Made by a program: the position numbers and the translations under genes. Source: Oceanipulchritudo coccoides (lineage in GTDB: Bacteria; Verrucomicrobiota; Verrucomicrobiia; Opitutales; Oceanipulchritudinaceae). Taken from it: a stretch of DNA of 64,000 bases. Below are positions 1 through 64,000 of the stretch, piece by piece. The notes under the pieces are model-generated. The model saw only the letters and a program-made list of their open reading frames with translations, was not told the origin of the DNA and did no database searches. How positions within the stretch are numbered: the first letter of the stretch is position 1; every line of letters starts with the position of its first letter. The stretch is from contig NZ_JAAGNX010000002.1 of assembly GCF_010500615.1 (NCBI RefSeq), positions 424,990-488,989 on the forward strand, given 5' to 3'.

Positions 1-1
1 C

Positions 2-3000
2 GGTGGCCTGATTGTCACACCCAATTCGAGTATCGCCCTTGGCGGCATGCTGGACTCCGCCAATATCGAGCGTATCGAAGTGGTCAAGGGCCCGAATTCC
101 CTGCTCTATGGTGTTGGCGTACTCACCGGTATTGTAAACGTGATTCCCGAGAAGCCATTGTCTGAACCGCACTATGGTTTCAGTATTAAGGGTGGAAATT
201 ATGACTTTTTGCGTACAGAAGCAGAATTCACTGGACCGATTGTGGCTGATTGGATTCCCGGCCAGCTGAATTACCGTGCAGCGGGATCGATCGAATCCCG
301 CGGTAATTGGAGAGACTTTTCCGAAGAAGAGACCGAATACTGGACAGTGCAGCTGGATTATTCCCCGGCCAAGTGGGCCAATCTTTTCCTTGAGTATCAG
401 GATGGGTTTAACCGGTTTGACGGGATCGCCTCCCAGTGGATCTACGACAATGTCAACAATGCCAAGAATACCGAGTTCCGGAATATCTATGACGAAGCCT
501 ACAACTGGGCCAAGCATGATGGCGAAATCCCAACCCTGCAACCGCTCGATCCGAACGGCTACAATACCTCTCTCAACACGATTGACGCAAACGGGTTAGA
601 AAAGACCCAGCCCGGATTCAAACTGAAGGACGAAAATTTTGTCGGGGGAGGCCGCAAGGACGGTTTTCGCATCACCGGTCCTGACACCTTTGCCGAGCGT
701 GAGGAACAGAACTTCCTCGCTGATCTTACCCTGACTCCGGTGAAAAACCTCTCCATCAACCTGGGGGCCTTCCTCGCCAGCCAGGAAACAACCGAGCGGA
801 CCATGCAATTCACCTCAACCGATGGTACCGATTCCCGGAACCTGGTGGAAGTGGTTATTCCCAACGATGCCCAGCTGAATTCCATCTGGCAGTCCGGCGG
901 AATTTACGGTGTACCGATGGATGATGTGGTGCGGGACGCCTTTGGCCTGACGACCAAGGTGGATCCGACCAAACACACGGGCAGCTACATCCTTCCAGCC
1001 ACGACAGACGACATTAAGTTGATCGAATACTGGTGGCGAGACAGCGTAGTCAAAAGCGACTCCGAGCAATACCGGGCGCGCGCAACGTATAGCTTTGATA
1101 CGCCCTTTTTCCGCGATGAAGAGGCTCACCATACCTTTCTTGTCGGATTTTCCTACATCAAGGACGATATCGATTTTCCGGATGGCGGGATCAACCGGGG
1201 CAATGCTCGTGCCAACCGATCCACCGACTTTGCCGGGATCCCTATTGTGGATAGCACCACAACCGGTTCGCCTGTAGCCGACCCCTTCAACAATGACGGA
1301 CTCTACTACCGCTCCATTTCCAATTTTGAGCCCATTTATTTTGATGGCCGCAATGACGGGGTTGATGGACACAACACGGTTCGCGCCGGCGATGTTTACT
1401 TAAACCAGGTTATTGAGCAGACAGGTTACTACGGGATTTACCAGGGCAAGTTTTTCAGGGACCGACTTGAAGTGATCCTTGGTGTCCGCAGGGACATCTA
1501 CAACGCCACCCAGCTCACCCACAAGCGGGCGGATGTGTCCGATGCGTTCCTGCGTGAGCAGGCGCTTGCCGATGTGGTGAAGACAGCTGAGGACATCGCG
1601 AAGGACCTGGGCGGAGGCGACGCCGCTGTTATCGAACAAATCAAAAATGATATTATCGCACAGACCACCGCCGACGACCGCTATATCACCGCATGGTACC
1701 GGGATTCATTTGAAAGTGGGGACCAGGGCTATTTTGGATACGCTAATCGGGCCGGTGCGCCCGACGAGACTTTCGGCGTTGTCCCCGGGAGCAAATTTGA
1801 TGTCTTTGAAGATGATATCGAAGTGACCACCTACACGTTCGGGTTGAATTTCGACATCACGCCCGATTTGACCATTTATGGTTTGTATGCGCAGGGAATC
1901 AGCCCTAACACGGCTTTGCGCGATGGGGCTGGGGATGTTATTCCCGCAGAGGAAACCGAGAGTCGTGAGATCGGCCTTAAATTTGATCTTATGGAAGGAA
2001 AGATTTCCGGTAACGTGGCCCTGTCCAGGATCGATCGCGAAAACGGAATCTGGGACAACTCTTTTGCGCCCAACGCCTCGAGGTGGCTGGATGCCCAGAA
2101 CAGTTTAACGCGCGCCAGCGACTGGGATACTCCCGCCTACGATCCAGAGGTGCCAACCACTTATCTGGTTCGCGGGGATTATCTGGCCGACTATATCGCC
2201 GATGAGTATGGAATTGATCCCGGTAAACTTGTATTGCAGGCGGCCGGCAGCAAACTCAACCAAAAGGTGAGCCTTGGCGATTTGGATCCCAATCTTCCAA
2301 TCTTGGAACGGCTCCAGCTTCTCAAGGATGTTGCCGACAAGACCGTTCTCCCCGAGCAGTTTGCAAACTACTACACCAGTCAGGCACCGTTCAATGGTGC
2401 GGTCACCCTTGATTACTACGGGATTAATCCGGATGGCTTCGATGAGTTGATGGAGGTCACCTTCTACAATCCGGAGACAAACGAATTCATCACCAAGGAC
2501 ATCAGCAATTTACCGGTGATTTATTCGGCCTTTGCTGACCGGACGGTTGATTTCAGTAAGAACAGCCTGCTTCAGGATGTGCACCCGATCCGTTACCATC
2601 GCCTTTCCAGTGATGGTCAGCCCCAAAACAACAACAATGTTGATTTTGAGCGGCGGGCCCTGGTCACCTTTGACGAGGAGATTAATGTCTTCGAATTTGA
2701 AGTGTTCCTCACTCCGACCGAGAACCTGCAGTTTGTCATCAACTACTCGCACATTGAGCGCGAGGCCAAGGACAGCTTCCAGTTCACCGAGTGGGAAAGC
2801 ATCGCCGGTAATGACGGGACTTATATTCCCGCATTCTCGATGCTGCATCGCGAATACGGATGGGAGAATGCGGGTATTGACCTCGCCTGGGTGGATTTTG
2901 ACGCCTACGAAGCAGCCCGCGCTGCCTCCAGTGACGGAGTTGTCAGCATCGACAATCTCCCGGAATCCGCGGTTGAGCGGGTGCCCGACGGGGAATCCGA

Positions 3001-3541
3001 CACTCCCATTTCGAATGAAACTTTCGTTGACCGGTCAGCAGCCGGTCAGTTGCTGCTTCTGGTCGACCAGCGCGGCAATGTCATCAATGAAAACAACAAT
3101 GCCAAGGCGACCGATTACAGCGGAATCCTCACGGGGATCAGCCTGAACTACAATCCGGAGGATGAGCTTTCCATATTCGGCAAGTACACCTTCACGGAGG
3201 GTCTGCTTGAGCGCCTCAACCTGACGGCCGGACTCAAGTATATCGGTTCTTCCGCGACAAGCGTCTCTTTCAATACTGTCAGCCCGCTGGCTGGCCTGCA
3301 GGTGACCCCTGAAGTGCCGGAACGGTTCCAGTTTGACCTTGGTGCATCCTACCGGTGGACATGGAACAATTTGGACATGCGCCTGTCTATCAATGTCTAC
3401 AACATTTTCGACAAGACGTACGACGTTGAGATCAAGACTCTGGACACGCGCAATCCAATCACCGGAGCTGAAGTAACGAAGCGCACGGAAAAATATTACA
3501 CACCGACAACCTTCCGAGTCGGGTTGGCCGTATCTTTCTAA
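2..3541 (+). CDS. TonB-dependent outer-membrane receptor (5' truncated)
   Basis: This is an outer-membrane beta-barrel receptor that imports a large ligand using TonB energy. The reading frame is open from base 2, so the signal peptide, TonB box and first part of the plug lie outside the window; 1179 residues remain. The visible N-terminus is the end of the plug domain, with the characteristic IERIEVVKGPNSLLYG and GIVNVIPEKP segments. A long barrel with large, Asn/Asp-rich extracellular loops follows. The protein ends in FRVGLAVSF, a terminal Phe being the usual outer-membrane insertion signal. It is larger than typical siderophore receptors (700-800 residues) and closer to carbohydrate-type receptors. 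The secreted protein and polysaccharide lyases directly downstream suggest a glycan oligomer as substrate; that substrate is inferred, the family is clear. Confidence 0.9.
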   Translation, partial: GGLIVTPNSSIALGGMLDSANIERIEVVKGPNSLLYGVGVLTGIVNVIPEKPLSEPHYGFSIKGGNYDFLRTEAEFTGPIVADWIPGQLNYRAAGSIESRGNWRDFSEEETEYWTVQLDYSPAKWANLFLEYQDGFNRFDGIASQWIYDNVNNAKNTEFRNIYDEAYNWAKHDGEIPTLQPLDPNGYNTSLNTIDANGLEKTQPGFKLKDENFVGGGRKDGFRITGPDTFAEREEQNFLADLTLTPVKNLSINLGAFLASQETTERTMQFTSTDGTDSRNLVEVVIPNDAQLNSIWQSGGIYGVPMDDVVRDAFGLTTKVDPTKHTGSYILPATTDDIKLIEYWWRDSVVKSDSEQYRARATYSFDTPFFRDEEAHHTFLVGFSYIKDDIDFPDGGINRGNARANRSTDFAGIPIVDSTTTGSPVADPFNNDGLYYRSISNFEPIYFDGRNDGVDGHNTVRAGDVYLNQVIEQTGYYGIYQGKFFRDRLEVILGVRRDIYNATQLTHKRADVSDAFLREQALADVVKTAEDIAKDLGGGDAAVIEQIKNDIIAQTTADDRYITAWYRDSFESGDQGYFGYANRAGAPDETFGVVPGSKFDVFEDDIEVTTYTFGLNFDITPDLTIYGLYAQGISPNTALRDGAGDVIPAEETESREIGLKFDLMEGKISGNVALSRIDRENGIWDNSFAPNASRWLDAQNSLTRASDWDTPAYDPEVPTTYLVRGDYLADYIADEYGIDPGKLVLQAAGSKLNQKVSLGDLDPNLPILERLQLLKDVADKTVLPEQFANYYTSQAPFNGAVTLDYYGINPDGFDELMEVTFYNPETNEFITKDISNLPVIYSAFADRTVDFSKNSLLQDVHPIRYHRLSSDGQPQNNNNVDFERRALVTFDEEINVFEFEVFLTPTENLQFVINYSHIEREAKDSFQFTEWESIAGNDGTYIPAFSMLHREYGWENAGIDLAWVDFDAYEAARAASSDGVVSIDNLPESAVERVPDGESDTPISNETFVDRSAAGQLLLLVDQRGNVINENNNAKATDYSGILTGISLNYNPEDELSIFGKYTFTEGLLERLNLTAGLKYIGSSATSVSFNTVSPLAGLQVTPEVPERFQFDLGASYRWTWNNLDMRLSINVYNIFDKTYDVEIKTLDTRNPITGAEVTKRTEKYYTPTTFRVGLAVSF

Positions 3542-3583
3542 GTTTCCCAACCTCAATATTAACAATACATAAATAAAACTACT

Positions 3584-4558
3584 ATGAATACAAAAATCCC
3601 CCTTACTGTGTTATCCTGTGCCTTGGGCGCAGTTTTTGCCCAAGCAGACTGGACTGTTGTCAGCACGTTTGACGATGCCAGCGCACTCGACCTTGTCACT
3701 GATGTCGCGAACATCGAAGGCTCTGAAGCCCGTTCTGAAATTATTGACGGGAAATGGGCCTTGTTCCCGGGTCTCCTCTTTGAGACCAATTCAAACCTGT
3801 ACGGAATGTTGGATCTCGGCACTGACCTGAGGGCTGCCTCGATCGGTGTCGGCGGCGCTGTCACCTTCTATGTGGAAGTGACCCAGCCGATTGTTTCCGA
3901 TGGTGCTGGCGGTACCCGCAAGTCCATTGTCGACGTTACCTGGGGGCTTTCCAACGAACAGCCCGATAATGTTCTCACCACGCGTTATGACTCCTACAAC
4001 GCAATGCAGCGCATTCTCATCACCACCGATAACTTCGAAGGGCGCAACGGCGGCAGCTATGTCACCATCGAGGCGTTTCAGGCAGACGTCAGCTACAAGA
4101 TCTGGTTTGTCGTCGATTTCAACCTGAACTTCTATGAGACCTACATTCAAGGCGGTCAGTGGACGGAGCGGACCAAGCTTGACGCGGGTGATATGTCCGG
4201 AATCTGGTTCTTCCGCTTCAATCCTGGCGAAACGAGTGTAGTGAATCACATGCTTGTTGCCTTGAGCCGCGGTAATTCCGTCCAAGGTGAGAAGAGTCTC
4301 GACCCGGTCTATTTTGATAATGTGGCTGTTGACGTCACCGGCGAGAACCTCACTGCCCCCGACTTTGGTGGCGGCAGCGGAAATACCTGGGCCGGTTATG
4401 CTGTTTCCCCTGAAGGCTGGGTCAATACAGGCGCATGGCTTGGGTTGATTTACGTGAATGAGGCTCCCTTTGTTTATAGTGCCGATCTCGAAACCTACAT
4501 CTATCTTCCCGAAGATCTTGTTGGTGACGCCGGTGCTTGGAGCTACATCTACAAGTAA
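3584..4558 (+). CDS. Secreted protein of unknown function with aromatic C-terminal module
   Basis: A 324-residue exported protein. Residues 1-21 form a signal peptide ending in AVFAQA. The body (about 22-255) is rich in beta-strand patterns such as YFDNVAVDV and looks like a jelly-roll/LamG-type sandwich, although I cannot name the family. A Gly-rich linker (GGGSGN) then leads to a C-terminal module of about 58 residues (WAGYAVSPEGW, WLGLIYV, then a YIYLPEDL segment and a final WSYIYK). The same kind of tail ends the PL6 lyase at 4650 and the serine protease at 16050. It lies 42 bp after the TonB receptor and is followed by a strong terminator, so it probably ends the receptor transcription unit. 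It could be a surface glycan-binding partner of the receptor; this is inference from position. Confidence 0.75.
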   Translation: MNTKIPLTVLSCALGAVFAQADWTVVSTFDDASALDLVTDVANIEGSEARSEIIDGKWALFPGLLFETNSNLYGMLDLGTDLRAASIGVGGAVTFYVEVTQPIVSDGAGGTRKSIVDVTWGLSNEQPDNVLTTRYDSYNAMQRILITTDNFEGRNGGSYVTIEAFQADVSYKIWFVVDFNLNFYETYIQGGQWTERTKLDAGDMSGIWFFRFNPGETSVVNHMLVALSRGNSVQGEKSLDPVYFDNVAVDVTGENLTAPDFGGGSGNTWAGYAVSPEGWVNTGAWLGLIYVNEAPFVYSADLETYIYLPEDLVGDAGAWSYIYK

Positions 4559-4589
4559 TTCCTGCCTCTGGCATCCAGCTGTTTTTCGA

Positions 4590-4621
4590 GGCGGCCCCGG
4601 CGAGCCGGGGCCGCCTTTTTT
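4590..4621 (+). terminator. Rho-independent terminator
   Basis: An 11-bp GC-rich perfect stem (GGCGGCCCCGG pairing with CCGGGGCCGCC) with a CGAG loop is followed by a run of seven T. It sits 31 bp after the stop of the secreted protein and 28 bp before the PL6 lyase start, so the lyase probably has its own promoter or depends on read-through. Confidence 0.9.
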
Positions 4622-4649
4622 CCTCAACAATCCTTAAAATTTTCTACCA

Positions 4650-7600
4650 ATGAAAAAGCTGTCTCGCCAAATTTCCCTTCTTATTGCTTTCTCCAGCCCA
4701 CTCCTGCTTGCCGGACAAAGCACTCTTCTTTCCCTTGACTTTGAGGGAAGCACTCCCGGTCAACAACCGACTGGAGATTGGACATTTTCTCCATCCAGCA
4801 ACACGGGAACAAATGGAGCTGTTGTTGTTAACAGCATAACAACACCGGCCAATCCGCTCACCGGGCAAAGCCTTTATCTTTACGACCAGTCTGGCGGCGC
4901 CAGTACGCATGCGCGCCTGCCGTTAAGCGGTGGTGTGAATGTTTCAGCCGTGCGCGCTTCCTTTTCTTTCCAGAGAATGTACGAGGCATCAGATGCGGAC
5001 ACCCGGGTACACTTCACAGTTGGACCCGCTGGCCTGGCAATGAACAATTCCGACTTTCGACTATTTGAGTTCCGCGCCTACAACAGTGGTGAGATGCGCG
5101 TTGAATACTCGACTGATGGCACCGGTGACAAACGCGGATCCACCGTGGTTGGAACCTACGACACGGACAACCCCAATGAGGCAGTGTTTTTCATCAACTC
5201 ACACGGGACAGAATCGGTTGCCTATGACGACGGAAACCATTCGGGATTACTGCTGCCTAATATGATGGATGTGTATATTAACGCCTCGTTTGTCGGATCT
5301 TTCCTCACTTTGAAAACCCCTGATACGTTAGGGGCTCCCACTGTTGATTATTGGGCAAGTGACGCCGATCTTGGACAGGTTGCCTTCTATCAGGACACAA
5401 GCCGTCAAGGTGGCATTGTTTTTGATGATGTTCTAATCACTGAGCTTGAAATCGGCGGCGGTGGTGGCGGCAGCGGTGAACCCGTTGTCTTTCTTGATCT
5501 TCTGGACTTCGAGGACCAGACACTTGGCGCACAGCCGGTAATCCCTTTCGCGACAATTTTCAGTCCCGGCAGTAACTCTTCGACAAACGGTATTGTTGTT
5601 GTTGATTCAGGAACGACACCTGCCAACCCAATGGATACTGGAAAGGCTCTTTACGCCTACGACATGGTTGGCAGCGCCCCCACACACATGCGTTTTGATT
5701 TTGCCCCGGCCAACACAAGCAATGTCCGCGTTGATTTTGATTTTCAACGGATGTACGACACTGTCATTGATGACGAGGATTCCCGGATCCAGGTCGGGCT
5801 TGCCCCGGCCGGGAAGGAAACAAACAACTCCGATTTCCGGCCCTTCGAAATCCGGATACTCAACAACGGCAACCTTGTCGTGAATTACAACCCCACCGGA
5901 GCTCTTGAAGAAGGCCGTGAATCGGTGATCGTGAGCGAGTACCTGACAACGGGAATTAACCACCTCACCTTTTTTGCCAACGGTAATAATTCTGTTTCAT
6001 TCCCATATGACGATGCCCAGCTTGGGCAGGGCGAAGTCCCTCCAAATACAATGGTCCTGTTTCTCAATGACGTGAAGCTCGGCGAGTATCTCTTCATTAA
6101 CACCCCGGATCCTAATAACGCCGGGACAATCGCCTTCTTTGAAACAACTGATGATTTCGGAAGGTTGGGAATTTATCAGGATACCAGTCGTCAAGGTGGT
6201 ATTGTTTTCGACAATCTTTCCATTCGCGAATTCGCCTCTCTTGAGGCGCCGGAGGCCCCGAGCGGATTGACCGCCCAGGCCACGGGTCCGGATTCCATCC
6301 TTTTGGAGTGGACGGACAACTCCGACGACGAGAGTGGATTTATTATCGAGCTACTTGATGGCGCGTCCTGGATCGAGGCGACTACCGTTGAGGCGGATGT
6401 GATATCCGTTGAACTCACGGGACTCGATTCCGAAACGGAATACACCGCCCGCGTGCTCTCCACAAACGGTTCCATCTCGGAACCAAGTAATGAGGCTTCC
6501 GCTACAACGCTGGCCCAGCTTGTACCAAACATCGCCATGCAACCTGTGGGTGGATCCATTCCCAAGGGAACCAGCATTACCTTGACCGTTTCGGCCACGG
6601 GGCTTGCTCCGCTTTCCTACCAGTGGTACAAGGGGACAAGCGGTGACGTTTCCAATCCTGTTCCAGGGGCGACCGATGTCTCTTTCACAACACCGGTGCT
6701 TATGTCCGCTGCGACATACTGGGTGCGCGTCAGCAACGCAAACGGATCGGATGATTCCGTCACAGCCGAGGTCGAAGTGTTCGACCCTCGGATTATCCGG
6801 GTGGTCAACCTGACCCAGCTCAATGCGCTGCTTCCCGATGCGTTGCCGGGTGACACCTATGTTCTTGATAATGGAACCTATCCTAATGCGCATATTGTTT
6901 TCAGCGGACAGGGAACAGCCAACGCGCCGATCACCTTGAAGGCGGAGACACCGGGAAAGGTTATCCTTACCAATGATTCCTCCCTTGAAGTCGGCGGAAG
7001 CTGGATGGTTGTCGACGGGCTTCTCTTCACTAATGGGTGGAACCAGACCCGGGACTTTGTTATCAGCTTCAGGGCCGGCAGCTCCAATCCAGCTAAAAAC
7101 TGCCGGGTGACCAATTGCGCCATCATTGATTTCAGCCCGCCCAATCCTGAAACAGACCGTGACTGGATTGCCCTCTATGGCACAGACAACACCTTTGACC
7201 ACAATCTCATCTCGGGCCACAGCTCTCTCGGGGTCACTCTCGTCGTCTGGCGTTCGCCCGGAAAGGAAGACCGTCACCGGATCGCGTACAATCACTTCCG
7301 CAACCGCCCAAGTGGTGGTGGCGAGAATGGATGGGAGACCATCCGTATCGGAACCAGCTCCGATTCCTTGAGCTCCTCGAAGTGTATCGTGGAGTATAAT
7401 CTCTTTGAGGCCTGCAACGGTGAAATTGAGACGATCTCCAATAAGTCGGGCGAGAACATCTATCGCTACAACACCTTCTGGCGAAACCAGGGAATGCTGA
7501 CCCTGCGCCACGGGAACCAGTGCCTTGTCGAGGGGAACATGTTCCTTGGCGAGGGTGTTTCCAATACGGGGGGAATCCGTGTCATCGGCGAGGACCATGT

Positions 7601-8516
7601 AGTGGTGAATAACTACTTCGAACGCACCACCGGGCGAGACGGCGCTGCTATCACGGTTTATGCCGGTGTCCCCAACTCGCCCCTGAACGAGTATTTCCCG
7701 GCAAACAATGCGCTGATCGCACATAATTCGATCATTGACGTTGTGGGGACCCATATTTCTGTCGGGGCTGGCTATCCATCAAGAGACCGCACGGTCCTGC
7801 CAATAGGAGTTGTTGTCGATAACAACCTCTTTGCCAAATGGGCCACAACAACGTTCAGCTATAACGGCCCCGCGATCAGCGGAGAAGCGGCACCCACCGC
7901 CGCCTATGCCGGGAATATTGTTTCCGGGGTGACGCTCGGGGATGTTGCCGCTTCTTCCGGTGCAACAATTGTTACCGTGCCATATGTAACAGGTGCTTAC
8001 GGGCTCCTGCGCCCGCAGGCGGGAAGTCCTGTTGTCGATGCCTCGGTCGGCTCGGACCTCGATCTGGATCTTGACGGACAGGCGCGCGACAGCTCGCCCG
8101 ACGTCGGCGCCGACGAGCTGGTGAACCTTCCGGGCCTCAATGTCGGCGGCCCGATCCAGCCGTTGGAATCCGGACCCGCATGGCGTGAAAGTATCGATAC
8201 ATCCCCGCCATGGAGGGGACCAGCCCTCAAGTCCGGGCGGTTGATAGATTCGCCCACGTACGGGATGTTCAATATCGTCAACGCCGAGTGGATTTACCAT
8301 CGCGCTTACGGCTGGCTCTACATCAAGGCCATCACGACGACCGAAAGCATGTGGTTCTGGAGCGCTTCCGAGGACGGATGGCTGTGGTCCTCGCGTGACT
8401 GCTATCCGTTCTTCTTCGATCCACAACGCGATGCCTGGATCTACTATGATCCGGCGGCTGGAGCAGGCATCTTCATCTATAACAGCCAGCAGGCGGCCTG
8501 GGAGAAAGCCATCTGA
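4650..8516 (+). CDS. Multidomain PL6-family polysaccharide lyase (alginate lyase / chondroitinase-B type)
   Basis: A 1288-residue secreted lyase that should cleave uronate-containing glycans by beta-elimination. Order of domains: signal peptide (1-22); two homologous sandwich domains of about 220 residues (roughly 24-260 and 283-525) joined by a poly-Gly linker; Fn3 (about 530-618); Ig-like (about 624-710); PL6 parallel beta-helix (about 713-1155); aromatic C-terminal module (about 1200-1288). The PL6 catalytic pair is visible: Lys932 in SNKSGEN and Arg953-His954 in LTLRHGN. Their 21-residue spacing matches Lys250/Arg271 of chondroitinase B and the equivalent pair in alginate lyases. PL6 enzymes act on alginate or dermatan sulfate; the sequence alone does not decide which. 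It is far longer than a simple PL6 enzyme (about 450-750 residues). It lies between a terminator and the beta-helix gene at 8539 in the receptor locus. Confidence 0.88.
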   Translation: MKKLSRQISLLIAFSSPLLLAGQSTLLSLDFEGSTPGQQPTGDWTFSPSSNTGTNGAVVVNSITTPANPLTGQSLYLYDQSGGASTHARLPLSGGVNVSAVRASFSFQRMYEASDADTRVHFTVGPAGLAMNNSDFRLFEFRAYNSGEMRVEYSTDGTGDKRGSTVVGTYDTDNPNEAVFFINSHGTESVAYDDGNHSGLLLPNMMDVYINASFVGSFLTLKTPDTLGAPTVDYWASDADLGQVAFYQDTSRQGGIVFDDVLITELEIGGGGGGSGEPVVFLDLLDFEDQTLGAQPVIPFATIFSPGSNSSTNGIVVVDSGTTPANPMDTGKALYAYDMVGSAPTHMRFDFAPANTSNVRVDFDFQRMYDTVIDDEDSRIQVGLAPAGKETNNSDFRPFEIRILNNGNLVVNYNPTGALEEGRESVIVSEYLTTGINHLTFFANGNNSVSFPYDDAQLGQGEVPPNTMVLFLNDVKLGEYLFINTPDPNNAGTIAFFETTDDFGRLGIYQDTSRQGGIVFDNLSIREFASLEAPEAPSGLTAQATGPDSILLEWTDNSDDESGFIIELLDGASWIEATTVEADVISVELTGLDSETEYTARVLSTNGSISEPSNEASATTLAQLVPNIAMQPVGGSIPKGTSITLTVSATGLAPLSYQWYKGTSGDVSNPVPGATDVSFTTPVLMSAATYWVRVSNANGSDDSVTAEVEVFDPRIIRVVNLTQLNALLPDALPGDTYVLDNGTYPNAHIVFSGQGTANAPITLKAETPGKVILTNDSSLEVGGSWMVVDGLLFTNGWNQTRDFVISFRAGSSNPAKNCRVTNCAIIDFSPPNPETDRDWIALYGTDNTFDHNLISGHSSLGVTLVVWRSPGKEDRHRIAYNHFRNRPSGGGENGWETIRIGTSSDSLSSSKCIVEYNLFEACNGEIETISNKSGENIYRYNTFWRNQGMLTLRHGNQCLVEGNMFLGEGVSNTGGIRVIGEDHVVVNNYFERTTGRDGAAITVYAGVPNSPLNEYFPANNALIAHNSIIDVVGTHISVGAGYPSRDRTVLPIGVVVDNNLFAKWATTTFSYNGPAISGEAAPTAAYAGNIVSGVTLGDVAASSGATIVTVPYVTGAYGLLRPQAGSPVVDASVGSDLDLDLDGQARDSSPDVGADELVNLPGLNVGGPIQPLESGPAWRESIDTSPPWRGPALKSGRLIDSPTYGMFNIVNAEWIYHRAYGWLYIKAITTTESMWFWSASEDGWLWSSRDCYPFFFDPQRDAWIYYDPAAGAGIFIYNSQQAAWEKAI
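4719..6222 (+). repeat. Tandem duplicated N-terminal domain within the PL6 lyase gene
   Basis: Two consecutive coding segments (about 4719-5450 and 5490-6222) encode clearly homologous domains. Shared landmarks in order are LDFEGSTPGQQP / LDFEDQTLGAQP, TTPANPLTGQSLYLYD / TTPANPMDTGKALYAYD, FSFQRMYE / FDFQRMYD, NNSDFRLFEFR / NNSDFRPFEIR and YQDTSRQGGIVFD in both. They diverge enough at DNA level that this is an old duplication. The fold is probably a carbohydrate-binding-like beta sandwich, by inference. Confidence 0.85.
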
Positions 8517-8538
8517 TTGTATTTATGATTCTGCTACA

Positions 8539-10260
8539 ATGAAACGTTTCCTGATTTTCCGCCGGGCGGGTGCGGGAGTATTCCTGCTATCCGCTTGTGC
8601 GGCGGGGGCCACTGTTACCGGGTTGGAGGCGATCGCTGCTCCAGGTGGCAGCATTTTCCTTCGCTGGGAAGATGTCACCGACAGTGAAACCGGTTTCCTT
8701 GTGGAGCGTAAGTCCGGGGACGGAGCTTTCGAGACAGTGATCACCACGCCACCGGACAATACGGCTTACACGGATACCGGCCTCCTTCCCGACACCGCTT
8801 ACACGTATCGCGTCCAGGCGCTTGTCACGGGCGATCCCCAAGCGAGTGAAGTTTCTGCTACAACCCTATCCCAATGGAGTGTTCCCAAGGCGGAGCCGGC
8901 AATGACATTCACAGGCTCCGATTCCTACTCATTTGGATTCCAAGGTGGTGGTGCGACCTACACGGTGGAGGAATCTTCTGATCTGGATACGTGGTCGCCG
9001 ACCGGTTCTCCGGTCTACCTTGAAGAGTCAGAAAGCTTTGAACTCAGTAAATCCCTGAGCGCGGGTAACCGGTTTTTCCGCGTGAGTACGCGAGCTTACG
9101 AGCGTCCGACAACGATCGGACTATCAGAGCCCTTTCAAACACCTCCGGAACCGGATGGCGAAGTGTGGGATGTCACGCAATTCGGTGCCTCGCCAAGCAA
9201 CATCTCGCCGACCAACGACGACGCCGTCGGGATCAAGGTCGCCATCAGCGTGGCACAACCGGGCGACATCATCTTCATTCCCGCAGGAACCTACACCCTC
9301 CGGCAGGAGCTGCAGATTCCCACCGGGCTGACGCTGCGCGGTGCGGGCAAGGACCAGACGATCCTTGTCACGGAAGGGATCAACCGGGCGGTATACGTTG
9401 GTCCTCGTGCCAACAACATTCGCATCGAGGACTTTGCCATCACGTATTTGGGATCGACTGAAGAGCTCGCGTTCGGGGTCTATGTTGGCAGTTCACGAAC
9501 TGGCCTGAACAGCTACCGCATCCTCATTGACAACCTGCGGATCGAGAAATTCTCCATCCACGGAGTCTCCCTGCGTGATAGCAACCACGTGCTTGTCCAG
9601 AATTGTGAGATCCTCAACGCCACAAATCTGGGCGGCGGGGGCCGTGGTTATGGGATCGCCCTCAATTATCCGACAAACAACAATAATTGGATCCGGCACA
9701 ACACGATCGGACCCGTGATCCGGCACGCCATCCTGGTTCAGTACTTTTCCCATAACAACTTGATTGAGCACAACCTCGCGGTGGACAACTCCGAGGATGC
9801 CTACGACCTCCACGGGGAGGACGAATATGCCAACGAGTTACGGTACAACACCGCATCAGGGGGAGACCGCGACGGATTTGGTGTCGGGAACACTGGTTCT
9901 ACACACGATCGCAGCGGCCCGAATAACTGGATCCATCACAATACCGTCGAGAATGCAGCTGTCTCAGGCATAGAAGTGATCCAGGGCTCCGATGTGGTTT
10001 ACATTGACGAGAACACTTTCTCCGGATGCCGCTACGGAATCCGTGTGCATGACATCGGCGGCGATCACATCTACATCCGGGGAAATACCGTTCAGGACAA
10101 TAATACCGGCATTTCCGTGACGAGTTCCCGTTGGGTCTGGATGCTCGACAACCGTATTGAGGATAATACGTCCTATGGAGTTGAAATTTTCAATGATGTG
10201 GACGACCTCGTCGACCAGGGAAATATTTTCTCCGGGAATGCCGTGGATTACCGGCCCTGA
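8539..10260 (+). CDS. Secreted Fn3 / right-handed parallel beta-helix protein, putative polysaccharide-active enzyme
   Basis: A 573-residue exported protein. I place the start at the ATG at 8539, which gives a Lys/Arg N-terminus and hydrophobic signal peptide (MKRFLIFRRAGAGVF then LLSACAAGA); the frame is open further upstream, but that part overlaps the lyase gene. Residues about 24-112 form an Fn3 domain. From about 207 a pectate-lyase-like beta-helix begins (VWDVTQFGASP, GDIIFIPAGTYTL, GLTLRGAGKDQTI), then repeated Asn-rich coils to the end. Residues 423-428 read DLHGED within an AYDLHGEDEYANELRYN stretch, the kind of His/Asp/Glu cluster seen at active sites of beta-helix lyases and epimerases. 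It is 22 bp downstream of the PL6 lyase and probably acts on the same glycan. It could be a lyase, a C5-epimerase or a glycosidase; I cannot decide. Confidence 0.75.
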   Translation: MKRFLIFRRAGAGVFLLSACAAGATVTGLEAIAAPGGSIFLRWEDVTDSETGFLVERKSGDGAFETVITTPPDNTAYTDTGLLPDTAYTYRVQALVTGDPQASEVSATTLSQWSVPKAEPAMTFTGSDSYSFGFQGGGATYTVEESSDLDTWSPTGSPVYLEESESFELSKSLSAGNRFFRVSTRAYERPTTIGLSEPFQTPPEPDGEVWDVTQFGASPSNISPTNDDAVGIKVAISVAQPGDIIFIPAGTYTLRQELQIPTGLTLRGAGKDQTILVTEGINRAVYVGPRANNIRIEDFAITYLGSTEELAFGVYVGSSRTGLNSYRILIDNLRIEKFSIHGVSLRDSNHVLVQNCEILNATNLGGGGRGYGIALNYPTNNNNWIRHNTIGPVIRHAILVQYFSHNNLIEHNLAVDNSEDAYDLHGEDEYANELRYNTASGGDRDGFGVGNTGSTHDRSGPNNWIHHNTVENAAVSGIEVIQGSDVVYIDENTFSGCRYGIRVHDIGGDHIYIRGNTVQDNNTGISVTSSRWVWMLDNRIEDNTSYGVEIFNDVDDLVDQGNIFSGNAVDYRP

Positions 10261-10371
10261 ACTCCCCTTTGTGCGGTTTTCTTTCCTTTGTGATTGCCAT
10301 GTCACCTCCTTCGAGTTTCTGCTGGACTCCCGTTGGCGGGCGATGCCTCCAACCGCAACGGAGTGCACTAT

Positions 10372-11988
10372 ATGGCTGATAAAAAACGCATTAAACACAT
10401 TTTTGTAACAGGAGGCGTTGTCTCCTCCTTAGGCAAGGGCCTGACCGCCGCCGCCCTTGGGGCGCTGCTTGAGCAGAGAGGCCTGAAGATCAAGCTGCAG
10501 AAGTTTGATCCCTATCTGAACGTCGATCCCGGGACGATGAACCCGTTCCAACACGGCGAGGTGTATGTGCTCGATGACGGCTCCGAGACGGACCTCGATC
10601 TCGGGCACTACGAACGCTTCACCAGCGGCAATCTCAGCTATGACAACAACCTGACTTCCGGCCAGATCTACGATACCATCCTGAAGAAAGAGCGGCGGGG
10701 CGATTTTCTTGGCCAGACCATCCAGGTCATTCCTCACGTCACCAACGAGATCCAGTCCCGCTTTGAGGCGAATGCCGTCGACGAGGACATTATTATCACC
10801 GAGATCGGGGGGACTGTGGGCGACATCGAAGGCTTGCCCTTCCTTGAGGCAATGCGCCAGTTCAGCCTGGAGCGTGATGCCGGCGAAGTGATGTTTCTCC
10901 ATGTGACATTGCTTCCGTATTTGAATGCAGCCGGTGAGCTCAAGACCAAGCCGACCCAGCAGAGCGTGGCCCGCTTGCGTGAAATCGGAATCATGCCGGA
11001 CGCGCTTGTCTGCCGGACGGAAAAGACCATGGGTCGTGACCTTCGCCAGAAGCTGAGCCTTTTTTGTAATGTGCGCGAATCCGCGGTCATTGAGGAAAAG
11101 GATGTTGAGACCTCCATCTATGAGGTGCCTCTGATGCTTGAGAACGAAGGACTGGACAAGCTCGTCCTCAAGTTTTTCGGCCTTGATCACCTTCCACAGT
11201 TGGAAAACGGCTGGGACAAAGTTGTGCGCATCCTGCGCTATCCAAAACATCGCGTCGACGTGGCGGTCGTCGGGAAGTATATTGAGCTGCAGGATGCCTA
11301 CAAAAGCGTCTATGAAAGCCTCGTCCACGGAGGCATCGCCAACGATTGTGCGGTTGAGATCCATCGGCTGGATTCCGAGAAGCTTGAAGAGTCGGGCAAT
11401 TACGAAGCCTTGCACGGTGTTGATGCCATCCTTGTTCCCGGCGGTTTTGGGTCCCGTGGCATTGAAGGCAAAATTGAGGCGGTCCGGATCGCCCGTGAGA
11501 GTGGCATTCCCTATTTTGGATTGTGCCTCGGGATGCAGGTGGCGGTGATTGAATTTGCCCGAAATGTGGCTGGCCTTGAAGGAGCCCATAGTTCGGAATT
11601 CAATGAAAAGACCCCGTTCCCGGTCATCGACCTGATGCCGGAGCAAAAAGGCGTCACAGACAAGGGGGCAACCATGCGCCTCGGTGCCTATCCCTGCAAA
11701 TTGAAGGACGGGACGATCAGCGCCAAGGCTTACAAGGAAGACTTGATCAGTGAACGGCACCGACACCGTTTTGAATTCAACAACGATTACCAGGAGCAAC
11801 TCGAGTCGGCTGGCCTTGTCATTGCGGGGATGAATCCCGACCGCAACCTCGTCGAAATAGTCGAGAATCCCGAACATCCCTGGTTTGTCGGGGTACAATT
11901 CCATCCGGAATTCCAGAGCAAGCCACGCAAGGCGCATCCGCTCTTTGCCGACTTTATCGCCGCCGCACTTTCACGTCAGAATACTTGA
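10372..11988 (+). CDS. pyrG: CTP synthase
   Basis: Converts UTP to CTP using glutamine and ATP. At 538 residues it is close to the E. coli enzyme (about 545). The synthetase half opens with [13 protein letters not shown] and contains [15 protein letters not shown] and [10 protein letters not shown]. The C-terminal class I glutamine amidotransferase shows GLCLGMQ with nucleophile Cys385, and the QFHPE His-Glu pair near the end. The ATG at 10372 is chosen because [11 protein letters not shown] is the normal N-terminus; an upstream in-frame ATG would add 26 non-conserved residues. kdsA follows after 2 bp, a common arrangement linking CTP supply with CMP-Kdo formation. Confidence 0.97.
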
Positions 11989-11990
11989 GC

Positions 11991-12791
11991 ATGTTCCAGA
12001 GAAACCCAGATAAGTTCCTCCTGATCGCCGGGCCCTGTGCCCTCGAATCCCATGAACTTTGCCGTACCGTGGCATCCCTTCTCCGCGAGATATGGTCTGC
12101 CCACGAGGAGATTGAAGTGGTTTTCAAGGGATCATTCGACAAGGCCAACCGGACATCCCTCGATTCCCCGCGCGGCCCCGGTCTCGAAAAGGGCCTTGAG
12201 ATATTGAAGATGATCCAGGAGGAGTTCGCCCTTCCGATCCTGACGGATGTTCACACGGAAGCCCAGGCTACCGAGGCCGGGAAGATTGTGGATATCCTCC
12301 AGATCCCCGCCTTTCTGTGCCGCCAGACGGACTTGCTCGTCGCGGCAGCCCGCACCGGAGCCATCGTCAACGTGAAGAAGGGACAATTCCTGAGCCCTCA
12401 GGAAATGCGCTATGTCGTGAACAAACTGGAGGGATCGGATGCCCGTGAAATCTGGCTCACCGAACGCGGGACGACTTTTGGCTACCAGAACCTTGTCGTC
12501 GATATGCGCAATTTCGACATTCTCAAAACCTACGGCCATCCAGTCATCTTTGATGCCACGCACAGTGTGCAAATGCCGGGAGCCGGTGACGGCACAACCT
12601 CCGGCAAGCGGGAATTTGTCCCACCGCTCTCACGCGCCGCTGTTGCCGCTGGAGCGGACGGCTTGTTTGTCGAGACGCATCCGGATCCGGATCAAGCGAT
12701 TTCCGATGGCCCGAATCAGATACCGCTCAACCAACTGGCTGCTGTCGTCGAGCCCGTCATAGCCATCTGGAAGACCCTCCGCGGTCTTTAG
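11991..12791 (+). CDS. kdsA: 3-deoxy-8-phosphooctulonate synthase (Kdo-8-phosphate synthase)
   Basis: Condenses phosphoenolpyruvate with arabinose 5-phosphate to give Kdo-8-phosphate, the precursor of Kdo in the LPS inner core. The 266-residue sequence has the family landmarks GPCALES near the N-terminus, KGSFDKANRTS, ILTDVH, QIPAFLCRQTDLL, VKKGQFLSP and DATHSVQMPG, and the ETHPDPDQA segment near the end. The ATG at 11991 is two bases after the pyrG stop; a TTG six bases earlier would overlap pyrG. Its presence is the best evidence in the window for a Kdo-containing outer membrane. Confidence 0.95.
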   Translation: MFQRNPDKFLLIAGPCALESHELCRTVASLLREIWSAHEEIEVVFKGSFDKANRTSLDSPRGPGLEKGLEILKMIQEEFALPILTDVHTEAQATEAGKIVDILQIPAFLCRQTDLLVAAARTGAIVNVKKGQFLSPQEMRYVVNKLEGSDAREIWLTERGTTFGYQNLVVDMRNFDILKTYGHPVIFDATHSVQMPGAGDGTTSGKREFVPPLSRAAVAAGADGLFVETHPDPDQAISDGPNQIPLNQLAAVVEPVIAIWKTLRGL

Positions 12792-12798
12792 CCAACAG

Positions 12799-12831
12799 CG
12801 GGTGACCTTCCGGGTAGAGCCCTCTCACCCG
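12799..12831. terminator. Possible hairpin between convergent kdsA and symporter genes
   Basis: An inverted repeat (CGGGTGA pairing with TCACCCG, with an inner GGG/CCC stem around TAGAG) fills most of the 45-bp gap between two convergent genes. There is no clear T-run on either side, so it is a weak terminator candidate. Confidence 0.3.
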
Positions 12832-12836
12832 TCCTG

Positions 12837-14633
12837 TCAGATCGTCGGAGTCTCTTTTGATGCCTCATTGGCCTCATCCCGTTTCCGGTGAATCTTCGAG
12901 GCACGGTAAAGAAGGCCTCCAACAGCCACAATCAGCAACCCGCAGAACATGAAGGCAAACCTTCCGCCAAGTGGATTAGGGATGACCATGCCGAGAACGG
13001 TGATGAAGCCGCCGTATGTGAAGCAGAGTTTTCCAAGTATCCGGGCCTGCATCTGGTCGGAGTCGACACCACCTTCCCCACTGTGGTCGACGGGGCGGTT
13101 CATGCGGTCAAAGAGATCCTCCACTGCCGGATGTACCTTCGCCTTCATGCGCTTCGCTATCCAGATGGTGCAGAAAAACCAGATTGAGCAGATGATGATA
13201 TTTCCAAGTCCACTTGTGATAAACAGAAAGTCAGAGACTTCACGGTTTGTCAGGTCGGTGTAGCCAAACCATGCTGGATCAAGGGCCAATTTCACAAAGG
13301 CCGAGAACGTAAATCCCACGACAAGGCTGCTCCAGGCGGCCCACCGCGGGGCACCCTTGAAAAAGATGCCCCAGACCAATGGCATCGCGTACGGGATCGC
13401 GATCAAGGATCCAAACAGGATCATGATTTCAAACAGGTTGAAATCCTTGATGGAACGGATGGCCAGCGCGGACAGGATGATCATAAACCCAAACAGCGCC
13501 GAGGCAATTTTTCCAGCAACCAGAAGCTCCTTGGCCGAGGCCGCCTTGCGCAGGATGGGCTGGTAGAAGTTCTTGATAATGATGCCCGCATTCCGGTTCA
13601 AGCCGGAGTCCATTGAGGATATTGTCGCCGCAAACAGCGCGCAGAGCAGGAGCCCGAGCATGCCCACCGGCATCAGCTCCAGACCGATGAAGACAAACGC
13701 TCCCTCATAGGCCTTGTCGCCTAGATTGGGGAAGACCGAGGTCAAGTCAGGCTGGATGATCCGTGCGGCCATCGGTGGAATGAACCAGATGAAGGGACCA
13801 ATGAACATCAGTGCCGAGGCCATCAAGGCCGCTTTGCGCGCCTGCTTGTCATCCTTTACGCAAAGATAACGGTACGCGTCGAACATGTTGTTCAGCTTGA
13901 ATGACTGGATCACAAAAGCCGCGAATATCCATATGTACACAAAAGTCGCATCCTCAGCTTCCCAGAATTTGAAATGGCTCGCCGGAAGTTTTTCCACAAA
14001 TCCGGTAATTCCGCCCACTTCTGGATGACCAAGGGCTAAAACACAGGCGACTACCGTGATGCTCATCAAGAGTACAGTCTGCATGAAGTCCGAAGCAACA
14101 ATGGCCCAAGAACCTCCAATGACCGACATGAACACCACGACAAAGCCGACAATCCAGATTGTCAGGTTCGGTGGAATGTTGAAGAATCCAGCCGCGATAA
14201 TCGCCAGACCATTCAGCCAGATGCCCGCGTAAACCACGCTCATGGGAACCTGTAGCCACGTGAAGACCTGCTCGTTTGTCCGGCCGTAACGGTCGCGGAC
14301 GCCTTCGATTGCCGTGATGTTGCGCATCCGGCGGAATTTGTAACTGGTGAACAGGTAATTGCAGAAGTATCCCAGTGCGTTCCCAAAGAAAATTGCCGCC
14401 ACCAGAATACCATCGGTATAGGCTTTTCCGGCCGCTCCCGTGAAGGTCCATGCACTGAACTGCGTCATGAAGGCACTCGCCCCGACCAACCACCAGAGCA
14501 TGCTTCCCCCCGCGCGAAAATAGTCGCTCGCGTCCTTGCTGAAGGCCCGGAAGATCACTCCCAGGCTGAGCTGAAAGCCAAAATAAAAGACAATGACCAG
14601 TAAGTCCCAGGATTCTAGATTAGTACCAAACAT
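12837..14633 (-). CDS. Sodium:solute symporter (SSS family)
   Basis: A 598-residue inner-membrane secondary transporter with about a dozen hydrophobic helices from residue 7 onward (LVIVFYFGFQLSLGVIF) to the C-terminal IVAVGGLLY segment. SSS landmarks include YFRAGGSMLWWLVGASAFMTQFSAWTF near the first helices, the GSWAIVASDFMQTVLLMSI region, and ATISSMDSGLNRNAGI in the sodium-site region. Substrates of this family include sugars, amino acids, organic acids and vitamins; nothing here fixes one, but the neighbouring lyase locus makes a monosaccharide or uronate plausible. The gene stands alone, and its upstream region carries two near-identical palindromes at 14661 and 14932 that look like operators. 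Confidence 0.9.
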   Translation of the reverse strand: MFGTNLESWDLLVIVFYFGFQLSLGVIFRAFSKDASDYFRAGGSMLWWLVGASAFMTQFSAWTFTGAAGKAYTDGILVAAIFFGNALGYFCNYLFTSYKFRRMRNITAIEGVRDRYGRTNEQVFTWLQVPMSVVYAGIWLNGLAIIAAGFFNIPPNLTIWIVGFVVVFMSVIGGSWAIVASDFMQTVLLMSITVVACVLALGHPEVGGITGFVEKLPASHFKFWEAEDATFVYIWIFAAFVIQSFKLNNMFDAYRYLCVKDDKQARKAALMASALMFIGPFIWFIPPMAARIIQPDLTSVFPNLGDKAYEGAFVFIGLELMPVGMLGLLLCALFAATISSMDSGLNRNAGIIIKNFYQPILRKAASAKELLVAGKIASALFGFMIILSALAIRSIKDFNLFEIMILFGSLIAIPYAMPLVWGIFFKGAPRWAAWSSLVVGFTFSAFVKLALDPAWFGYTDLTNREVSDFLFITSGLGNIIICSIWFFCTIWIAKRMKAKVHPAVEDLFDRMNRPVDHSGEGGVDSDQMQARILGKLCFTYGGFITVLGMVIPNPLGGRFAFMFCGLLIVAVGGLLYRASKIHRKRDEANEASKETPTI

Positions 14634-14660
14634 ATGCGGGGTGTGGGGGGTAAAGTGTTA

Positions 14661-14680
14661 TGGTTAATAATTATTAACCA
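14661..14680. promoter_or_regulatory. Perfect 20-bp palindrome, putative operator
   Basis: TGGTTAATAATTATTAACCA is its own reverse complement. Its near edge is 27 bp upstream of the symporter start codon, where it would overlap a -10 element or transcription start, a typical place for a dimeric repressor site. A second copy with one mismatch lies 271 bp further upstream. Confidence 0.6.
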
Positions 14681-14931
14681 GAGCTTTGCCCAATGTGGAG
14701 TGGGGGTGCAAGCTAAAAGGGTTGGCCGAGCTATTGGTAAACGGTGTCTGATCCTCAGGGATTGACTGAAGCGATAACCTTTTAGAAGCGTTTTTTTCCG
14801 GCGGGAGGCGGCCCGGACACCGCCAACGAGCAAAGAAATCCAACACTTCCGGAGCCGGAGCGATCGAGATTGATGACGATGTCGGTTCCCTGTACCGGGG
14901 CAACAGGGATTGAATCCCCGTAAAACAGACT

Positions 14932-14950
14932 TGGATAATAATTATTAACC
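14932..14950. promoter_or_regulatory. Second copy of the palindrome, putative operator
   Basis: TGGATAATAATTATTAACC matches the site at 14661 with a single change (A for T at the fourth base) over 19 bases. Two such sites upstream of one gene suggest cooperative binding or DNA looping; the regulator is not in the window. Confidence 0.55.
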
Positions 14951-14984
14951 CCCGCATCGGGTGCTTGCTGAGGGAAAAGGGAAA

Positions 14985-15004
14985 TTCCCCGAATCTCTGG
15001 GGAA
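14985..15004 (-). terminator. Hairpin immediately after the HD-protein gene
   Basis: On the minus strand, TTCCCC pairs with GGGGAA around an 8-nt loop one base after the stop codon, followed by TTTCCCTTTT. The stem is short, so this is only a possible terminator. Confidence 0.35.
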
Positions 15005-15005
15005 A

Positions 15006-15977
15006 TCAGGCTGGATACTGTGGTTTGCGCACGAGAAGCGGGGCGCCCAGGCCGGCGACATAATCGGAAAAGTCCTGATTTTCGGGAGTTGAGCGAAGCG
15101 CGTATTGGACCATTCCCATTTTGGCATCGAGATTATCGACCATTGAAACAAAGACCGCTTCAGGGGTGGCGGCTTTCACGGCGGCCCCCCATTCAAGCTC
15201 GCCCTGGTGGGAGAGGATAATGTGTTCAAGGCGGTCGAGCAGATCCTCGCTGAGACCGGCCTTGATGGCGGCACGGCGGGTCTGACGGTAGCCGAGAACG
15301 ACGTGGCCGTGAAGGTGTCCCAGCCGGCTCTTGGTGGTGGCAAGATCGCCAGTGTATTCAAGGGCTTTACCCAGATCGTGCAGGATGACACCCGCGAGGG
15401 CCAGATCGGGGTCAACTTCATCGTAAAGCGGTAGGAGGCTGACGCAGGCCCGGCACATGCGGACCGTGTGCTCCATAAGGCCGGAGCGGTAGGCATGGTG
15501 CATGGAAATGGCACCGGGGATGGTTTTGAATTCCTTTTCCAACTCGGACAGGGCGGAGTTGACCGTCTCCTTCAGGGGAGCGTGGTTGATTTTCGCGATG
15601 AAGCCCTGCAATTCCGTCCATAGTTCCTTGACCGGTATCGGGGCGCACTCAACCAGACGGTCGAGGTACCGCTGAACCTCTGATTCGTGGACCTTCTCGA
15701 TATGGGTAATGCTTGGGGAAAACCGGTTTTGGTAGTAATCGGTTGATCCCTGAACGCGGTAAATTGTCCCCTCAACAGCATTCAGGAAGAGCTGGTAATG
15801 CGATGAGTTACCAAAGCAAATGTAGTGAAAAACGCCTGACTTGTCCCCGAATTCAACCATGAGAAACTCGGAATCATTCCGGGCTTTCCGGATCGAGGAT
15901 TTGCGAAGGACCACGACCGCCTCATAAGGGACCTTCTGGTCCTTCGGGAGTTCTTTCAGTTCGGCTACGGTATTCAT
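15006..15977 (-). CDS. HD-domain 3'-5' exoribonuclease, YhaM-like
   Basis: A 323-residue cytoplasmic protein with an N-terminal OB-fold-like nucleic-acid-binding domain (about 10-100, including MVEFGDKSGVFHYICFG) and a C-terminal HD metal-dependent hydrolase domain. HD landmarks are the SMHHAYRSGLMEHT histidines, VILHDLGKA with the His-Asp pair, HIILSHQGE and the distal VSMVDNLDAKMG Asp. This is the YhaM architecture, known for 3'-5' exoribonuclease activity in Firmicutes; the biochemical role here is inferred. The start chosen (MNTVAEL) drops 12 upstream residues that do not resemble the family. It lies downstream of the protease gene with a 72-bp gap. Confidence 0.8.
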   Translation of the reverse strand: MNTVAELKELPKDQKVPYEAVVVLRKSSIRKARNDSEFLMVEFGDKSGVFHYICFGNSSHYQLFLNAVEGTIYRVQGSTDYYQNRFSPSITHIEKVHESEVQRYLDRLVECAPIPVKELWTELQGFIAKINHAPLKETVNSALSELEKEFKTIPGAISMHHAYRSGLMEHTVRMCRACVSLLPLYDEVDPDLALAGVILHDLGKALEYTGDLATTKSRLGHLHGHVVLGYRQTRRAAIKAGLSEDLLDRLEHIILSHQGELEWGAAVKAATPEAVFVSMVDNLDAKMGMVQYALRSTPENQDFSDYVAGLGAPLLVRKPQYPA

Positions 15978-16049
15978 AGTGCCGATGGGAACGCCAAGGG
16001 CGGAACAGGGCAACGGTTTTCGCCACCTGAATAGAGGTAGTTGGCTATA

Positions 16050-17987
16050 CTAATTCACCCGGACCGGGATACTGAGCTCTTGATCATAGAACCACAACCG
16101 TTCCCCGAAGTCCCCGGATGACTCAAAGTAGAAGAGCCAGACCCCCCGGTTGATATGATAGACATAGGGGAAGACTGCCGAATTAGTGTAGAGGTCGCCC
16201 AACTCTGGCAGAATACTGTGGAAGTAGAGGTCTTCCCCGTTGCCAGGCCTCAAATAGAGCCAGCCCAGTTCTGAGTGACTCACCCACGGGGTGCCGGTTG
16301 CCACATAGGGACCGAACCAGGTTGAACTATGCCACCCGGGATCTTCCATGGCAAAGCCACCCTGAACCGGATAGGGGTTGGCCGGGTCCGGCGTCCAAAG
16401 CAAAGAATCAAGGAAAGCGGTATCCTCTCCCTCGGTAGAGTAGGGGTCTTTCTCATAGATCCATTCGATAGTATGGGCTCCTGCGGGAAGCACCATCTGT
16501 CGAGCTGTTGGACCGATGAATCCAGACAGGAAAACAGGAGTTTGACCCTCCATAACCGGATTCCCGTTTAGATGCAGATAGACGGCGTCATATATTTCAC
16601 CGAAAGTAGGCCCTGGCGTGTTGTACTCCTGGTTGACCTCACTCGAAACACTCCATGAGAAATCAAGGGTACCGGGGCCAATAATGTCCAGACGGAGTGA
16701 GGATTGTCCAAGGGAGCGAACCTTACCTGCCCTTAACCGGTTTCCATCATCGACAAACCAGTTGCTGTCACCCTCGGTAACAAATCCAAGCCAAGGTTGG
16801 TCAAAGTGAGTGGCGGCCACCGTACTGCGACCTGTGGTTACAACGGTGACAGGCTTGCTTTTAGGCGTCAGGGCGGAACCGGTCCCGATTGTCTGCACCT
16901 TGTAGCGGTAGACTTGTCCGGGAATAATATTCACGTCGCCGTAGGCTTCGCGGTCAGCCGGTACGGTTGCGATTGCCTCCCAAAATCCGCCATCCAGCCG
17001 GTAGATTTTATATCCCGTTTCTCCTTCAGAATTATCCTCCCACTGAAGGAGAATCGTCGTGCTGGATGTTTGCTCAGCGGTGAGATTGGTGACTCTTCGA
17101 AGATCGCTGGTTCCACGGGCGACAATCGATTCTTCAATCCACTGCCAGGCGTTTTCATCGATGCCCCGTATAAGGACCCCCGTGCTGCCCACGCTCCCGA
17201 CGACAACACCGGCAACAACCCAGGCATTTTCATCATCCCTGACATAAATTGGGCCACCGCTGTTCCCTGAGTGGGTGTTCACATTTTCAAATCCATATGT
17301 GGCGACCCAGAAGTTTTCACTATCCCGCCAGGTGTCGTCAGGCCGGCTTTCCAATCCGCTCCAGAATGAAAAGTAGTCTCCGGGTTCGGTCCGGTGCATG
17401 AGGCCGATATTGCTTTCAGGGATGAAATCGGTATCCGCCGGGTAGCCGACGATCATTTTCTCCCGGTTGTCCCGGAGAATACTTACTGTTTCCTCGGCAT
17501 CCACATGTACTTCGGGAAATGATCTCAACGAAGCCAGTTTGATAAAGGGGCTGATATACCCTGCCGCAAAATCGATATTGAAGGTATCCGGGGAGCTCAG
17601 GCCTATCCCGCTGGGGTCATTTTCTACACGGGTTGCGTATGAGGTCCAACGAGAGAACGCCTCTGGCTTGAAGGAACCGGTCAGTACGGGCGATCCGTTG
17701 GGCGTGTGGCGCTGTGGATAATAAGAGATCGCATTGGAGGGTTCCCAGACGAGATTCACATCATCGAAAATTACGTGTGCAGCTGTCACGATGACACCGT
17801 TTTCCACCATGGAGGCACTGCCGCTGGCAAACCCGTTTGTGCTCCCCACACCCAGATAGCCGTTGTAGGAGTATGGCTTCTCTGTGGTTTGGGAAAGGTC
17901 CAGCACCTCGGGAAGGATAGTCGTTTGACCCAGCAGTGCGGATAAGGAGCCTAAAAATAGTATAAACGTACCAGGGAGGTTTCTCAT
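16050..17987 (-). CDS. Secreted trypsin-like serine protease with Fn3 and aromatic C-terminal module
   Basis: A 645-residue exported protein. The ATG at 17987 gives a clean signal peptide (MRNLPGTFILFLGSLSALLG); a TTG 36 bp upstream is possible but would overlap the dxs stop. The S1-type catalytic triad is visible: His71 in VTAAHV, probable Asp139 in NIDFAAG and Ser243 in HSGNSGGP. An Fn3 domain follows (about 292-380, LLQWEDNSEGETGYKIYRL), then a beta-rich domain resembling carbohydrate-binding sandwiches (about 395-530). The last 90 residues (SELGWLYLRPGNGEDLYF, FPYVYHINRGVWLFYF) are the same type of aromatic tail found in the secreted proteins at 3584 and 4650. It probably acts outside the cell or at the surface. 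Confidence 0.82.
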   Translation of the reverse strand: MRNLPGTFILFLGSLSALLGQTTILPEVLDLSQTTEKPYSYNGYLGVGSTNGFASGSASMVENGVIVTAAHVIFDDVNLVWEPSNAISYYPQRHTPNGSPVLTGSFKPEAFSRWTSYATRVENDPSGIGLSSPDTFNIDFAAGYISPFIKLASLRSFPEVHVDAEETVSILRDNREKMIVGYPADTDFIPESNIGLMHRTEPGDYFSFWSGLESRPDDTWRDSENFWVATYGFENVNTHSGNSGGPIYVRDDENAWVVAGVVVGSVGSTGVLIRGIDENAWQWIEESIVARGTSDLRRVTNLTAEQTSSTTILLQWEDNSEGETGYKIYRLDGGFWEAIATVPADREAYGDVNIIPGQVYRYKVQTIGTGSALTPKSKPVTVVTTGRSTVAATHFDQPWLGFVTEGDSNWFVDDGNRLRAGKVRSLGQSSLRLDIIGPGTLDFSWSVSSEVNQEYNTPGPTFGEIYDAVYLHLNGNPVMEGQTPVFLSGFIGPTARQMVLPAGAHTIEWIYEKDPYSTEGEDTAFLDSLLWTPDPANPYPVQGGFAMEDPGWHSSTWFGPYVATGTPWVSHSELGWLYLRPGNGEDLYFHSILPELGDLYTNSAVFPYVYHINRGVWLFYFESSGDFGERLWFYDQELSIPVRVN

Positions 17988-18019
17988 GGGGGTGTTTGTC
18001 AGCAATTTACGGATTTTGT

Positions 18020-19945
18020 TCAAGTTTGATCAACTGTCGCGGAAGTTCTCTGCTGTTTGCTTTCCGGCAGGGATGCTCTTGATCGGATTGAACTGATGAT
18101 AGACTGGTGGTCCAAGCCCGCGCTTGAGCGGATGTCTGCCGTACTGGAACCATGATCTACAAAGCGATCAGGATAGCCGAAACGAAGAACCGGCGTCCGG
18201 ATTTCATGATCATTGATACACTCGAGGACAGCGCTTCCGAATCCACCTTGAATGACATGATCCTCAAAGGTCACAATCAGGTCTGCTTTTCCTGCCTGGG
18301 AAAGAAGCAACTCTGTATCGAGCGGTTTGGCAAAGCGGGCATTGACAACGCCGATTGAGGCGCCGGATTCAGCTTCCAATTCACGGGCAATATCCTCTGC
18401 CTCAGCAACCCATGGACCCAGAGCCCAGAATTGGATATTGCTACCTTCGCGCACAACTTCCGCCTTGCCGACAGGCAGCAGGACCGGCTCAGCTTTCTTC
18501 TCGATTCCCGTAGCGCTTCCACGCGGGTACCGAATGAAAGTAGGTCCATCAACGTGCAGGCAGGTCCACAGCATGTCGGCTAGCTCGTCCTCATTCCTGG
18601 GCTGCATGACAATCGTGTTGGGCACAGTGCGCAGGTAGGCGATATCGAACAAGCCATGATGGGTGGGGCCGTCATTTGGCGACAGGCCGGCCCGGTCCAT
18701 ACAGAAGGTCACAGGCAGGTTCTGCAGGCATACATCGTGGATGATCGGGTCATATGCGCGTTGGAGGAAAGTCGAATAGATGGCGACAACCGGTCGCAAT
18801 CCATCGGTGGCCATGCCAGCTGCAAAGAGAACGGCGTGCTCCTCTGCGATACCCACATCATAAAACTGCCCCGGGAGTTCTTCCCGCAGGAAAGAGAGGC
18901 CTGTTCCGGGTGGCATTGCGGCCGTTATCCCGACGATCCGTGAATCCTGTCTGGCATATTTCAGAAGGCATTTACCAAAGACATCCTGATAGTTTGGCGG
19001 AGTGTCCTTCTTTTTAGGTGGCGCCTTTCCGGTTTCCTTGTCGAAAGGGCCGAGGCCGTGGAATTTTTCCGGGGAGGCCATGGCCGGCTCATACCCTTTG
19101 CCCTTTTTGGTGAGCAGGTGGAGAATGATCGGCTGCTGCTCGTTCTTGGCGAATTCCAAATGCTTGGTCACGAGATCGAGATCATGGCCGTCAATCGGTC
19201 CGATGTAGCGGACCCCGTAAGCCTCAAAGAGATTTGATCCGACGATAAAGTCCTTGGTCTCGCGTTTCCAGCGCTTGCCGTATTCCAAAACGGAAGCCCC
19301 GCCGGGAACTTTCTTTAAGAAGGAGCCAAGCCCACGGTCGATTCGGTTGTAGACGGGATTGGTAATGATCTCGTTGAAGTAGCGCGCAAGGGCACCGACA
19401 TTCTTGGCGATGGACCATTCGTTGTCATTCAGGATGATGACCAGCCGGGATGTTGTCTCAGCGATATTGTTCAGCGCTTCCATTGTGATCCCGCAGGTGA
19501 ATGCGGCATCTCCGAGGACCGCAACCACATGGTTGTCCTCTTTTTTCCAGTCACGGGCAGCTGCCATTCCCAAGGCAGCCGAAAGAGCTGTTCCCGCATG
19601 TCCGGCTCCAAAGGAGTCGTGCGGGCTTTCGCTCCGGCAAAGAAAACCACTCAATCCGTCAGTCTGCCGGATTTGGTCAAATTTCTCACCGTTTCTTCCT
19701 GTCAGCAATTTATGGACATACCCCTGATGGGAGACATCAAATACAAAGCGGTCTGAAGGGGAATCAAAGACCCGGTGAAGGGCCATGGTCAGCTCGACGA
19801 CACCCAGGTTTGGGCCGATATGGCCACCATTATGGGAGGTCACTTCGATAACCCGGGCGCGGATTTCCTCCGCCACTTGGTCGAGTTGTTCCCGCGTCAG
19901 GGCTTTTAAATCGGACGGGGTGTGAATTTTGGAAAGAAGGGACAT
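18020..19945 (-). CDS. dxs: 1-deoxy-D-xylulose-5-phosphate synthase, divergent subtype
   Basis: Thiamine-diphosphate enzyme joining pyruvate and glyceraldehyde 3-phosphate in the first step of the MEP isoprenoid pathway. At 641 residues it has the usual length. Matching segments include LNDNEWSIAKNVGAL, YIGPIDGHD, GIAEEHAV, DRAGLSPNDGPTHHG and IRYPRGSA. Several motifs deviate from textbook Dxs: the TPP motif reads GDAAFTCG (residues 145-152) rather than GDGAMTAG, DVSHQGYVHK replaces DVGHQAYPHK, and FGAGHAGTA replaces the usual GHSSTS. The Mg-binding Asp146 remains. xseB lies 9 bp upstream in the same direction, matching the common xseB-dxs linkage. Function is likely Dxs but a paralogue with altered specificity cannot be excluded. 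Confidence 0.88.
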   Translation of the reverse strand: MSLLSKIHTPSDLKALTREQLDQVAEEIRARVIEVTSHNGGHIGPNLGVVELTMALHRVFDSPSDRFVFDVSHQGYVHKLLTGRNGEKFDQIRQTDGLSGFLCRSESPHDSFGAGHAGTALSAALGMAAARDWKKEDNHVVAVLGDAAFTCGITMEALNNIAETTSRLVIILNDNEWSIAKNVGALARYFNEIITNPVYNRIDRGLGSFLKKVPGGASVLEYGKRWKRETKDFIVGSNLFEAYGVRYIGPIDGHDLDLVTKHLEFAKNEQQPIILHLLTKKGKGYEPAMASPEKFHGLGPFDKETGKAPPKKKDTPPNYQDVFGKCLLKYARQDSRIVGITAAMPPGTGLSFLREELPGQFYDVGIAEEHAVLFAAGMATDGLRPVVAIYSTFLQRAYDPIIHDVCLQNLPVTFCMDRAGLSPNDGPTHHGLFDIAYLRTVPNTIVMQPRNEDELADMLWTCLHVDGPTFIRYPRGSATGIEKKAEPVLLPVGKAEVVREGSNIQFWALGPWVAEAEDIARELEAESGASIGVVNARFAKPLDTELLLSQAGKADLIVTFEDHVIQGGFGSAVLECINDHEIRTPVLRFGYPDRFVDHGSSTADIRSSAGLDHQSIISSIRSRASLPESKQQRTSATVDQT

Positions 19946-19954
19946 TTTATTCAG

Positions 19955-20194
19955 CTAGTCTGCGTCGGGCGCGAACGGCTCCAGCGAAGCCTTGTCGGCG
20001 TCCTGGCGTAATTTCTCAATTTTGAGCTCTGCCTGCTTGAGTCGTTCCTCGCATGTTTTGACGAGCTTACTGCCTTCCTCAAATTTTTCAACCAGAGTGG
20101 CCAAAGGGACATCTCCGGATTCCATGGAGGTTACAAGAGCCTCCAGGTTTTTGAGGGCTTCTTCGAAAGTCGTTTCCTTTTTCTTTGGAGACAT
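19955..20194 (-). CDS. xseB: Exodeoxyribonuclease VII small subunit
   Basis: A 79-residue helical protein with the family signature TFEEALKNLEALVTSMESGD, then LVEKFEEGSKLVKTCEERLKQAE. XseB subunits assemble with XseA to degrade single-stranded DNA. The ATG at 20194 (MSPKKKETTF) gives normal length; the frame stays open upstream without family resemblance. It precedes dxs by 9 bp and is divergent from the M48 protease. xseA is not in the window. Confidence 0.92.
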   Translation of the reverse strand: MSPKKKETTFEEALKNLEALVTSMESGDVPLATLVEKFEEGSKLVKTCEERLKQAELKIEKLRQDADKASLEPFAPDAD

Positions 20195-20283
20195 CGCTGT
20201 AAAGGTGTGCCGGACACCTGAATCGAGCAAGATTTTTCCCTTGCTCAAATAGGGTAATCCAGCTGAAGACTTGGGCACGTCCT

Positions 20284-21525
20284 ATGAACAGTTTTTTGCT
20301 CCTGATTATGGCCCTCCTGGTCCTCAAGACCCTTGCCGAAGTATGGCTGGACCTGCTGAACCGTCGCAGCGTCCTTGATAAAGCGGGCGAAGTCCCGGAA
20401 GCCTACCGTGATTTCATCGATGCGCCGACCTATGAGAAGTCGGTTTCTTATACGTTGGCCAAGAACAAGTTAGGCATTATTGAAACCCTTTTTGACGCGG
20501 CTATTCTGGCCGTGGTTTTATTTTCCGGATTGCTTCCCTGGCTCTGGAACAACACCACGGGCATTCTTGGATCGGGGATCTGGGGACAGGCCCTTTCACT
20601 GTTTTCTGTCTTCCTGATCCTTGGAATTCCCGGACTGCCCTTTGAATGGTACCGTCAATTCCGGCTGGAAGAGCGCTTTGGTTTCAACAAAAGCACAATG
20701 GGCTTATGGATTGTCGACAAACTCAAGGGCTTTGCCATCGGAGCGGCCTTGGGCATTCCAGCCCTTGCTTTCCTGATCTTCCTCGTTGGGCTCTCCCAAT
20801 ATTGGTGGTTGTGGGGATTTGCCGCCTTTGTCGTTCTGCAACTTGTCATGGTGGTCCTGTATCCGATGTTTATCCTGCCCTTGTTCAACAAGTTTGAGGA
20901 TCTACCGGAAGGGTCGCTTCGCCAACGGCTCATGGATCTTGGGGATCGGACTGGATTCAAGGCCAAGACGATTCTCGTCATGGACGGGAGCAAGCGCTCC
21001 GGGCATTCAAATGCCTATTTTACCGGTTTTGGGCGCTTCCGGCGAATTGTCCTTTATGACACGCTGATCGAGCAAATGGAGGAAACCCAGCTGGCATCCG
21101 TTCTGGCCCATGAAATCGGGCATTACAAGCTGGGCCATATCCCTAAACTCCTCCTGCTTTCAGTTATCTCGCTTTTCTTCAGTTTTCTTGCCCTTGGATG
21201 GTTGCAAGGGAGCGGGTGGTTTATCGAGGCATTCGGGTTTGCCTCCACGGAGGCCATAGGCCCTGTTATTCTGCTCTTTGCCCTTCTGGCTGGATTGGTT
21301 ACCTTCTGGATTTCCCCCCTCACGAACGCGCTTTCACGGAAGCACGAATACGAGGCGGACGAATTTGCCAAGCGCGCCTTGGATGATGACCCGAACCCGA
21401 TTCTGCAGGCCTTGCGGATCCTGAGCGAAAAGAACCTCAGCAACCTGACCCCGCATCCTGTCTACAGCGCGTTCTATTATTCCCATCCGACCCTGCTGGA
21501 GCGTGAAAAGTCACTGCTCGGCTAA
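20284..21525 (+). CDS. M48-family membrane metalloprotease (Ste24 / CAAX protease 1-like)
   Basis: A 413-residue inner-membrane zinc protease. It has several transmembrane helices: one at residues 1-20, others around 65-90 and 100-120, a pair near 155-200 and two around 290-345. The HEXXH zinc motif is HEIGH at His276, within [16 protein letters not shown], and the third ligand Glu lies in HEYEADEFA. The N-terminal region ([21 protein letters not shown]) matches the Ste24-type M48 N-terminal domain. In eukaryotes these trim prenylated peptides; the bacterial homologues are thought to serve membrane-protein quality control. The start is the ATG at 20284. The phosphatase gene follows 4 bp after the stop, suggesting co-transcription. 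Confidence 0.92.
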
Positions 21526-21529
21526 TGTC

Positions 21530-22420
21530 GTGAAGAGAGCTTGCCTGCTTCTCCTAATGACGTGGCTGTCAGGGCTGGTTTCGCTCTGTGCGGAATCATC
21601 GGTGCTCCGTCTGGGCACTTGGAACGTGCAGAATTACCTCCTGCAAAACCGCTGGGAGGAGAGCCGTTACCGGTTTGAATATCCCAAACCGGAAGCGGAT
21701 AAGGCAGCCCTGCGTGAACAGCTGCTGGAAGCTCGCCCGGCCATCCTTTTCCTTCAGGAAATTGGCTCCGAGGCCATGCTGGGAGAGCTCCGGGAGGATC
21801 TGGCCATTGCCGGGCTGGATTATCCTTTTTCGCATTTCTCAGCCCTGTCGGACTCGCGTAGCGGACTGGCAATCCTCTCTTCAATCGCGCCGGATGAGGT
21901 GCTCCACCTTGATCCAAAATCGGAATCCGGAACCTGCGCTTCCCTGACCCGCCGGGGAATTCAGGAAGTGGTCTTTGTTTTCATGGAAAAGCGGTTACGG
22001 ATATTTCATGTCCATCTGAAAAGCCGCTACACATCCGACAACGCAGACCCGGATTCACGGATTTTCCGCGCCGCCGAACTGGCCGCCTTGAAGGGAATCC
22101 TGGACCAGCGGCTCGCCATTTCAGGGAAGAACGAAACCCTTCTCCTCCTCGGCGATTTAAATACTCCATTTGAATCGCCCCTTCTTGATCCAATCCGGGA
22201 GAATTGGGAGCCCGTCCCGTTGACCGATGTGCAAGGCCAGCAATGGACTTACCATTACAAGAAGGACGCCAAGTTTGAGTTGCTGGATGGATTCTGGACA
22301 ACCCCTGCTTCGGTGAAGGCCTTTACCCCGGTCGGCCTTTTTCCTTCGGCCACGGATGCTTCAGTCGGCTCGGATCACCGTCTTGCTGTCGCTGGTTGGC
22401 GTCCTTTGCCGCAAAAATAG
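21530..22420 (+). CDS. Secreted endonuclease/exonuclease/phosphatase-family protein
   Basis: A 296-residue protein of the EEP (DNase I-like) fold. The GTG at 21530 gives a signal peptide (KRACLLLLMTWLSGLVSLCA); a GTG 27 bp upstream would overlap the protease gene. Family motifs are LGTWNVQNYL, FLQEIGSE with the metal-binding Glu, HVHLKS, LLGDLNTP with Asp/Asn and GSDHRLAV with the terminal Asp-His pair. Members cleave phosphodiesters or phosphomonoesters of nucleic acids, lipids or sugars; the substrate is not predictable. It is convergent with the YyaL-like gene, leaving a 4-bp gap. Confidence 0.85.
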   Translation: MKRACLLLLMTWLSGLVSLCAESSVLRLGTWNVQNYLLQNRWEESRYRFEYPKPEADKAALREQLLEARPAILFLQEIGSEAMLGELREDLAIAGLDYPFSHFSALSDSRSGLAILSSIAPDEVLHLDPKSESGTCASLTRRGIQEVVFVFMEKRLRIFHVHLKSRYTSDNADPDSRIFRAAELAALKGILDQRLAISGKNETLLLLGDLNTPFESPLLDPIRENWEPVPLTDVQGQQWTYHYKKDAKFELLDGFWTTPASVKAFTPVGLFPSATDASVGSDHRLAVAGWRPLPQK

Positions 22421-22424
22421 AAAA

Positions 22425-24434
22425 TTACAGATGACCTGCGAGTTCCTCGGCGGAGTTGGTCGGAGGGAGGCATTGGGTACCTGCGCATAGTTGGTAGGCG
22501 GCAGGAAGCTCATCGCCTTCCTCGACTGAAATGAAGACCTGCCTCCATGGCCGTCCCGTGAGGGCTTTATGGAGGGCTTCCAGATCCGCATCCTGACGTA
22601 CCTTGATCACGGCAATGCCGACAGCGCGCTGGACAAAAGCCGACAATGCGTGGCTGGCGGCCGCAGGGGAGGTTTGCACAATGCCGGGGTAGGCGACCTT
22701 GAGTCGCTCGACTTGTTCGCCAAAAGCCGCTTCGCCGGTGACCGCTTCCAAGCTGGAAAAAGCCTGCGCCATACTCGCATTTCCAGAAGGTGTGGCATTG
22801 TCAAACCAGTCCTTTTTCCTGTGGACGAGTGACTCGTGATCATCACTCGTAAAGTAATACCCGACTGCTGAAGGATCGCCAAAATGTCGTGATACAATCC
22901 CTACAAGTTCCTCTGCCCGTTCCCGCCATGTTTTGGAAGCGCCCGGACTGATCCATTCGGCGTAGGCTGCCAGGACCATATATGCCTGGGCCGTGTGGGC
23001 GTAGTCATCGAGATTGCCATTGCCGCGGGCAGTGCCGTTGTAGGAGACAGAAAGAAGACGACCATTTTCATCGCGCATGTGCGACCAGATCCACTCCCCG
23101 AGACGGATGGCTGCCTCCATCCAATCCTTCCGTCCGAAAGTGAACGCGGCTTGAGCCAGGCCCCGGACAAGGAGGGCATTCCAAGCCGTGAGGCACTTAT
23201 TGTCCCGTCCCGGTTGGGGCCTGGCGTTTCGTACTTGAAGCAGCTTTTTGCGGTCGCTTTCCAAGGTGTCACGCATATCCGCATCACCTTCCAGAAGGGC
23301 TGGGTTGCTCAGTCCGGTTTCCTCAAAATTCCCTTCGGTGGTGATGCCGTACGCTTCGCAGAAACGCGCACCGGCCTCATCCCCGAGAATGGATTTCACC
23401 TCGGCCGGATACCAGAGATAAGTCTTTCCCTCTTCACCTTCGGTATCGGCATCAAGCGCAGCGTAATATGCACCCTCCGGTGACCGCATTTCCCGTTCAA
23501 GCCAGCCGACTGTTTCCTCAACCACTTTCTTGTAGAGCGGTTTTGGGTAACGCTGCCATGCCTTGGAATAAATATCCAGAAGCAGGGCATTGTCATAGAG
23601 CATTTTCTCAAAATGCGGGATGAGCCAGTGTTGATCCACGCTGTAACGTGCAAAGCCACCCCCAATCTGGTCAAAGAGCCCTCCGTGGGCCATTCCGGTG
23701 AGGGTCCGGTTGATCGCCTGATCAACTCCCCCGGCAATCTCCGGATTGCCCAGCTCGATGGTCGCGCTGGCCCGCATGGCGAGCAGGAATTCGAGGGTCA
23801 TCGCCGGTGGAAATTTGGGCGCCGTTCCAAAGCCGCCAAATTCCGCATCGTGATTGTCGAGGAGGCGACCGACTGCCTGCAGGAATTCATCTGGTCCGAC
23901 GGGGTCTCCAGTCGCCTGGTGCGGGCTGTTGCTTGCTTCCAGATTCCCGATGATGGCCTCAGCATTCTGGACAAGGTCTTTGCGTTGACGGTCGTAAAAG
24001 TCGGCTACGCGCATCAGCAGCTGTGGCCAGGGGACGATATTGTGGCCGCGGCGCTCATCGGGCGGGAAATAGGTCCCGCCGGCGAAGGGCCGTCCATCGG
24101 GCAGGCAGAATGCGTTGAGCGGCCAACCCCCGTGACCGTTAAGCATTTGCACCGCATCCATGTAGATCTGGTCGATATCCGGGCGTTCTTCACGGTCGAC
24201 CTTTATGCAGATGAAGTGGGTATTCATCAGCTTGGCGATGGAAGCGTCCTCGAAGGACTCATGGGCCATCACATGGCACCAGTGGCAGGCTGAATAGCCG
24301 ATTGAGACGAGGACCGGCTTGTCTTCATCCCGCGCCTTTTTGAATGCCTCATCTCCCCACGGATACCAGTCAACCGGGTTTTCGGCGTGCTGGCGCAAGT
24401 AGAGGCTGTCTTCCTGTGCAAGTCTGTTGGGCAT
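22425..24434 (-). CDS. Thioredoxin-domain protein of the YyaL / DUF255 family
   Basis: A 669-residue cytoplasmic protein. The N-terminal DUF255 thioredoxin-like domain starts at once ([26 protein letters not shown]) and carries the CxxC in SACHWCHVM, then [13 protein letters not shown] and GHGGWPL. The remainder is an alpha/alpha-toroid like that of glycoside hydrolases/epimerases ([27 protein letters not shown]). Homologues occur from bacteria to mammals (SPATA20); the true reaction is unknown, with redox and sugar-epimerase-like roles proposed. The start at 24434 excludes 45 non-conserved upstream residues that overlap the phosphatase gene. It follows the inositol monophosphatase gene by 5 bp. 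Confidence 0.9.
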
Positions 24435-24439
24435 CGGCT

Positions 24440-25198
24440 TTATTGTGCGAAAAACGCTTCCTTCCCTGCCCAGACATCGTAGGCCATCGGCTTGCCCGAG
24501 CGGCTTGGCTTCATGCGGATGGTGCCTCCGGCTGCCTGGACAAGTGCCAGACCGGCCGCAACGTCCCACAAGCGGATGGATTCCTCAAAGTATACGTCGT
24601 AGATACCGCCGGCCACGTAAGCCAGGGCGAGGGCGGCGGACCCGACCATGCGCACCTTCTTGAAAGGAGCAATCCGTTCCAAAAATGCTTCCATGCGGGC
24701 AGAGGAGCGGTCCATTCCGGCGGGAAATCCGGTGGCCAGAGCTGCCTGCTCCAGACGGGTTTCCCAATTTGGCCGGGTATCCTTGCCGTTGATGCGAAAA
24801 CAATCCCCGACAACCCCGCTGTAGAGGCGGTCGGAATTAAAATCGTAGATGACGCCGAGGATAGGGGTCTCCCCGCGCATGAGCCCAATGCTGACCGCAC
24901 AAAGAGCGCTGCCTCGTAGGTAATTGTATGTCCCGTCAAGCGGATCCACAATCCAGTAGGGCTCATCCCGCTCCCGCAGACTGGCATCTCCGCCCTTTTC
25001 CTCCCCGTAGATGGGGAATTCCGCCGCTTCGCCAAGACATTTCCGGATAAGCTCCTCGGACTCCATGTCCGCCCGGAGTTTTACGTCCCGCTTGTCCTGA
25101 AATTCAACTTCCCGCAAGTGGGCTGCGCCCTCCTTCAAAATTTCGCCAGCCTCTCGCGCTGCCTTTTCCGCAGCCTCCAACAAATGACTCCAATCCAT
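24440..25198 (-). CDS. Inositol monophosphatase family protein
   Basis: A 252-residue Mg-dependent phosphatase of the SuhB/CysQ/HisN superfamily. Metal-site motifs are GEEKGGD (Glu), [12 protein letters not shown] (Asp-Asp) and [16 protein letters not shown] (Asp). Possible substrates are inositol phosphate, histidinol phosphate, fructose 1,6-bisphosphate or PAP. PAP is worth noting, since the window encodes PAPS synthesis and a sulfotransferase that would release PAP, but these genes are not adjacent and the sequence does not resolve the subfamily. The ATG start gives [21 protein letters not shown], a normal N-terminus. Confidence 0.85.
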
Positions 25199-25244
25199 AG
25201 GCCATGAGTTGACTCAGCTATGCCAGCAAGTCAACGGCACTCCG

Positions 25245-26834
25245 TTATTCGATCAATTTGCGCAGGGAATCCACGGTGTCGATTTCCGAGACGGGTTTGT
25301 CCCTGCGCCAACGGAGGATGCGCGGAAAGCGCATGGCAAGGCCCGATTTGTGCCGGCTTGAGGGGCGCAGTCCTTCAAAGCCAATTTCAAAGACCTGCTC
25401 CGGGGGGACTGTTCTCACGGGGCCACGCCGGGCCAGGGTGTTGCGCTTGATCCAGTTATCGACTTTGCGGATCTCCTCATCGGTCAGGCCCGAGTAGGCT
25501 TTGGCCACAGGGACCAGCTTTTCGCCGTCAGAGGCTGCCAGTGTGTAATCCGTGTACAGCGAAGCGCGCCGGCCGTGCCCGGCCTGTGCATAAACCATGA
25601 CCAGGTCGGCGGTGTAGGGATCCACCTTCCATTTCCACCATTCCCCGCGAACGCGCCCGACCTTGTAGGCGCTGTCACGGTGTTTCAGCATCAAGCCTTC
25701 CACTTTGAGCTGCCTGGATTGTGACCATTTCTCCTCAAGTAATTGCCAGTCAGTCACTTGAATTACAGGTGAGAGCCGGATTAAAGGGCTCTCCAGACCT
25801 CTCATGAGGTCCTCCAGGAAGGCTTTTCTATTGGCGAGGGGCTGGTCCCGGATATCCTTTCCATTCTGCTCGAGGCAATCATAGGCCATGAAAACGACGG
25901 GGGCTGTTTCCATGATTTGTGCGTCAGGCTTCTTTCGGTTGAGCCGCGTTTGCAGGACATGAAATCCCAAAGGGGAGTCGCCTTCCCAGCAAAGGATTTC
26001 CCCGTCCAGAACGGTTCCGTCTGGAAACCCTTTTGCCGCCTCCACCAACTCGGGGAAGGAATCGGTGACACGTTCTTCCCCGCGTGACCAGATGTGGCAG
26101 GTGCCCTCCCGGCATATCAACTGCGCCCGGATGCCATCCCATTTCCATTCGACAATCCAGTCATCGATTTTTCCAAGTTCCGAGGGTTCCTGACTGATCG
26201 GGGAGGCCAGGTAAAAAGGATAGGGACAGGTAATAAGGGCCTCCGCATTGGCCTCAGGGTCGGTCAGTGAATGAAAAAAGTCGGCATCGGGTTCCCAATC
26301 GCCCATCAATCGGTGAGTGAGGGTTGCGCGCTCGATGCCCAATGCTTCCGAAAGGGCGCGTACAACCAGAAGCCGCGAGACGCCAATGCGAAATCCACCG
26401 GTCAGCATCTTGTTGAGAACCAGGACCTTATCCCTGTCCAGCGATAGCCAGAATTCGCGCAGGAGTTGGAATTGAAACCGGTCATCCCAGTGTCTGAGCG
26501 GCAAAAGGTGGGTTTCAATGACCTTGTGAAGGGGAAGGTTTGCGGCCTCCGTGGGCTTGAGCGGCAGGAGGAGGGCACCCGTTTCTGCCAGATCACCGAC
26601 CCGCTCGTAGCAGGCCTCAACGAGCCAATCCGGATAACCCGAAAGGTCTGCAGCCCATTGACGCAGGCGGCGGGAGGGAATTTTCAGGTTTAACCGGTTG
26701 CCCCAGAGGAACCAGAGGACCCAGGCGGCATCCTCAGCCGGGGCCTCATGAAAGTACGCCCGCAGGGCCGCCACCTTGTCGCCGGTGCGGTTTGACTCAT
26801 CCAAGTCCCTGAACAGTTTTGTAAATCGTCTCAT
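25245..26834 (-). CDS. ATP-dependent DNA ligase
   Basis: A 529-residue ligase that seals nicks through an enzyme-AMP intermediate. The N-terminus (MRRFTKLFRDLDESNRTGDKV) and DNA-binding domain match the bacterial PP_1105-type ATP-dependent ligases. The adenylated lysine is Lys231 in VEWKWDGIRAQL. Further nucleotidyltransferase motifs are LDGEILCW, FMAYDCLE, EGLMLKHRDSAY and WWKWKVDP, followed by an OB-fold domain ending in RMRFPRILRWR-type sequence (AMRFPRILRWRRD). In many genomes this type sits with a ligase-associated exonuclease and a large helicase in a repair operon; here those partners are absent and the gene stands alone, divergent from glgP. Confidence 0.93.
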   Translation of the reverse strand: MRRFTKLFRDLDESNRTGDKVAALRAYFHEAPAEDAAWVLWFLWGNRLNLKIPSRRLRQWAADLSGYPDWLVEACYERVGDLAETGALLLPLKPTEAANLPLHKVIETHLLPLRHWDDRFQFQLLREFWLSLDRDKVLVLNKMLTGGFRIGVSRLLVVRALSEALGIERATLTHRLMGDWEPDADFFHSLTDPEANAEALITCPYPFYLASPISQEPSELGKIDDWIVEWKWDGIRAQLICREGTCHIWSRGEERVTDSFPELVEAAKGFPDGTVLDGEILCWEGDSPLGFHVLQTRLNRKKPDAQIMETAPVVFMAYDCLEQNGKDIRDQPLANRKAFLEDLMRGLESPLIRLSPVIQVTDWQLLEEKWSQSRQLKVEGLMLKHRDSAYKVGRVRGEWWKWKVDPYTADLVMVYAQAGHGRRASLYTDYTLAASDGEKLVPVAKAYSGLTDEEIRKVDNWIKRNTLARRGPVRTVPPEQVFEIGFEGLRPSSRHKSGLAMRFPRILRWRRDKPVSEIDTVDSLRKLIE

Positions 26835-26973
26835 TGACGCCTCTTCATAATATCGGAATAAGACCTGCTTTCAAACTCATGCATCCAGAAAAGGACTTTA
26901 TTTACGCTTCCCATGCAGGCCAGTCCCTCTAGTCTCGCGGGAAATTTTTAACTCAAACTCAAAGAATTTCATC

Positions 26974-29511
26974 ATGCCAACCAAGAAACCAGCCCAGAAA
27001 AAAGCGTCCAAGGCCAAGACTGGTACGCCCAAGCCATCCTTCAACTTCAACACGCACATGACAGTGGAAGGCATCAAGTCCTCCATTCTCAATCACCTGA
27101 AGTTCACTTTGGCCCGGGATACCGGGACTGCCACACAGCGGGATTGGTGGATTTCCACCTGTCACGCCGTCCACGACCGGATCCTTGAGCGCTTCATCCG
27201 CACCATGGGTGAGCACAATGATCAAAACGTGAGGCGCGTCTATTATCTCAGCCTGGAATATCTGATGGGCCGGATGATGCGCAACAACGTCTGGAACGCG
27301 GGACTTTACGATATCACGAAGCAGGCCCTTGCCGAGCTCGACCTCTCCCTTGAGGAACTGGAGGAACTTGAGGAGGACATGGGATTGGGCAACGGAGGCC
27401 TTGGCCGCCTGGCTGCCTGCTTCCTTGATTCATTGGCCACGCTGGAGTATCCGGCGGTCGGCTACGGGATCTACTATGAATTCGGTATGTTCCGTCAGAA
27501 ATTTGAGAACAACGAGCAGGTGGAGCGCCCCGATTCGTGGCGAAAGTTTGGTTGTCCATGGGAAATTGTCCGGCCTGAGTATACAAAGACAGTTCGTTTG
27601 TATGGCCGAGTGGAAATGCGATTTGACAGCCTTGGAAACCCGGCCCCGGTGTGGTCGGACACGGTCGAAGTGAATGGCCTGCCGTATGATATTCCAATCA
27701 GTGGCTACAATGTCGGAACAGTTAATTTCCTCCGTTTGTGGGAAGCGCGTTCCTCGCAGGATTTCGATTTTGATGTCTTCAACGAGGGTGGCTACATTGA
27801 GGCTGTCCAGGACAAGGCGGAAGCAGAAACCATTTCCAAGGTGCTCTACCCGAATGATAATTCGGAATCGGGCAAGGAGTTGCGATTGGTCCAGCAGTAC
27901 TTCTTTGTTTCCTGCTCGATCCAGGATATCATCCGACGCTGGAGAAAATTGAACAGTGACTGGGACAGCTTCCCGGAGAAGGCGACCATCCAGCTCAATG
28001 ATACGCACCCCGCGATTACGGTCGCTGAACTGATGCGCATCCTCGTCGACGAGGAAGGGCTCGAATGGGATCGCGCATGGGACATTACCCGCGAGGTTTG
28101 CAACTACACAAACCACACACTTCTCCCGGAAGCGCTTGAACGGTGGAGCGTCCCGCTTTTTGAAAAGGTCCTGCCAAGGCACCTGCAGATCATCTTTGAA
28201 ATCAACCGTCGCTTTCTCGAGGACGAAGTTGAGGCCAAGTGGCCCGGTGACGATGGGATGAAGGAGAAGCTCTCGCTTGTTGAGGAAGGCAATCCGCAAA
28301 TGCTCCGAATGGCCTACCTGAGTGTAGTGGGAAGTGGATACGTGAATGGAGTGGCAGCGATGCATACGGAACTCCTGAAAAAGGATTTGTTTCCGGAGTT
28401 TAATGCCCTCTATCCCGGCAAGATCCAGAACAAGACCAACGGGATCACACCGCGGCGCTGGTTGTTGGCCAGCAATCCGGATCTGGGAGCACTGATCACG
28501 GAAACAATCGGTGATGGCTGGGCCTCCGATCTCGACAAACTCCGCGCCCTTGAACCGCATGCGAAGAAGGCGAAGTTCCGCGAAAAGTTCCGTGCGATCA
28601 AGCATGCCAACAAGGTTGCCTTGGCAAAGCTTGTCTGGTCCGAATGCGGGATTGAAATTTCCCCCGATGCGATCTTTGACGTGCAGATCAAGCGACTGCA
28701 TGAATACAAGCGGCAGCATCTGAACCTGTTGCATATCCTCCACCTCTACCGGAAGCTGTTGCAGGACCCGAACTTTGACATGCATCCGCGGGTCTTCATC
28801 TTCGGCGCCAAGGCGGCACCCGGATATGCGATGGCAAAAACCATCATCCGGGCGATTAACGCGGTGGCAGCGAAGATCAACAACGACGAGCGGATTGGCG
28901 GTAAGCTCAAGGTGGTATTCATGCCAAACTACCGCGTGACTTTGGCCGAGAGCCTGATCCCGGCGGCTGATGTTTCCGAGCAGATTTCGACCGCGGGTAA
29001 GGAAGCCAGTGGAACCGGTAATATGAAGTTCGCCCTTAACGGGGCCTTGACCATTGGAACCCTCGACGGAGCCAACGTTGAAATCCTCGAGGAAGTCGGT
29101 GATGATAATATTTTTATCTTCGGCCTTAATGTGGATGAGGTGCAGGCGTTGTGGAATGGCGGATATAATCCTTACGACCGTTACTTTAATGACGAGAACT
29201 TGCGCGCGATTGTCGATTGGATCGGCTCGAATTTCTTTACGCCTGACCATCCCGACGCACTTGTGCCCATCAAGGATTCCCTTCTAGACGGTGGGGATCC
29301 CTATCTGGTCCTCGAGGACTTTGCGGCTTATGTCGAGGCTCAGGAGCGGGTGGACAAGGCTTACCGTGATCAGGATAACTGGACGCGCATGGCAATTCTC
29401 AACACCGCGCGAGTGGGCAAGTTTTCCAGTGATCGCACTATTCACCAATACGCGGAAGAGATCTGGAAACTCACCCCGGTGAAAGTATCGATGAACGGTG
29501 ACCCGGTTTAA
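26974..29511 (+). CDS. glgP: Glycogen / starch / maltodextrin phosphorylase
   Basis: An 845-residue GT35 enzyme releasing glucose 1-phosphate from alpha-1,4-glucans. After a Lys/Ala-rich N-terminal tail of about 20 residues come the conserved blocks [56 protein letters not shown] and [10 protein letters not shown]. The pyridoxal-phosphate lysine lies in [14 protein letters not shown], followed by TLDGANVEI. Length and motifs are normal. The ATG at 26974 is preceded by AT-rich sequence without a Shine-Dalgarno site. The DUF3108 gene follows 15 bp downstream. Confidence 0.97.
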
Positions 29512-29526
29512 GCGTCTTACTCAACT

Positions 29527-30333
29527 ATGGGTCGAATTCGTTCAGTGATTCTTGCAGCCTTGGGCTGTGGACTCGCCTGTGGTTGTATGGGCGCGGAAAA
29601 GTCTGGGACAATCGATCCACTTACGATCAAGAATGCGCCCGTTTTCAGTGCCGGCGAGGAGTTGACCTACAAGCTCGGGTGGGGGTTCTTTCGCGTTGCG
29701 GATTCAACCCTTTCCGTGAACCCGGGTTTCTACGAGGAGCAACCGGCCCTGAAAGTCACACTCGAGACGGAGACCAATTTATTTGCCGATGCGTTCTACA
29801 AAGTGCGCAATCTCAGCACCAGCTGGATCTCCCCCGAAGTCACCCATGCCTTTGAATTCAGCGCTGTGCAAAAGGAAAGCACACGCAACCGGGATACAGT
29901 GGCAACCTTCAAGCCGGTGGAATTGACGGCCCGGTACCGGAACAACCTGAACGGGAGCGAGCGCGACGAAATCAAGATCGAGCCCGGTACTTTCGATCCG
30001 TTGGGCATTGTTTATTTTGTCCGCTGTCTGGATTTCAAAGTTGGCGACGACATTCTTGTTCCGACAAGTAACGGGAAGGAATTTTTCTACACGGTTGTCC
30101 ATGTGGTGAAGAAAGTGAAACGGAAGTTTGCACTCGGGAAACGTGAGGCCTTTTTACTGGAGCCCGATATCAAGGATGTGGGCGGTGTCTTTAAACGATC
30201 AGAGGGTGGCCGGATCCGTTTCTATTTCAGTGCGGATGAAGAAAAGCTGCCTCTGCGAATGGAAAGCCAGGTAGCGGTCGGCAGCTTCTGGGCGGAGCTG
30301 ACAGAGGTTAAAAAAGCCGTTTCCAACCCCTAG
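29527..30333 (+). CDS. DUF3108-family secreted/periplasmic protein
   Basis: A 268-residue exported protein with a signal peptide (RSVILAALGCGLACGC), then a single beta-rich domain. Landmarks are FSAGEELTYKLGWGFFRVADS near the start, WISPEVTHAFEF, the Asp/Lys-rich central strands and RIRFYFSADEEKLPLRMES near the end, the pattern of DUF3108. The function of this family is unknown; members are periplasmic or outer-membrane associated. It probably shares a transcript with glgP. Its stop overlaps the convergent Nudix gene by 4 bp. Confidence 0.78.
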   Translation: MGRIRSVILAALGCGLACGCMGAEKSGTIDPLTIKNAPVFSAGEELTYKLGWGFFRVADSTLSVNPGFYEEQPALKVTLETETNLFADAFYKVRNLSTSWISPEVTHAFEFSAVQKESTRNRDTVATFKPVELTARYRNNLNGSERDEIKIEPGTFDPLGIVYFVRCLDFKVGDDILVPTSNGKEFFYTVVHVVKKVKRKFALGKREAFLLEPDIKDVGGVFKRSEGGRIRFYFSADEEKLPLRMESQVAVGSFWAELTEVKKAVSNP

Positions 30334-30800
30334 TTGCAATCGCCCAGATACGTGTCCGGAAACTCGGGTTTGCCCGAGCGGAAGTACTCCTTGATGGCTT
30401 CCGGATAGAAGCGAATGTTCTGCAGGGCCTCGATTGAAAGCCAACTCACGCCGACCTGGTAATTGTCGGTTTCATGTCCCGGACAAGCCTTGGAAGGATC
30501 TTCCACTTCGCAGAGGAAGACATGCTCAAGCTGATGGAAGGCCTTGTGCCGTTTGGAAAAATCATGGTTCTTGCCGATATACTCGCGCACGTAAAGCATC
30601 CGGACGACCTTCACCTTCAGGCCCACTTCTTCAAGACACTCCCGTTTTACCGCTTCCTCAAGGGTCTCTCCGTGCTGTTGGCCACCTCCGGGGAGAATGT
30701 AGTAAACCCCCCGGCTATCGCGCATTTTGGTCGCCAGCAGGGACCCGTCGCAAATGACGACGGCCCTTGCTGCACTGCGGATATGTCGATGGTTGGGCAT
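30330..30800 (-). CDS. Nudix hydrolase
   Basis: A 156-residue pyrophosphohydrolase. The Nudix box is complete: GGGQQHGETLEEAVKRECLE followed by EVGL, giving the REXXEE metal-binding core. It begins MPNHRHIRSAARAVVI, with the beta-strand pattern of the fold. The substrate (nucleoside diphosphate derivative, nucleotide sugar or capped RNA) cannot be told. The ATG at 30800 is preferred over a TTG nine bases upstream. The gene is divergent from the methyltransferase. Confidence 0.9.
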   Translation of the reverse strand: MPNHRHIRSAARAVVICDGSLLATKMRDSRGVYYILPGGGQQHGETLEEAVKRECLEEVGLKVKVVRMLYVREYIGKNHDFSKRHKAFHQLEHVFLCEVEDPSKACPGHETDNYQVGVSWLSIEALQNIRFYPEAIKEYFRSGKPEFPDTYLGDCN

Positions 30801-30881
30801 GAAGCTCAAGATTCATGGATCAATTAAATTCGGCTGACAAGACTTGATCCAATCAAGTGACCGGACAAGACTTCATCCGGT

Positions 30882-31490
30882 ATGGAAATGGAATCAGCAC
30901 CCGGCGAATCAGATGCATTCTGGGAAGGCCGCTGGCAATCCGGGCACACCCCTTGGGATCACGGGCGCCCGGCACCGCCATTTGCGGAATTTGTCCAGAA
31001 CGAAGGCGCCCCGACAGGGGAGATCCTCATTCCCGGAGCCGGCTCAGGGCACGATGTTCGTTTTTTTGCCGAGCTGGGCGCACGTGTAACCGGCTTGGAC
31101 ATCGCCCCGTCAGCCATTGAAGTGGCCCAGGCGAGGAATCCGTGTCCGGGCGCACGGTACATGCTGGGCGACATTCTCAATCCTGCGCCTGAGCTGCACC
31201 GTCAATTTGATTGGGTTGTTGAGCATACCTGCCTGTGTGCCATGGAACCGAAGTTCTGGCCGGCATACGCTGCGGCGATTCCTAAGCTGCTCCGGCCCGG
31301 GGGGCACTTCCTGGCATTGTTCTACCGTAATCCGCACGATGACGCCGGTCCGCCCTTCGGCATTGACGAAGCGACGATCGAGTCATTGTTCGAGCCCCGC
31401 TTCTCGCTCCTCAAGGCAGGTGTCCCGAAGCAAGCCTATGAATCGCGGGCAGGCCGTGAGGAACTGCGGCTTTACAGGCTGAGTGATTAA
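30882..31490 (+). CDS. SAM-dependent methyltransferase, TPMT-like
   Basis: A 202-residue class I methyltransferase. Motif I is ILIPGAGSGHDVRFFAE, followed by VTGLDIAPSAIEVA with the acidic SAM ribose ligand, and a core strand FDWVVEHTCLCAM. The N-terminus (FWEGRWQSGHTPWDHGRPAPPF) is typical of the thiopurine S-methyltransferase group, which in bacteria methylates thiols, halides or metalloids. The substrate is not predictable. Two in-frame ATGs six bases apart (30882, 30888) could start it. Confidence 0.87.
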   Translation: MEMESAPGESDAFWEGRWQSGHTPWDHGRPAPPFAEFVQNEGAPTGEILIPGAGSGHDVRFFAELGARVTGLDIAPSAIEVAQARNPCPGARYMLGDILNPAPELHRQFDWVVEHTCLCAMEPKFWPAYAAAIPKLLRPGGHFLALFYRNPHDDAGPPFGIDEATIESLFEPRFSLLKAGVPKQAYESRAGREELRLYRLSD

Positions 31491-32017
31491 GAGCCTGTCG
31501 CGACCTTTTGCTTAATCCACTTGATGACGGCACCAATTATAGGCAGGTGCTCGAAAAAGCCGTTGGTACTGTCCCAGAAATCATAATGCATGATGACTTG
31601 TCCGGAGTCGTTAAAGCGCAAGTGGGACATGCCGAAGGAGCGGGTTGTCTTTCCTTTCTTAAAGGCCGACCAATCGATATCCATGGACCACTTTAAATAG
31701 AAGTCATGCCCGCTGCGGAGGATATCAAGAACCTCCACCCGGACACCGGCAGCGCGTTCGGCGGTCTTGATAAAGTAGGGCTTGATCTCATCAATCCCGT
31801 GATGAAGGACGAGGGTATCGTAGAGCCATGCTTGTGGTGCGTAAACCTGTGCCACTGTATTCGCAACCTGCTCCGGGGTCATATTTTCAAAGAAGGTCTG
31901 GAAGCGGCCAAGCGCTTCCGCTTCGGCAGGTGAGCCCGGCGCGGGAGCGGCCTGCGCGGCGGCTTCCGTCTCGGCGAGTAGTTTTTGATAAGGCGGCGAG
32001 TCCATGCCAGATAGCAT
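31487..32017 (-). CDS. NTF2/SnoaL-like fold protein of unknown function
   Basis: A 176-residue soluble protein with a helical, Ala/Pro-rich N-terminal third and an alpha+beta-barrel pattern afterwards: FFENMTPEQVANTVAQVYAPQAWLYDTLV, then IKPYFIKTAERA, FYLKWSMDIDW and GQVIMHYDFWDSTNGFFEHLP. This resembles the NTF2/SnoaL superfamily, which includes isomerases and binding proteins. No catalytic assignment is possible. The stop overlaps the convergent methyltransferase by 4 bp. Confidence 0.65.
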   Translation of the reverse strand: MLSGMDSPPYQKLLAETEAAAQAAPAPGSPAEAEALGRFQTFFENMTPEQVANTVAQVYAPQAWLYDTLVLHHGIDEIKPYFIKTAERAAGVRVEVLDILRSGHDFYLKWSMDIDWSAFKKGKTTRSFGMSHLRFNDSGQVIMHYDFWDSTNGFFEHLPIIGAVIKWIKQKVATGS

Positions 32018-32062
32018 AGCAAAAGAACTGGAATGGGCCAGTTTTTCCGTGGAATTCCCGGT

Positions 32063-32968
32063 TCAGGAATACTTGAGCGACAGGCCAAGGTAGGCGAGGG
32101 TCCATACCTCCTGCCAGATACGGGCGCGGCCAGCAGTGGTGAGCCGCCCTTGTTCCGCTTCCTCGGCTGGCGTATGGAGAAATCCAAGCTCGCGGTTGAG
32201 TTGCTCGACGGTGCGCTGGTCAGCGTTAATCTGCTCGATAGGCTCGGTAAGGAAAGGCATCAGTGCCTCTCCCTTCGCGTCGATCCTGGCCCGGTGGCGT
32301 TGGAGGAGCCGGTCAATCGAGCGGATCCATGGTTGGCGTTCGACCTCCCATGATTCTGGATAAAAGCCGCCAAAGGGGAGAAAAATATTATCGGTGACAA
32401 TCGCTTCCCCGGACTGGGTCGTGGAGTAAAAGGTGAAGCAGGAGGCGGTATTCCCGCGTGCGTTCGGGAGGAAGAGGATGTGCAGGCGCAGGGTCTGCTC
32501 CTCATTCTCATAGACGGAGACCCGCATCAGAAGTGTTTCCCCGAGCATGGAAAGAAGGGCCTGTCGTTTTTGAAACCCTGATTGGCGAAGCCATCCTTTC
32601 AGCTTGATGAAGGCGGGATTGCTTGGCCATTCGTCCCCGCGCTCATTGATTTCGAATTTAGGGAAGAGGGGTAACTCGCTTTTGCTGAGTGCGGATATGG
32701 CGAGCCAGTTATAGCCTGTTTCGAGAACAAAGAACAGGAGCAAGGCCACTATCAGTAGCGTCCCGAAACCGTATCCGGTCCAGCCGGTAACCTGAAGGAG
32801 GCCGGCAGCAAATGAGGCGATGAAAAACCAGCGGATCCATCGACCGAAAATAGCGATCACGGGTGAGGCGGCACGGGCGGCCCACCATGAGAACACCAAG
32901 CTCAGAGCGCCCAGGAGAAGGATCAGGACCTGGATCAGGAGGGCGTTTCCATTGGAAACGGCGGTCAT
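32063..32968 (-). CDS. Membrane protein of unknown function
   Basis: A 301-residue protein that I do not recognise. Three hydrophobic segments occupy the N-terminal third (about 10-32, 43-62 and 66-92), followed by a soluble region of about 200 residues rich in beta-strands (MRVSVYENEEQTLRLHILFLP) and a helical end (RTVEQLNRELGFL). It lies 14 bp downstream of dnaN in the same direction, so it is probably co-transcribed with it. Codon use and composition look like its neighbours. Confidence 0.6.
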   Translation of the reverse strand: MTAVSNGNALLIQVLILLLGALSLVFSWWAARAASPVIAIFGRWIRWFFIASFAAGLLQVTGWTGYGFGTLLIVALLLFFVLETGYNWLAISALSKSELPLFPKFEINERGDEWPSNPAFIKLKGWLRQSGFQKRQALLSMLGETLLMRVSVYENEEQTLRLHILFLPNARGNTASCFTFYSTTQSGEAIVTDNIFLPFGGFYPESWEVERQPWIRSIDRLLQRHRARIDAKGEALMPFLTEPIEQINADQRTVEQLNRELGFLHTPAEEAEQGRLTTAGRARIWQEVWTLAYLGLSLKYS

Positions 32969-32982
32969 GTGCTGGCGGGCGC

Positions 32983-34113
32983 CTAGTTAAGGCGCAAAGG
33001 CATGATGACGCAGAGGAAGCTGTCCGGCGTACGAATCACGCCTGGGCTGAGCTCGTCCTTGAACTCAAAAATGACTTCGTCACGGCTCAGCGCGCGGAGC
33101 GGGTCGAGGACAAACTGCGGGTTGAAGGCGACCGTGATTTCCGGCCCGTCGTATTCCACATTGAGGGAAACATTGGATTCGCCGAACTCAGGGCTTTGGC
33201 CTGTCACCTCAAGCACATTGTCTTGGACGTGCACCTTCACCGAGTGGTTTTTCTCACTGGTCACAAGGGCGGCCCGGCGCACACAGTTGGCGAAGTTTTC
33301 GCGATTCAACTTGATGTGGCGGTCGTTGCCCTTGGGGATTACCTGCCGGTAATTCGGGTAATTTCCCTCTACCACTTTCGACACAAGGTAGATGGAGTCG
33401 ACCAGCCCGGAATCTTCCGCATCCTCATCGGAGGAAATTTCGAAGGCGACCTGCCGTTCGTTGAAGGCAATGCGGACATTGTCCCCCTTACCGAGAAGGC
33501 GCTCAACTTCCTGAACGGTCTTCGCCGGCAGGATCAGATGTCCGGCATTTTCCTCGGAAACTTCCACTTCCTTGGAAATGACGGCCAACCGGCGTCCATC
33601 GGTGGCGGCCAGCGTCAGCTGCTGGTCCTCAAAGTTAAAAAACACGCCATTCATGATGTAGCGGGTCTCATCGGCCGATTGCGCATAGGAGACGCTTTTG
33701 AGCATCCGCTGGAGGTCATCCTGGCGCAGCAGGTAGCTGTGTTGATCGGCAAAGCTTGGAAGGGGAGGGAACTCATCACCGCCGATACCCATGACACGGA
33801 AGAGCGATGAGCCGCTGGTGATTTTGGCCTGATTATTGGAATAGGTTTCCAGTTCAACCTCCAGGGAAGGCATTTCCCGGATGATGCTGGCCAGCTTGCG
33901 AACGGGCAGGGTGAGCGACCCCGGCTCGGAGACGTTGGCCTTGATTTTGCAGCGGATGCCCAGATCCAGGTTAGTCGTGGTAAGGGAAATCAGGTCTTCA
34001 GAGGCTTCAATAAGCACATTCCCAAGAATTGGCATGGTTGCCCGGGTGCCTACAACATTGAGAACTTGCTGAAGTCCGCTCGTAAAGTGGTCGCGATTGA
34101 TTTTAAATTTCAT
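32983..34113 (-). CDS. dnaN: DNA polymerase III sliding clamp (beta subunit)
   Basis: A 376-residue ring-forming clamp that tethers polymerase III and many repair proteins to DNA. The start [21 protein letters not shown] is normal; 14 upstream residues in frame are not conserved. Landmarks include [12 protein letters not shown], the central SAD/VEVSEE-like region ([12 protein letters not shown]) and the C-terminal [20 protein letters not shown], which ends in the conserved MPLRL tail. dnaA and recF are not adjacent, so this is not a classical dnaA-dnaN origin region. Confidence 0.97.
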
Positions 34114-34248
34114 TGGATACGGCAGATCATTGAGGACTCCGGCAAATGGTGGCAATGCAAAATCACGCCCGAATTCGGCCCATATGGTGCTTTTCAGAGG
34201 GCCGATCTTGCCAAAGGCCCTTGGAGTCGTTTAATTCGGGTTAAATTA

Positions 34249-34656
34249 ATGGAATCCGAAAATGCCCAGACCCTTTCCCGCCGAGCCCGCGGCCTCTATC
34301 AAGTGACCTTCAGTGACCACTCGATGCGCGAGTTGAACAAACTCCCGGTCGAGAACCAGTTGGACCTCGTTGACAAGATTTCCAACGTCACTCCTGCCCA
34401 GTTGAGCGAGCCGGACGAAGCCATCGGACGCTTCCACCGTGAAGGCATTACCTATTACCGGGTCCGTGCCGGCGATTTCCGCTGCTATTTTGAGATCAAG
34501 GGCGACACCCTTTACGCCCATTACATTCTGCACAAGAACTCCCTGACCGACTTTATTTACCGCAACAAACTTCCGGTCACGACCGAGACCATGGTCGAAC
34601 AGCACAAGTCTTTCTGGAAATATCTCGAAACGTTGAAAAAGAACGATCCTTCGTGA
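34249..34656 (+). CDS. RelE/ParE-like fold protein without visible antitoxin
   Basis: A 135-residue basic protein. YQVTFSDHSMRELNKLPVENQ followed by FHREGITYYRVRAGDFRCYFEIKGDTLYAHYI fits the RelE/ParE toxin fold: N-terminal helical hairpin, then a beta-sheet with the RVRAGDFR(C/V) signature. Classical members cleave ribosome-bound mRNA or inhibit gyrase. No small antitoxin gene lies on either side. It is divergent from dnaN and its stop overlaps the pssA start (GTGA), which suggests a housekeeping rather than addictive role. The start at 34249 is used because the upstream open frame overlaps dnaN. A TTAATT-N7-AATTAA inverted repeat overlaps the start codon. Confidence 0.7.
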   Translation: MESENAQTLSRRARGLYQVTFSDHSMRELNKLPVENQLDLVDKISNVTPAQLSEPDEAIGRFHREGITYYRVRAGDFRCYFEIKGDTLYAHYILHKNSLTDFIYRNKLPVTTETMVEQHKSFWKYLETLKKNDPS

Positions 34657-35555
34657 ATGCGCCCGTAGAGGAACAGCCTGATCCCGTAGAGTCTTCCAAA
34701 AAGGCTGACTACATTCCCCTCTACTCTGACTCGGGAGAAGCGAGCAAGATCTACCTCCTCCCGAACCTGATGACCGCCGGTAATCTTTTCTGCGGGTTTG
34801 TCGCCATCATCCGCTGTATCCAGGCCAAGTTTGCCTCGACCACCGAGGGCCTCAACGCGGATTTCATCGAGACTATCGCCCGGACGCCAAGCCAATTGTA
34901 TGAGCAGGCCGTTTGGTTTATTCTTGCGGCTGTTGTTTTTGACATGCTGGACGGCCGGATGGCTCGCATGACCCAGAAGGAGTCACTCTTTGGGAAGGAG
35001 TTCGACTCGCTGGCAGATGTCGTGTCTTTCGGCGTTGCCCCAGCCTTGCTGGTCTTTTTTGTCCTTCTTACCCCGACTGCTGATTTTCCTTTGGTTCGGA
35101 CAATTGGCGGCCTGGTGGGTTTCTTTTACCTTCTTTGTGCGGCTGTGCGCCTGGCTCGCTACAATGTCATCACGACCCCGCTTCTTCCTCAGGCCGAAGC
35201 CTTTCCCAAGGATGATTTTCTCGGTTTGCCGGTTCCCGCCGCAGCGGGCATGGTCTCATCCATTGTTCTTGTCCTGAACCGCTTTGACTTGCCTGCGGGC
35301 GCTCTTTTTCTCCCGATCCTGATGATCCTCATCGCGGTCCTGATGGTCTCCAACATCCATTACCCGAGCCTGAAAACCCTTGGAACCCACAGCCGAATTG
35401 ATTTCCGTGGTTTCATCCTTCTCCTACTGGTCTTTACGGGGATTTTCCTCTTTCACTTTCTTGGCGTGGCTATCCTCTTTCTCGGCTATATTTTCTTTGG
35501 CCTCATCCGGCACTTTCGCCGAGGCAGACCCGAGCGCGTAAAATCCACCCCTTAA
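34653..35555 (+). CDS. pssA: CDP-diacylglycerol-serine O-phosphatidyltransferase
   Basis: A 300-residue integral membrane enzyme making phosphatidylserine, the precursor of phosphatidylethanolamine. The CDP-alcohol phosphotransferase motif is exact: DG-x2-AR-x8-G-x3-D-x3-D in DGRMARMTQKESLFGKEFDS followed by LAD. It has about eight hydrophobic helices, including LLVFFVLLTPTADF and ILMILIAVLMV, and a basic tail. A GTG start overlaps the stop of the RelE-like gene by 4 bp, indicating translational coupling. No psd gene is adjacent. Confidence 0.92.
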   Translation: MNAPVEEQPDPVESSKKADYIPLYSDSGEASKIYLLPNLMTAGNLFCGFVAIIRCIQAKFASTTEGLNADFIETIARTPSQLYEQAVWFILAAVVFDMLDGRMARMTQKESLFGKEFDSLADVVSFGVAPALLVFFVLLTPTADFPLVRTIGGLVGFFYLLCAAVRLARYNVITTPLLPQAEAFPKDDFLGLPVPAAAGMVSSIVLVLNRFDLPAGALFLPILMILIAVLMVSNIHYPSLKTLGTHSRIDFRGFILLLLVFTGIFLFHFLGVAILFLGYIFFGLIRHFRRGRPERVKSTP

Positions 35556-35567
35556 CAGCGTCCCGTC

Positions 35568-35963
35568 ATGCCGTTTCTTTCCCTCAGGGCACTTTGGAAG
35601 GGGCTGAAAGGAAACAGTCTGGTATTTTCCATTGTTTTCGCGATGGCCCTATTGGGCTTTTCCCTTGCTGGCATCCTGCGGAGCCCGCTCAAGGCAATCG
35701 GGCTTTGGTGGCCGCTTATCTTTATCCTTCCGGTCATTGCAATCGGATGGAGCGCCAAGTTTGAAAAGGGTCTCAAGCTGGAACCCTCCTTCAAGCGGCT
35801 TCTTTGCCTGATTTTGATCCTCGGATCCGTTGTGCTTTCAATCCTCCTCTGGTGGACCAAGGGCTTCCTCAACGATCGTTATGCCGATTCCGTGCAACCG
35901 GGGCCGAAATTTGAGCCACCAAGGGAGGAAACGCTCCCCCGTGGCCCACGTCATCGTCCGTGA
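35568..35963 (+). CDS. Small membrane protein of unknown function
   Basis: A 131-residue protein with three hydrophobic segments (about 18-35, 46-60 and 79-96) and a Pro/Arg-rich hydrophilic tail (PKFEPPREETLPRGPRHR). It starts 12 bp after pssA on the same strand and is probably co-transcribed. I do not recognise a family. It is convergent with the MscS gene. Confidence 0.6.
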   Translation: MPFLSLRALWKGLKGNSLVFSIVFAMALLGFSLAGILRSPLKAIGLWWPLIFILPVIAIGWSAKFEKGLKLEPSFKRLLCLILILGSVVLSILLWWTKGFLNDRYADSVQPGPKFEPPREETLPRGPRHRP

Positions 35964-35996
35964 TCAACCCGTCATCCGCGGAAGGAGTGGCGGTGA

Positions 35997-37139
35997 TTAA
36001 TGCGGTTGCTGTGGACCCCGGTCATCCGGCAAACGGACTCCACCGGCCATCTGCTGGGCAATTTCGCCCTCGAGATATAGCGTCCGGGTCGGGAAGGCCA
36101 CGCTGGAACCATGCTCGCGCACAATGTTGGCCATTTTCACATTAATCCGTTGGCGGACATCCATGTACTCCAACCACTTGGTCGTAGTGGTGAAATAGTA
36201 GACCAGGATATCCAGTGAGCTGCTTCCGAAATCTGTCCAGTTGACGAGTGTGAATTCCTGATTCACGTCAGGATCATTGGCCAGCATGGTGCGGATCGCC
36301 TGGACAATTTTCTCCATGGTTTCGGGAGAAGTCTCATACGTGACCCCGACGACCTGCTTAACCCGTCGCTTGGGCATGCGGCTCCAGTTATCGATCATTT
36401 CATTGGCCAGGACAGCGTTGGGAATGGAAATAACGGTCTTCGGCCAGGTACGGACTTTCGTCGAGCGCAGGCCGATTTCCTCCACATCACCGTCCACGCG
36501 GTCGCCCACTTGAATCCAGTCGCCCACTTGGAAAGGCCGGTCAAGGGCGAGCGCAATGGAACCGTAGATATTGGCGATCGTGTCTTTGGCCGCAAAGGCA
36601 AAGGCGGCTCCACCAATCCCGAGCGTGGCCAGGATGCCGCCGATATTGTAACCGAGGTTGTCGATTACCATCACCGCACCGACAATGATGATGAAGACCC
36701 GCAAGGATTTTTTTACCAGGTCGCCAAAGCCCCGGAAGCTGTCACTGCCTGTCTTTGAGGAGAGGTCTGCCATGATATCGACGAGCACATCGGTGATGCG
36801 GAACAGCCCCCAGAAAACGATGAGAATGGAAAGCCCCCGAAAAATCGTGCGAACGAGGTCTTCCCATTCTGTCGAAAAGGGAAGGACGATGGTCGCGAGG
36901 AAAACCCCCAGCACCAGGATGAAGGTCGAGGTTGGCGACTCCAGGGCGTCCAGAAACCGGTCGTCATGTTCCCAGCGTGTCTTTCCGGCCAGCCGTTTCA
37001 AATTGGCAAAGAGCACACGCGCCAGCACTTTTCGGAGAAAGAGCGTGGCCAGAATAATTCCAAAGCTGAGACCCAGCTCGCCGAGAGTGAAGGGCCCCGT
37101 CTTCACCGACACCAATGATTCCCATATTTCTGTATTCAT
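35997..37139 (-). CDS. Mechanosensitive ion channel, MscS family
   Basis: A 380-residue inner-membrane channel that opens under membrane tension. Four N-terminal hydrophobic helices precede the pore-lining helix, which is rich in Gly/Ala (GGILATLGIGGAAFAFAAKDT). The MscS beta-domain follows (RPFQVGDWIQVGDRVDGDVEEIG, then TVISIPNAVLANEMIDNWSRM), then the mixed C-terminal cage domain. The MNTEIWESL start is chosen; 32 upstream in-frame residues overlap the cysC leader and do not look conserved. Confidence 0.93.
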   Translation of the reverse strand: MNTEIWESLVSVKTGPFTLGELGLSFGIILATLFLRKVLARVLFANLKRLAGKTRWEHDDRFLDALESPTSTFILVLGVFLATIVLPFSTEWEDLVRTIFRGLSILIVFWGLFRITDVLVDIMADLSSKTGSDSFRGFGDLVKKSLRVFIIIVGAVMVIDNLGYNIGGILATLGIGGAAFAFAAKDTIANIYGSIALALDRPFQVGDWIQVGDRVDGDVEEIGLRSTKVRTWPKTVISIPNAVLANEMIDNWSRMPKRRVKQVVGVTYETSPETMEKIVQAIRTMLANDPDVNQEFTLVNWTDFGSSSLDILVYYFTTTTKWLEYMDVRQRINVKMANIVREHGSSVAFPTRTLYLEGEIAQQMAGGVRLPDDRGPQQPH

Positions 37140-37235
37140 CTTTTTTTGTTTGAAGGCGAGTTTTATGGTCCCGTTCGCCATGGCAACGGAAAAGCCCCGA
37201 TCTCTTCTCCAGTCAGTATCCAAGCCGCTTTTCAA

Positions 37236-37266
37236 TTGACACTTAGCCGTCCTCGTCCCCTCTTAT
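37236..37266 (+). promoter_or_regulatory. Candidate promoter for the sulfate-activation / glycan operon
   Basis: A perfect TTGACA -35 hexamer (37236-37241) is followed after 19 bp by TCTTAT as a poor -10 (37261-37266), 35 bp before the cysC start. The spacing is longer than optimal, so this is tentative. Confidence 0.3.
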
Positions 37267-37301
37267 CCGTCGATCTATTTCTTTTCCGGAACGAACTCTT
37301 C

Positions 37302-37907
37302 ATGGACAATATTCATACTGAATTTCATCGAATGCTCGGACGAGAGGCCAAGGAAGCTCTCCTGAAGCAACATTCCACCGTGTACTGGCTCTACGGCCTT
37401 TCCGGTTCTGGAAAATCGACGATTGCCAACGCCTTTGAAAGGGAACTCCACAAATCCGGCCACCTGACGCAAATCCTTGACGGGGATAATATCCGTTCCG
37501 GGCTCAATTCCAACCTCGGGTTCTCCGATGAGGACCGTGCCGAGAATATCCGCCGTATCGCCGAGGTCGCCAAACTTTACCTGCACTCGGGACTGATCAC
37601 AATCACCAGCTTTATCTGCCCGACAAGGGAGCTCCGCCTCCTTGCCCGGTCACACGTCGGTGAGGCCGATTTCGTTGAAGTCTTCGTCAAGGCCAGTTTC
37701 GAAACCTGTGCCGAGCGAGACCCAAAGGGCCTTTACGCCAAGGCCTCCGCCGGCAAGATTGCCAACTTTACCGGGAAGGATTCCGCCTTCGAGGAGCCTG
37801 GAGATGCCGACGATGTCCTTGTCCTCGATACCGAGAACCAATCCGTCGAGGATTGTGTCCAGTCACTCCTCGCCGTCCATAAGGCCCGGCAAATCCCTTC
37901 AGCTTAA
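37302..37907 (+). CDS. cysC: Adenylyl-sulfate kinase (APS kinase)
   Basis: A 201-residue kinase phosphorylating APS to PAPS, the donor for sulfotransferases. The P-loop is GLSGSGKST, followed by LDGDNIRSGLNSNLGFS (the conserved DGDN-R substrate motif) and FICPTRELR. The start MDNIHTEFHRM is used; the longer frame overlaps the upstream promoter region and MscS leader. It is the first gene of cysC-cysD-cysN. No PAPS reductase or sulfite reductase gene is present nearby, which supports PAPS being used for sulfation. Confidence 0.95.
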   Translation: MDNIHTEFHRMLGREAKEALLKQHSTVYWLYGLSGSGKSTIANAFERELHKSGHLTQILDGDNIRSGLNSNLGFSDEDRAENIRRIAEVAKLYLHSGLITITSFICPTRELRLLARSHVGEADFVEVFVKASFETCAERDPKGLYAKASAGKIANFTGKDSAFEEPGDADDVLVLDTENQSVEDCVQSLLAVHKARQIPSA

Positions 37908-37949
37908 GTGTTGACCATTTAACCTTACAAACCACAAATTCGACGGAAC

Positions 37950-38858
37950 ATGCATAGATCCTATACAATCACGCATTTGGAGCACCTTGAATCGGAGGCG
38001 ATTTTCATCCTCCGTGAAGTGGCGGCGCAATTCCAGAATCCGGTCCTGCTGTTTTCCGGCGGGAAGGATTCGATTTGCGTAGCGCACCTGGCGCGGAAGG
38101 CATTTTGGCCCTCGCGGGTCCCTTTTCCGCTGATGCACGTGGACACAGGGCACAATTTTGAGGAAACGATCGAATTCCGGGACCGGTTTGTGGCGGAAAT
38201 GGGGGCGCGCCTTGAGGTGGCCTCCGTGCAGGACTCGATCGACAAGGGCCGGGTGGTCGAGGAAAAGGGCCCGAATGCCTCCCGCAACGGACTGCAGACC
38301 GTGACTCTTCTGGACGCGATTGAAGGGAATGGCTTTGATGCTGCGATTGGAGGCGCCCGCCGGGACGAGGAAAAGGCGCGGGCGAAAGAGCGGTTCTTCT
38401 CGCATCGTGACGATTTCGGCCAATGGGATCCGAAAAACCAGCGTCCGGAGCTCTGGAACCTGTTCAATGGAAAGATGAATCCCGGTGAACATTTCCGGGT
38501 CTTCCCGCTGTCCAATTGGACGGAAATGGACGTCTGGCAATACATCAAGCGGGAAAGCATCGATCTCCCGAGCATTTACTTTTCCCACAAACGCAAAGTA
38601 ATTGAGCGCGGCGGGACACTCATGGCCCTGACCGATTTCATTACCGTCCAGGACGGCGAGGAAGTCTTCGAAGAAGTAGTCCGGTTCCGCACAGTTGGGG
38701 ACGCCACCTGCACCGGCTGTACCCGTTCCAAGGCCAGCTCTGTTGATGATATCATTGCCGAAGTGGCGGCGGCACGGCAAACCGAGCGCGGGACCCGTGC
38801 CGATGACCGGCGCTCCGAAACGGCCATGGAAGACCGCAAAAAACAGGGCTATTTCTAA
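37950..38858 (+). CDS. cysD: Sulfate adenylyltransferase subunit 2
   Basis: A 302-residue ATP-pyrophosphatase-fold subunit that adenylates sulfate to APS. Motifs: FSGGKDSICVAHLARKAFWP (PP-loop SGGKDS), HVDTGHNFEETIEFRD, GARRDEEKARAKER, RVFPLSNWTEMDVW and the C-terminal ATCTGCTRSKA cysteines. It follows cysC by 42 bp and precedes cysN by 21 bp; CysN supplies the GTPase drive. Full normal length (E. coli CysD is about 302). Confidence 0.97.
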   Translation: MHRSYTITHLEHLESEAIFILREVAAQFQNPVLLFSGGKDSICVAHLARKAFWPSRVPFPLMHVDTGHNFEETIEFRDRFVAEMGARLEVASVQDSIDKGRVVEEKGPNASRNGLQTVTLLDAIEGNGFDAAIGGARRDEEKARAKERFFSHRDDFGQWDPKNQRPELWNLFNGKMNPGEHFRVFPLSNWTEMDVWQYIKRESIDLPSIYFSHKRKVIERGGTLMALTDFITVQDGEEVFEEVVRFRTVGDATCTGCTRSKASSVDDIIAEVAAARQTERGTRADDRRSETAMEDRKKQGYF

Positions 38859-38879
38859 GCCGAAAAGGAATTTACCATC

Positions 38880-40160
38880 ATGACAGACGTAAAAGACAAT
38901 TACATGGACATGGAGCTCCTTCGTTTCACGACGGCTGGTTCCGTGGATGACGGCAAATCAACGCTGATTGGCCGTTTGATGTACGACACGAAAACCATTT
39001 TCGAAGACCAGCTGGAAGCAGTTGAACGCACGTCCAAACAACGCGGTGACGAAAACGTCAACTTGGCGCTTTTAACGGACGGCCTGAAGGCGGAACGGGA
39101 GCAGGGAATCACGATTGACGTGGCGTACCGGTATTTTGCAACGCCCAAGCGAAAATTCATCATTGCGGACACGCCAGGTCACATCCAGTACACGCGCAAC
39201 ATGGTGACCGGGGCCTCCACAGCCAATCTGGCCATCATTCTCGTGGACGCGCGAAACGGGGTGATTGAACAGACCTGCCGCCACTCCTTCATTGCCTCCT
39301 TGCTCCAGATTGAACACGTGGTCGTGGCGATCAACAAGATGGACCTTGTTGACTGGTCAGAGGAGCGCTTCAACGAGTTGGTGTCGGATTACAAGGACTT
39401 TGCATCGCGCCTGGACATCCCGCAAATCACCTTCATTCCGATTTCCGCCCTCCATGGCGACAATGTTGTTTCGAAGTCGGAGAACATGCCGTGGTACCAA
39501 GGCTCAAGTCTGCTCTATCACTTGGAGACGGTCTACATCGGGCCGGATGCCAACCACGTCGATGCCCGTTTCCCGGTGCAGTGGGTGATTCGTCCTCATT
39601 CCGACAAATGGCATGATTTCCGCGGGTATGCCGGACGGGTTGCCGGGGGAGTTTTCAAGCCCGGGGATGAGGTAATGGTTCTCCCGTCGGGGTTCACTTC
39701 CCGGATCAAGAAAATCCACACCTTTGAGGGCGAGTTGGAGGAGGCCTTCAACCCGCATAGTTGCACAATCACCCTTGAGGACGAAATTGATATCTCACGC
39801 GGTGACATGCTGGTGAAGCCCAACAATAAACCCCAGGTGGAACAGGAAATCGACGCCATGATCTGCTGGTTTTCCCCGACCCGCAAACTGAAGGCGGGCG
39901 ACAAACTGATGATGCGCCACACAACCCGCGAGGTGAAAGCGATCGTCAAGCATGTCCAGTACAAGGTGAATGTGAACACCCTGCACAAGGTTGAAGAAGA
40001 CCATGAGGTCGGCCTGAACGAGATTGCCCGTGTTCATATCCGCGTTGCCAGTCCGCTGTTTTTTGACGAATATACGCGCAACCGCATCACAGGATCGCTT
40101 GTCCTCATCGATCCTTTTACCAATGAAACCCTCGCTGGAGGGATGATTCGAAACACGTAA
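38880..40160 (+). CDS. cysN: Sulfate adenylyltransferase subunit 1 (GTPase)
   Basis: A 426-residue EF-Tu-like GTPase that couples GTP hydrolysis to APS synthesis by CysD. GTPase motifs are [18 protein letters not shown] (G1), [12 protein letters not shown] (G3) and INKMDL (G4), followed by two beta-barrel domains. It is slightly shorter than E. coli CysN (about 475) but complete at both ends and has no fused CysC domain, consistent with the separate cysC upstream. An AGGA site precedes the ATG. Confidence 0.96.
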
Positions 40161-40175
40161 CCATTAATCACTACA

Positions 40176-41246
40176 ATGTCTTCTCAAAAAAATCCATACG
40201 AGGGCCGTGTCGCCCTGATCACCGGGATCACCGGCCAGGACGGTTCCTATCTGACTGAACAACTTCTCGAAAAAGGGTACATCGTACATGGCATGGTTCG
40301 CCGGAGCAGTTCCTTCAACTGGGGCCGGATTGAGCACCTTAACCTTGATCCCGAAATCGGGGGGAAGCGCCTCTTCTTGCATTACGGCGACTTGACCGAT
40401 TCCTCCAACCTCAATCGCCTCCTGGAAAAAATCCAGCCGGAAGAGATCTACAATCTTGGTGCCCAGTCGCACGTGAAAGTTTCTTTCGAGGTGCCGGAGT
40501 ACACCGCTGAGGTGGATGCCATCGGGACCCTCCGCTTTCTGGATGCGATCAAGGAAGTCGGGTTGAAAGACAAGGTCCGCTTTTATCAAGCCTCGACTTC
40601 TGAATTGTATGGGAAAGTGCAGGCTGTTCCCCAGAGCGAAACAACCCCGTTCTATCCACGCTCTCCTTACGGGGTGGCCAAACTTTACGCCTACTGGATC
40701 ATCGTAAACTATCGTGAATCCTATGGCATCCATGCCTCCAATGGCATCCTCTTCAATCACGAGTCACCGCGCCGCGGTGAGAATTTCGTGACCCGCAAGA
40801 TCACGCGCAGTGTTGCGCGGATCAAACTGGGCAAGCAGGAGACCCTTCGCCTGGGCAACCTTGATGCAAAGCGCGACTGGGGATTTGCCCCGGAATACAC
40901 GGAAGGCATGTGGCGGATTCTCCAGAATGACCAACCGGATGATTTTGTCCTCGCGACAAATGAGACCCACACAGTCCGGGAGTTTGCCGATCTGGCATTC
41001 AAGCAGGTAGGCATCCCGCTTGAGTGGACAGGCAAGGAGGAACAGGAAAAGGGGATCGATGCCAACGGCGTTGTCCGGGTCGCTGTTGATCCGGAATTCT
41101 ATCGCCCGGCCGAGGTGGAGTTGTTGATCGGTGATGCAACCAAGGCAAAGAATGAGCTTGGATGGGAACCCAAGACCAAGTTTGTCGACCTTGTCCGCCT
41201 CATGACGGATGCTGACCTTGCGGAAGTCGAAAAGTTCGGCTGGTAG
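40176..41246 (+). CDS. gmd: GDP-mannose 4,6-dehydratase
   Basis: A 356-residue SDR enzyme forming GDP-4-keto-6-deoxymannose from GDP-mannose. Motifs: NAD(P)-binding [42 protein letters not shown] and the catalytic [12 protein letters not shown] (YxxxK), then [16 protein letters not shown]. Length and motifs are typical. It follows cysN by 15 bp and is followed 29 bp later by the GDP-fucose synthase, so the pair makes GDP-L-fucose. Confidence 0.97.
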
Positions 41247-41275
41247 GCTTCACAAATTTTTATAGCCGGGCGATC

Positions 41276-42223
41276 ATGGAAAAGACAGCTAAGATTTACG
41301 TTGCAGGACACCGCGGGATGGTCGGATCGGCGGTATGCCGGTGCCTGAAGTCAAAAGGGTTCAATAACCTGGTCACGCGGACATCAAGTGAGTTGAACCT
41401 CGTCTCCCAGTCGCAAGTGGAAACCTTTTTTCAGGAGGAGCAACCGGACGCAGTCATTTTTGCGGCCGCCCGGGTTGGAGGTATCCACGCAAACAACACA
41501 TATCCATCGGAATTCATGTATGAGAACATGATGATGGAGATGAATGCGATCCACTCCGCCCATAAGAACAAAACCGGTCGTTTCCTGTTTCTTGGATCCT
41601 CCTGCATTTATCCGCGTGAGGCACCCCAACCGATGCCCGAGGATTGCCTCCTGACTTCCCAGCTCGAGCAGACAAACGAGGCATACGCACTGGCCAAGAT
41701 TTCCGGATTGAAGTACTGCGCGTATTTACGCCGTCAATACAATGTGCTTTTCCATTCGGCGATGCCAACCAACCTCTACGGACCCGGAGACAATTACCAT
41801 CCACAGGATTCACACGTCCTTCCCGCGCTCATCCGTCGCTTCCATGAAGCAAGGGAGGCGGGTGCCGAAGCGGTCACTATCTGGGGAACGGGCACGCCCC
41901 GGCGTGAATTCCTCCATGTCGACGACCTTGCCGAGGGATTGCTTTACCTGCTTGAACTTGAAAATCCGCCCGACTGGGTGAATGTGGGGAGTGGTGAAGA
42001 TATTGCCATTCGTGATCTTGCCGGGGTCGTTGCCGAGGTGGTTGGTTTTTCAGGCGAGATCCGCCTTGATACCAGCAAGCCCGATGGCACTCCCCGGAAG
42101 TTGATGGACAATTCCCTGATCAACAATCTCGGCTGGAAACCCCGGATCGGACTGAAAGAGGGGATCGCTTCCGCTTATAAGGACTTTTTATCTTCCCTGG
42201 AATCTGGACTCCTTCGTTCCTGA
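41276..42223 (+). CDS. fcl: GDP-L-fucose synthase
   Basis: A 315-residue epimerase/reductase completing GDP-L-fucose. Motifs: [17 protein letters not shown] (NADP-binding), [32 protein letters not shown] and [13 protein letters not shown] (YxxxK), then [18 protein letters not shown]. These match WcaG/Fcl closely. Together with gmd it supplies fucose for the downstream glycosyltransferases. Confidence 0.96.
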
Positions 42224-42241
42224 GTGGCAGACTGACTCTCT

Positions 42242-43228
42242 ATGAGGATTTTGTTAACAGGCTGTGCGGGGTTTATTGGCTGGAAGACATGCGAACAATT
42301 GCTCGATGCGGGCCACACCATAACCGGCCTCGATAATTTGAATGACTCCTACCCGGTTGCGCTGAAAAAATGGCGACTCGGCGAGTTGGAAAAAGGGAGT
42401 CAGGGGCATTTCCAATTTGTTGAAGGAGACTTGCTCGACAGGAAACTCCTCGCTCGATTGCTGCAGGATACAAAACCTGATGCGGTGATCAATTTAGCGG
42501 CCCGCGCCGGGGTTCGTGCCTCCATCGCAGATCCTTTGTCGTATGTTGAAACCAATCTGAGCGGAGCAGTCGGATTGATGGAGGAAATGTGCCGGGCGGG
42601 GGTCAAGAAACTGGTACATGCATCGAGCTCCTCTGTCTACGCCGGCCAGCAACCGCCTTTTAACGAGGATCAACCGGTGGACCGGCCCCAGTCTCCCTAC
42701 GCAGCTTCCAAAAAGGCCTCTGAAATTTTAGCCCATGCCTGGCACGACCTTTATCAGCTCGATGTTTCCGTGTTGAGGTTTTTCACGGTTTACGGGCCCG
42801 GCGGTCGCCCGGATATGTCGCCGCTCAAGTTTATCCACCGGATTGTGCAGGGTGAAACCATTGTCTTGTACGGGAACGGTGAGCAACAAAGGGACTTTAC
42901 GTTTGTCGACGATATTGCCCGGGGTGTTGTGGCGTCCCTGAAGCCTGCTGGATTTGAAATCATCAATCTTGGTGGAGGGAATGAACCGATCACCATCAAC
43001 CAGATGATTGAATTGATGGAGGGATTTGTCGGTAAAAAGGCGATCATCGAAAAACAGGCCTGGAATCCTGCGGATATGCGCCACACAGCTGCCGATATCA
43101 CGAAGGCCAGCAGATTGCTCAACTGGATTCCGCAGGTAAAACCGGAGGTGGGTTTCAAGGAACTGGCGGACTGGTACTTGAAGGAACAGGCTTGGCTTGC
43201 TCCTGAACTGTCGGTTTATAATGGCTAA
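42242..43228 (+). CDS. NAD-dependent sugar epimerase, UDP-glucuronate 4-epimerase-like
   Basis: A 328-residue SDR enzyme. Motifs: LLTGCAGFIGWKTCEQLL, GLDNLNDSYPVALKKWRL (typical of glucuronate epimerases, which have DNLNDYYD), HASSSSVYAG, SPYAASKKASE (YxxxK) and the later TVYGPGGRPDMSP and QQRDFTFVDDIARG. It most likely interconverts UDP-glucuronate and UDP-galacturonate. UDP-glucose 4-epimerase activity is an alternative. No UDP-glucose dehydrogenase lies in the window to provide UDP-glucuronate. Confidence 0.75.
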   Translation: MRILLTGCAGFIGWKTCEQLLDAGHTITGLDNLNDSYPVALKKWRLGELEKGSQGHFQFVEGDLLDRKLLARLLQDTKPDAVINLAARAGVRASIADPLSYVETNLSGAVGLMEEMCRAGVKKLVHASSSSVYAGQQPPFNEDQPVDRPQSPYAASKKASEILAHAWHDLYQLDVSVLRFFTVYGPGGRPDMSPLKFIHRIVQGETIVLYGNGEQQRDFTFVDDIARGVVASLKPAGFEIINLGGGNEPITINQMIELMEGFVGKKAIIEKQAWNPADMRHTAADITKASRLLNWIPQVKPEVGFKELADWYLKEQAWLAPELSVYNG

Positions 43229-43270
43229 TATATTGGAATCTGGTATTGTGACGAAGTTTCCATTTTGATC

Positions 43271-43924
43271 ATGAAGCATATTAACTCAGCTCTTTGTTTT
43301 TTACTCCTTTCCATGGGTAGCCTTCCTGCGAGCTCGCTCGTATTCGAGACCACCGAGGTTGAGATTAAAGCAGGCCTCATGGACGATCAATCCACAGGGC
43401 TTTACCGTTTTACCAATGCGGGTGACGAGCCAGTTGTTATTACTAACCTAAAGTCATCCTGCGGGTGTACGGTCCCCGAGTTGGCCAAGCGTGAATATGC
43501 GCCGGGCGAAAGCGGTGAGATCAAGGCTGTCTTCAAGTTCGGGAGCCGCCACGGCGTTCAGCGAAAGCGCATCACGGTCTCCACGAGCGAAGAGAACTAC
43601 AGCCTGCTCCTCACGACCACGATTCCCAACTGGGCCACTATCACTCCCCAGATTGTTCGCTGGACCATTGGAAACGCTCCCTCGCCAAAGGAAATCCGCC
43701 TGCGTATAGAATCCCCGGAAAACATCGAACTGGTGGAGCCGCAATTCAACATGCAACATTTCACCGTGATGGATGTGAAGACGGCTGACAATGAATGGGT
43801 GTACAGTATTGCCCCCAAAAACACGGACAAGCGTGCAACCGAACGCGTTACATTTCAATTACGGGCTACCAATGGCAGTGATGAAACAACCCGTGAAATG
43901 GCCTTCCATTGTCTTATCCGATAA
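43271..43924 (+). CDS. DUF1573-family exported protein
   Basis: A 217-residue protein with a signal peptide (MKHINSALCFLLLSMGSLPA) and a DUF1573 immunoglobulin-like domain: FTNAGDEPVVITNLKSSCGC followed by TVPELAKREYAPGESGEI. The SSCGCT cysteines are characteristic of the family, whose function is unknown. The ATG at 43271 is chosen over a TTG six bases before it. Its position between two nucleotide-sugar genes, in the same direction, suggests co-expression but does not prove a glycan role. Confidence 0.82.
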   Translation: MKHINSALCFLLLSMGSLPASSLVFETTEVEIKAGLMDDQSTGLYRFTNAGDEPVVITNLKSSCGCTVPELAKREYAPGESGEIKAVFKFGSRHGVQRKRITVSTSEENYSLLLTTTIPNWATITPQIVRWTIGNAPSPKEIRLRIESPENIELVEPQFNMQHFTVMDVKTADNEWVYSIAPKNTDKRATERVTFQLRATNGSDETTREMAFHCLIR

Positions 43925-43941
43925 ACCCTTATTTTTAAGTT

Positions 43942-44883
43942 ATGAACAAACGCATTCTCGTTACGGGTGGAGCTGGTTTCCTTGGCTCGCATTTAATCGA
44001 CCGCTTGATTGAGCAAGGTCACGATGTTATCTGTCTGGATAACTTCTTCACGGGCGCGAAGGAAAATATCCGCCATTTGCTGGGAAATCCGAATTTCGAG
44101 CTAATGCGCTGGGATGTGACGGACCCGTTCAAGGTGGAGGTCGACCAAATCTACAATCTGGCCTGTCCAGCATCGCCGGTCCATTACCAGTTCAATGCCA
44201 TCAAGACGGTGAAGACTTCCGTTATGGGGGCGATCAATTGCCTTGGCCTGGCCAAGCGGGTGCAGGCACGCGTCTTTCAGGCGAGCACCTCTGAAGTCTA
44301 TGGTGATCCGGAAGTACATCCGCAGGTGGAATCCTATCGCGGTTCGGTCAACCCGATTGGAATCCGCGCTTGCTATGACGAGGGTAAGCGTGTCTCCGAG
44401 ACACTTTTCTTTGATTACCACCGGCAAAACGGGGTGGATATCCGCGTAGTCCGGATCTTTAACACATATGGACCGCGGATGCATCCGGGTGACGGGCGTG
44501 TCGTTTCCAACTTCATTGTTCAAGCGTTGCGAGGGGATAACATTACGGTTTATGGGGATGGCTCGCAGACCCGCTCATTCTGTTATGTCGATGACCTCGT
44601 GGAGGGATTTCTCCGGATGATGAACTGCGAGGATTTCGTCGGTCCGGTTAATCTGGGTAATCCGGGTGAGTTCACCATTCTCCAGCTGGCCGAGGCCGTT
44701 ATCCGCCTCACTGGATCGAAGTCGAAGATTATCAATGAGCCCCTTCCGCAGGATGATCCGCTGCAGCGCAAGCCGGACATCAGCCTTGCCCGGGAAAAAC
44801 TCTCTTGGGAGCCCAAGGTCCCTCTTGAGGAAGGCCTCAAAAAGAGTATCCACTACTTTGACAAGCTCCTGAAAGAGTCCTGA
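43942..44883 (+). CDS. uxs: UDP-glucuronate decarboxylase (UDP-xylose synthase)
   Basis: A 313-residue SDR enzyme converting UDP-glucuronate to UDP-xylose. Motifs: [80 protein letters not shown] (YxxxK) and [19 protein letters not shown]. These are diagnostic of UXS. It gives the pathway a xylose donor and competes with the epimerase at 42242 for UDP-glucuronate. murB follows after 5 bp. Confidence 0.94.
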
Positions 44884-44888
44884 TCAGG

Positions 44889-45788
44889 ATGGAGTCGTTC
44901 CTCCAGCGGGAAGTAAGCCTTGCGCCGCTGACTACCTGGAAAATTGGTGGTCCCGCTGAGTGGTATTGTGCGCCCGAGACAGAAGCCGTATTGTTGTGTG
45001 CCCTGGATTGGGCGAGGGAGAATTGCCATCCTGTTCAAGTCCTCGGAAGAGGCTCCAATGTCCTTGTACCCGATGAAGGAATCCGCGGCCTTGTAATCTG
45101 CCTGCGCAAACTGGAGAAAGATTGGTTTGAATTTAAAGATGACGGTGAGGGCAGGGGACTGCTCACCGTTTCAGCAGGGATGTCGCTGCCACGCTTGGCC
45201 AAGGTGGCTGCACAGCTCGGGTTTGGAGGCTACGAATTCTATATTGGCATTCCTGGTACGGTCGGTGGCGCGGTGGTCATGAATGCAGGCTTTGGGCCCG
45301 GGGATGAACGCCAGACGGCCAATCGCTGCCGGGAGATCAGAACGGTTTCACTGGATGGCCAGTCAAGCTGGCAAGCTTACTCGGAGGTTCAACCGGTCTA
45401 TCGCCATACCCGCCTTGTGGACGGAAATGTCATCGCAACGGGGGCAAAATTTGCCCTTACCGAGCGATCAACAAAAGAAAAAATCCGCGCCGTGACAGCC
45501 GGGCATCTGGCCATGCGGCGTTCACGGCAACCCCTGACCCGCCCGACCTGTGGCTCGGTCTTCAAGGGAACGGATGAGGGTGTCCCGGCAGCTGTATTTA
45601 TCGACCGTTGCGGATTGAAAGGCCTCAAGGTCGGTGGGGCCGTTGTTTCCTTCAAGCATGCCAATTGGATCGAGAACCTTGGCGGGGCCACTGCGAGCGA
45701 CGTACGGCGATTGATTTCACACATTCAGGCAGTGGTTTTCAACAAGGAGGGGGTTCAATTGAAAACTGAAGTCTGCTTCCTTGGTTGA
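44889..45788 (+). CDS. murB: UDP-N-acetylenolpyruvoylglucosamine reductase
   Basis: A 299-residue FAD enzyme reducing the enolpyruvyl group in peptidoglycan precursor synthesis. Motifs: FAD-binding VLGRGSNVLVPDEGIRG, GIPGTVGGAVVMNAG, the active-site serine in PTCGSVFKG, and the C-terminal Glu in VQLKTEVCF. The length fits the shorter (type II) MurB. It ends the first nucleotide-sugar block and is followed by a bidirectional terminator. Confidence 0.95.
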   Translation: MESFLQREVSLAPLTTWKIGGPAEWYCAPETEAVLLCALDWARENCHPVQVLGRGSNVLVPDEGIRGLVICLRKLEKDWFEFKDDGEGRGLLTVSAGMSLPRLAKVAAQLGFGGYEFYIGIPGTVGGAVVMNAGFGPGDERQTANRCREIRTVSLDGQSSWQAYSEVQPVYRHTRLVDGNVIATGAKFALTERSTKEKIRAVTAGHLAMRRSRQPLTRPTCGSVFKGTDEGVPAAVFIDRCGLKGLKVGGAVVSFKHANWIENLGGATASDVRRLISHIQAVVFNKEGVQLKTEVCFLG

Positions 45789-45806
45789 CCCTGACGAGAG
45801 CACAAA

Positions 45807-45832
45807 AAAGAAGGCCATTGCTGGCCTTCTTT
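45807..45832. terminator. Bidirectional hairpin terminator after murB
   Basis: An 11-bp perfect stem (AAAGAAGGCCA pairing with TGGCCTTCTTT) with a TTGC loop lies 18 bp after the murB stop. A-rich and T-rich flanks on opposite sides let it serve both murB and the minus-strand small gene at 45881. Confidence 0.85.
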
Positions 45833-45880
45833 ACAGATTTGGAAAACTCCGGAAAAGAGCTGAATCGTCGCAAACTCAAT

Positions 45881-46093
45881 CTACTTATGCTTTGGAGTCT
45901 CCTGAAAGTGATCGGATGGGCCCTGAAAAGTGGTTCCCACCTCAAAAAGGGTAATCAGTACAACCCAGGTTCCCAGAAACACCAAGACGGCTTGGGACAT
46001 GGGCAATCGCAAAACGGAGCACAGGCTTGCGGCGGCCAGGCTGGCCAGTCCGATCAAGATCAGGCAAAATAGTTTTTTGGAGAGTACGATCAC
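45881..46093 (-). CDS. Small two-helix membrane protein (hypothetical)
   Basis: A possible 70-residue protein with two clear hydrophobic segments (LFCLILIGLASLAAASL and MSQAVLVFLGTWVVLITLF) and a polar C-terminus. A minus-strand gene here would share the terminator at 45807. No homologue is recognised. It is the best coding candidate between murB and the glycosyltransferase at 46259; the plus-strand frame over the same bases is low-complexity and unlikely. Confidence 0.5.
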   Translation of the reverse strand: MIVLSKKLFCLILIGLASLAAASLCSVLRLPMSQAVLVFLGTWVVLITLFEVGTTFQGPSDHFQETPKHK

Positions 46094-46173
46094 TTGGGGT
46101 AGTAACTTTATCGAGGTGAGAGGTCCCTATTATCGGCCCCGAAACAGCGCGGGGTCAATATAATTTTACCGGC

Positions 46174-46203
46174 TTGCAGAAAGGCCTCTGGCCTGCGTAT
46201 TAA
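46174..46203 (+). promoter_or_regulatory. Candidate promoter of the glycosyltransferase block
   Basis: TTGCAG (46174-46179), an 18-bp spacer and TATTAA (46198-46203) lie 55 bp before the glycosyltransferase start, downstream of the murB terminator, where a new transcription unit is expected. Similarity to the sigma-70 consensus is moderate. Confidence 0.35.
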
Positions 46204-46258
46204 ATAGCTTCATGAGTGGCTGTATTTCGAGTCGAGGGGTGGAATTAGCGAAGCACGG

Positions 46259-47386
46259 ATGAAGCATTCCTTTGCAGCGACAAACCCGTGCCACGTCTAT
46301 GACATGGCCTTGGCGCTTTGGGAGAAAAAGGCCCTTGGGGCCTATTTCAGCGGATATCCCCGGTGGCGACTCAAACCGCCCCCGGCGTTCCCGATAAAGA
46401 CCAAGGCCTTCCGAACGCTTGTCACATACGGCATGCAGCGTCTTCCCGAAGCACTGAGGATCAATGACGACTCCATGTTCCGCTGGCAGGACGCCGGCTT
46501 TGATCGAGCCGTGTCAAGGAGCCTCGCCGGGGAGGGTTTTATTCATGGCATTCCTGGCCAGTGCCTGGAGATATTCAAGCGGGCCCGGACGATAGGGATG
46601 CGGACCATCCTGAATCATGCCTCCGGCCCAGTGGAGCAGCAGCGGGCGATGATCGCCCCGGAGTACGAGCGGGTTGGATTGGATCTGGAAGCCTTGGTTC
46701 CGTTTCCGAAAGGATATGAAGAGCGGCTGCACGGTGAGCGGCAACTGGCGGACGTCCATTGTGTGGCTTCCACAGTTGTGCGGGATCAGTTGATTTCTGA
46801 CGGTATTCCCGCGGAGCAAATCTGGGTGGTCCCATACGGGGCGGATGCCGCCCTTTTTGCCAAGCGGAGAACTGTGCCGAGCGGCCCGTTCCGGATCTGT
46901 TTTGCGGGACGCCAATCCCTCCGGAAAGGCATCCATTACTTGCTGAAAGCTCTTGAAAGTGTGGATTCCCAAGGTTGGGAGCTGCATTGCTTCGGTATGG
47001 AGTTCAAGGAGACTGCCCGGGATTTCTCGGAATTCAGCGGGGGAGCAAAGGTTTTGCAGCGGGGGTCGGTTCCCCAGAAAGAGCTGGCAGAATCCCTCCG
47101 TGAAATGGATGTGCTGGTCCTCCCTTCAGCGGAGGAAGCATTCGGATTGGTGGTTGTGCAGGCCCTCGAGATTGGCGTGCCTTGCATCGTCAGTGACCGT
47201 GTTGGGGCAAAGGATTTAATCCGGGATGGTGAATCTGGTAGTATCGTTCCTTTCGCAGACCACGAAGCCATCGCAAATTCACTCCTTGATTGGCAGGAGA
47301 AACGCTTAACGGTGGAAGATCATTTTCCTTGGTCGGCCTGTGCCGATAATTTGCTTTTGCAGGCCAGCCAATCTTTACCAAGCTGA
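46259..47386 (+). CDS. Glycosyltransferase family 4 protein
   Basis: A 375-residue GT-B enzyme. The C-terminal GT4 domain shows FRICFAGRQSLRKGIHYLL and the nucleotide-sugar-binding LPSAEEAFGLVVVQALEIG followed by PCIVSD. The N-terminus (MKHSFAATNPCHVYDMALAL) lacks a signal peptide. Donor and acceptor cannot be inferred. It opens the second glycan block and the polymerase gene starts 7 bp after its stop. Confidence 0.88.
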   Translation: MKHSFAATNPCHVYDMALALWEKKALGAYFSGYPRWRLKPPPAFPIKTKAFRTLVTYGMQRLPEALRINDDSMFRWQDAGFDRAVSRSLAGEGFIHGIPGQCLEIFKRARTIGMRTILNHASGPVEQQRAMIAPEYERVGLDLEALVPFPKGYEERLHGERQLADVHCVASTVVRDQLISDGIPAEQIWVVPYGADAALFAKRRTVPSGPFRICFAGRQSLRKGIHYLLKALESVDSQGWELHCFGMEFKETARDFSEFSGGAKVLQRGSVPQKELAESLREMDVLVLPSAEEAFGLVVVQALEIGVPCIVSDRVGAKDLIRDGESGSIVPFADHEAIANSLLDWQEKRLTVEDHFPWSACADNLLLQASQSLPS

Positions 47387-47393
47387 TTCAACA

Positions 47394-48827
47394 ATGGAAG
47401 CATCAGATAAGGTTCATCCCACCGTAGCGGGTACCATCGCCATTATTGGCTCGTGCTTGATTTCCGTTTTCCTGAGCTTTCAGCCAGTTGAGCCCTCGCT
47501 TATGGCCCGAGGAGTGAGTTATTCCCTCCTGATCGGATTAATTGTCAGCTTCCTTCTGGATTGGCGACACGGCTTAAGAAATCTCATCCGGGTGGATGTT
47601 TTCGCGCTTCTTGCCTTCTATTTCCTGACCTACTTTGAGTTTTTGTTTCCCCAGTCGCGATTTGACTATCTTGTCGTTGGGAGCGATGTCGTGAAGGCGG
47701 TTCATTTGACTCTGGTGGGATTGGCGACATTTGCCATCGCCCGGCATATAGACGTGCTGCCAAAGCGCTGGCTGGGGTTTATCGGGGAGATTGAAATGCG
47801 GCGGGGCGATCTTCTGGCAATTTATTTTGGGGCCTTCATCCTGAGCAGTCTTCCCATGTGGCTGTCTGTCGAATTCAATCCCGTCAGGTGGTTTGACGAA
47901 CTGATGAGTCCGCGTTTTGGCAGGGCCTGGGGGCGCGGAAAATTCGGTGATGTATCGGCGCTCCTGCACGAGCTCAAATTGCTTGGATACATCATGCCGC
48001 CGATTGCCGGAGTGATTTTCGCCAACCGGAAGGACTACAGCAAATTTGCCCTCTTTTTTGTCCTGATTACATTGCTGACACTTTGGTTTGTTGCTTTTTC
48101 CAGCGGTACCCGGAACATTCTCGCGATCCAGATGGCAGGTTTTCTTGGCGGTTTTCTGATTATCCAGAAGCGTTTAAAAATCATGCCGGTGGCCATTCTG
48201 GGATTGGTCATAGCCGTGACCTTTGTGTTTCTTGCGGAGATGATGCTGGAATTCCGGCAGGTGGGATTGAAGCGATATCTCGCCGAAGGCCGGGAATATG
48301 CAAGTTACTACGCCTTTCAGGATGAATATTACGGGGAAGATGCCGCGACCACGGATTCCGGATACTTCGTGGACTACAATCTATGGCGCATTGCGCAGAT
48401 GGTGGCCGCTTTCCCGGAATTGTACGACTACATCGGCTGGAATTTGCCTTTTGTTGCCATTACAAAACCCATCCCGAGGGCCCTCTGGCCCGGCAAACCA
48501 ACTGATCTCAAAGTCGGGCTCGAGGAAGTGATCGGGGCGAAAGGCTACACCATTGCCTGTACCTGGGTGGGGGAGGCCTATGTCGCCGGCGGCGTTATTT
48601 GGATTGTTGCCACGGGTATCCTGATTGGCATATTCTGTTGTTTCTGGAACCAGTTGGCCAACTTCATACACAGTCCTTTTCCTTTGGTGGTTTTTGCCAG
48701 TGGCTTTTATTCTATTCTCCTTTTGATGAGAAGCCTGCTGTTTTTCACAACGGCATTGTTGCCCTCAATTGCCCTGATCATAATGGGCGCATTTATCTAC
48801 AAGCACAGGAGGCGGGAACACAATTGA
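47394..48827 (+). CDS. Wzy-like oligosaccharide repeat-unit polymerase
   Basis: A 477-residue integral membrane protein with about eleven or twelve hydrophobic helices from VAGTIAIIGSCLISVFL to the C-terminal LLPSIALIIMGAF. A long polar loop (about 270-360) precedes the last helices and contains DSGYFVDYNLWRIAQM and PIPRALWPGKP; the second resembles the RxLWPGKP element found in O-antigen/EPS polymerases. It probably joins lipid-linked repeat units on the periplasmic side. The ATG at 47394 is chosen; 18 upstream residues overlap the glycosyltransferase. Confidence 0.78.
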   Translation: MEASDKVHPTVAGTIAIIGSCLISVFLSFQPVEPSLMARGVSYSLLIGLIVSFLLDWRHGLRNLIRVDVFALLAFYFLTYFEFLFPQSRFDYLVVGSDVVKAVHLTLVGLATFAIARHIDVLPKRWLGFIGEIEMRRGDLLAIYFGAFILSSLPMWLSVEFNPVRWFDELMSPRFGRAWGRGKFGDVSALLHELKLLGYIMPPIAGVIFANRKDYSKFALFFVLITLLTLWFVAFSSGTRNILAIQMAGFLGGFLIIQKRLKIMPVAILGLVIAVTFVFLAEMMLEFRQVGLKRYLAEGREYASYYAFQDEYYGEDAATTDSGYFVDYNLWRIAQMVAAFPELYDYIGWNLPFVAITKPIPRALWPGKPTDLKVGLEEVIGAKGYTIACTWVGEAYVAGGVIWIVATGILIGIFCCFWNQLANFIHSPFPLVVFASGFYSILLLMRSLLFFTTALLPSIALIIMGAFIYKHRRREHN

Positions 48828-48861
48828 ACCGCCAATCCGTTGGTTCAAGGAGAAGGCAGGC

Positions 48862-49455
48862 ATGAAAGAACATCCACGAGACGAAGTTTTCAATGTGCGG
48901 TTGCACCGTGCCAACGACAATTACCGGCCGGAGGAATTCAGGAAACGTGTCCTTTGGATGGCGGCCCGTCCTCTCCTGCGTTTTGTTCCGCGTTTTTTTT
49001 ATGAATTCCGCAACCGGATTCTCCGCCTGTTTGGAGCGAAGATTGGCAAGTCGGTCCGTATATATCCTTCGGTGGATATCTTTTATCCATGGAATCTTGA
49101 AATTGGGGATGAAGTAACCATTGCAACCCATGTTCAACTCTACTCGCTTGGGAAAATTATTATCGGTGACGGAACCATGATCTCCTACGGGGCGCATTTT
49201 TGCGCCGGCACGCATGATTACTCAAAAATCAACCTGCCCCTGCTGAAACCGGAGATTCGCCTGGGGACCGGAATCTGGGTTTGTGCGGATGCATTCATCG
49301 GGCCGGGTGTAGCGATCGGTGACTACAGTATTGTGGGTGCGCGTTCCGTCGTCCTGAAGTCCTTTCCGGAATTTTCAATAATCGGGGGAAATCCTGCTCG
49401 CAAGGTGAAGGACCGCCCGCTTCCTGAAAAGGGTTCGTGCCCCGAACAAACATGA
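48862..49455 (+). CDS. Left-handed beta-helix acyltransferase (WcaF-like)
   Basis: A 197-residue hexapeptide-repeat protein, probably O-acetylating a sugar using acetyl-CoA. After a basic helical N-terminus (RVLWMAARPLLRFVPRFFYEFRN) the hexapeptide coils run from IGKSVRIYPSVDI to VAIGDYSIVGARSVV, with the catalytic His in CAGTHDY and the terminal GNPARKVKDR. These match colanic-acid WcaF-type acetyltransferases. Its stop overlaps the next start (49452) by 4 bp. Confidence 0.87.
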   Translation: MKEHPRDEVFNVRLHRANDNYRPEEFRKRVLWMAARPLLRFVPRFFYEFRNRILRLFGAKIGKSVRIYPSVDIFYPWNLEIGDEVTIATHVQLYSLGKIIIGDGTMISYGAHFCAGTHDYSKINLPLLKPEIRLGTGIWVCADAFIGPGVAIGDYSIVGARSVVLKSFPEFSIIGGNPARKVKDRPLPEKGSCPEQT

Positions 49456-50702
49456 GTCGCCAACGGGTCTATTTTTTCAACAGGTTTTTCTGGCCGGACA
49501 ACAGTGCCACGGCCCAGATACTGACGGATCTTTGCCGGGGATTGGACAAACGCGAATACGCGGTCACGGTTGTCACGAGCCGGTTGAATTACGGCGATCC
49601 GGCAGTCGCGTATCCGGGCCAAGAGGAGTTCCAGGGGATTGAGATTTCACGGCTCTGGTCAACGCGCTTTGGAAGATCCACACTACTGGGCCGACTATTG
49701 GATTATGCCACGATTTACCTTTCCTTCTTTGTTTTCACAATCAGCAGGCTCGGTGCGGAGGATATAGCGGTATTCAAGACAGACCCGCCCCTGTTAAGCA
49801 TCCCGGGTGCGGTGGGGAAAACCGTCAAGGGATTCAGGATGGTTGCGTGGTGTCAGGATGTCTTTCCGGAAGTAGCGACTTCTGGAATACAATTACCGAA
49901 GGGGGCCGGATTGATCTTTAATGTCCTGGCCCGGATCAGGGACTGGAGCCTGCAGGTTGCCGATGCTGTTGTTGTCCTTGGGAAGGACATGACGGATTTT
50001 CTTTCCATGCGAGGCATTCCAAAAGAGAAACTGCAGGAAATTTCCAATTGGTCGGTTCAGGATGAGGAACCGTCGATCAATGAAGCAGCCTTGCGGGAAA
50101 AGTGGGGCATTCCAACGGGAACTTTTGTCGTTGGATACTCGGGCAACCTCGGACGGGCCCACGACTGGGAGACTTTGCTTGAAGCGGCAAGGTTGCTTAA
50201 ACAGGAAAAAGACCTGCTCTTTCTTTGTTGTGGCGGTGGGCACGGTTATGAACAGCTGAAAATCGCCGTGGAGGAGGAACAACTACAGGAGCTATTTGGT
50301 TTTCTTCCCTACCAACCACTTGAGCTGTTGGGCGCAACGCTCCGGGTGCCGGACATACATTGGCTTACCTTGAAGGAAAGTCTCACGCCTTTTATCTTTC
50401 CGAGTAAGTTCTTTGGGATATTGCAGGCAGGTCGACCCCTGATTTTTATTGGATCCACTGCAGGGGAAATTGCCGGCTTGATCCGCTCAAACAAAATTGG
50501 TCACGCATTATCCGAAGGCCAAGGCACCGCCTTAGCCGAAGTCATCCGGTCAGCGAAAGCAGATCAGGAGAAATCCGCCAAAGCAGGTAAGCTGGCTCGA
50601 GTCCTCTGGGAAGAGAAATACCAGAAATCCCTCGAGATAGAGAAATGGAAACAAGTGCTTGTCCGGCTTGGGACGCCGGGTAGGGGGGGTAAGAATGACT
50701 GA
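49452..50702 (+). CDS. Glycosyltransferase family 4 protein (WcaI-like)
   Basis: A 416-residue GT-B enzyme. The N-terminus RVYFFNRFFWPDNSATAQIL is typical of WcaI-type transferases (usual pattern N-x-x-F-x-P). The C-terminal half has VVGYSGNLGRAHDWETLLEA and the donor-site region LTPFIFPSKFFGILQAGRP. WcaI-like enzymes have been linked to fucose transfer in colanic acid, which would suit the GDP-fucose genes upstream, but specificity is not proven. Start and stop overlap both neighbours. Confidence 0.85.
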   Translation: MSRQRVYFFNRFFWPDNSATAQILTDLCRGLDKREYAVTVVTSRLNYGDPAVAYPGQEEFQGIEISRLWSTRFGRSTLLGRLLDYATIYLSFFVFTISRLGAEDIAVFKTDPPLLSIPGAVGKTVKGFRMVAWCQDVFPEVATSGIQLPKGAGLIFNVLARIRDWSLQVADAVVVLGKDMTDFLSMRGIPKEKLQEISNWSVQDEEPSINEAALREKWGIPTGTFVVGYSGNLGRAHDWETLLEAARLLKQEKDLLFLCCGGGHGYEQLKIAVEEEQLQELFGFLPYQPLELLGATLRVPDIHWLTLKESLTPFIFPSKFFGILQAGRPLIFIGSTAGEIAGLIRSNKIGHALSEGQGTALAEVIRSAKADQEKSAKAGKLARVLWEEKYQKSLEIEKWKQVLVRLGTPGRGGKND

Positions 50703-51777
50703 AGCGCGCACGTTAATTATCTGGGATCGAATCGGCGATTATCACCGTGCCCGCGTTCGAGCATTTGAGGAACTTGTGGGAAAGGAGACTGTTTTCACGG
50801 CCGATCTAGGAAGTACGGACAAGCTATATGGGTGGAAAGCCTCCAGTGAGAGCGAGAGGCATTTCGTCCTATCTGAAAAGCCTGTTGATGAGCGTGATAT
50901 CAGGGGACGGGCAAGGGCATTCAGGAGCATCATCAAAGACAAAAGTATCACGCAGATAGCAGTTGCTGGCTATGCGCACCCTGAATACTTCATCTTTCTG
51001 ATTCTTGCCAGGATGGCAGGGTGCCGGATCGTCATGTTTGCCGAGTCATGGTATGGGAGTCAGGCGCTCAAGAATTTTTTCAAGGGTTTGTTCCTCAAGA
51101 TACTTGCCGACGTGTTTTTTGTCTCAGGGGAGCGGTCTCGTCAGCATTTCATAAAACAACTGGGCATCCCGGCCAGAAGGATCCTCTGCAAATACAGTGT
51201 AGTGGACAACCAGCATTTTTCCCGAAAGGGATCTCACTCCCGGGAACCTGTCATCCTCTGCGTTGCCCGTTTCAGCCCTGAGAAGAATCTTTCCTGCCTC
51301 ATAGAAGCGTTTCAGAAGTCTCGTTTGGCAGAAGGGTACAAGCTCAGGATCATTGGCGGCGGCCCAGACAGAAAACTACTGGAAGCAATCGTGGACGAGC
51401 GGAGGCGGGTAGAGCTGCTGGACTGGGTCGAATACGCGGACCTTCCAGACCAGTACGGGCAGGCCCGCTTCTTCATCCTGCCCAGCATTTTTGAACCATG
51501 GGGTCTCGTCATAAACGAAGCGATGGCTGGAGGGTTGCCGATTATCGCCAGCGACGCCTGTGGTTGTGTCCCCGACCTTGTGACAAGGTCGAATGGTTTT
51601 GTCTTTCCAGCAGACGACAAAGAGGAGCTGACCAGATTGCTGGACCAGATTGCAGAACTCAAGGAGAGTGACTGGGAGAAATTAAGCACAGCCTCCACGA
51701 ATATTATCTCCGGCTATCGTTGTGAGGATTGGGCGGAACAGTTAAGAAAGGGATTCTTGAAAGATGCGGATAATTAA
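50695..51777 (+). CDS. Glycosyltransferase family 4 protein
   Basis: A 360-residue GT4 enzyme. It has ILCVARFSPEKNLSCLIEAF, IIGGGPDRKLL and the donor-binding FILPSIFEPWGLVINEAMAG followed by LPIIASD. The short N-terminal domain begins RTLIIWDRIGDYHRARV. Start ATG at 50695 overlaps the previous gene by 8 bp, and its stop overlaps the next gene by 14 bp, so the genes are translationally coupled. Specificity unknown. Confidence 0.87.
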   Translation: MTEARTLIIWDRIGDYHRARVRAFEELVGKETVFTADLGSTDKLYGWKASSESERHFVLSEKPVDERDIRGRARAFRSIIKDKSITQIAVAGYAHPEYFIFLILARMAGCRIVMFAESWYGSQALKNFFKGLFLKILADVFFVSGERSRQHFIKQLGIPARRILCKYSVVDNQHFSRKGSHSREPVILCVARFSPEKNLSCLIEAFQKSRLAEGYKLRIIGGGPDRKLLEAIVDERRRVELLDWVEYADLPDQYGQARFFILPSIFEPWGLVINEAMAGGLPIIASDACGCVPDLVTRSNGFVFPADDKEELTRLLDQIAELKESDWEKLSTASTNIISGYRCEDWAEQLRKGFLKDADN

Positions 51778-52876
51778 CCTCGTTGACCGGCTCGACCGAG
51801 TTAATTTCGGAATTTGGAATGCTTCCATCGCTACCGCGGGAGTTTTGAAGGAGAAATTTAATGTTTCCTCTGAAATCTGGTTTCCAGAGGCAACCCGGGA
51901 AGCGGAAGACTCCGAACTAAATGGCGCTCTTCCTCGCGGATTGGCCCGTCTGGACAAGGCTCAAATGGAAAGCACCGCAAGTCTGGCCGGACTGGATCCC
52001 GCAACCGATATCATCGTGAGTCATGGGTGCTGGCAATATCCGACCCGGTGGGGGAGGCTGTTAAAACAAAAGGGATTTGCCTGGCTGGCAGTGCCCCATG
52101 GAATGCTTGAGCAATGGAGCGTGTCCCAAAAGCGTCTCCGGAAGTGGATTTACTTTCATAGCATTGAGAAACCTTCCTTGAAGCAAGCTGACAAAATCCG
52201 TGCAGTTGGGCGCCCTGAGTTGGACAGCCTGAAGACAGTTTTCAAAAGTAATCTTGTCTGGCTGCCGAACGGCGTCCCACCAAGTGATGAGAATGCTGAT
52301 ACGGCTGATAAACCTCTTCACCGGACAGTACTGTTTATGGCCCGCTTGCACCACAAGAAGGGTGTTCTTCCCATGCTGGAGGGCTGGAAAGCCAGCCAAC
52401 TCTGCAATCGTGAGGGTTACAGCCTGAAAATCGCGGGCCCGGATGATGGTGAGCTTCAGAAGCTTGAGCAATTCCTCAAGGTGAATGACAGCGTGAGTAA
52501 TGTGGAGTACCTTGGACCGGTTTATGGAGACAAAAAGGAGGCCCTTCTCCGTGAAAGTCATTTCTACCTGTTACCTTCCTACAGCGAAGGCTTCCCCACA
52601 AGTGTCCTGGAAGCCATGCTCAACGGGCTCGTTCCGGTTATTACCAGTGGTTGTAATTTCCCCGATGTATTTGAAAAAGCACTCGGCATTAGGATTGAGC
52701 CCAGCATGGAAAGTGTGAGGGAAGCCATGGACCAGGTCCTTTCGATGGATTTGGCCGCGTACACAGAGCTTTCTGCCAAATCCCGTGACTACATTGAAGA
52801 GAATTACACCTATGATATTCTCGCCACCAAGCAGTTTGATTTTTACAAGCGTCTTCTAAAGCGGCATCAGCTGTAA
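51764..52876 (+). CDS. Glycosyltransferase family 4 protein
   Basis: A 370-residue GT-B enzyme. Landmarks: SHGCWQYPTRWGRLLKQKG, AVPHGMLEQWSVSQKRLRK, VLFMARLHHKKGVLPMLEGW and the donor site YLLPSYSEGFPTSVLEAMLN followed by GLVPVITSGCNFPD. The PHGML segment is common in WcaC/AmsK-like EPS transferases. It ends the overlapping gene run; a 268-bp gap follows. Confidence 0.88.
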   Translation: MRIINLVDRLDRVNFGIWNASIATAGVLKEKFNVSSEIWFPEATREAEDSELNGALPRGLARLDKAQMESTASLAGLDPATDIIVSHGCWQYPTRWGRLLKQKGFAWLAVPHGMLEQWSVSQKRLRKWIYFHSIEKPSLKQADKIRAVGRPELDSLKTVFKSNLVWLPNGVPPSDENADTADKPLHRTVLFMARLHHKKGVLPMLEGWKASQLCNREGYSLKIAGPDDGELQKLEQFLKVNDSVSNVEYLGPVYGDKKEALLRESHFYLLPSYSEGFPTSVLEAMLNGLVPVITSGCNFPDVFEKALGIRIEPSMESVREAMDQVLSMDLAAYTELSAKSRDYIEENYTYDILATKQFDFYKRLLKRHQL

Positions 52877-53101
52877 AATCCATGTTTATATTTTCCATGT
52901 CAGTGATCAAAAAGCCATGTCCCTTGACCCGATGAACCGATTTGAGTGGTCTATAAGAGCCTTTGCAGGCAGCAGCCAGTTCGCGGTTTATTCGCGGCTG
53001 AAAGAATAATGAAGTCAAACTCCCTTGAGGACATCCAGAGCGATTGGTTTTTCGCAAATGCGCGAATTCGACCAAGGGCGGCAGCGTGTCCCCAGCATCA
53101 A

Positions 53102-53130
53102 TTCAAACAGGAAGCCCTTAGTACTATTAT
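53102..53130 (+). promoter_or_regulatory. Candidate promoter before the epimerase gene
   Basis: TTCAAA (53102-53107), an exact 17-bp spacer and TATTAT (53125-53130) lie 14 bp before the start codon at 53145. The leader would be only a few bases and has no Shine-Dalgarno site. The preceding 53-kb-side gap (52877-53101) holds no recognisable gene. Confidence 0.4.
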
Positions 53131-53144
53131 AACAATATAACATC

Positions 53145-54203
53145 ATGAAGCGAATATTGGTAACTGGATCATCAGGATTAATTGGTTCCGAAGTCTGCAT
53201 TTACTTTGCGGAGCGCGGGTGGGAAATACATGGCGTGGACAATAACCAACGCGCGGTCTTTTTCGGGCCGCAGGGGGATACACGCTGGAACCAGCAGAGA
53301 TTGACGGAATCCCTTAAAAAACAGTTTGTCCATCATGAGGTCGATATTCGTGACCGGCTGAGTATCCTGGACCTTCTGGAGGAAGTGAAGCCGGATGCTG
53401 TTGTGCATACGGCGGCACAACCCAGCCATGATCGGGCGGCGGCCATTCCCTTCTCGGATTTCGATACAAACGCGGTGGGAACGGTCAATCTTCTCGAAGC
53501 TACCCGTCGGGCCTGTCCGGAAGCACCGTTCGCACACATGTCGACCAACAAGGTATATGGTGACCGACCCAACACAATTGCCTTGAAGGAACTGGAGACA
53601 CGCTGGGATTACGATGATGATCACTTTGCCCACGGAATTTCGGAGGAGTTCCCCATCGACCAGTCAAAGCACTCACTGTTCGGGGCCTCTAAAGTGGCGG
53701 CAGATGTAATGGTCCAGGAATATGGACGCTACTTCAATCTCCCGACTTGCGCCCTTCGCGGAGGATGCCTTACGGGCCCCAACCACTCGGGTGTCGAGCT
53801 GCACGGATTCCTGAGTTTCCTTGCCAAGTGCAATCTGGAGGAACGGGAATTCAAGATTTTCGGATACAAGGGCAAGCAGGTCCGGGATAACATTCACAGT
53901 CATGATGTCGCCCGCTTCATCCATGCTTTCATTGAAGCACCACGTTGTGGAGAGGTCTACAATATCGGGGGAGGGAAGGATAACACCTGCTCAATTCTTG
54001 AAGCATTCAAGCTGGTTGAAAAGTATTCCGGTAAGGCAATGATTTCCTCCTATGTGGAGACCAACCGGATAGGGGATCACATTTGCTACTACTCTGACTT
54101 GAGGAAAATGCGGGAGCATTACCCAAAGTGGGATATTTCGATCAGTTTGGAGGAGACCATTCGGCAAATCGTGGAAAGCTGGCAGTCCCGCAACTCCGGA
54201 TAG
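53145..54203 (+). CDS. SDR sugar epimerase, CDP-paratose 2-epimerase-like, with Phe in place of catalytic Tyr
   Basis: A 352-residue NAD(P)-binding protein. N-terminal Rossmann motif [18 protein letters not shown]; later [43 protein letters not shown] and [17 protein letters not shown]. These place it among the CDP-tyvelose/paratose 2-epimerase-like enzymes. The usual YxxxK catalytic motif reads FGASK (Phe179, Lys183), so the proton-transferring Tyr is absent. The ATG at 53145 is chosen after a candidate promoter. It could be an active epimerase using another residue, or a non-catalytic homologue. Confidence 0.82.
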
Positions 54204-54238
54204 GATTATCCTGCCGCACTTGAGCTAATTCATCCTGG

Positions 54239-55222
54239 ATGAAAAGAGACCTCGCCCTTGACTCCTTAAAGGTTCTTCTGGCCGTCTTCGTGGTGGGAAT
54301 TCACTCCTATTTCCTAAACGGGTCAGGCACCCTCTGGGGCGATCTTCTGGGGAATGGGCTTTTTCGCGTAGCGGTACCGGTGTTCTTTATCATAAATGGA
54401 TATTTCTTTTCGCGCGTACTTGCTGGTGAATCCCTTATGCCATGGTTTAAGAAAGTTTTCTTTCTCTACATGGCTTGGATGGTGGTATTTCTCCCATTCT
54501 ATATTCCCGGCAGTCTCACAGTATCATCCTTTGCACGTTTTCTGAAGACATTGGCTCTGGGCTATCATCATATCTGGTATCTTTCTGCCTTCATCCTGTC
54601 GGGAATTGTTATCTACTTACTCAGGAACCGATCATCCCGCTTCCTGGTCATTTCCGCTGGAATTCTATTCAGTGTTGGGGTGTTTCTTCAATATGTGCGC
54701 GCCTACATTTCCTTTCCTCAGTCGGCGATTAACAACCTGCTTGATGTGGAGTGGATAAGCCGAAACTTTCTGTTTATGGCATACCCTTTCATGGTTACCG
54801 GGATCCTGATACGCCGCCATTCCATCCAGAAAAGGCTTTCCCCGGGGCTTGTTTGGTCACTTTTGGGTATCGGGCTCACTCTTGTCTTTCTTGAAGCAGG
54901 GATGAATTATGCTTTTCTCAAGGAAACAAGACATTCCTTCGATTGTCTCCTGGCTCTTGGGCTGGCTGCCCCCGCCTTGTTTCTTGCGATTACCACATTG
55001 CCATGGACCCACTCCTCGAAGAGACTTTCCGATCTATCAATGGTCATTTACTTCGTGCATCCCCTTTTTATCAGCTTGCTTGTTGATGGATGGGGAATCG
55101 CCAACAACGGGATCAATATAACAGGATGGACCTTGTTCCTGTCCGTGCTCATAGTTCCTGTCCACGATGGGGTCCGACAGCTTCTTAGCCGGACATTCCA
55201 ACCTCTAATTGCCACAGGATGA
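54239..55222 (+). CDS. Acyltransferase-3 family membrane protein
   Basis: A 327-residue multi-pass protein with about ten hydrophobic helices, of the OafA/WecH-type acyltransferase-3 family. The N-terminal LALDSLKVLLAVFVVGIHSY carries the family His in the first helix, and VAVPVFFIINGYFFSRVL is the second-helix signature. Members O-acylate periplasmic or lipid-linked sugars; with the glycan genes on both sides it probably acetylates or succinylates the repeat unit. Its stop overlaps the next gene by 4 bp. Confidence 0.87.
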   Translation: MKRDLALDSLKVLLAVFVVGIHSYFLNGSGTLWGDLLGNGLFRVAVPVFFIINGYFFSRVLAGESLMPWFKKVFFLYMAWMVVFLPFYIPGSLTVSSFARFLKTLALGYHHIWYLSAFILSGIVIYLLRNRSSRFLVISAGILFSVGVFLQYVRAYISFPQSAINNLLDVEWISRNFLFMAYPFMVTGILIRRHSIQKRLSPGLVWSLLGIGLTLVFLEAGMNYAFLKETRHSFDCLLALGLAAPALFLAITTLPWTHSSKRLSDLSMVIYFVHPLFISLLVDGWGIANNGINITGWTLFLSVLIVPVHDGVRQLLSRTFQPLIATG

Positions 55223-56421
55223 AAGTCTTAATTGCTGAGGAAGCCCTTCAAACGGGAACTGGCCATTGGCCGGGCTACATCGGAGGCATCGCATCCGGCC
55301 TGCGCTCAGCTGGAAATAGTGTAGACATTTTGGTTCACAAAAACTGTGTTCCGGATCTCTATGCTGCGCTCGATGGCACGCCGGTATTCAGTCGGAATTG
55401 CTGGTTGGATCCGGCAAGCCAAGGGGGGCTTGGCGGGTTGCGACACAATTTTATCTTTCGCAGGGAACTCAAGTCATGGATTTGCTCAAGAAGCGAACGC
55501 TACGACCTTGTTTGTGCCCTGACCATGAGGTTGCAGCATTTGCTCGCCTTTGCCCTAATGAGTCGTGCACGGGATATTCCCCGGGAAACACACTTCCTTC
55601 TGCTTTTTGTGCAGGGCTTCGGTCGCTATGATGCGACGATCGGAAAAAGTGTTTTTCCGCGCAACAGGTCCACTCTCCTGGCCCGATTATGTTTTCGCCT
55701 GATGTCCAAGGCAGTACGCTCGGGAAGGATCGTACTGGCTGCTGAGACAAAAGGCATGCAGGATGAGTTGGAACGCTTTACGGGTCTCCCAGTAGCTTTA
55801 TTTCCACATCCGGTCCCTCCCCCAGTATTGTCTGATAAAGCTGTAGTGGAAAAGAAACAGATTACGCTGACCTGTCCCGGGTTTGCGAGGCACGAGAAAG
55901 GAACGGACCTGTTGCAGGACGCCATCCTCGAACTTCTAAGCGACGACAAGTTGAACCATGTTCGCTTTATTCTGCAATGGCCCAATCCATTTGAAATGCC
56001 GGACGGCAGTCTCATGCAACCGAGGGAGGTCTTGACCAAGCATCCACAGGTCGAGTTTAAAAACGAAAACCTCAATTTGGAAGAATATGAATCTCTGCTT
56101 CAGGAAAGTGATATTATATTGCTTCCCTACCGGCGGGAGTCGTACCATAACCGCGTGTCACGCGTTGCAATTGAAGGAGCAGGACGAGGAAAACCCTTGG
56201 TTTACATGTCGGGTACATGGGCCGCGGAAGTGGCTGAAATTTCAAAAGCGGGTGTACCGATTCGAGCCGAAAGCGGCAAGGCCCTCGCTGAAGCAATCCG
56301 ACAGGCTGTATCAGAATTCAATTCCCTGAAAGTGGAGGCAGAAACACACGCTGAAGAGTTGATCAAGTACCACTCCACGGAGCGGTTTCATCAATTGATG
56401 CAGGAGGCAACCGTATCATGA
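55219..56421 (+). CDS. Glycosyltransferase family 4 protein
   Basis: A 400-residue GT-B enzyme. N-terminal GTGHWPGYIGGIASGLRSAG is a Gly-rich loop like those that contact acceptor or donor in this fold. C-terminal region has ITLTCPGFARHEKGTDLL, then LLPYRRESYHNRVSRVAIEG and GKPLVYMSGTWAAEV. The donor-site Glu pattern is looser than in its neighbours. It overlaps genes on both sides by 4 bp. Confidence 0.8.
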   Translation: MKVLIAEEALQTGTGHWPGYIGGIASGLRSAGNSVDILVHKNCVPDLYAALDGTPVFSRNCWLDPASQGGLGGLRHNFIFRRELKSWICSRSERYDLVCALTMRLQHLLAFALMSRARDIPRETHFLLLFVQGFGRYDATIGKSVFPRNRSTLLARLCFRLMSKAVRSGRIVLAAETKGMQDELERFTGLPVALFPHPVPPPVLSDKAVVEKKQITLTCPGFARHEKGTDLLQDAILELLSDDKLNHVRFILQWPNPFEMPDGSLMQPREVLTKHPQVEFKNENLNLEEYESLLQESDIILLPYRRESYHNRVSRVAIEGAGRGKPLVYMSGTWAAEVAEISKAGVPIRAESGKALAEAIRQAVSEFNSLKVEAETHAEELIKYHSTERFHQLMQEATVS

Positions 56422-56957
56422 AGAGCCGTGTACTGGCAGGAGCGCTTTGCGCTTACATCCACAATGAATGGATTAATTCCGTTCCCTCGAGAAAGTTGCG
56501 GGGATTCTATCTTCGTCAGTGGCTGGGAAAGATGGGCCGAGGGAGCAGTGTCCAGATGCGGTGTCGATTTCTGAATGGCCGCAAGGTCCTCCTGGGTGAG
56601 CGGAATGTCATCAACTTCGGTTGCCTCTTTGACGGAAGAAAGTTCGAGATCCGGACAGGATCGGACGTCAGTATTGGTCCGGAAGCCAGTATTCTTACCC
56701 TTGGCCATGACCCCCAATCAAAGTCCTTTGCCGATAAGGGGGGCTCCGTGATTATCGGAGATCATGTATGGATTGGTTACCGGGCGCTCATTCTTCCCGG
56801 GGTTTCCATCGGGGATGGAGCGGTTGTCGCTGCAGGATCTGTCGTGAGTCGCGACGTGGATCCTTACACTATTGTTGCGGGAACACCGGCAAAGGTGATT
56901 GGGACCCGTGAACGCGAACTTGATTACAGGCTCTCATTTGCCCCATGGTTAACCTGA
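56418..56957 (+). CDS. Left-handed beta-helix acyltransferase
   Basis: A 179-residue hexapeptide-repeat transferase, probably an O-acetyltransferase. The coils run from VLLGERNVINFGCLFDG to ISIGDGAVVAAGSVVSRDV (residue order VSIGDGAVVAAGS), the His is in LTLGHDPQSKSF, and the end reads IVAGTPAKVIGTRER. It is the second such enzyme in the locus, differing from the WcaF-like one at 48862. Confidence 0.87.
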   Translation: MKSRVLAGALCAYIHNEWINSVPSRKLRGFYLRQWLGKMGRGSSVQMRCRFLNGRKVLLGERNVINFGCLFDGRKFEIRTGSDVSIGPEASILTLGHDPQSKSFADKGGSVIIGDHVWIGYRALILPGVSIGDGAVVAAGSVVSRDVDPYTIVAGTPAKVIGTRERELDYRLSFAPWLT

Positions 56958-56973
56958 TGTTGAACGAACTTTT

Positions 56974-58086
56974 ATGAAAATCCTAATTACAGGCATCTGC
57001 GGGTTTGTCGGATCCACTCTGGCCAAGGCCATTCATGCAGCCCATCCCGACTGGGAGATTGTGGGGATTGATAATTTCTCCCGGTCTGGATCCTGGAGAA
57101 ACCGGGATGCCCTGGAAGATGAATCAGGAGTCCGGTTTTTCACCGGCGATATTCGTTCCCAGACGGACCTGGAAATGTTGCCAGCCTGCGACTGGGTAAT
57201 TGATGCGGCTGCCAATCCAAGCGTGCTCGCTGGTGTAGATGGTAAAACAAGCTCGCGCCAACTGGTGGAGTACAATCTCTACGGAACCGTAAATCTCCTT
57301 GAATATTGCAAGCAGCATCAGGCGGGATTCATTCTTTTATCAACCAGTCGGGTTTATTCCATCCCGGAACTTTCCGGATTGAGGATGGAGGTGGAGAATT
57401 TACCGAAAGCGGATGGTAAAGAATTACGGAATCGTTATATTCCAGATTCAGGGCAACACTTTCCCGCAGGAATTTCAGTCAATGGGGTTTCCGAGAAGTA
57501 CAGTATCGATCCACCTGTTTCCCTGTATGGAAGCACCAAGGTAGCAAGCGAGCATCTGGCCCTTGAGTATGGCGCGACCTTCGACTTTCCCGTCTGGATT
57601 AATCGTTGTGGGGTTCTCTCTGGCGCCGGACAGTTTGGGCATCCTGCCCAGGGAATATTTGCTTTTTGGATACATTCCTTCCGCGAAGGAAAACCTCTCA
57701 AGTACATTGGCTTTGATGGCATGGGCCGGCAGGTGCGGGATTGTCTGCATCCGCGCGACATCTTGCCCTTGCTTGAGAAGCAATTCTCCTCAGGGGACAT
57801 GCCGGAAACAACGGACCGTGTCATCAACCTTGCCGGAGGACTGGCAAACAGCATGTCCCTTGCAGAGCTGACGCACTGGTGTCAGGCGCGCTTTCCCGGT
57901 TCCCAAACCGGCACGCCCGCCTCCTCGCCGGAAGTGCGTCGGTTCGACCTTCCCTGGGTTGTCCTTGATTGCCAAAAGGCCTCCGAATTATGGGAGTGGC
58001 AACCGCAAACCCCGATTGGGGAAGTCCTTGAAGAGATTGCCTCATTCGCGGAAAAGGAGAACGATTGGCTCAATGTTGCCAAGTAA
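56974..58086 (+). CDS. SDR sugar epimerase/dehydratase, CDP-paratose 2-epimerase-like
   Basis: A 370-residue NAD(P)-dependent enzyme. Motifs: ITGICGFVGSTLAKAI, VGIDNFSRSGSWRN, DAAANPSVLAGVDG (PSV motif of paratose epimerases), LSTSRVYSI and SLYGSTKVASEH with an intact YxxxK (Tyr185, Lys189), then FDGMGRQVRDCLHPRD. It resembles CDP-paratose 2-epimerase and is distantly paralogous to the gene at 53145. No CDP-glucose pathway genes are in the window, so the nucleotide substrate is uncertain. Confidence 0.85.
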   Translation: MKILITGICGFVGSTLAKAIHAAHPDWEIVGIDNFSRSGSWRNRDALEDESGVRFFTGDIRSQTDLEMLPACDWVIDAAANPSVLAGVDGKTSSRQLVEYNLYGTVNLLEYCKQHQAGFILLSTSRVYSIPELSGLRMEVENLPKADGKELRNRYIPDSGQHFPAGISVNGVSEKYSIDPPVSLYGSTKVASEHLALEYGATFDFPVWINRCGVLSGAGQFGHPAQGIFAFWIHSFREGKPLKYIGFDGMGRQVRDCLHPRDILPLLEKQFSSGDMPETTDRVINLAGGLANSMSLAELTHWCQARFPGSQTGTPASSPEVRRFDLPWVVLDCQKASELWEWQPQTPIGEVLEEIASFAEKENDWLNVAK

Positions 58087-58122
58087 TCTCCAGTTTTTGC
58101 ACGAGCCAACAAAAGCAATTTA

Positions 58123-59934
58123 ATGCATACTTTCTGGTCAAAAATCAGCCGGGTCTTCCTGATCGCGGCACCATACGGCAAGAAGAAGCTATTCATCATG
58201 TTCCTGGTGGCCCTTCTACAGGGACTTCTTCAGGTTGTCGGTGTCACTTCCATCTTTCCCTTCCTTGCCCTGGCGGCTAACCCAACCTTGTTTATGGAGT
58301 CCGGCCTTGGCCAAAGCGTCCTCGGGATCCTGCCAGAGATAACCGAGCAGCAATTACTGGTTCTTTCCGGGGTTTTTGCGGTAATGATGCTGGGAATCGC
58401 AAACGGGATGTTGCTCTTCGGTGAAGTCTTCAGGGCACGCTATGTCCAGGGGCTTGGCCATTGGTTGCGTGTGAGATTGCTGACCAGGATGGTGAACAAT
58501 CCTTATAATTACTTTCTCAGCCGCAATACTGGTGAGTTAATCAAGAAAGCATCGGGAGATGTGATGAATTTCATTGCGGGTATTCTTGCCCCGCTAATGG
58601 ATCTGGTTGCCCGTTTAATTACGGTCGGGCTGCTGATCGGGACACTTCTGATTATAAGTCCCCGCTTAACCCTCATCGCCGGTGCTGCCCTTGGCTTGTA
58701 TTACCTGAGCGTTTACAAGCTCCTGGGGGCTCTGCGCAGACGCACATCAGATGGCTTGAAGATTGCCAACCGTGGTGCGATGAAGGAGGCATTGCAATGT
58801 CTCTCCGGCATCAAGCCGATCAAGGTACATGGTGTGGAAGAACATTTCATCAACCGATATAGTCTTCACACTGCGATGCTTGCCCGTCTTTCCAAGTGGA
58901 TGCCGGTTGTTTCCAACGGACCCCGCTACCTGATAGAGCCCTTGGCCTTTGGCGGTATTGTGATCGTTGTCCTGTATTATATTATCTCCGGAGGTGAACT
59001 GGACAAAGTGCTTCCAATCCTTGGTGTAATGGCCCTGGCGGGATACCGACTGCTCCCCAATATGCAATTGATCTATGGGGCTTTCAGTGGGATTTCCCTC
59101 TCAAGTCATGCCCTCGAAGAAATCCATGAGGAGCTGACTTCAACTTCTGATCCTTCCTATCAAATGCCGGCACGATTCAGGGGCGGCCAAGGCATCAAGG
59201 CGATCGAATGGAATGAACAAATTGAGTTGCGGGGGATTTCTTTTTCGTACGCAGAGGCAAAGCGACCTGTCCTGAGCGGCCTGAACCTGATTATCCCGAA
59301 GAACCAGTTCTTTGCCTTCATCGGTGAGACTGGATCCGGCAAGTCTACCTTGATCGATTTGATTCTCGGGCTCCATTGGCCGAGTGAAGGGAGTCTGCTC
59401 ATTGACGGGAAACCTCTTGAGGAGAGTGAAAAACGAGCTTGGCGAGCTGGAATAGGATATGTGCCGCAGGATATCTTCCTGATGGATGATACAATCGCAG
59501 CGAATATCGCATTCGGCATAAGTCCAAAGGAAATTGATTACGACCGGGTTCGCGAAGTTGCTGAGGCGGCCCAGATTCGCGGGTTTATTGAGGCAGAACT
59601 CCCCGCTGGATTCGATACGAGAACAGGCGAACGGGGGGTGCGCCTCTCTGGTGGCCAGCGCCAGCGCATTGGTCTGGCCCGCGCCTTGTACCATCGGCCA
59701 TCCTTACTCATCCTTGATGAAGCAACGAGTGCCCTTGATAACCAGACGGAAGCTGCCCTGATGTCCGCCATTGAGGGCTTACAGGGCAAACTCAGTTTAC
59801 TTGTCATCGCACACCGATTAACAACTGTCCAACGGGCCGATCAAGTGGTTCTGCTCAAGGATGGAGGTATTGGCGCCCAAGGCACTTATGACGAAGTCGT
59901 TTCTCTCCTCCCTGGAAATGAGACAACAGAATAG
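58123..59934 (+). CDS. ABC transporter, fused permease and ATPase (MsbA-like exporter)
   Basis: A 603-residue half-transporter. About six hydrophobic helices occupy residues 20-330, followed by an ABC ATPase with Walker A GETGSGKSTLIDLILGL, signature LSGGQRQRIGLARALYHRPS and Walker B LLILDEATSALD. This architecture exports lipid-linked glycans or lipids. Given its place among glycan genes, it probably flips a lipid-linked oligosaccharide; no Wzx flippase is seen in the window. The start codon follows an AT-rich leader with no Shine-Dalgarno site. Confidence 0.92.
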   Translation: MHTFWSKISRVFLIAAPYGKKKLFIMFLVALLQGLLQVVGVTSIFPFLALAANPTLFMESGLGQSVLGILPEITEQQLLVLSGVFAVMMLGIANGMLLFGEVFRARYVQGLGHWLRVRLLTRMVNNPYNYFLSRNTGELIKKASGDVMNFIAGILAPLMDLVARLITVGLLIGTLLIISPRLTLIAGAALGLYYLSVYKLLGALRRRTSDGLKIANRGAMKEALQCLSGIKPIKVHGVEEHFINRYSLHTAMLARLSKWMPVVSNGPRYLIEPLAFGGIVIVVLYYIISGGELDKVLPILGVMALAGYRLLPNMQLIYGAFSGISLSSHALEEIHEELTSTSDPSYQMPARFRGGQGIKAIEWNEQIELRGISFSYAEAKRPVLSGLNLIIPKNQFFAFIGETGSGKSTLIDLILGLHWPSEGSLLIDGKPLEESEKRAWRAGIGYVPQDIFLMDDTIAANIAFGISPKEIDYDRVREVAEAAQIRGFIEAELPAGFDTRTGERGVRLSGGQRQRIGLARALYHRPSLLILDEATSALDNQTEAALMSAIEGLQGKLSLLVIAHRLTTVQRADQVVLLKDGGIGAQGTYDEVVSLLPGNETTE

Positions 59935-59957
59935 CAGCTTTCCGGAATTATTAGCAC

Positions 59958-60851
59958 ATGGCGCAATTCAGAGTTAACCTGGTTATTATAGGTGTTGGTA
60001 AAGCTGGTACGACCAGCCTTGCAAAATGGCTGAGCGATTTGGATGAGTGTTGTTTCAGCGAGCCAAAGGAAACGATGTTTTTTGGCAGTGACCGGCTCTT
60101 TGAAAAGGGAATTGATTGGTATCAAAACACTTTTTTCCCGCACTATGCCGGTGAATCGTTAGTGGCCGAAGCCACACCAGCTTATTCAATCCGGGCACAA
60201 TGTGGTGCCGCGGCGGAAAGAATCCACGAGCACAATCCCCAATCAAAAATTATCTACATGGTCAGGGATCCCCTGGCGCGATGTGTGTCGGCCTGGAAAA
60301 TGTGGGCCTCCCTTGAGCCGACTCAGTCTGACTTTGGAAATCACCTCATCACGACATCGAAGAAAGGGTTCAACAACTGGTTGCGGGATCCGGTGGTTTA
60401 CAAGCATATGGTCTTGACCAGTTCTTACCGTTACCAACTGGAGGCCTGGCAACTTTTTCCCAAGGAACAGCAACATGTGATATTCCTTGAGGATTTAAAA
60501 GAGCGAAAAACGGATACATTGAACAAGGTGAGTAATTTTCTAGAGTTGGCTCCCGGCACCCTGGAAGAAGCCAGTCGCATTAATTACAACACAGGAGAAA
60601 ACCGATCCCAGAAAACCCCATTCCGCCGACGGCTTGAAGAAAGCTCTCTCTGGAATTCGGTCAAGGGGCTCGTTCCGGGAGGATTAAAGGCAGCAGTCGC
60701 TGAATCCAATATCGGGAGCAAACCCATCAAATTTGGAAATGATGATTGGGAGACGAACCTCAGGGCTAAATTCCTTCAGGATATCTCCGAGGATAACATT
60801 GCATTTTTAAAGGACTTTGGAAAGCCAGCTGAATTCTGGACAAGGACGTGA
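59958..60851 (+). CDS. PAPS-dependent sulfotransferase
   Basis: A 297-residue cytoplasmic sulfotransferase. The 5'-phosphosulfate loop is VNLVIIGVGKAGTTSLAKWL, the EPKETMFFG segment follows, and the 3'-phosphate site is IIYMVRDPLARCVSAWKMWA with conserved Arg and Ser. These match Sulfotransfer_1/3-family carbohydrate sulfotransferases. It transfers sulfate from PAPS, which cysC-cysD-cysN about 20 kb upstream would make, to a sugar hydroxyl, presumably in the polysaccharide made here. Acceptor unknown. Confidence 0.88.
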   Translation: MAQFRVNLVIIGVGKAGTTSLAKWLSDLDECCFSEPKETMFFGSDRLFEKGIDWYQNTFFPHYAGESLVAEATPAYSIRAQCGAAAERIHEHNPQSKIIYMVRDPLARCVSAWKMWASLEPTQSDFGNHLITTSKKGFNNWLRDPVVYKHMVLTSSYRYQLEAWQLFPKEQQHVIFLEDLKERKTDTLNKVSNFLELAPGTLEEASRINYNTGENRSQKTPFRRRLEESSLWNSVKGLVPGGLKAAVAESNIGSKPIKFGNDDWETNLRAKFLQDISEDNIAFLKDFGKPAEFWTRT

Positions 60852-60864
60852 CGCAAGCAAAAGT

Positions 60865-61836
60865 ATGAAAGAAAAACATTTAGTATTGTGGTCTCCGGGA
60901 ATTGAGAATCATGAAGGAAGGCCTAGTGCAAATCTGGGCGACCTGATTATCGAGGAAGCTGTTCTTCGGGAAATCAATGAACTCTTCCCGGGTTGGAAAT
61001 TGAGCAAGGTTTCAACCCACCTGCGTTTTGGCCCGCAACAACGACATTTGGTTCGATCCGCAGACCGGATTGTTATTGGCGGCTCCAATTTGCTCAGCTC
61101 CTACATGGATGGATATTTTCAATGGGACCTGACCATGCAGAATGCCTTTGCCGCTCGAGGAGCAGTCCTGATGGGGGCAGGCTGGTGGAGAGACCAGGGT
61201 GAACCCAACCGCTACACCAAGATCCTGTTAAACCTTGTCCTTTCGAGAAAACTCAAACATTCCGTCCGCGACGGACAGGCGAAGAAGCTTCTTGGGTTAA
61301 CCAAGATTCGTAACGTTTTGAATACGGGATGTCCGACAATGTGGCCACTCGCGACAATGGATACGGCCGCAATTCGTACTCGCCCGGCAAAGAAGGTTCT
61401 TTGCATGCTGACAGACTACTATCCGGATCCTGAACTGGATCAGGCCTTGCTCAGCCTCTTGGAATCCCAATACGAAACGGTCTATTTCTGGCCACAAGGA
61501 TTTGGTGACTACTTGTATATTCAGGATCTGGACTTTGGGGGCGTTGTCCTGGACCGAAGTCTGGATGCTCTGGATGCTGTTCTGGCAGATGAACCCGAAC
61601 TGGACTATGTCGGGACAAGGCTACATGGCGGGGTGCGTTGCTTGATTAACGGCAAGCGCTGCCTGACCCTTGAAGTGGATAACCGGGCCCGGGAAATTGG
61701 CAAGGAGACACACCTTCCAACTGTTGAACGGGATAATCTGGATGCCATCAAAAAATGGACAGAAGGTTCTGAACCAGTCCGCTTGAATTTAAGAACGAAA
61801 GATATTGCGGCTTGGAAATCGCAGTTTTCCAGCTGA
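60865..61836 (+). CDS. Polysaccharide pyruvyl transferase family protein
   Basis: A 323-residue enzyme adding a pyruvate ketal to a sugar from phosphoenolpyruvate. Family marks are SANLGDLIIEEAVLREI near the N-terminus, ADRIVIGGSNLLSSYMDGYF, a Rossmann-like middle and YVGTRLHGGVRCLINGKRCL near the end (the conserved TRLHGG). The ATG at 60865 is used; the earlier open frame overlaps the sulfotransferase. Pyruvylation adds acidic groups typical of EPS. Confidence 0.87.
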   Translation: MKEKHLVLWSPGIENHEGRPSANLGDLIIEEAVLREINELFPGWKLSKVSTHLRFGPQQRHLVRSADRIVIGGSNLLSSYMDGYFQWDLTMQNAFAARGAVLMGAGWWRDQGEPNRYTKILLNLVLSRKLKHSVRDGQAKKLLGLTKIRNVLNTGCPTMWPLATMDTAAIRTRPAKKVLCMLTDYYPDPELDQALLSLLESQYETVYFWPQGFGDYLYIQDLDFGGVVLDRSLDALDAVLADEPELDYVGTRLHGGVRCLINGKRCLTLEVDNRAREIGKETHLPTVERDNLDAIKKWTEGSEPVRLNLRTKDIAAWKSQFSS

Positions 61837-61865
61837 ATTGAAATCCTCTTCACCTCCGAAAAAAA

Positions 61866-63143
61866 ATGCCTCGACCTTCGGCAATCCATCATTTTTGCAC
61901 GTATCCCGCCCGGGGTGGGGCGGGGATTGCGGCAGACCGACTTGTGAGAGGACTGCTGCGTGCCGGAGTGGATACAAAGCTCGTTGGTTTTAGTCCTGAG
62001 GTAGAGGCGGATCACATTCTTGGGGTCACTTATAAGGGGGATGTTTTTTCCAATTTACGGCGGCGATTGAGAAACTATCAGCTTAAGCGTTCTGGAAAAG
62101 GATACGAGGGAATATCATCTTCGGGAGCGGTCTTTTTCAGCGACCGAAGTCCGAACGGGTTGGCAATGAGCGAAATGTTCAATTCCACAAGCCTGCTCCA
62201 CTTTCACTGGGTGTGTGACTTGATTGATTATCTGGACTCGATGAAACGGGTGCCCGAGGACCTCCCCCTGGTCTGGACGCTTCATGACATGGGCGCCTTC
62301 ACGGGTGGGTGTTCCTACAGTCTGGGATGCGAACGCTTTGAGGAGAGTTGCGGGGAATGTCCTCAATTGTCAGCAGCTTCCGCAAGACACGAAACGTTTT
62401 TAAGCCATGGCCGAAAGGCACAGGCTGTACACGGCATCAAGGAGCAACTCACACTAGTATGTCCTAGCGAGTGGATGGCCAAAATGGCCAGTAGGAGTTC
62501 CATTTTTGAAGGTGTTCGCTGTGAAGTAATTCGCAATGGTTTCGATCTGGAAACATTCAGTCCAAACAAACGAGATCAAGGTCGCCAGATGATTGCCTGT
62601 GATCCGAATGAGATTGTCATTCTGTTTGTCGCTGCCTCTTTTGAGAATCCTCTCAAGGGGATGAAGACGCTTATCGAATCCTTGCGGCATATCGACAATC
62701 CATCGATTAGGATTTGTTATCTGGGAGACAAGGGTGAAGGCCAATTCCCGGAGGAATGGCAATGGTTGGGAAAAATCCACGACGAGGAGAAGCTAGCCAA
62801 TCTATATGCGGGATCAGACTTTCTGATCGTTCCATCCGAGGCGGACAATTATCCGAATGTGATATGCGAAGCGCTTGCCTGCGGAGTGCCCGTTATCGCA
62901 TCTGAGATAGGAGGAATTCCTGAATTGGTTGTAGAGGCGAAGACGGGATACCTGTTTGAAAAAGGCAACTCCAGCGCTCTTCTGGACCGGATAACCCGGA
63001 TGGCCGAGGGCCTTCCTCGAGAACGTGAGAAGTGGAGTCTATCCTGTCGCAGTTTTGCCGAAGAAACATTTGAAATTGAAAAAATCACGCAGAGGCATAT
63101 CGACCTCTACAACGAACTTGGGTGGTACAGCCCCGATGCTTGA
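61866..63143 (+). CDS. Glycosyltransferase family 4 protein
   Basis: A 425-residue GT-B enzyme. It begins IHHFCTYPARGGAGIAADRL, the Gly-rich acceptor loop, then HFHWVCDLIDYL, WTLHDMGAFTGGCSYSLGC and the donor-side VPSEADNYPNVICEALACGV followed by PVIASEIGGIPEL. The LHDM.AFTGGC and later CPQL segments are typical of the WcaC-like group. The start follows the pyruvyl transferase by 29 bp. Confidence 0.9.
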   Translation: MPRPSAIHHFCTYPARGGAGIAADRLVRGLLRAGVDTKLVGFSPEVEADHILGVTYKGDVFSNLRRRLRNYQLKRSGKGYEGISSSGAVFFSDRSPNGLAMSEMFNSTSLLHFHWVCDLIDYLDSMKRVPEDLPLVWTLHDMGAFTGGCSYSLGCERFEESCGECPQLSAASARHETFLSHGRKAQAVHGIKEQLTLVCPSEWMAKMASRSSIFEGVRCEVIRNGFDLETFSPNKRDQGRQMIACDPNEIVILFVAASFENPLKGMKTLIESLRHIDNPSIRICYLGDKGEGQFPEEWQWLGKIHDEEKLANLYAGSDFLIVPSEADNYPNVICEALACGVPVIASEIGGIPELVVEAKTGYLFEKGNSSALLDRITRMAEGLPREREKWSLSCRSFAEETFEIEKITQRHIDLYNELGWYSPDA

Positions 63144-63161
63144 GTTTTGAGGTTTTACCGA

Positions 63162-64000
63162 ATGAATCGCCCACGCGTATTAATTGTCACGACGAATCCT
63201 CCTCTAAAGGAGATGGGAGGTAGCCTCCTGTTTTACCGACAGTTCATCGAGAGGGCTGACTATGATGTTGCTGTGATGACCGACCGGTTGGATTCACAAC
63301 TGGATTCTGTCCCTTGGTTTCAAGTCAAACATCCCCGTTGGCTGGCGCGGATTTTAAGGACGCGTTTTTCGCTTTTTGGACATGACTTCATTCACCTCTT
63401 TGCAGGAAAATTTGCCTCAAGAGAATCACTACAATTCGCCAGAAAATTTAATCCCGACGTCATTATCACAGGCGCGGAAACGTGGATGAGCGACCTCGCG
63501 ATTACACTTGGCAAAAAACTCGATGTTCCAGTCGCGGGCCACTTCATGGATTGGCCGACCTACGCTTCACTTGGTCATGACTGCGTGAAACGGAAATTTA
63601 CTACTTTGTTCAAGCGCCGGTATCATCGGTGTCACCTTGCATTTGGAATCTGCCCCGAGATGTTGGAAGCGTTGGGACCGCATCCCAATGCCCATGTATA
63701 CTATCCCTCCGGAAACTGGACCGGGCAGGATAGCAGGGCGTCGCAAGTCAGTAATGATGGTCGCTTCGTTGTCATGTTTGCCGGGAATCTAGGTCAGTGG
63801 TACGGACACGCCATCATTCAGCTGTTGGACGCTCTTGAAGGGCATGAGAAGATACAATTGAAGGTCGCTGGAAAAAACGCCCCATGGTCCGAGGAACGGG
63901 GTGAGGAGCTGAGGGCGTCTGGCCATTTTCTCGGGTTTCTTGACCATGAAGCCTGTGCGGATGCATTGGGAGAGGCGGATGCCCTTCTCGTCATAATGGG
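63162..64000 (+). CDS. Probable glycosyltransferase, truncated by the window edge
   Basis: An ATG at 63162 opens a frame that runs without a stop to base 64000 (279 codons visible). The translation starts MNRPRVLIVTTNPPLKEMGG and contains FNPDVIITGAETWMSDLAIT and FVVMFAGNLGQWYGHAIIQL, followed by LKVAGKNAPW and a FLGFLDHEAC segment, the order expected of a GT4-type C-terminal domain. The donor-binding motif would lie beyond the edge. It starts 18 bp after the preceding glycosyltransferase, continuing the operon. Confidence 0.8.
   Translation, partial: MNRPRVLIVTTNPPLKEMGGSLLFYRQFIERADYDVAVMTDRLDSQLDSVPWFQVKHPRWLARILRTRFSLFGHDFIHLFAGKFASRESLQFARKFNPDVIITGAETWMSDLAITLGKKLDVPVAGHFMDWPTYASLGHDCVKRKFTTLFKRRYHRCHLAFGICPEMLEALGPHPNAHVYYPSGNWTGQDSRASQVSNDGRFVVMFAGNLGQWYGHAIIQLLDALEGHEKIQLKVAGKNAPWSEERGEELRASGHFLGFLDHEACADALGEADALLVIM

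What the first reader, a model, noticed from the sequence alone, without database searches (positions are those of the whole stretch)
4384..17987. Unrecognised aromatic C-terminal module shared by three different secreted proteins
The secreted protein at 3584 (module about 4384-4555), the PL6 lyase (about 8241-8513) and the serine protease (minus strand, about 16053-16330) all end in a 55-95 residue tail built from W/Y-rich units: a Trp-containing entry, a LGWLY-like core (WLGLIYV, AYGWLYI, SELGWLYL), a middle aromatic segment and a final Y/F-rich W-x-Y strand. Their upstream domains are unrelated. I do not know a named family for it. Shared tails on diverse exported proteins often act as sorting, surface-anchoring or glycan-binding signals.
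Basis: partly seen in the sequence, partly recalled or inferred. Interest (0 to 1): 0.6.

Follow-up and report, generated by a model that had tools for sequence, protein, structure and literature searches.

The report
Shared aromatic module on secreted proteins
About 70 different proteins of this bacterium, nearly all of them apparently exported, carry the same small tryptophan-rich module that the domain libraries searched do not name; it is probably a reusable docking tag that keeps secreted proteins near the cell, and a rare version on an intracellular sulfate-adding enzyme hints that it may recognise a sugar polymer or lipid made by the cell itself.

Summary
The three tails belong to two related, unnamed module types: S (~56 aa; window 4385-4555) and L (~85 aa, 3-4 aromatic hairpin units; 8244-8504 and 16071-16337 minus). 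Regions fetched around hits hold 70 module proteins (38 S, 32 L). S and L share a core (hhalign 94.5%, score 37.2; best of 200 column shuffles 14.4). NCBIfam gives nothing better than 0.19; Pfam gives marginal matches (OCRE, Kelch). L occurs in 53 of 177 genomes of the order, S mainly in one family. It is not a strict C-terminal signal: 63 of 70 are C-terminal, 4 follow the signal peptide, others are internal or tandem. Cargo is very diverse; 11 genomes with at least 10 L copies show no PEP-CTERM. One member looks cytosolic: an Stf0-type sulfotransferase near a polysaccharide locus with Wzm/Wzt; 5 of 7 Stf0 matches in the family carry L. Best reading: a position-independent, non-covalent binding module that retains exported proteins at the envelope. 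The ligand is unproven; the cell's own glycan or glycolipid is my lead. A confident S model has no clear structural match; the closest weak one is OCRE.

The parts
3584..4558 (+). Apparently exported protein (324 aa, no Pfam match) that carries an S module; N-terminus MNTKIPLTVLSCALGAVFAQA looks like a signal peptide
   Evidence: ORF; 0 Pfam families at E<=1; signal-peptide heuristic
4385..4555 (+). S module, 57 aa, last residues before the stop
   Evidence: 79.7 bits to the S profile, which includes it; AlphaFold2 model mean pLDDT 89.8; 40 places in the genome with this query at E<=0.1
4650..8516 (+). Apparently exported PL6-type lyase (Chondroitinas_B PF14592, fn3, Ig_7) with an L module at its end
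   Evidence: PF14592 E 6.5e-89, fn3 1.8e-8, Ig_7 1.7e-7; signal-peptide heuristic
8244..8504 (+). L module of the PL6-type lyase
   Evidence: 86.1 bits to the L profile, which includes it; alone it finds 14 other places in the genome at E<=0.001
16050..18023 (-). Apparently exported trypsin-like serine protease with fn3 and an L module at its end
   Evidence: fn3 5.9e-6, Trypsin 8.8e-4 (19.6 bits, under its cut-off of 20.6); signal-peptide heuristic
16071..16337 (-). L module of the serine protease
   Evidence: 80.7 bits to the L profile, which includes it; found with the PL6 tail alone at E 8.9e-5

Best explanation
S and L are two versions of one small beta-hairpin domain family whose strands alternate aromatic and aliphatic residues. 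Nearly all carriers look exported by Sec (from their N-termini). The domain binds, non-covalently through its aromatic face (inferred), a ligand common to the cell envelope or matrix, so that diverse enzymes, proteases, cytochromes and isomerases are kept near the producing cell. Because it occurs at either end, inside proteins and in tandem, it is more likely a binding domain than a processed sorting signal (shown: the positions; inferred: the function). The ligand I think most likely is a glycan or glycolipid that the cell makes itself: the one carrier that looks cytosolic is an Stf0-type sulfotransferase near a surface-polysaccharide locus with Wzm/Wzt, a kind of system where the polymer is built in the cytoplasm before export (established knowledge; its application here is inference, resting on one locus plus a three-gene cassette seen in two genera).
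For: 70 distinct module proteins in the fetched own-genome regions. Diverse partners: GH16 in five proteins, GH10, GH76, GH88, PL6-type lyase, CBM6/35/96, subtilase, MtrC-like cytochromes, endonuclease I, cyclophilin, CAP, LRR (each lists only its first 25 families, of 39 and 27). Signal-peptide-like start in 60 of 69 by the stricter rule against 44 of 81 neighbouring ORFs (p 1.5e-5). Positions: 63 of 70 C-terminal, 4 right after the signal peptide, 3 other; internal and tandem copies elsewhere, for example between thioredoxin-like and DUF3179 domains. Almost no Cys, and K+R only 1.8% in S, so no sign of lipidation or of a basic membrane anchor. Alternating aromatic/aliphatic strands and a confident, mainly beta S model. 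L does not need PEP-CTERM: 18 of 53 L genomes show no PEP-CTERM match, 11 of them with at least 10 L copies. Stf0 clue: 5 of 7 Stf0 matches in the family carry L; the own gene lies in a run with ABC2_membrane, an ABC ATPase with Wzt_C, a methyltransferase and glycosyltransferases; the order serine palmitoyltransferase - 229 aa protein - Stf0-L is shared with G295.
Against: No ligand or localisation data exist here. S is acidic (K+R 1.8%, D+E 12.3%), which speaks against a polyanionic sulfated ligand unless cations bridge it. Two of 7 Stf0 proteins (both in G291) lack L. Wzm/Wzt near Stf0-L was seen in one genome only; the other contigs were short or showed other neighbours. C-terminal placement is strongly preferred (63 of 70), as a sorting signal would also give. 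The signal-peptide rules are home-made and weak: the loose one passes 63 of 70 module proteins but also 58 of 105 background ORFs, and nine module proteins fail the stricter one.
Confidence: 0.45

Rival explanations
1. It is a carbohydrate-binding module for environmental substrates (algal polysaccharides) that targets enzymes to food.
For: Several partners are polysaccharide-active: GH16 in five proteins, GH10, GH76, GH88, PL6-type, CBM6/35/96. The aromatic face resembles CBM platforms (columns; the resemblance is recalled).
Against: Equally found on cytochromes, endonuclease I, cyclophilin, CAP, LRR, thioredoxin-like/DUF3179 and sulfotransferase proteins; one sequence family on so many unrelated activities fits one shared ligand better than many substrates.
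Confidence: 0.2
2. It is a C-terminal outer-membrane export or sorting signal that works like the CTD of the type IX secretion system, with an unknown translocon.
For: 63 of 70 own-genome copies are C-terminal; 23 of 28 S proteins from other genomes reach to within 8 aa of the stop; tens of copies per genome, diverse cargo, restricted lineage in the phylum samples.
Against: N-terminal, internal and tandem copies; presence on a seemingly cytosolic enzyme. SprA_N was not found in the genome, but the control genomes were silent too, so that is inconclusive.
Confidence: 0.15
3. It is a protein-protein docking domain that grips proline-rich or other extended peptides on a scaffold, working like the eukaryotic OCRE domain.
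For: The only chain at Z>=2 for the S model by VIA-align is OCRE of RBM10 (2mxw, Z 2.9, rmsd 3.2, 47 residues). OCRE PF17780 matches one L module at 8e-6, above its cut-off, and others weakly. OCRE is a mainly negative sheet with an exposed tyrosine array that binds poly-proline helices (passages of PMC5127646), and S is acidic and aromatic.
Against: Z 2.9 is far below a trustworthy level; no Pfam family reached E<=0.001 when the protein with the best OCRE match was scanned whole; a Kelch model also passes its cut-off on another L module, so composition may drive both. No scaffold protein was identified or sought.
Confidence: 0.13
4. It is a folding aid or self-association tail without a dedicated ligand.
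For: Small, aromatic, usually terminal; nothing here tests oligomerisation.
Against: Tandem copies and conserved alternating surfaces fit ligand binding better.
Confidence: 0.07

Closest known systems
Type IX secretion CTD (Bacteroidota)
   Same: Small beta domain at the end of many unrelated exported proteins, restricted to one lineage (PMC4804311: title and start of abstract in the listings; the cargo diversity is recalled)
   Different: That abstract describes a C-terminal domain cleaved off by PorU; S and L also occur N-terminal, internal and in tandem, and matched no CTD model in Pfam or NCBIfam
PEP-CTERM (PF07589) / exosortase
   Same: A terminal tag on many exported proteins; 107 of 177 genomes of the order have it
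   Different: S/L do not match PF07589 and S has few basic residues; none of the 13 own-genome PEP-CTERM places coincides with a module place; 18 of 53 L genomes show no PEP-CTERM match
OCRE domain (PF17780)
   Same: Aromatic beta-hairpin repeats; weak structural match and one sequence match above cut-off
   Different: OCRE is described for nuclear splicing factors (PMC5127646 passages); homology is not shown
Choline-binding and other wall-anchoring repeats (SLH domains and the like are recalled)
   Same: Would work alike: non-covalent surface retention by aromatic hairpins. The S profile finds 7pl5 (putative endo-beta-N-acetylglucosaminidase, hairpin repeats) at E 0.037
   Different: No Pfam match to such repeats; 7pl2, the choline-binding module of LytB, is only rank 19, E 9.4, TM 0.28 for the S model; the host is not Gram-positive
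Wzt C-terminal domain (PF14524)
   Same: A glycan-reading domain in an O-antigen type ABC exporter (function recalled); such a protein is the third gene downstream of the own Stf0-L gene
   Different: Unrelated sequence as far as Pfam shows; S/L are mostly on exported proteins

Membership tests
Type IX secretion CTD | Always the C-terminal part of the protein | tested here: not met
   4 of 70 own-genome copies follow the signal peptide, 3 lie elsewhere; 7 of 30 loci hold an L more than 250 residues from the stop, one of them an own-genome protein and two of them near-identical; 5 of 28 S proteins in other genomes are not C-terminal
Type IX secretion CTD | Match to a described CTD model in Pfam or NCBIfam | tested here: not met
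   No CTD model at E<=1 for 17 L and 25 S members; that the libraries hold such models is recalled
Type IX secretion CTD | Genome encodes the T9SS translocon | tested here: inconclusive
   SprA_N PF14349: 0 in the own genome, but also 0 in all 14 controls
PEP-CTERM | PF07589 match (PEP motif, membrane helix, basic end) | tested here: not met
   13 PF07589 places in the genome, none coinciding with a module place; 17 L and 25 S members do not match it at E<=1
PEP-CTERM | Depends on exosortase; found only with it | tested here: inconclusive
   11 genomes with at least 10 L copies show no PEP-CTERM match; exosortase itself was not searched, and 42 of the 177 genomes miss the completeness and contamination bar
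OCRE | PF17780 over its gathering score | tested here: inconclusive
   1 of 17 L rows over the cut-off (26.2 against 24.7 bits); best of 25 S rows 0.088; no family at E<=0.001 in the whole protein
OCRE | Twisted six-stranded antiparallel sheet | tested here: inconclusive
   S model against 2mxw: Z 2.9, rmsd 3.2, 47 aligned; L model poor, pLDDT 53.7
OCRE | Binds poly-proline helices | not testable with these tools
   Needs a binding assay
Choline-binding repeats | Match to the Pfam wall-binding repeat models | tested here: not met
   None at E<=1 among 17 L and 25 S members
Choline-binding repeats | Beta-solenoid of hairpins | tested here: inconclusive
   7pl2 rank 19, E 9.4, TM 0.28
Carbohydrate-binding module | Binds a carbohydrate | not testable with these tools
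   Only partner domains and an aromatic face argue for it

The most novel reading that the evidence does not exclude
S and L read a polymer or lipid that the cell makes itself. The same reader is fused to the cytosolic sulfotransferase that decorates the molecule and to about 70 mostly exported proteins that are then held on it: a non-covalent counterpart, in a bacterium with an outer membrane, of choline-binding or SLH anchoring, used by a large part of one bacterial order.
Probability: 0.25. Interest if true: 0.82.

Novelty: new variant of a known kind. Interest (0 to 1): 0.6.

Why it matters
How environmental Verrucomicrobiota keep dozens of degradative enzymes near the cell is open, as far as I know. 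An unnamed module on about 70 proteins of one genome, present in 53 of 177 genomes of the order, gives a marker for the surface proteome and one domain to test. If the ligand is the cell's own glycan or glycolipid, it links a biosynthetic locus to a large part of a secretome. It also deserves two domain-library entries (S and L).

Tried and rejected
Rejected: chance similarity (single-sequence E-values; column-shuffle control). Rejected: one uniform C-terminal signal. Considered and left open: OCRE, choline-binding and T9SS-like readings (see rivals). Internal repeat test on L: units 1/2, 1/3 and 3/4 exceed all 60 shuffles, but 2/3 (2 of 60 shuffles reach it) and 1/4 (1 of 60) do not, so not every pair of hairpins is demonstrably alike.

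Led nowhere: PDB profile searches (L best E 0.25, S best 0.037); Foldseek in PDB and in viral models, none at E<=0.001; L structure prediction from three sequences was poor; an L consensus in viral contigs and one L module against plasmids and phages gave no match; SprA_N control silent. Literature: nine searches. Six aimed at a description of such a module; their listings, 10 to 20 papers each, showed none, but some queries were met by thousands of papers (4,932,816) of which I saw only the top. Two were on sulfated glycans and fucoidan-degrading relatives, one on OCRE. Most papers of subscription journals are not in that library, and InterPro and CDD were not searched.

The L and PEP-CTERM tallies were copied by hand and assume that searches drew the same 177 genomes; of the 11 L-rich genomes without PEP-CTERM, five are printed with 0 and six are inferred from their absence from its list of 107. 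Module counts in the own genome come from regions fetched around hits, not from an annotated proteome; start codons were guessed. The 20 regions were picked by hand from the list, partly because a long frame or two matches in one frame caught my eye, so the share of tandem and internal S is not a fair sample, and one of its 28 proteins is a weak match (22.3 bits). Of the seven S matches outside the family only G442 (5.5e-20) is strong; the rest (4e-5 or so and weaker) may be L cross-matches.
Full report
CHECK OF THE OBSERVATION. The window is G000:C2:424990-488989 of a 3.52 Mb, 52-contig genome. The three ORFs exist as described: 3584-4558 +, 4650-8516 + and 16050-18023 -. Searched alone, the PL6 tail finds 15 places in the genome at E<=0.001, itself included, with the protease tail at 8.9e-5. 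The tail of the first protein finds 40 places at E<=0.1. An alignment of six own-genome L tails finds 33 at E<=0.01, the six included. The window itself holds only the three copies.

TWO TYPES, ONE FAMILY. Iterated profiles on fetched regions give 70 distinct proteins, 38 best described by S and 32 by L (weakest best score 29.6 bits). Consensus S: tWaGypv..dGwVDTGdWLGwlyV..dPWvYS.dLg.WiYlPE..v.e.GaWaYvp. Consensus L: gW..spWFG.F.d.g.pWIYH.eHGWLY..g...es.WfyD.eLGWlWTs...YPflYs...g.WLyY..gs..pRwFYDyat..W. (65 S and 43 L sequences). The S core aligns with the first part of L at 94.5% probability, score 37.2, 36 columns; 200 column-shuffled S profiles reach at most 14.4, and the reversed profile 15.5. 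A smaller comparison had given 67.5%. Several L copies match only to profile position 62-64 of 79, so L seems to come with three or four hairpins. Hairpin units 1/2, 1/3 and 3/4 resemble each other beyond 60 shuffles; 2/3 and 1/4 do not.

NAMES IN LIBRARIES. NCBIfam gives one chance-level match for 17 L members (0.19) and one for 25 S members (0.2), and none for the three window tails scanned alone. Pfam: OCRE matches 2 of 17 L rows at E<=1, best 8e-6, the one row over the cut-off, and 1 of 25 S rows at 0.088 (another S row gives a phage antitermination model at 0.0066); one other L row passes a Kelch cut-off. The best OCRE row came from L115, whose whole protein gave no Pfam family at E<=0.001, so I treat these as weak. 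PDB profile searches: L best 0.25, S best 0.037 to 7pl5, a protein of hairpin repeats named putative endo-beta-N-acetylglucosaminidase.

STRUCTURE. The S model, predicted from the window sequence and four relatives, has mean pLDDT 89.8, four strands of three or more residues and one short helical turn. Foldseek finds no PDB match at E<=0.001, nor a viral model. Of the 59 chains re-aligned, one reaches Z 2: OCRE of RBM10, Z 2.9, rmsd 3.2 over 47 residues, below the level the tool calls trustworthy. The L model, from three sequences, is poor (pLDDT 53.7, nine strands). In the alignment, strands alternate aromatic and aliphatic columns: in S W29 (100% aromatic), 30 (95% aliphatic), Y31 (97% aromatic), then 38 to 41 (98% aromatic, 94% aliphatic, 91% aromatic, 91% aliphatic) and 52 to 55 (100%, 71%, 98%, 83%); L shows the same in its first two hairpins. 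S is acidic (K+R 1.8%, D+E 12.3%) and nearly free of Cys (0.1%).

POSITION AND EXPORT. In the own genome 37 S and 26 L copies end within 20 residues of the stop, 4 L copies lie directly behind the signal peptide, and 3 lie elsewhere. Of the 30 L loci taken from the order search (29 of other genomes), 7 hold an L more than 250 residues from the stop, one of them the own-genome protein and two near-identical. In the other genomes sampled for S, 23 of 28 S proteins end within 8 residues of S; five do not, and several have two copies (the sample was partly hand-picked and one of the 28 is weak). L lies between thioredoxin-like and DUF3179 domains, between DUF3108-like and Big_7 domains, and N-terminal of a cyclophilin/FKBP protein. 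A loose rule finds signal peptides in 63 of 70, but also in 58 of 105 background ORFs, so it discriminates little. A stricter rule gives 60 of 69 against 44 of 81 (p 1.5e-5). Of the seven N-termini that failed the loose rule, five look to my eye like signal peptides, one is cut off, and one has none: the Stf0-type sulfotransferase.

CARGO. Pfam partners are very diverse: GH16 in five proteins, GH10, GH76, GH88, chondroitinase B/PL6 type, CBM6, CBM35, CBM96, subtilase, prolyl oligopeptidase family, MtrC/MtrF-like and other cytochromes, endonuclease I, cyclophilin, CAP, LRR, RCC1, FGE-type and others (32 and 38 proteins, first 25 of 39 and of 27 families shown).

DISTRIBUTION. L: 9 of 387 genomes drawn from the phylum (7 of the same order, the own genome included) and 53 of 177 of the order, 26 of 76 genera. 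S: 4 of 288 of the phylum, all in the window's family, 16 of 17 genomes of that family and 21 of 177 of the order, 14 of them of that family. Related MAGs are titled 'uncultured Opitutales bacterium' and 'Verrucomicrobia bacterium'. PEP-CTERM: 107 of 177. L and PEP-CTERM are not associated (35 both, 18 L only, 72 PEP only, 52 neither; p 0.40); 11 genomes with at least 10 L copies show no PEP-CTERM match (see limits). So L does not seem to ride on the exosortase system.

THE CYTOSOLIC EXCEPTION. The Stf0 protein (PF09037 E 2.4e-22) starts with MKSIIICATPRSGSYLL, without a signal peptide, and ends in L, 20 residues before the stop (81.6 bits). Among 17 genomes of the family there are 7 Stf0 matches in 5 genomes; five carry L and the two of G291 do not. 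The own gene follows, in a run, a Glycos_transf_1 protein, a serine palmitoyltransferase homologue (1.3e-89 to 3a2b) and a 229-aa protein. After one further gene come an ABC-2 permease, an ABC ATPase with a Wzt_C domain, a methyltransferase and further ORFs that I read by eye as glycosyltransferases. Serine palmitoyltransferase, the 229-aa protein and Stf0-L stand in the same order in G295, of another genus (72%, 43% over 143 residues, and 38.5% identity). On another G295 contig Stf0-L is next to a GT2; in G293 and G294 none of the neighbours queried was found. In ABC-exporter systems the polymer is completed in the cytoplasm (established knowledge), so a cytosolic reader domain makes sense there; a sphingolipid substrate is as possible.

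A sulfated, glycosaminoglycan-like exopolymer and putative sulfotransferase genes have been reported in other Verrucomicrobiota (Pontiella; abstract and passages of PMC7356697), so a sulfated own polymer is not far-fetched. A search of that paper's main text for C-terminal, anchor, sorting and PEP-CTERM gave no occurrence.

MECHANISM AND VERDICT. Shown: family, two types, copy number, positions, diverse and mostly exported-looking cargo, occurrence without PEP-CTERM, fusion to Stf0. Inferred: a binding function, retention at the envelope, the ligand. The acidity of S and the lack of any ligand data are the main weaknesses. It is an undescribed domain family as far as Pfam, NCBIfam and the six literature searches with that aim go, acting probably like known surface-binding modules.

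Noticed in passing
window 8395-10260 +: The gene next to the PL6 lyase also looks exported (by eye fn3-like plus beta-helix) but shows no S or L module, so neighbouring secreted proteins are not all tagged.
   Followed up: partly
L036 / G000:C3:783645-783857 - and G000:C2:1011628-1011834 +: Two own-genome L matches contain an in-frame TGA: either decayed copies or three-hairpin versions with a chance extension.
   Followed up: no
L191:8101-11541 + and L195:617-4118 -: Conserved cassette serine palmitoyltransferase - 229-aa protein - Stf0 sulfotransferase with L; suggests a sulfated sphingolipid or glycolipid pathway.
   Followed up: partly
Stf0-L proteins, region between Stf0 and L (L191 protein about residues 245-395): An unassigned region of about 150 residues, which by eye looks like a beta-sandwich, lies between the sulfotransferase and the module in all five; not identified.
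   Followed up: no
L198 (G000:C2:380400-400000), 192-9595: Run of ORFs that by eye look like GT2/GT4 and other polysaccharide genes, ending before what looks like gatB.
   Followed up: partly
G023 and G114: L modules in two families of the phylum outside the order (7 and 1 matches, best 3.0e-10 and 2.5e-17): transfer or older origin.
   Followed up: no
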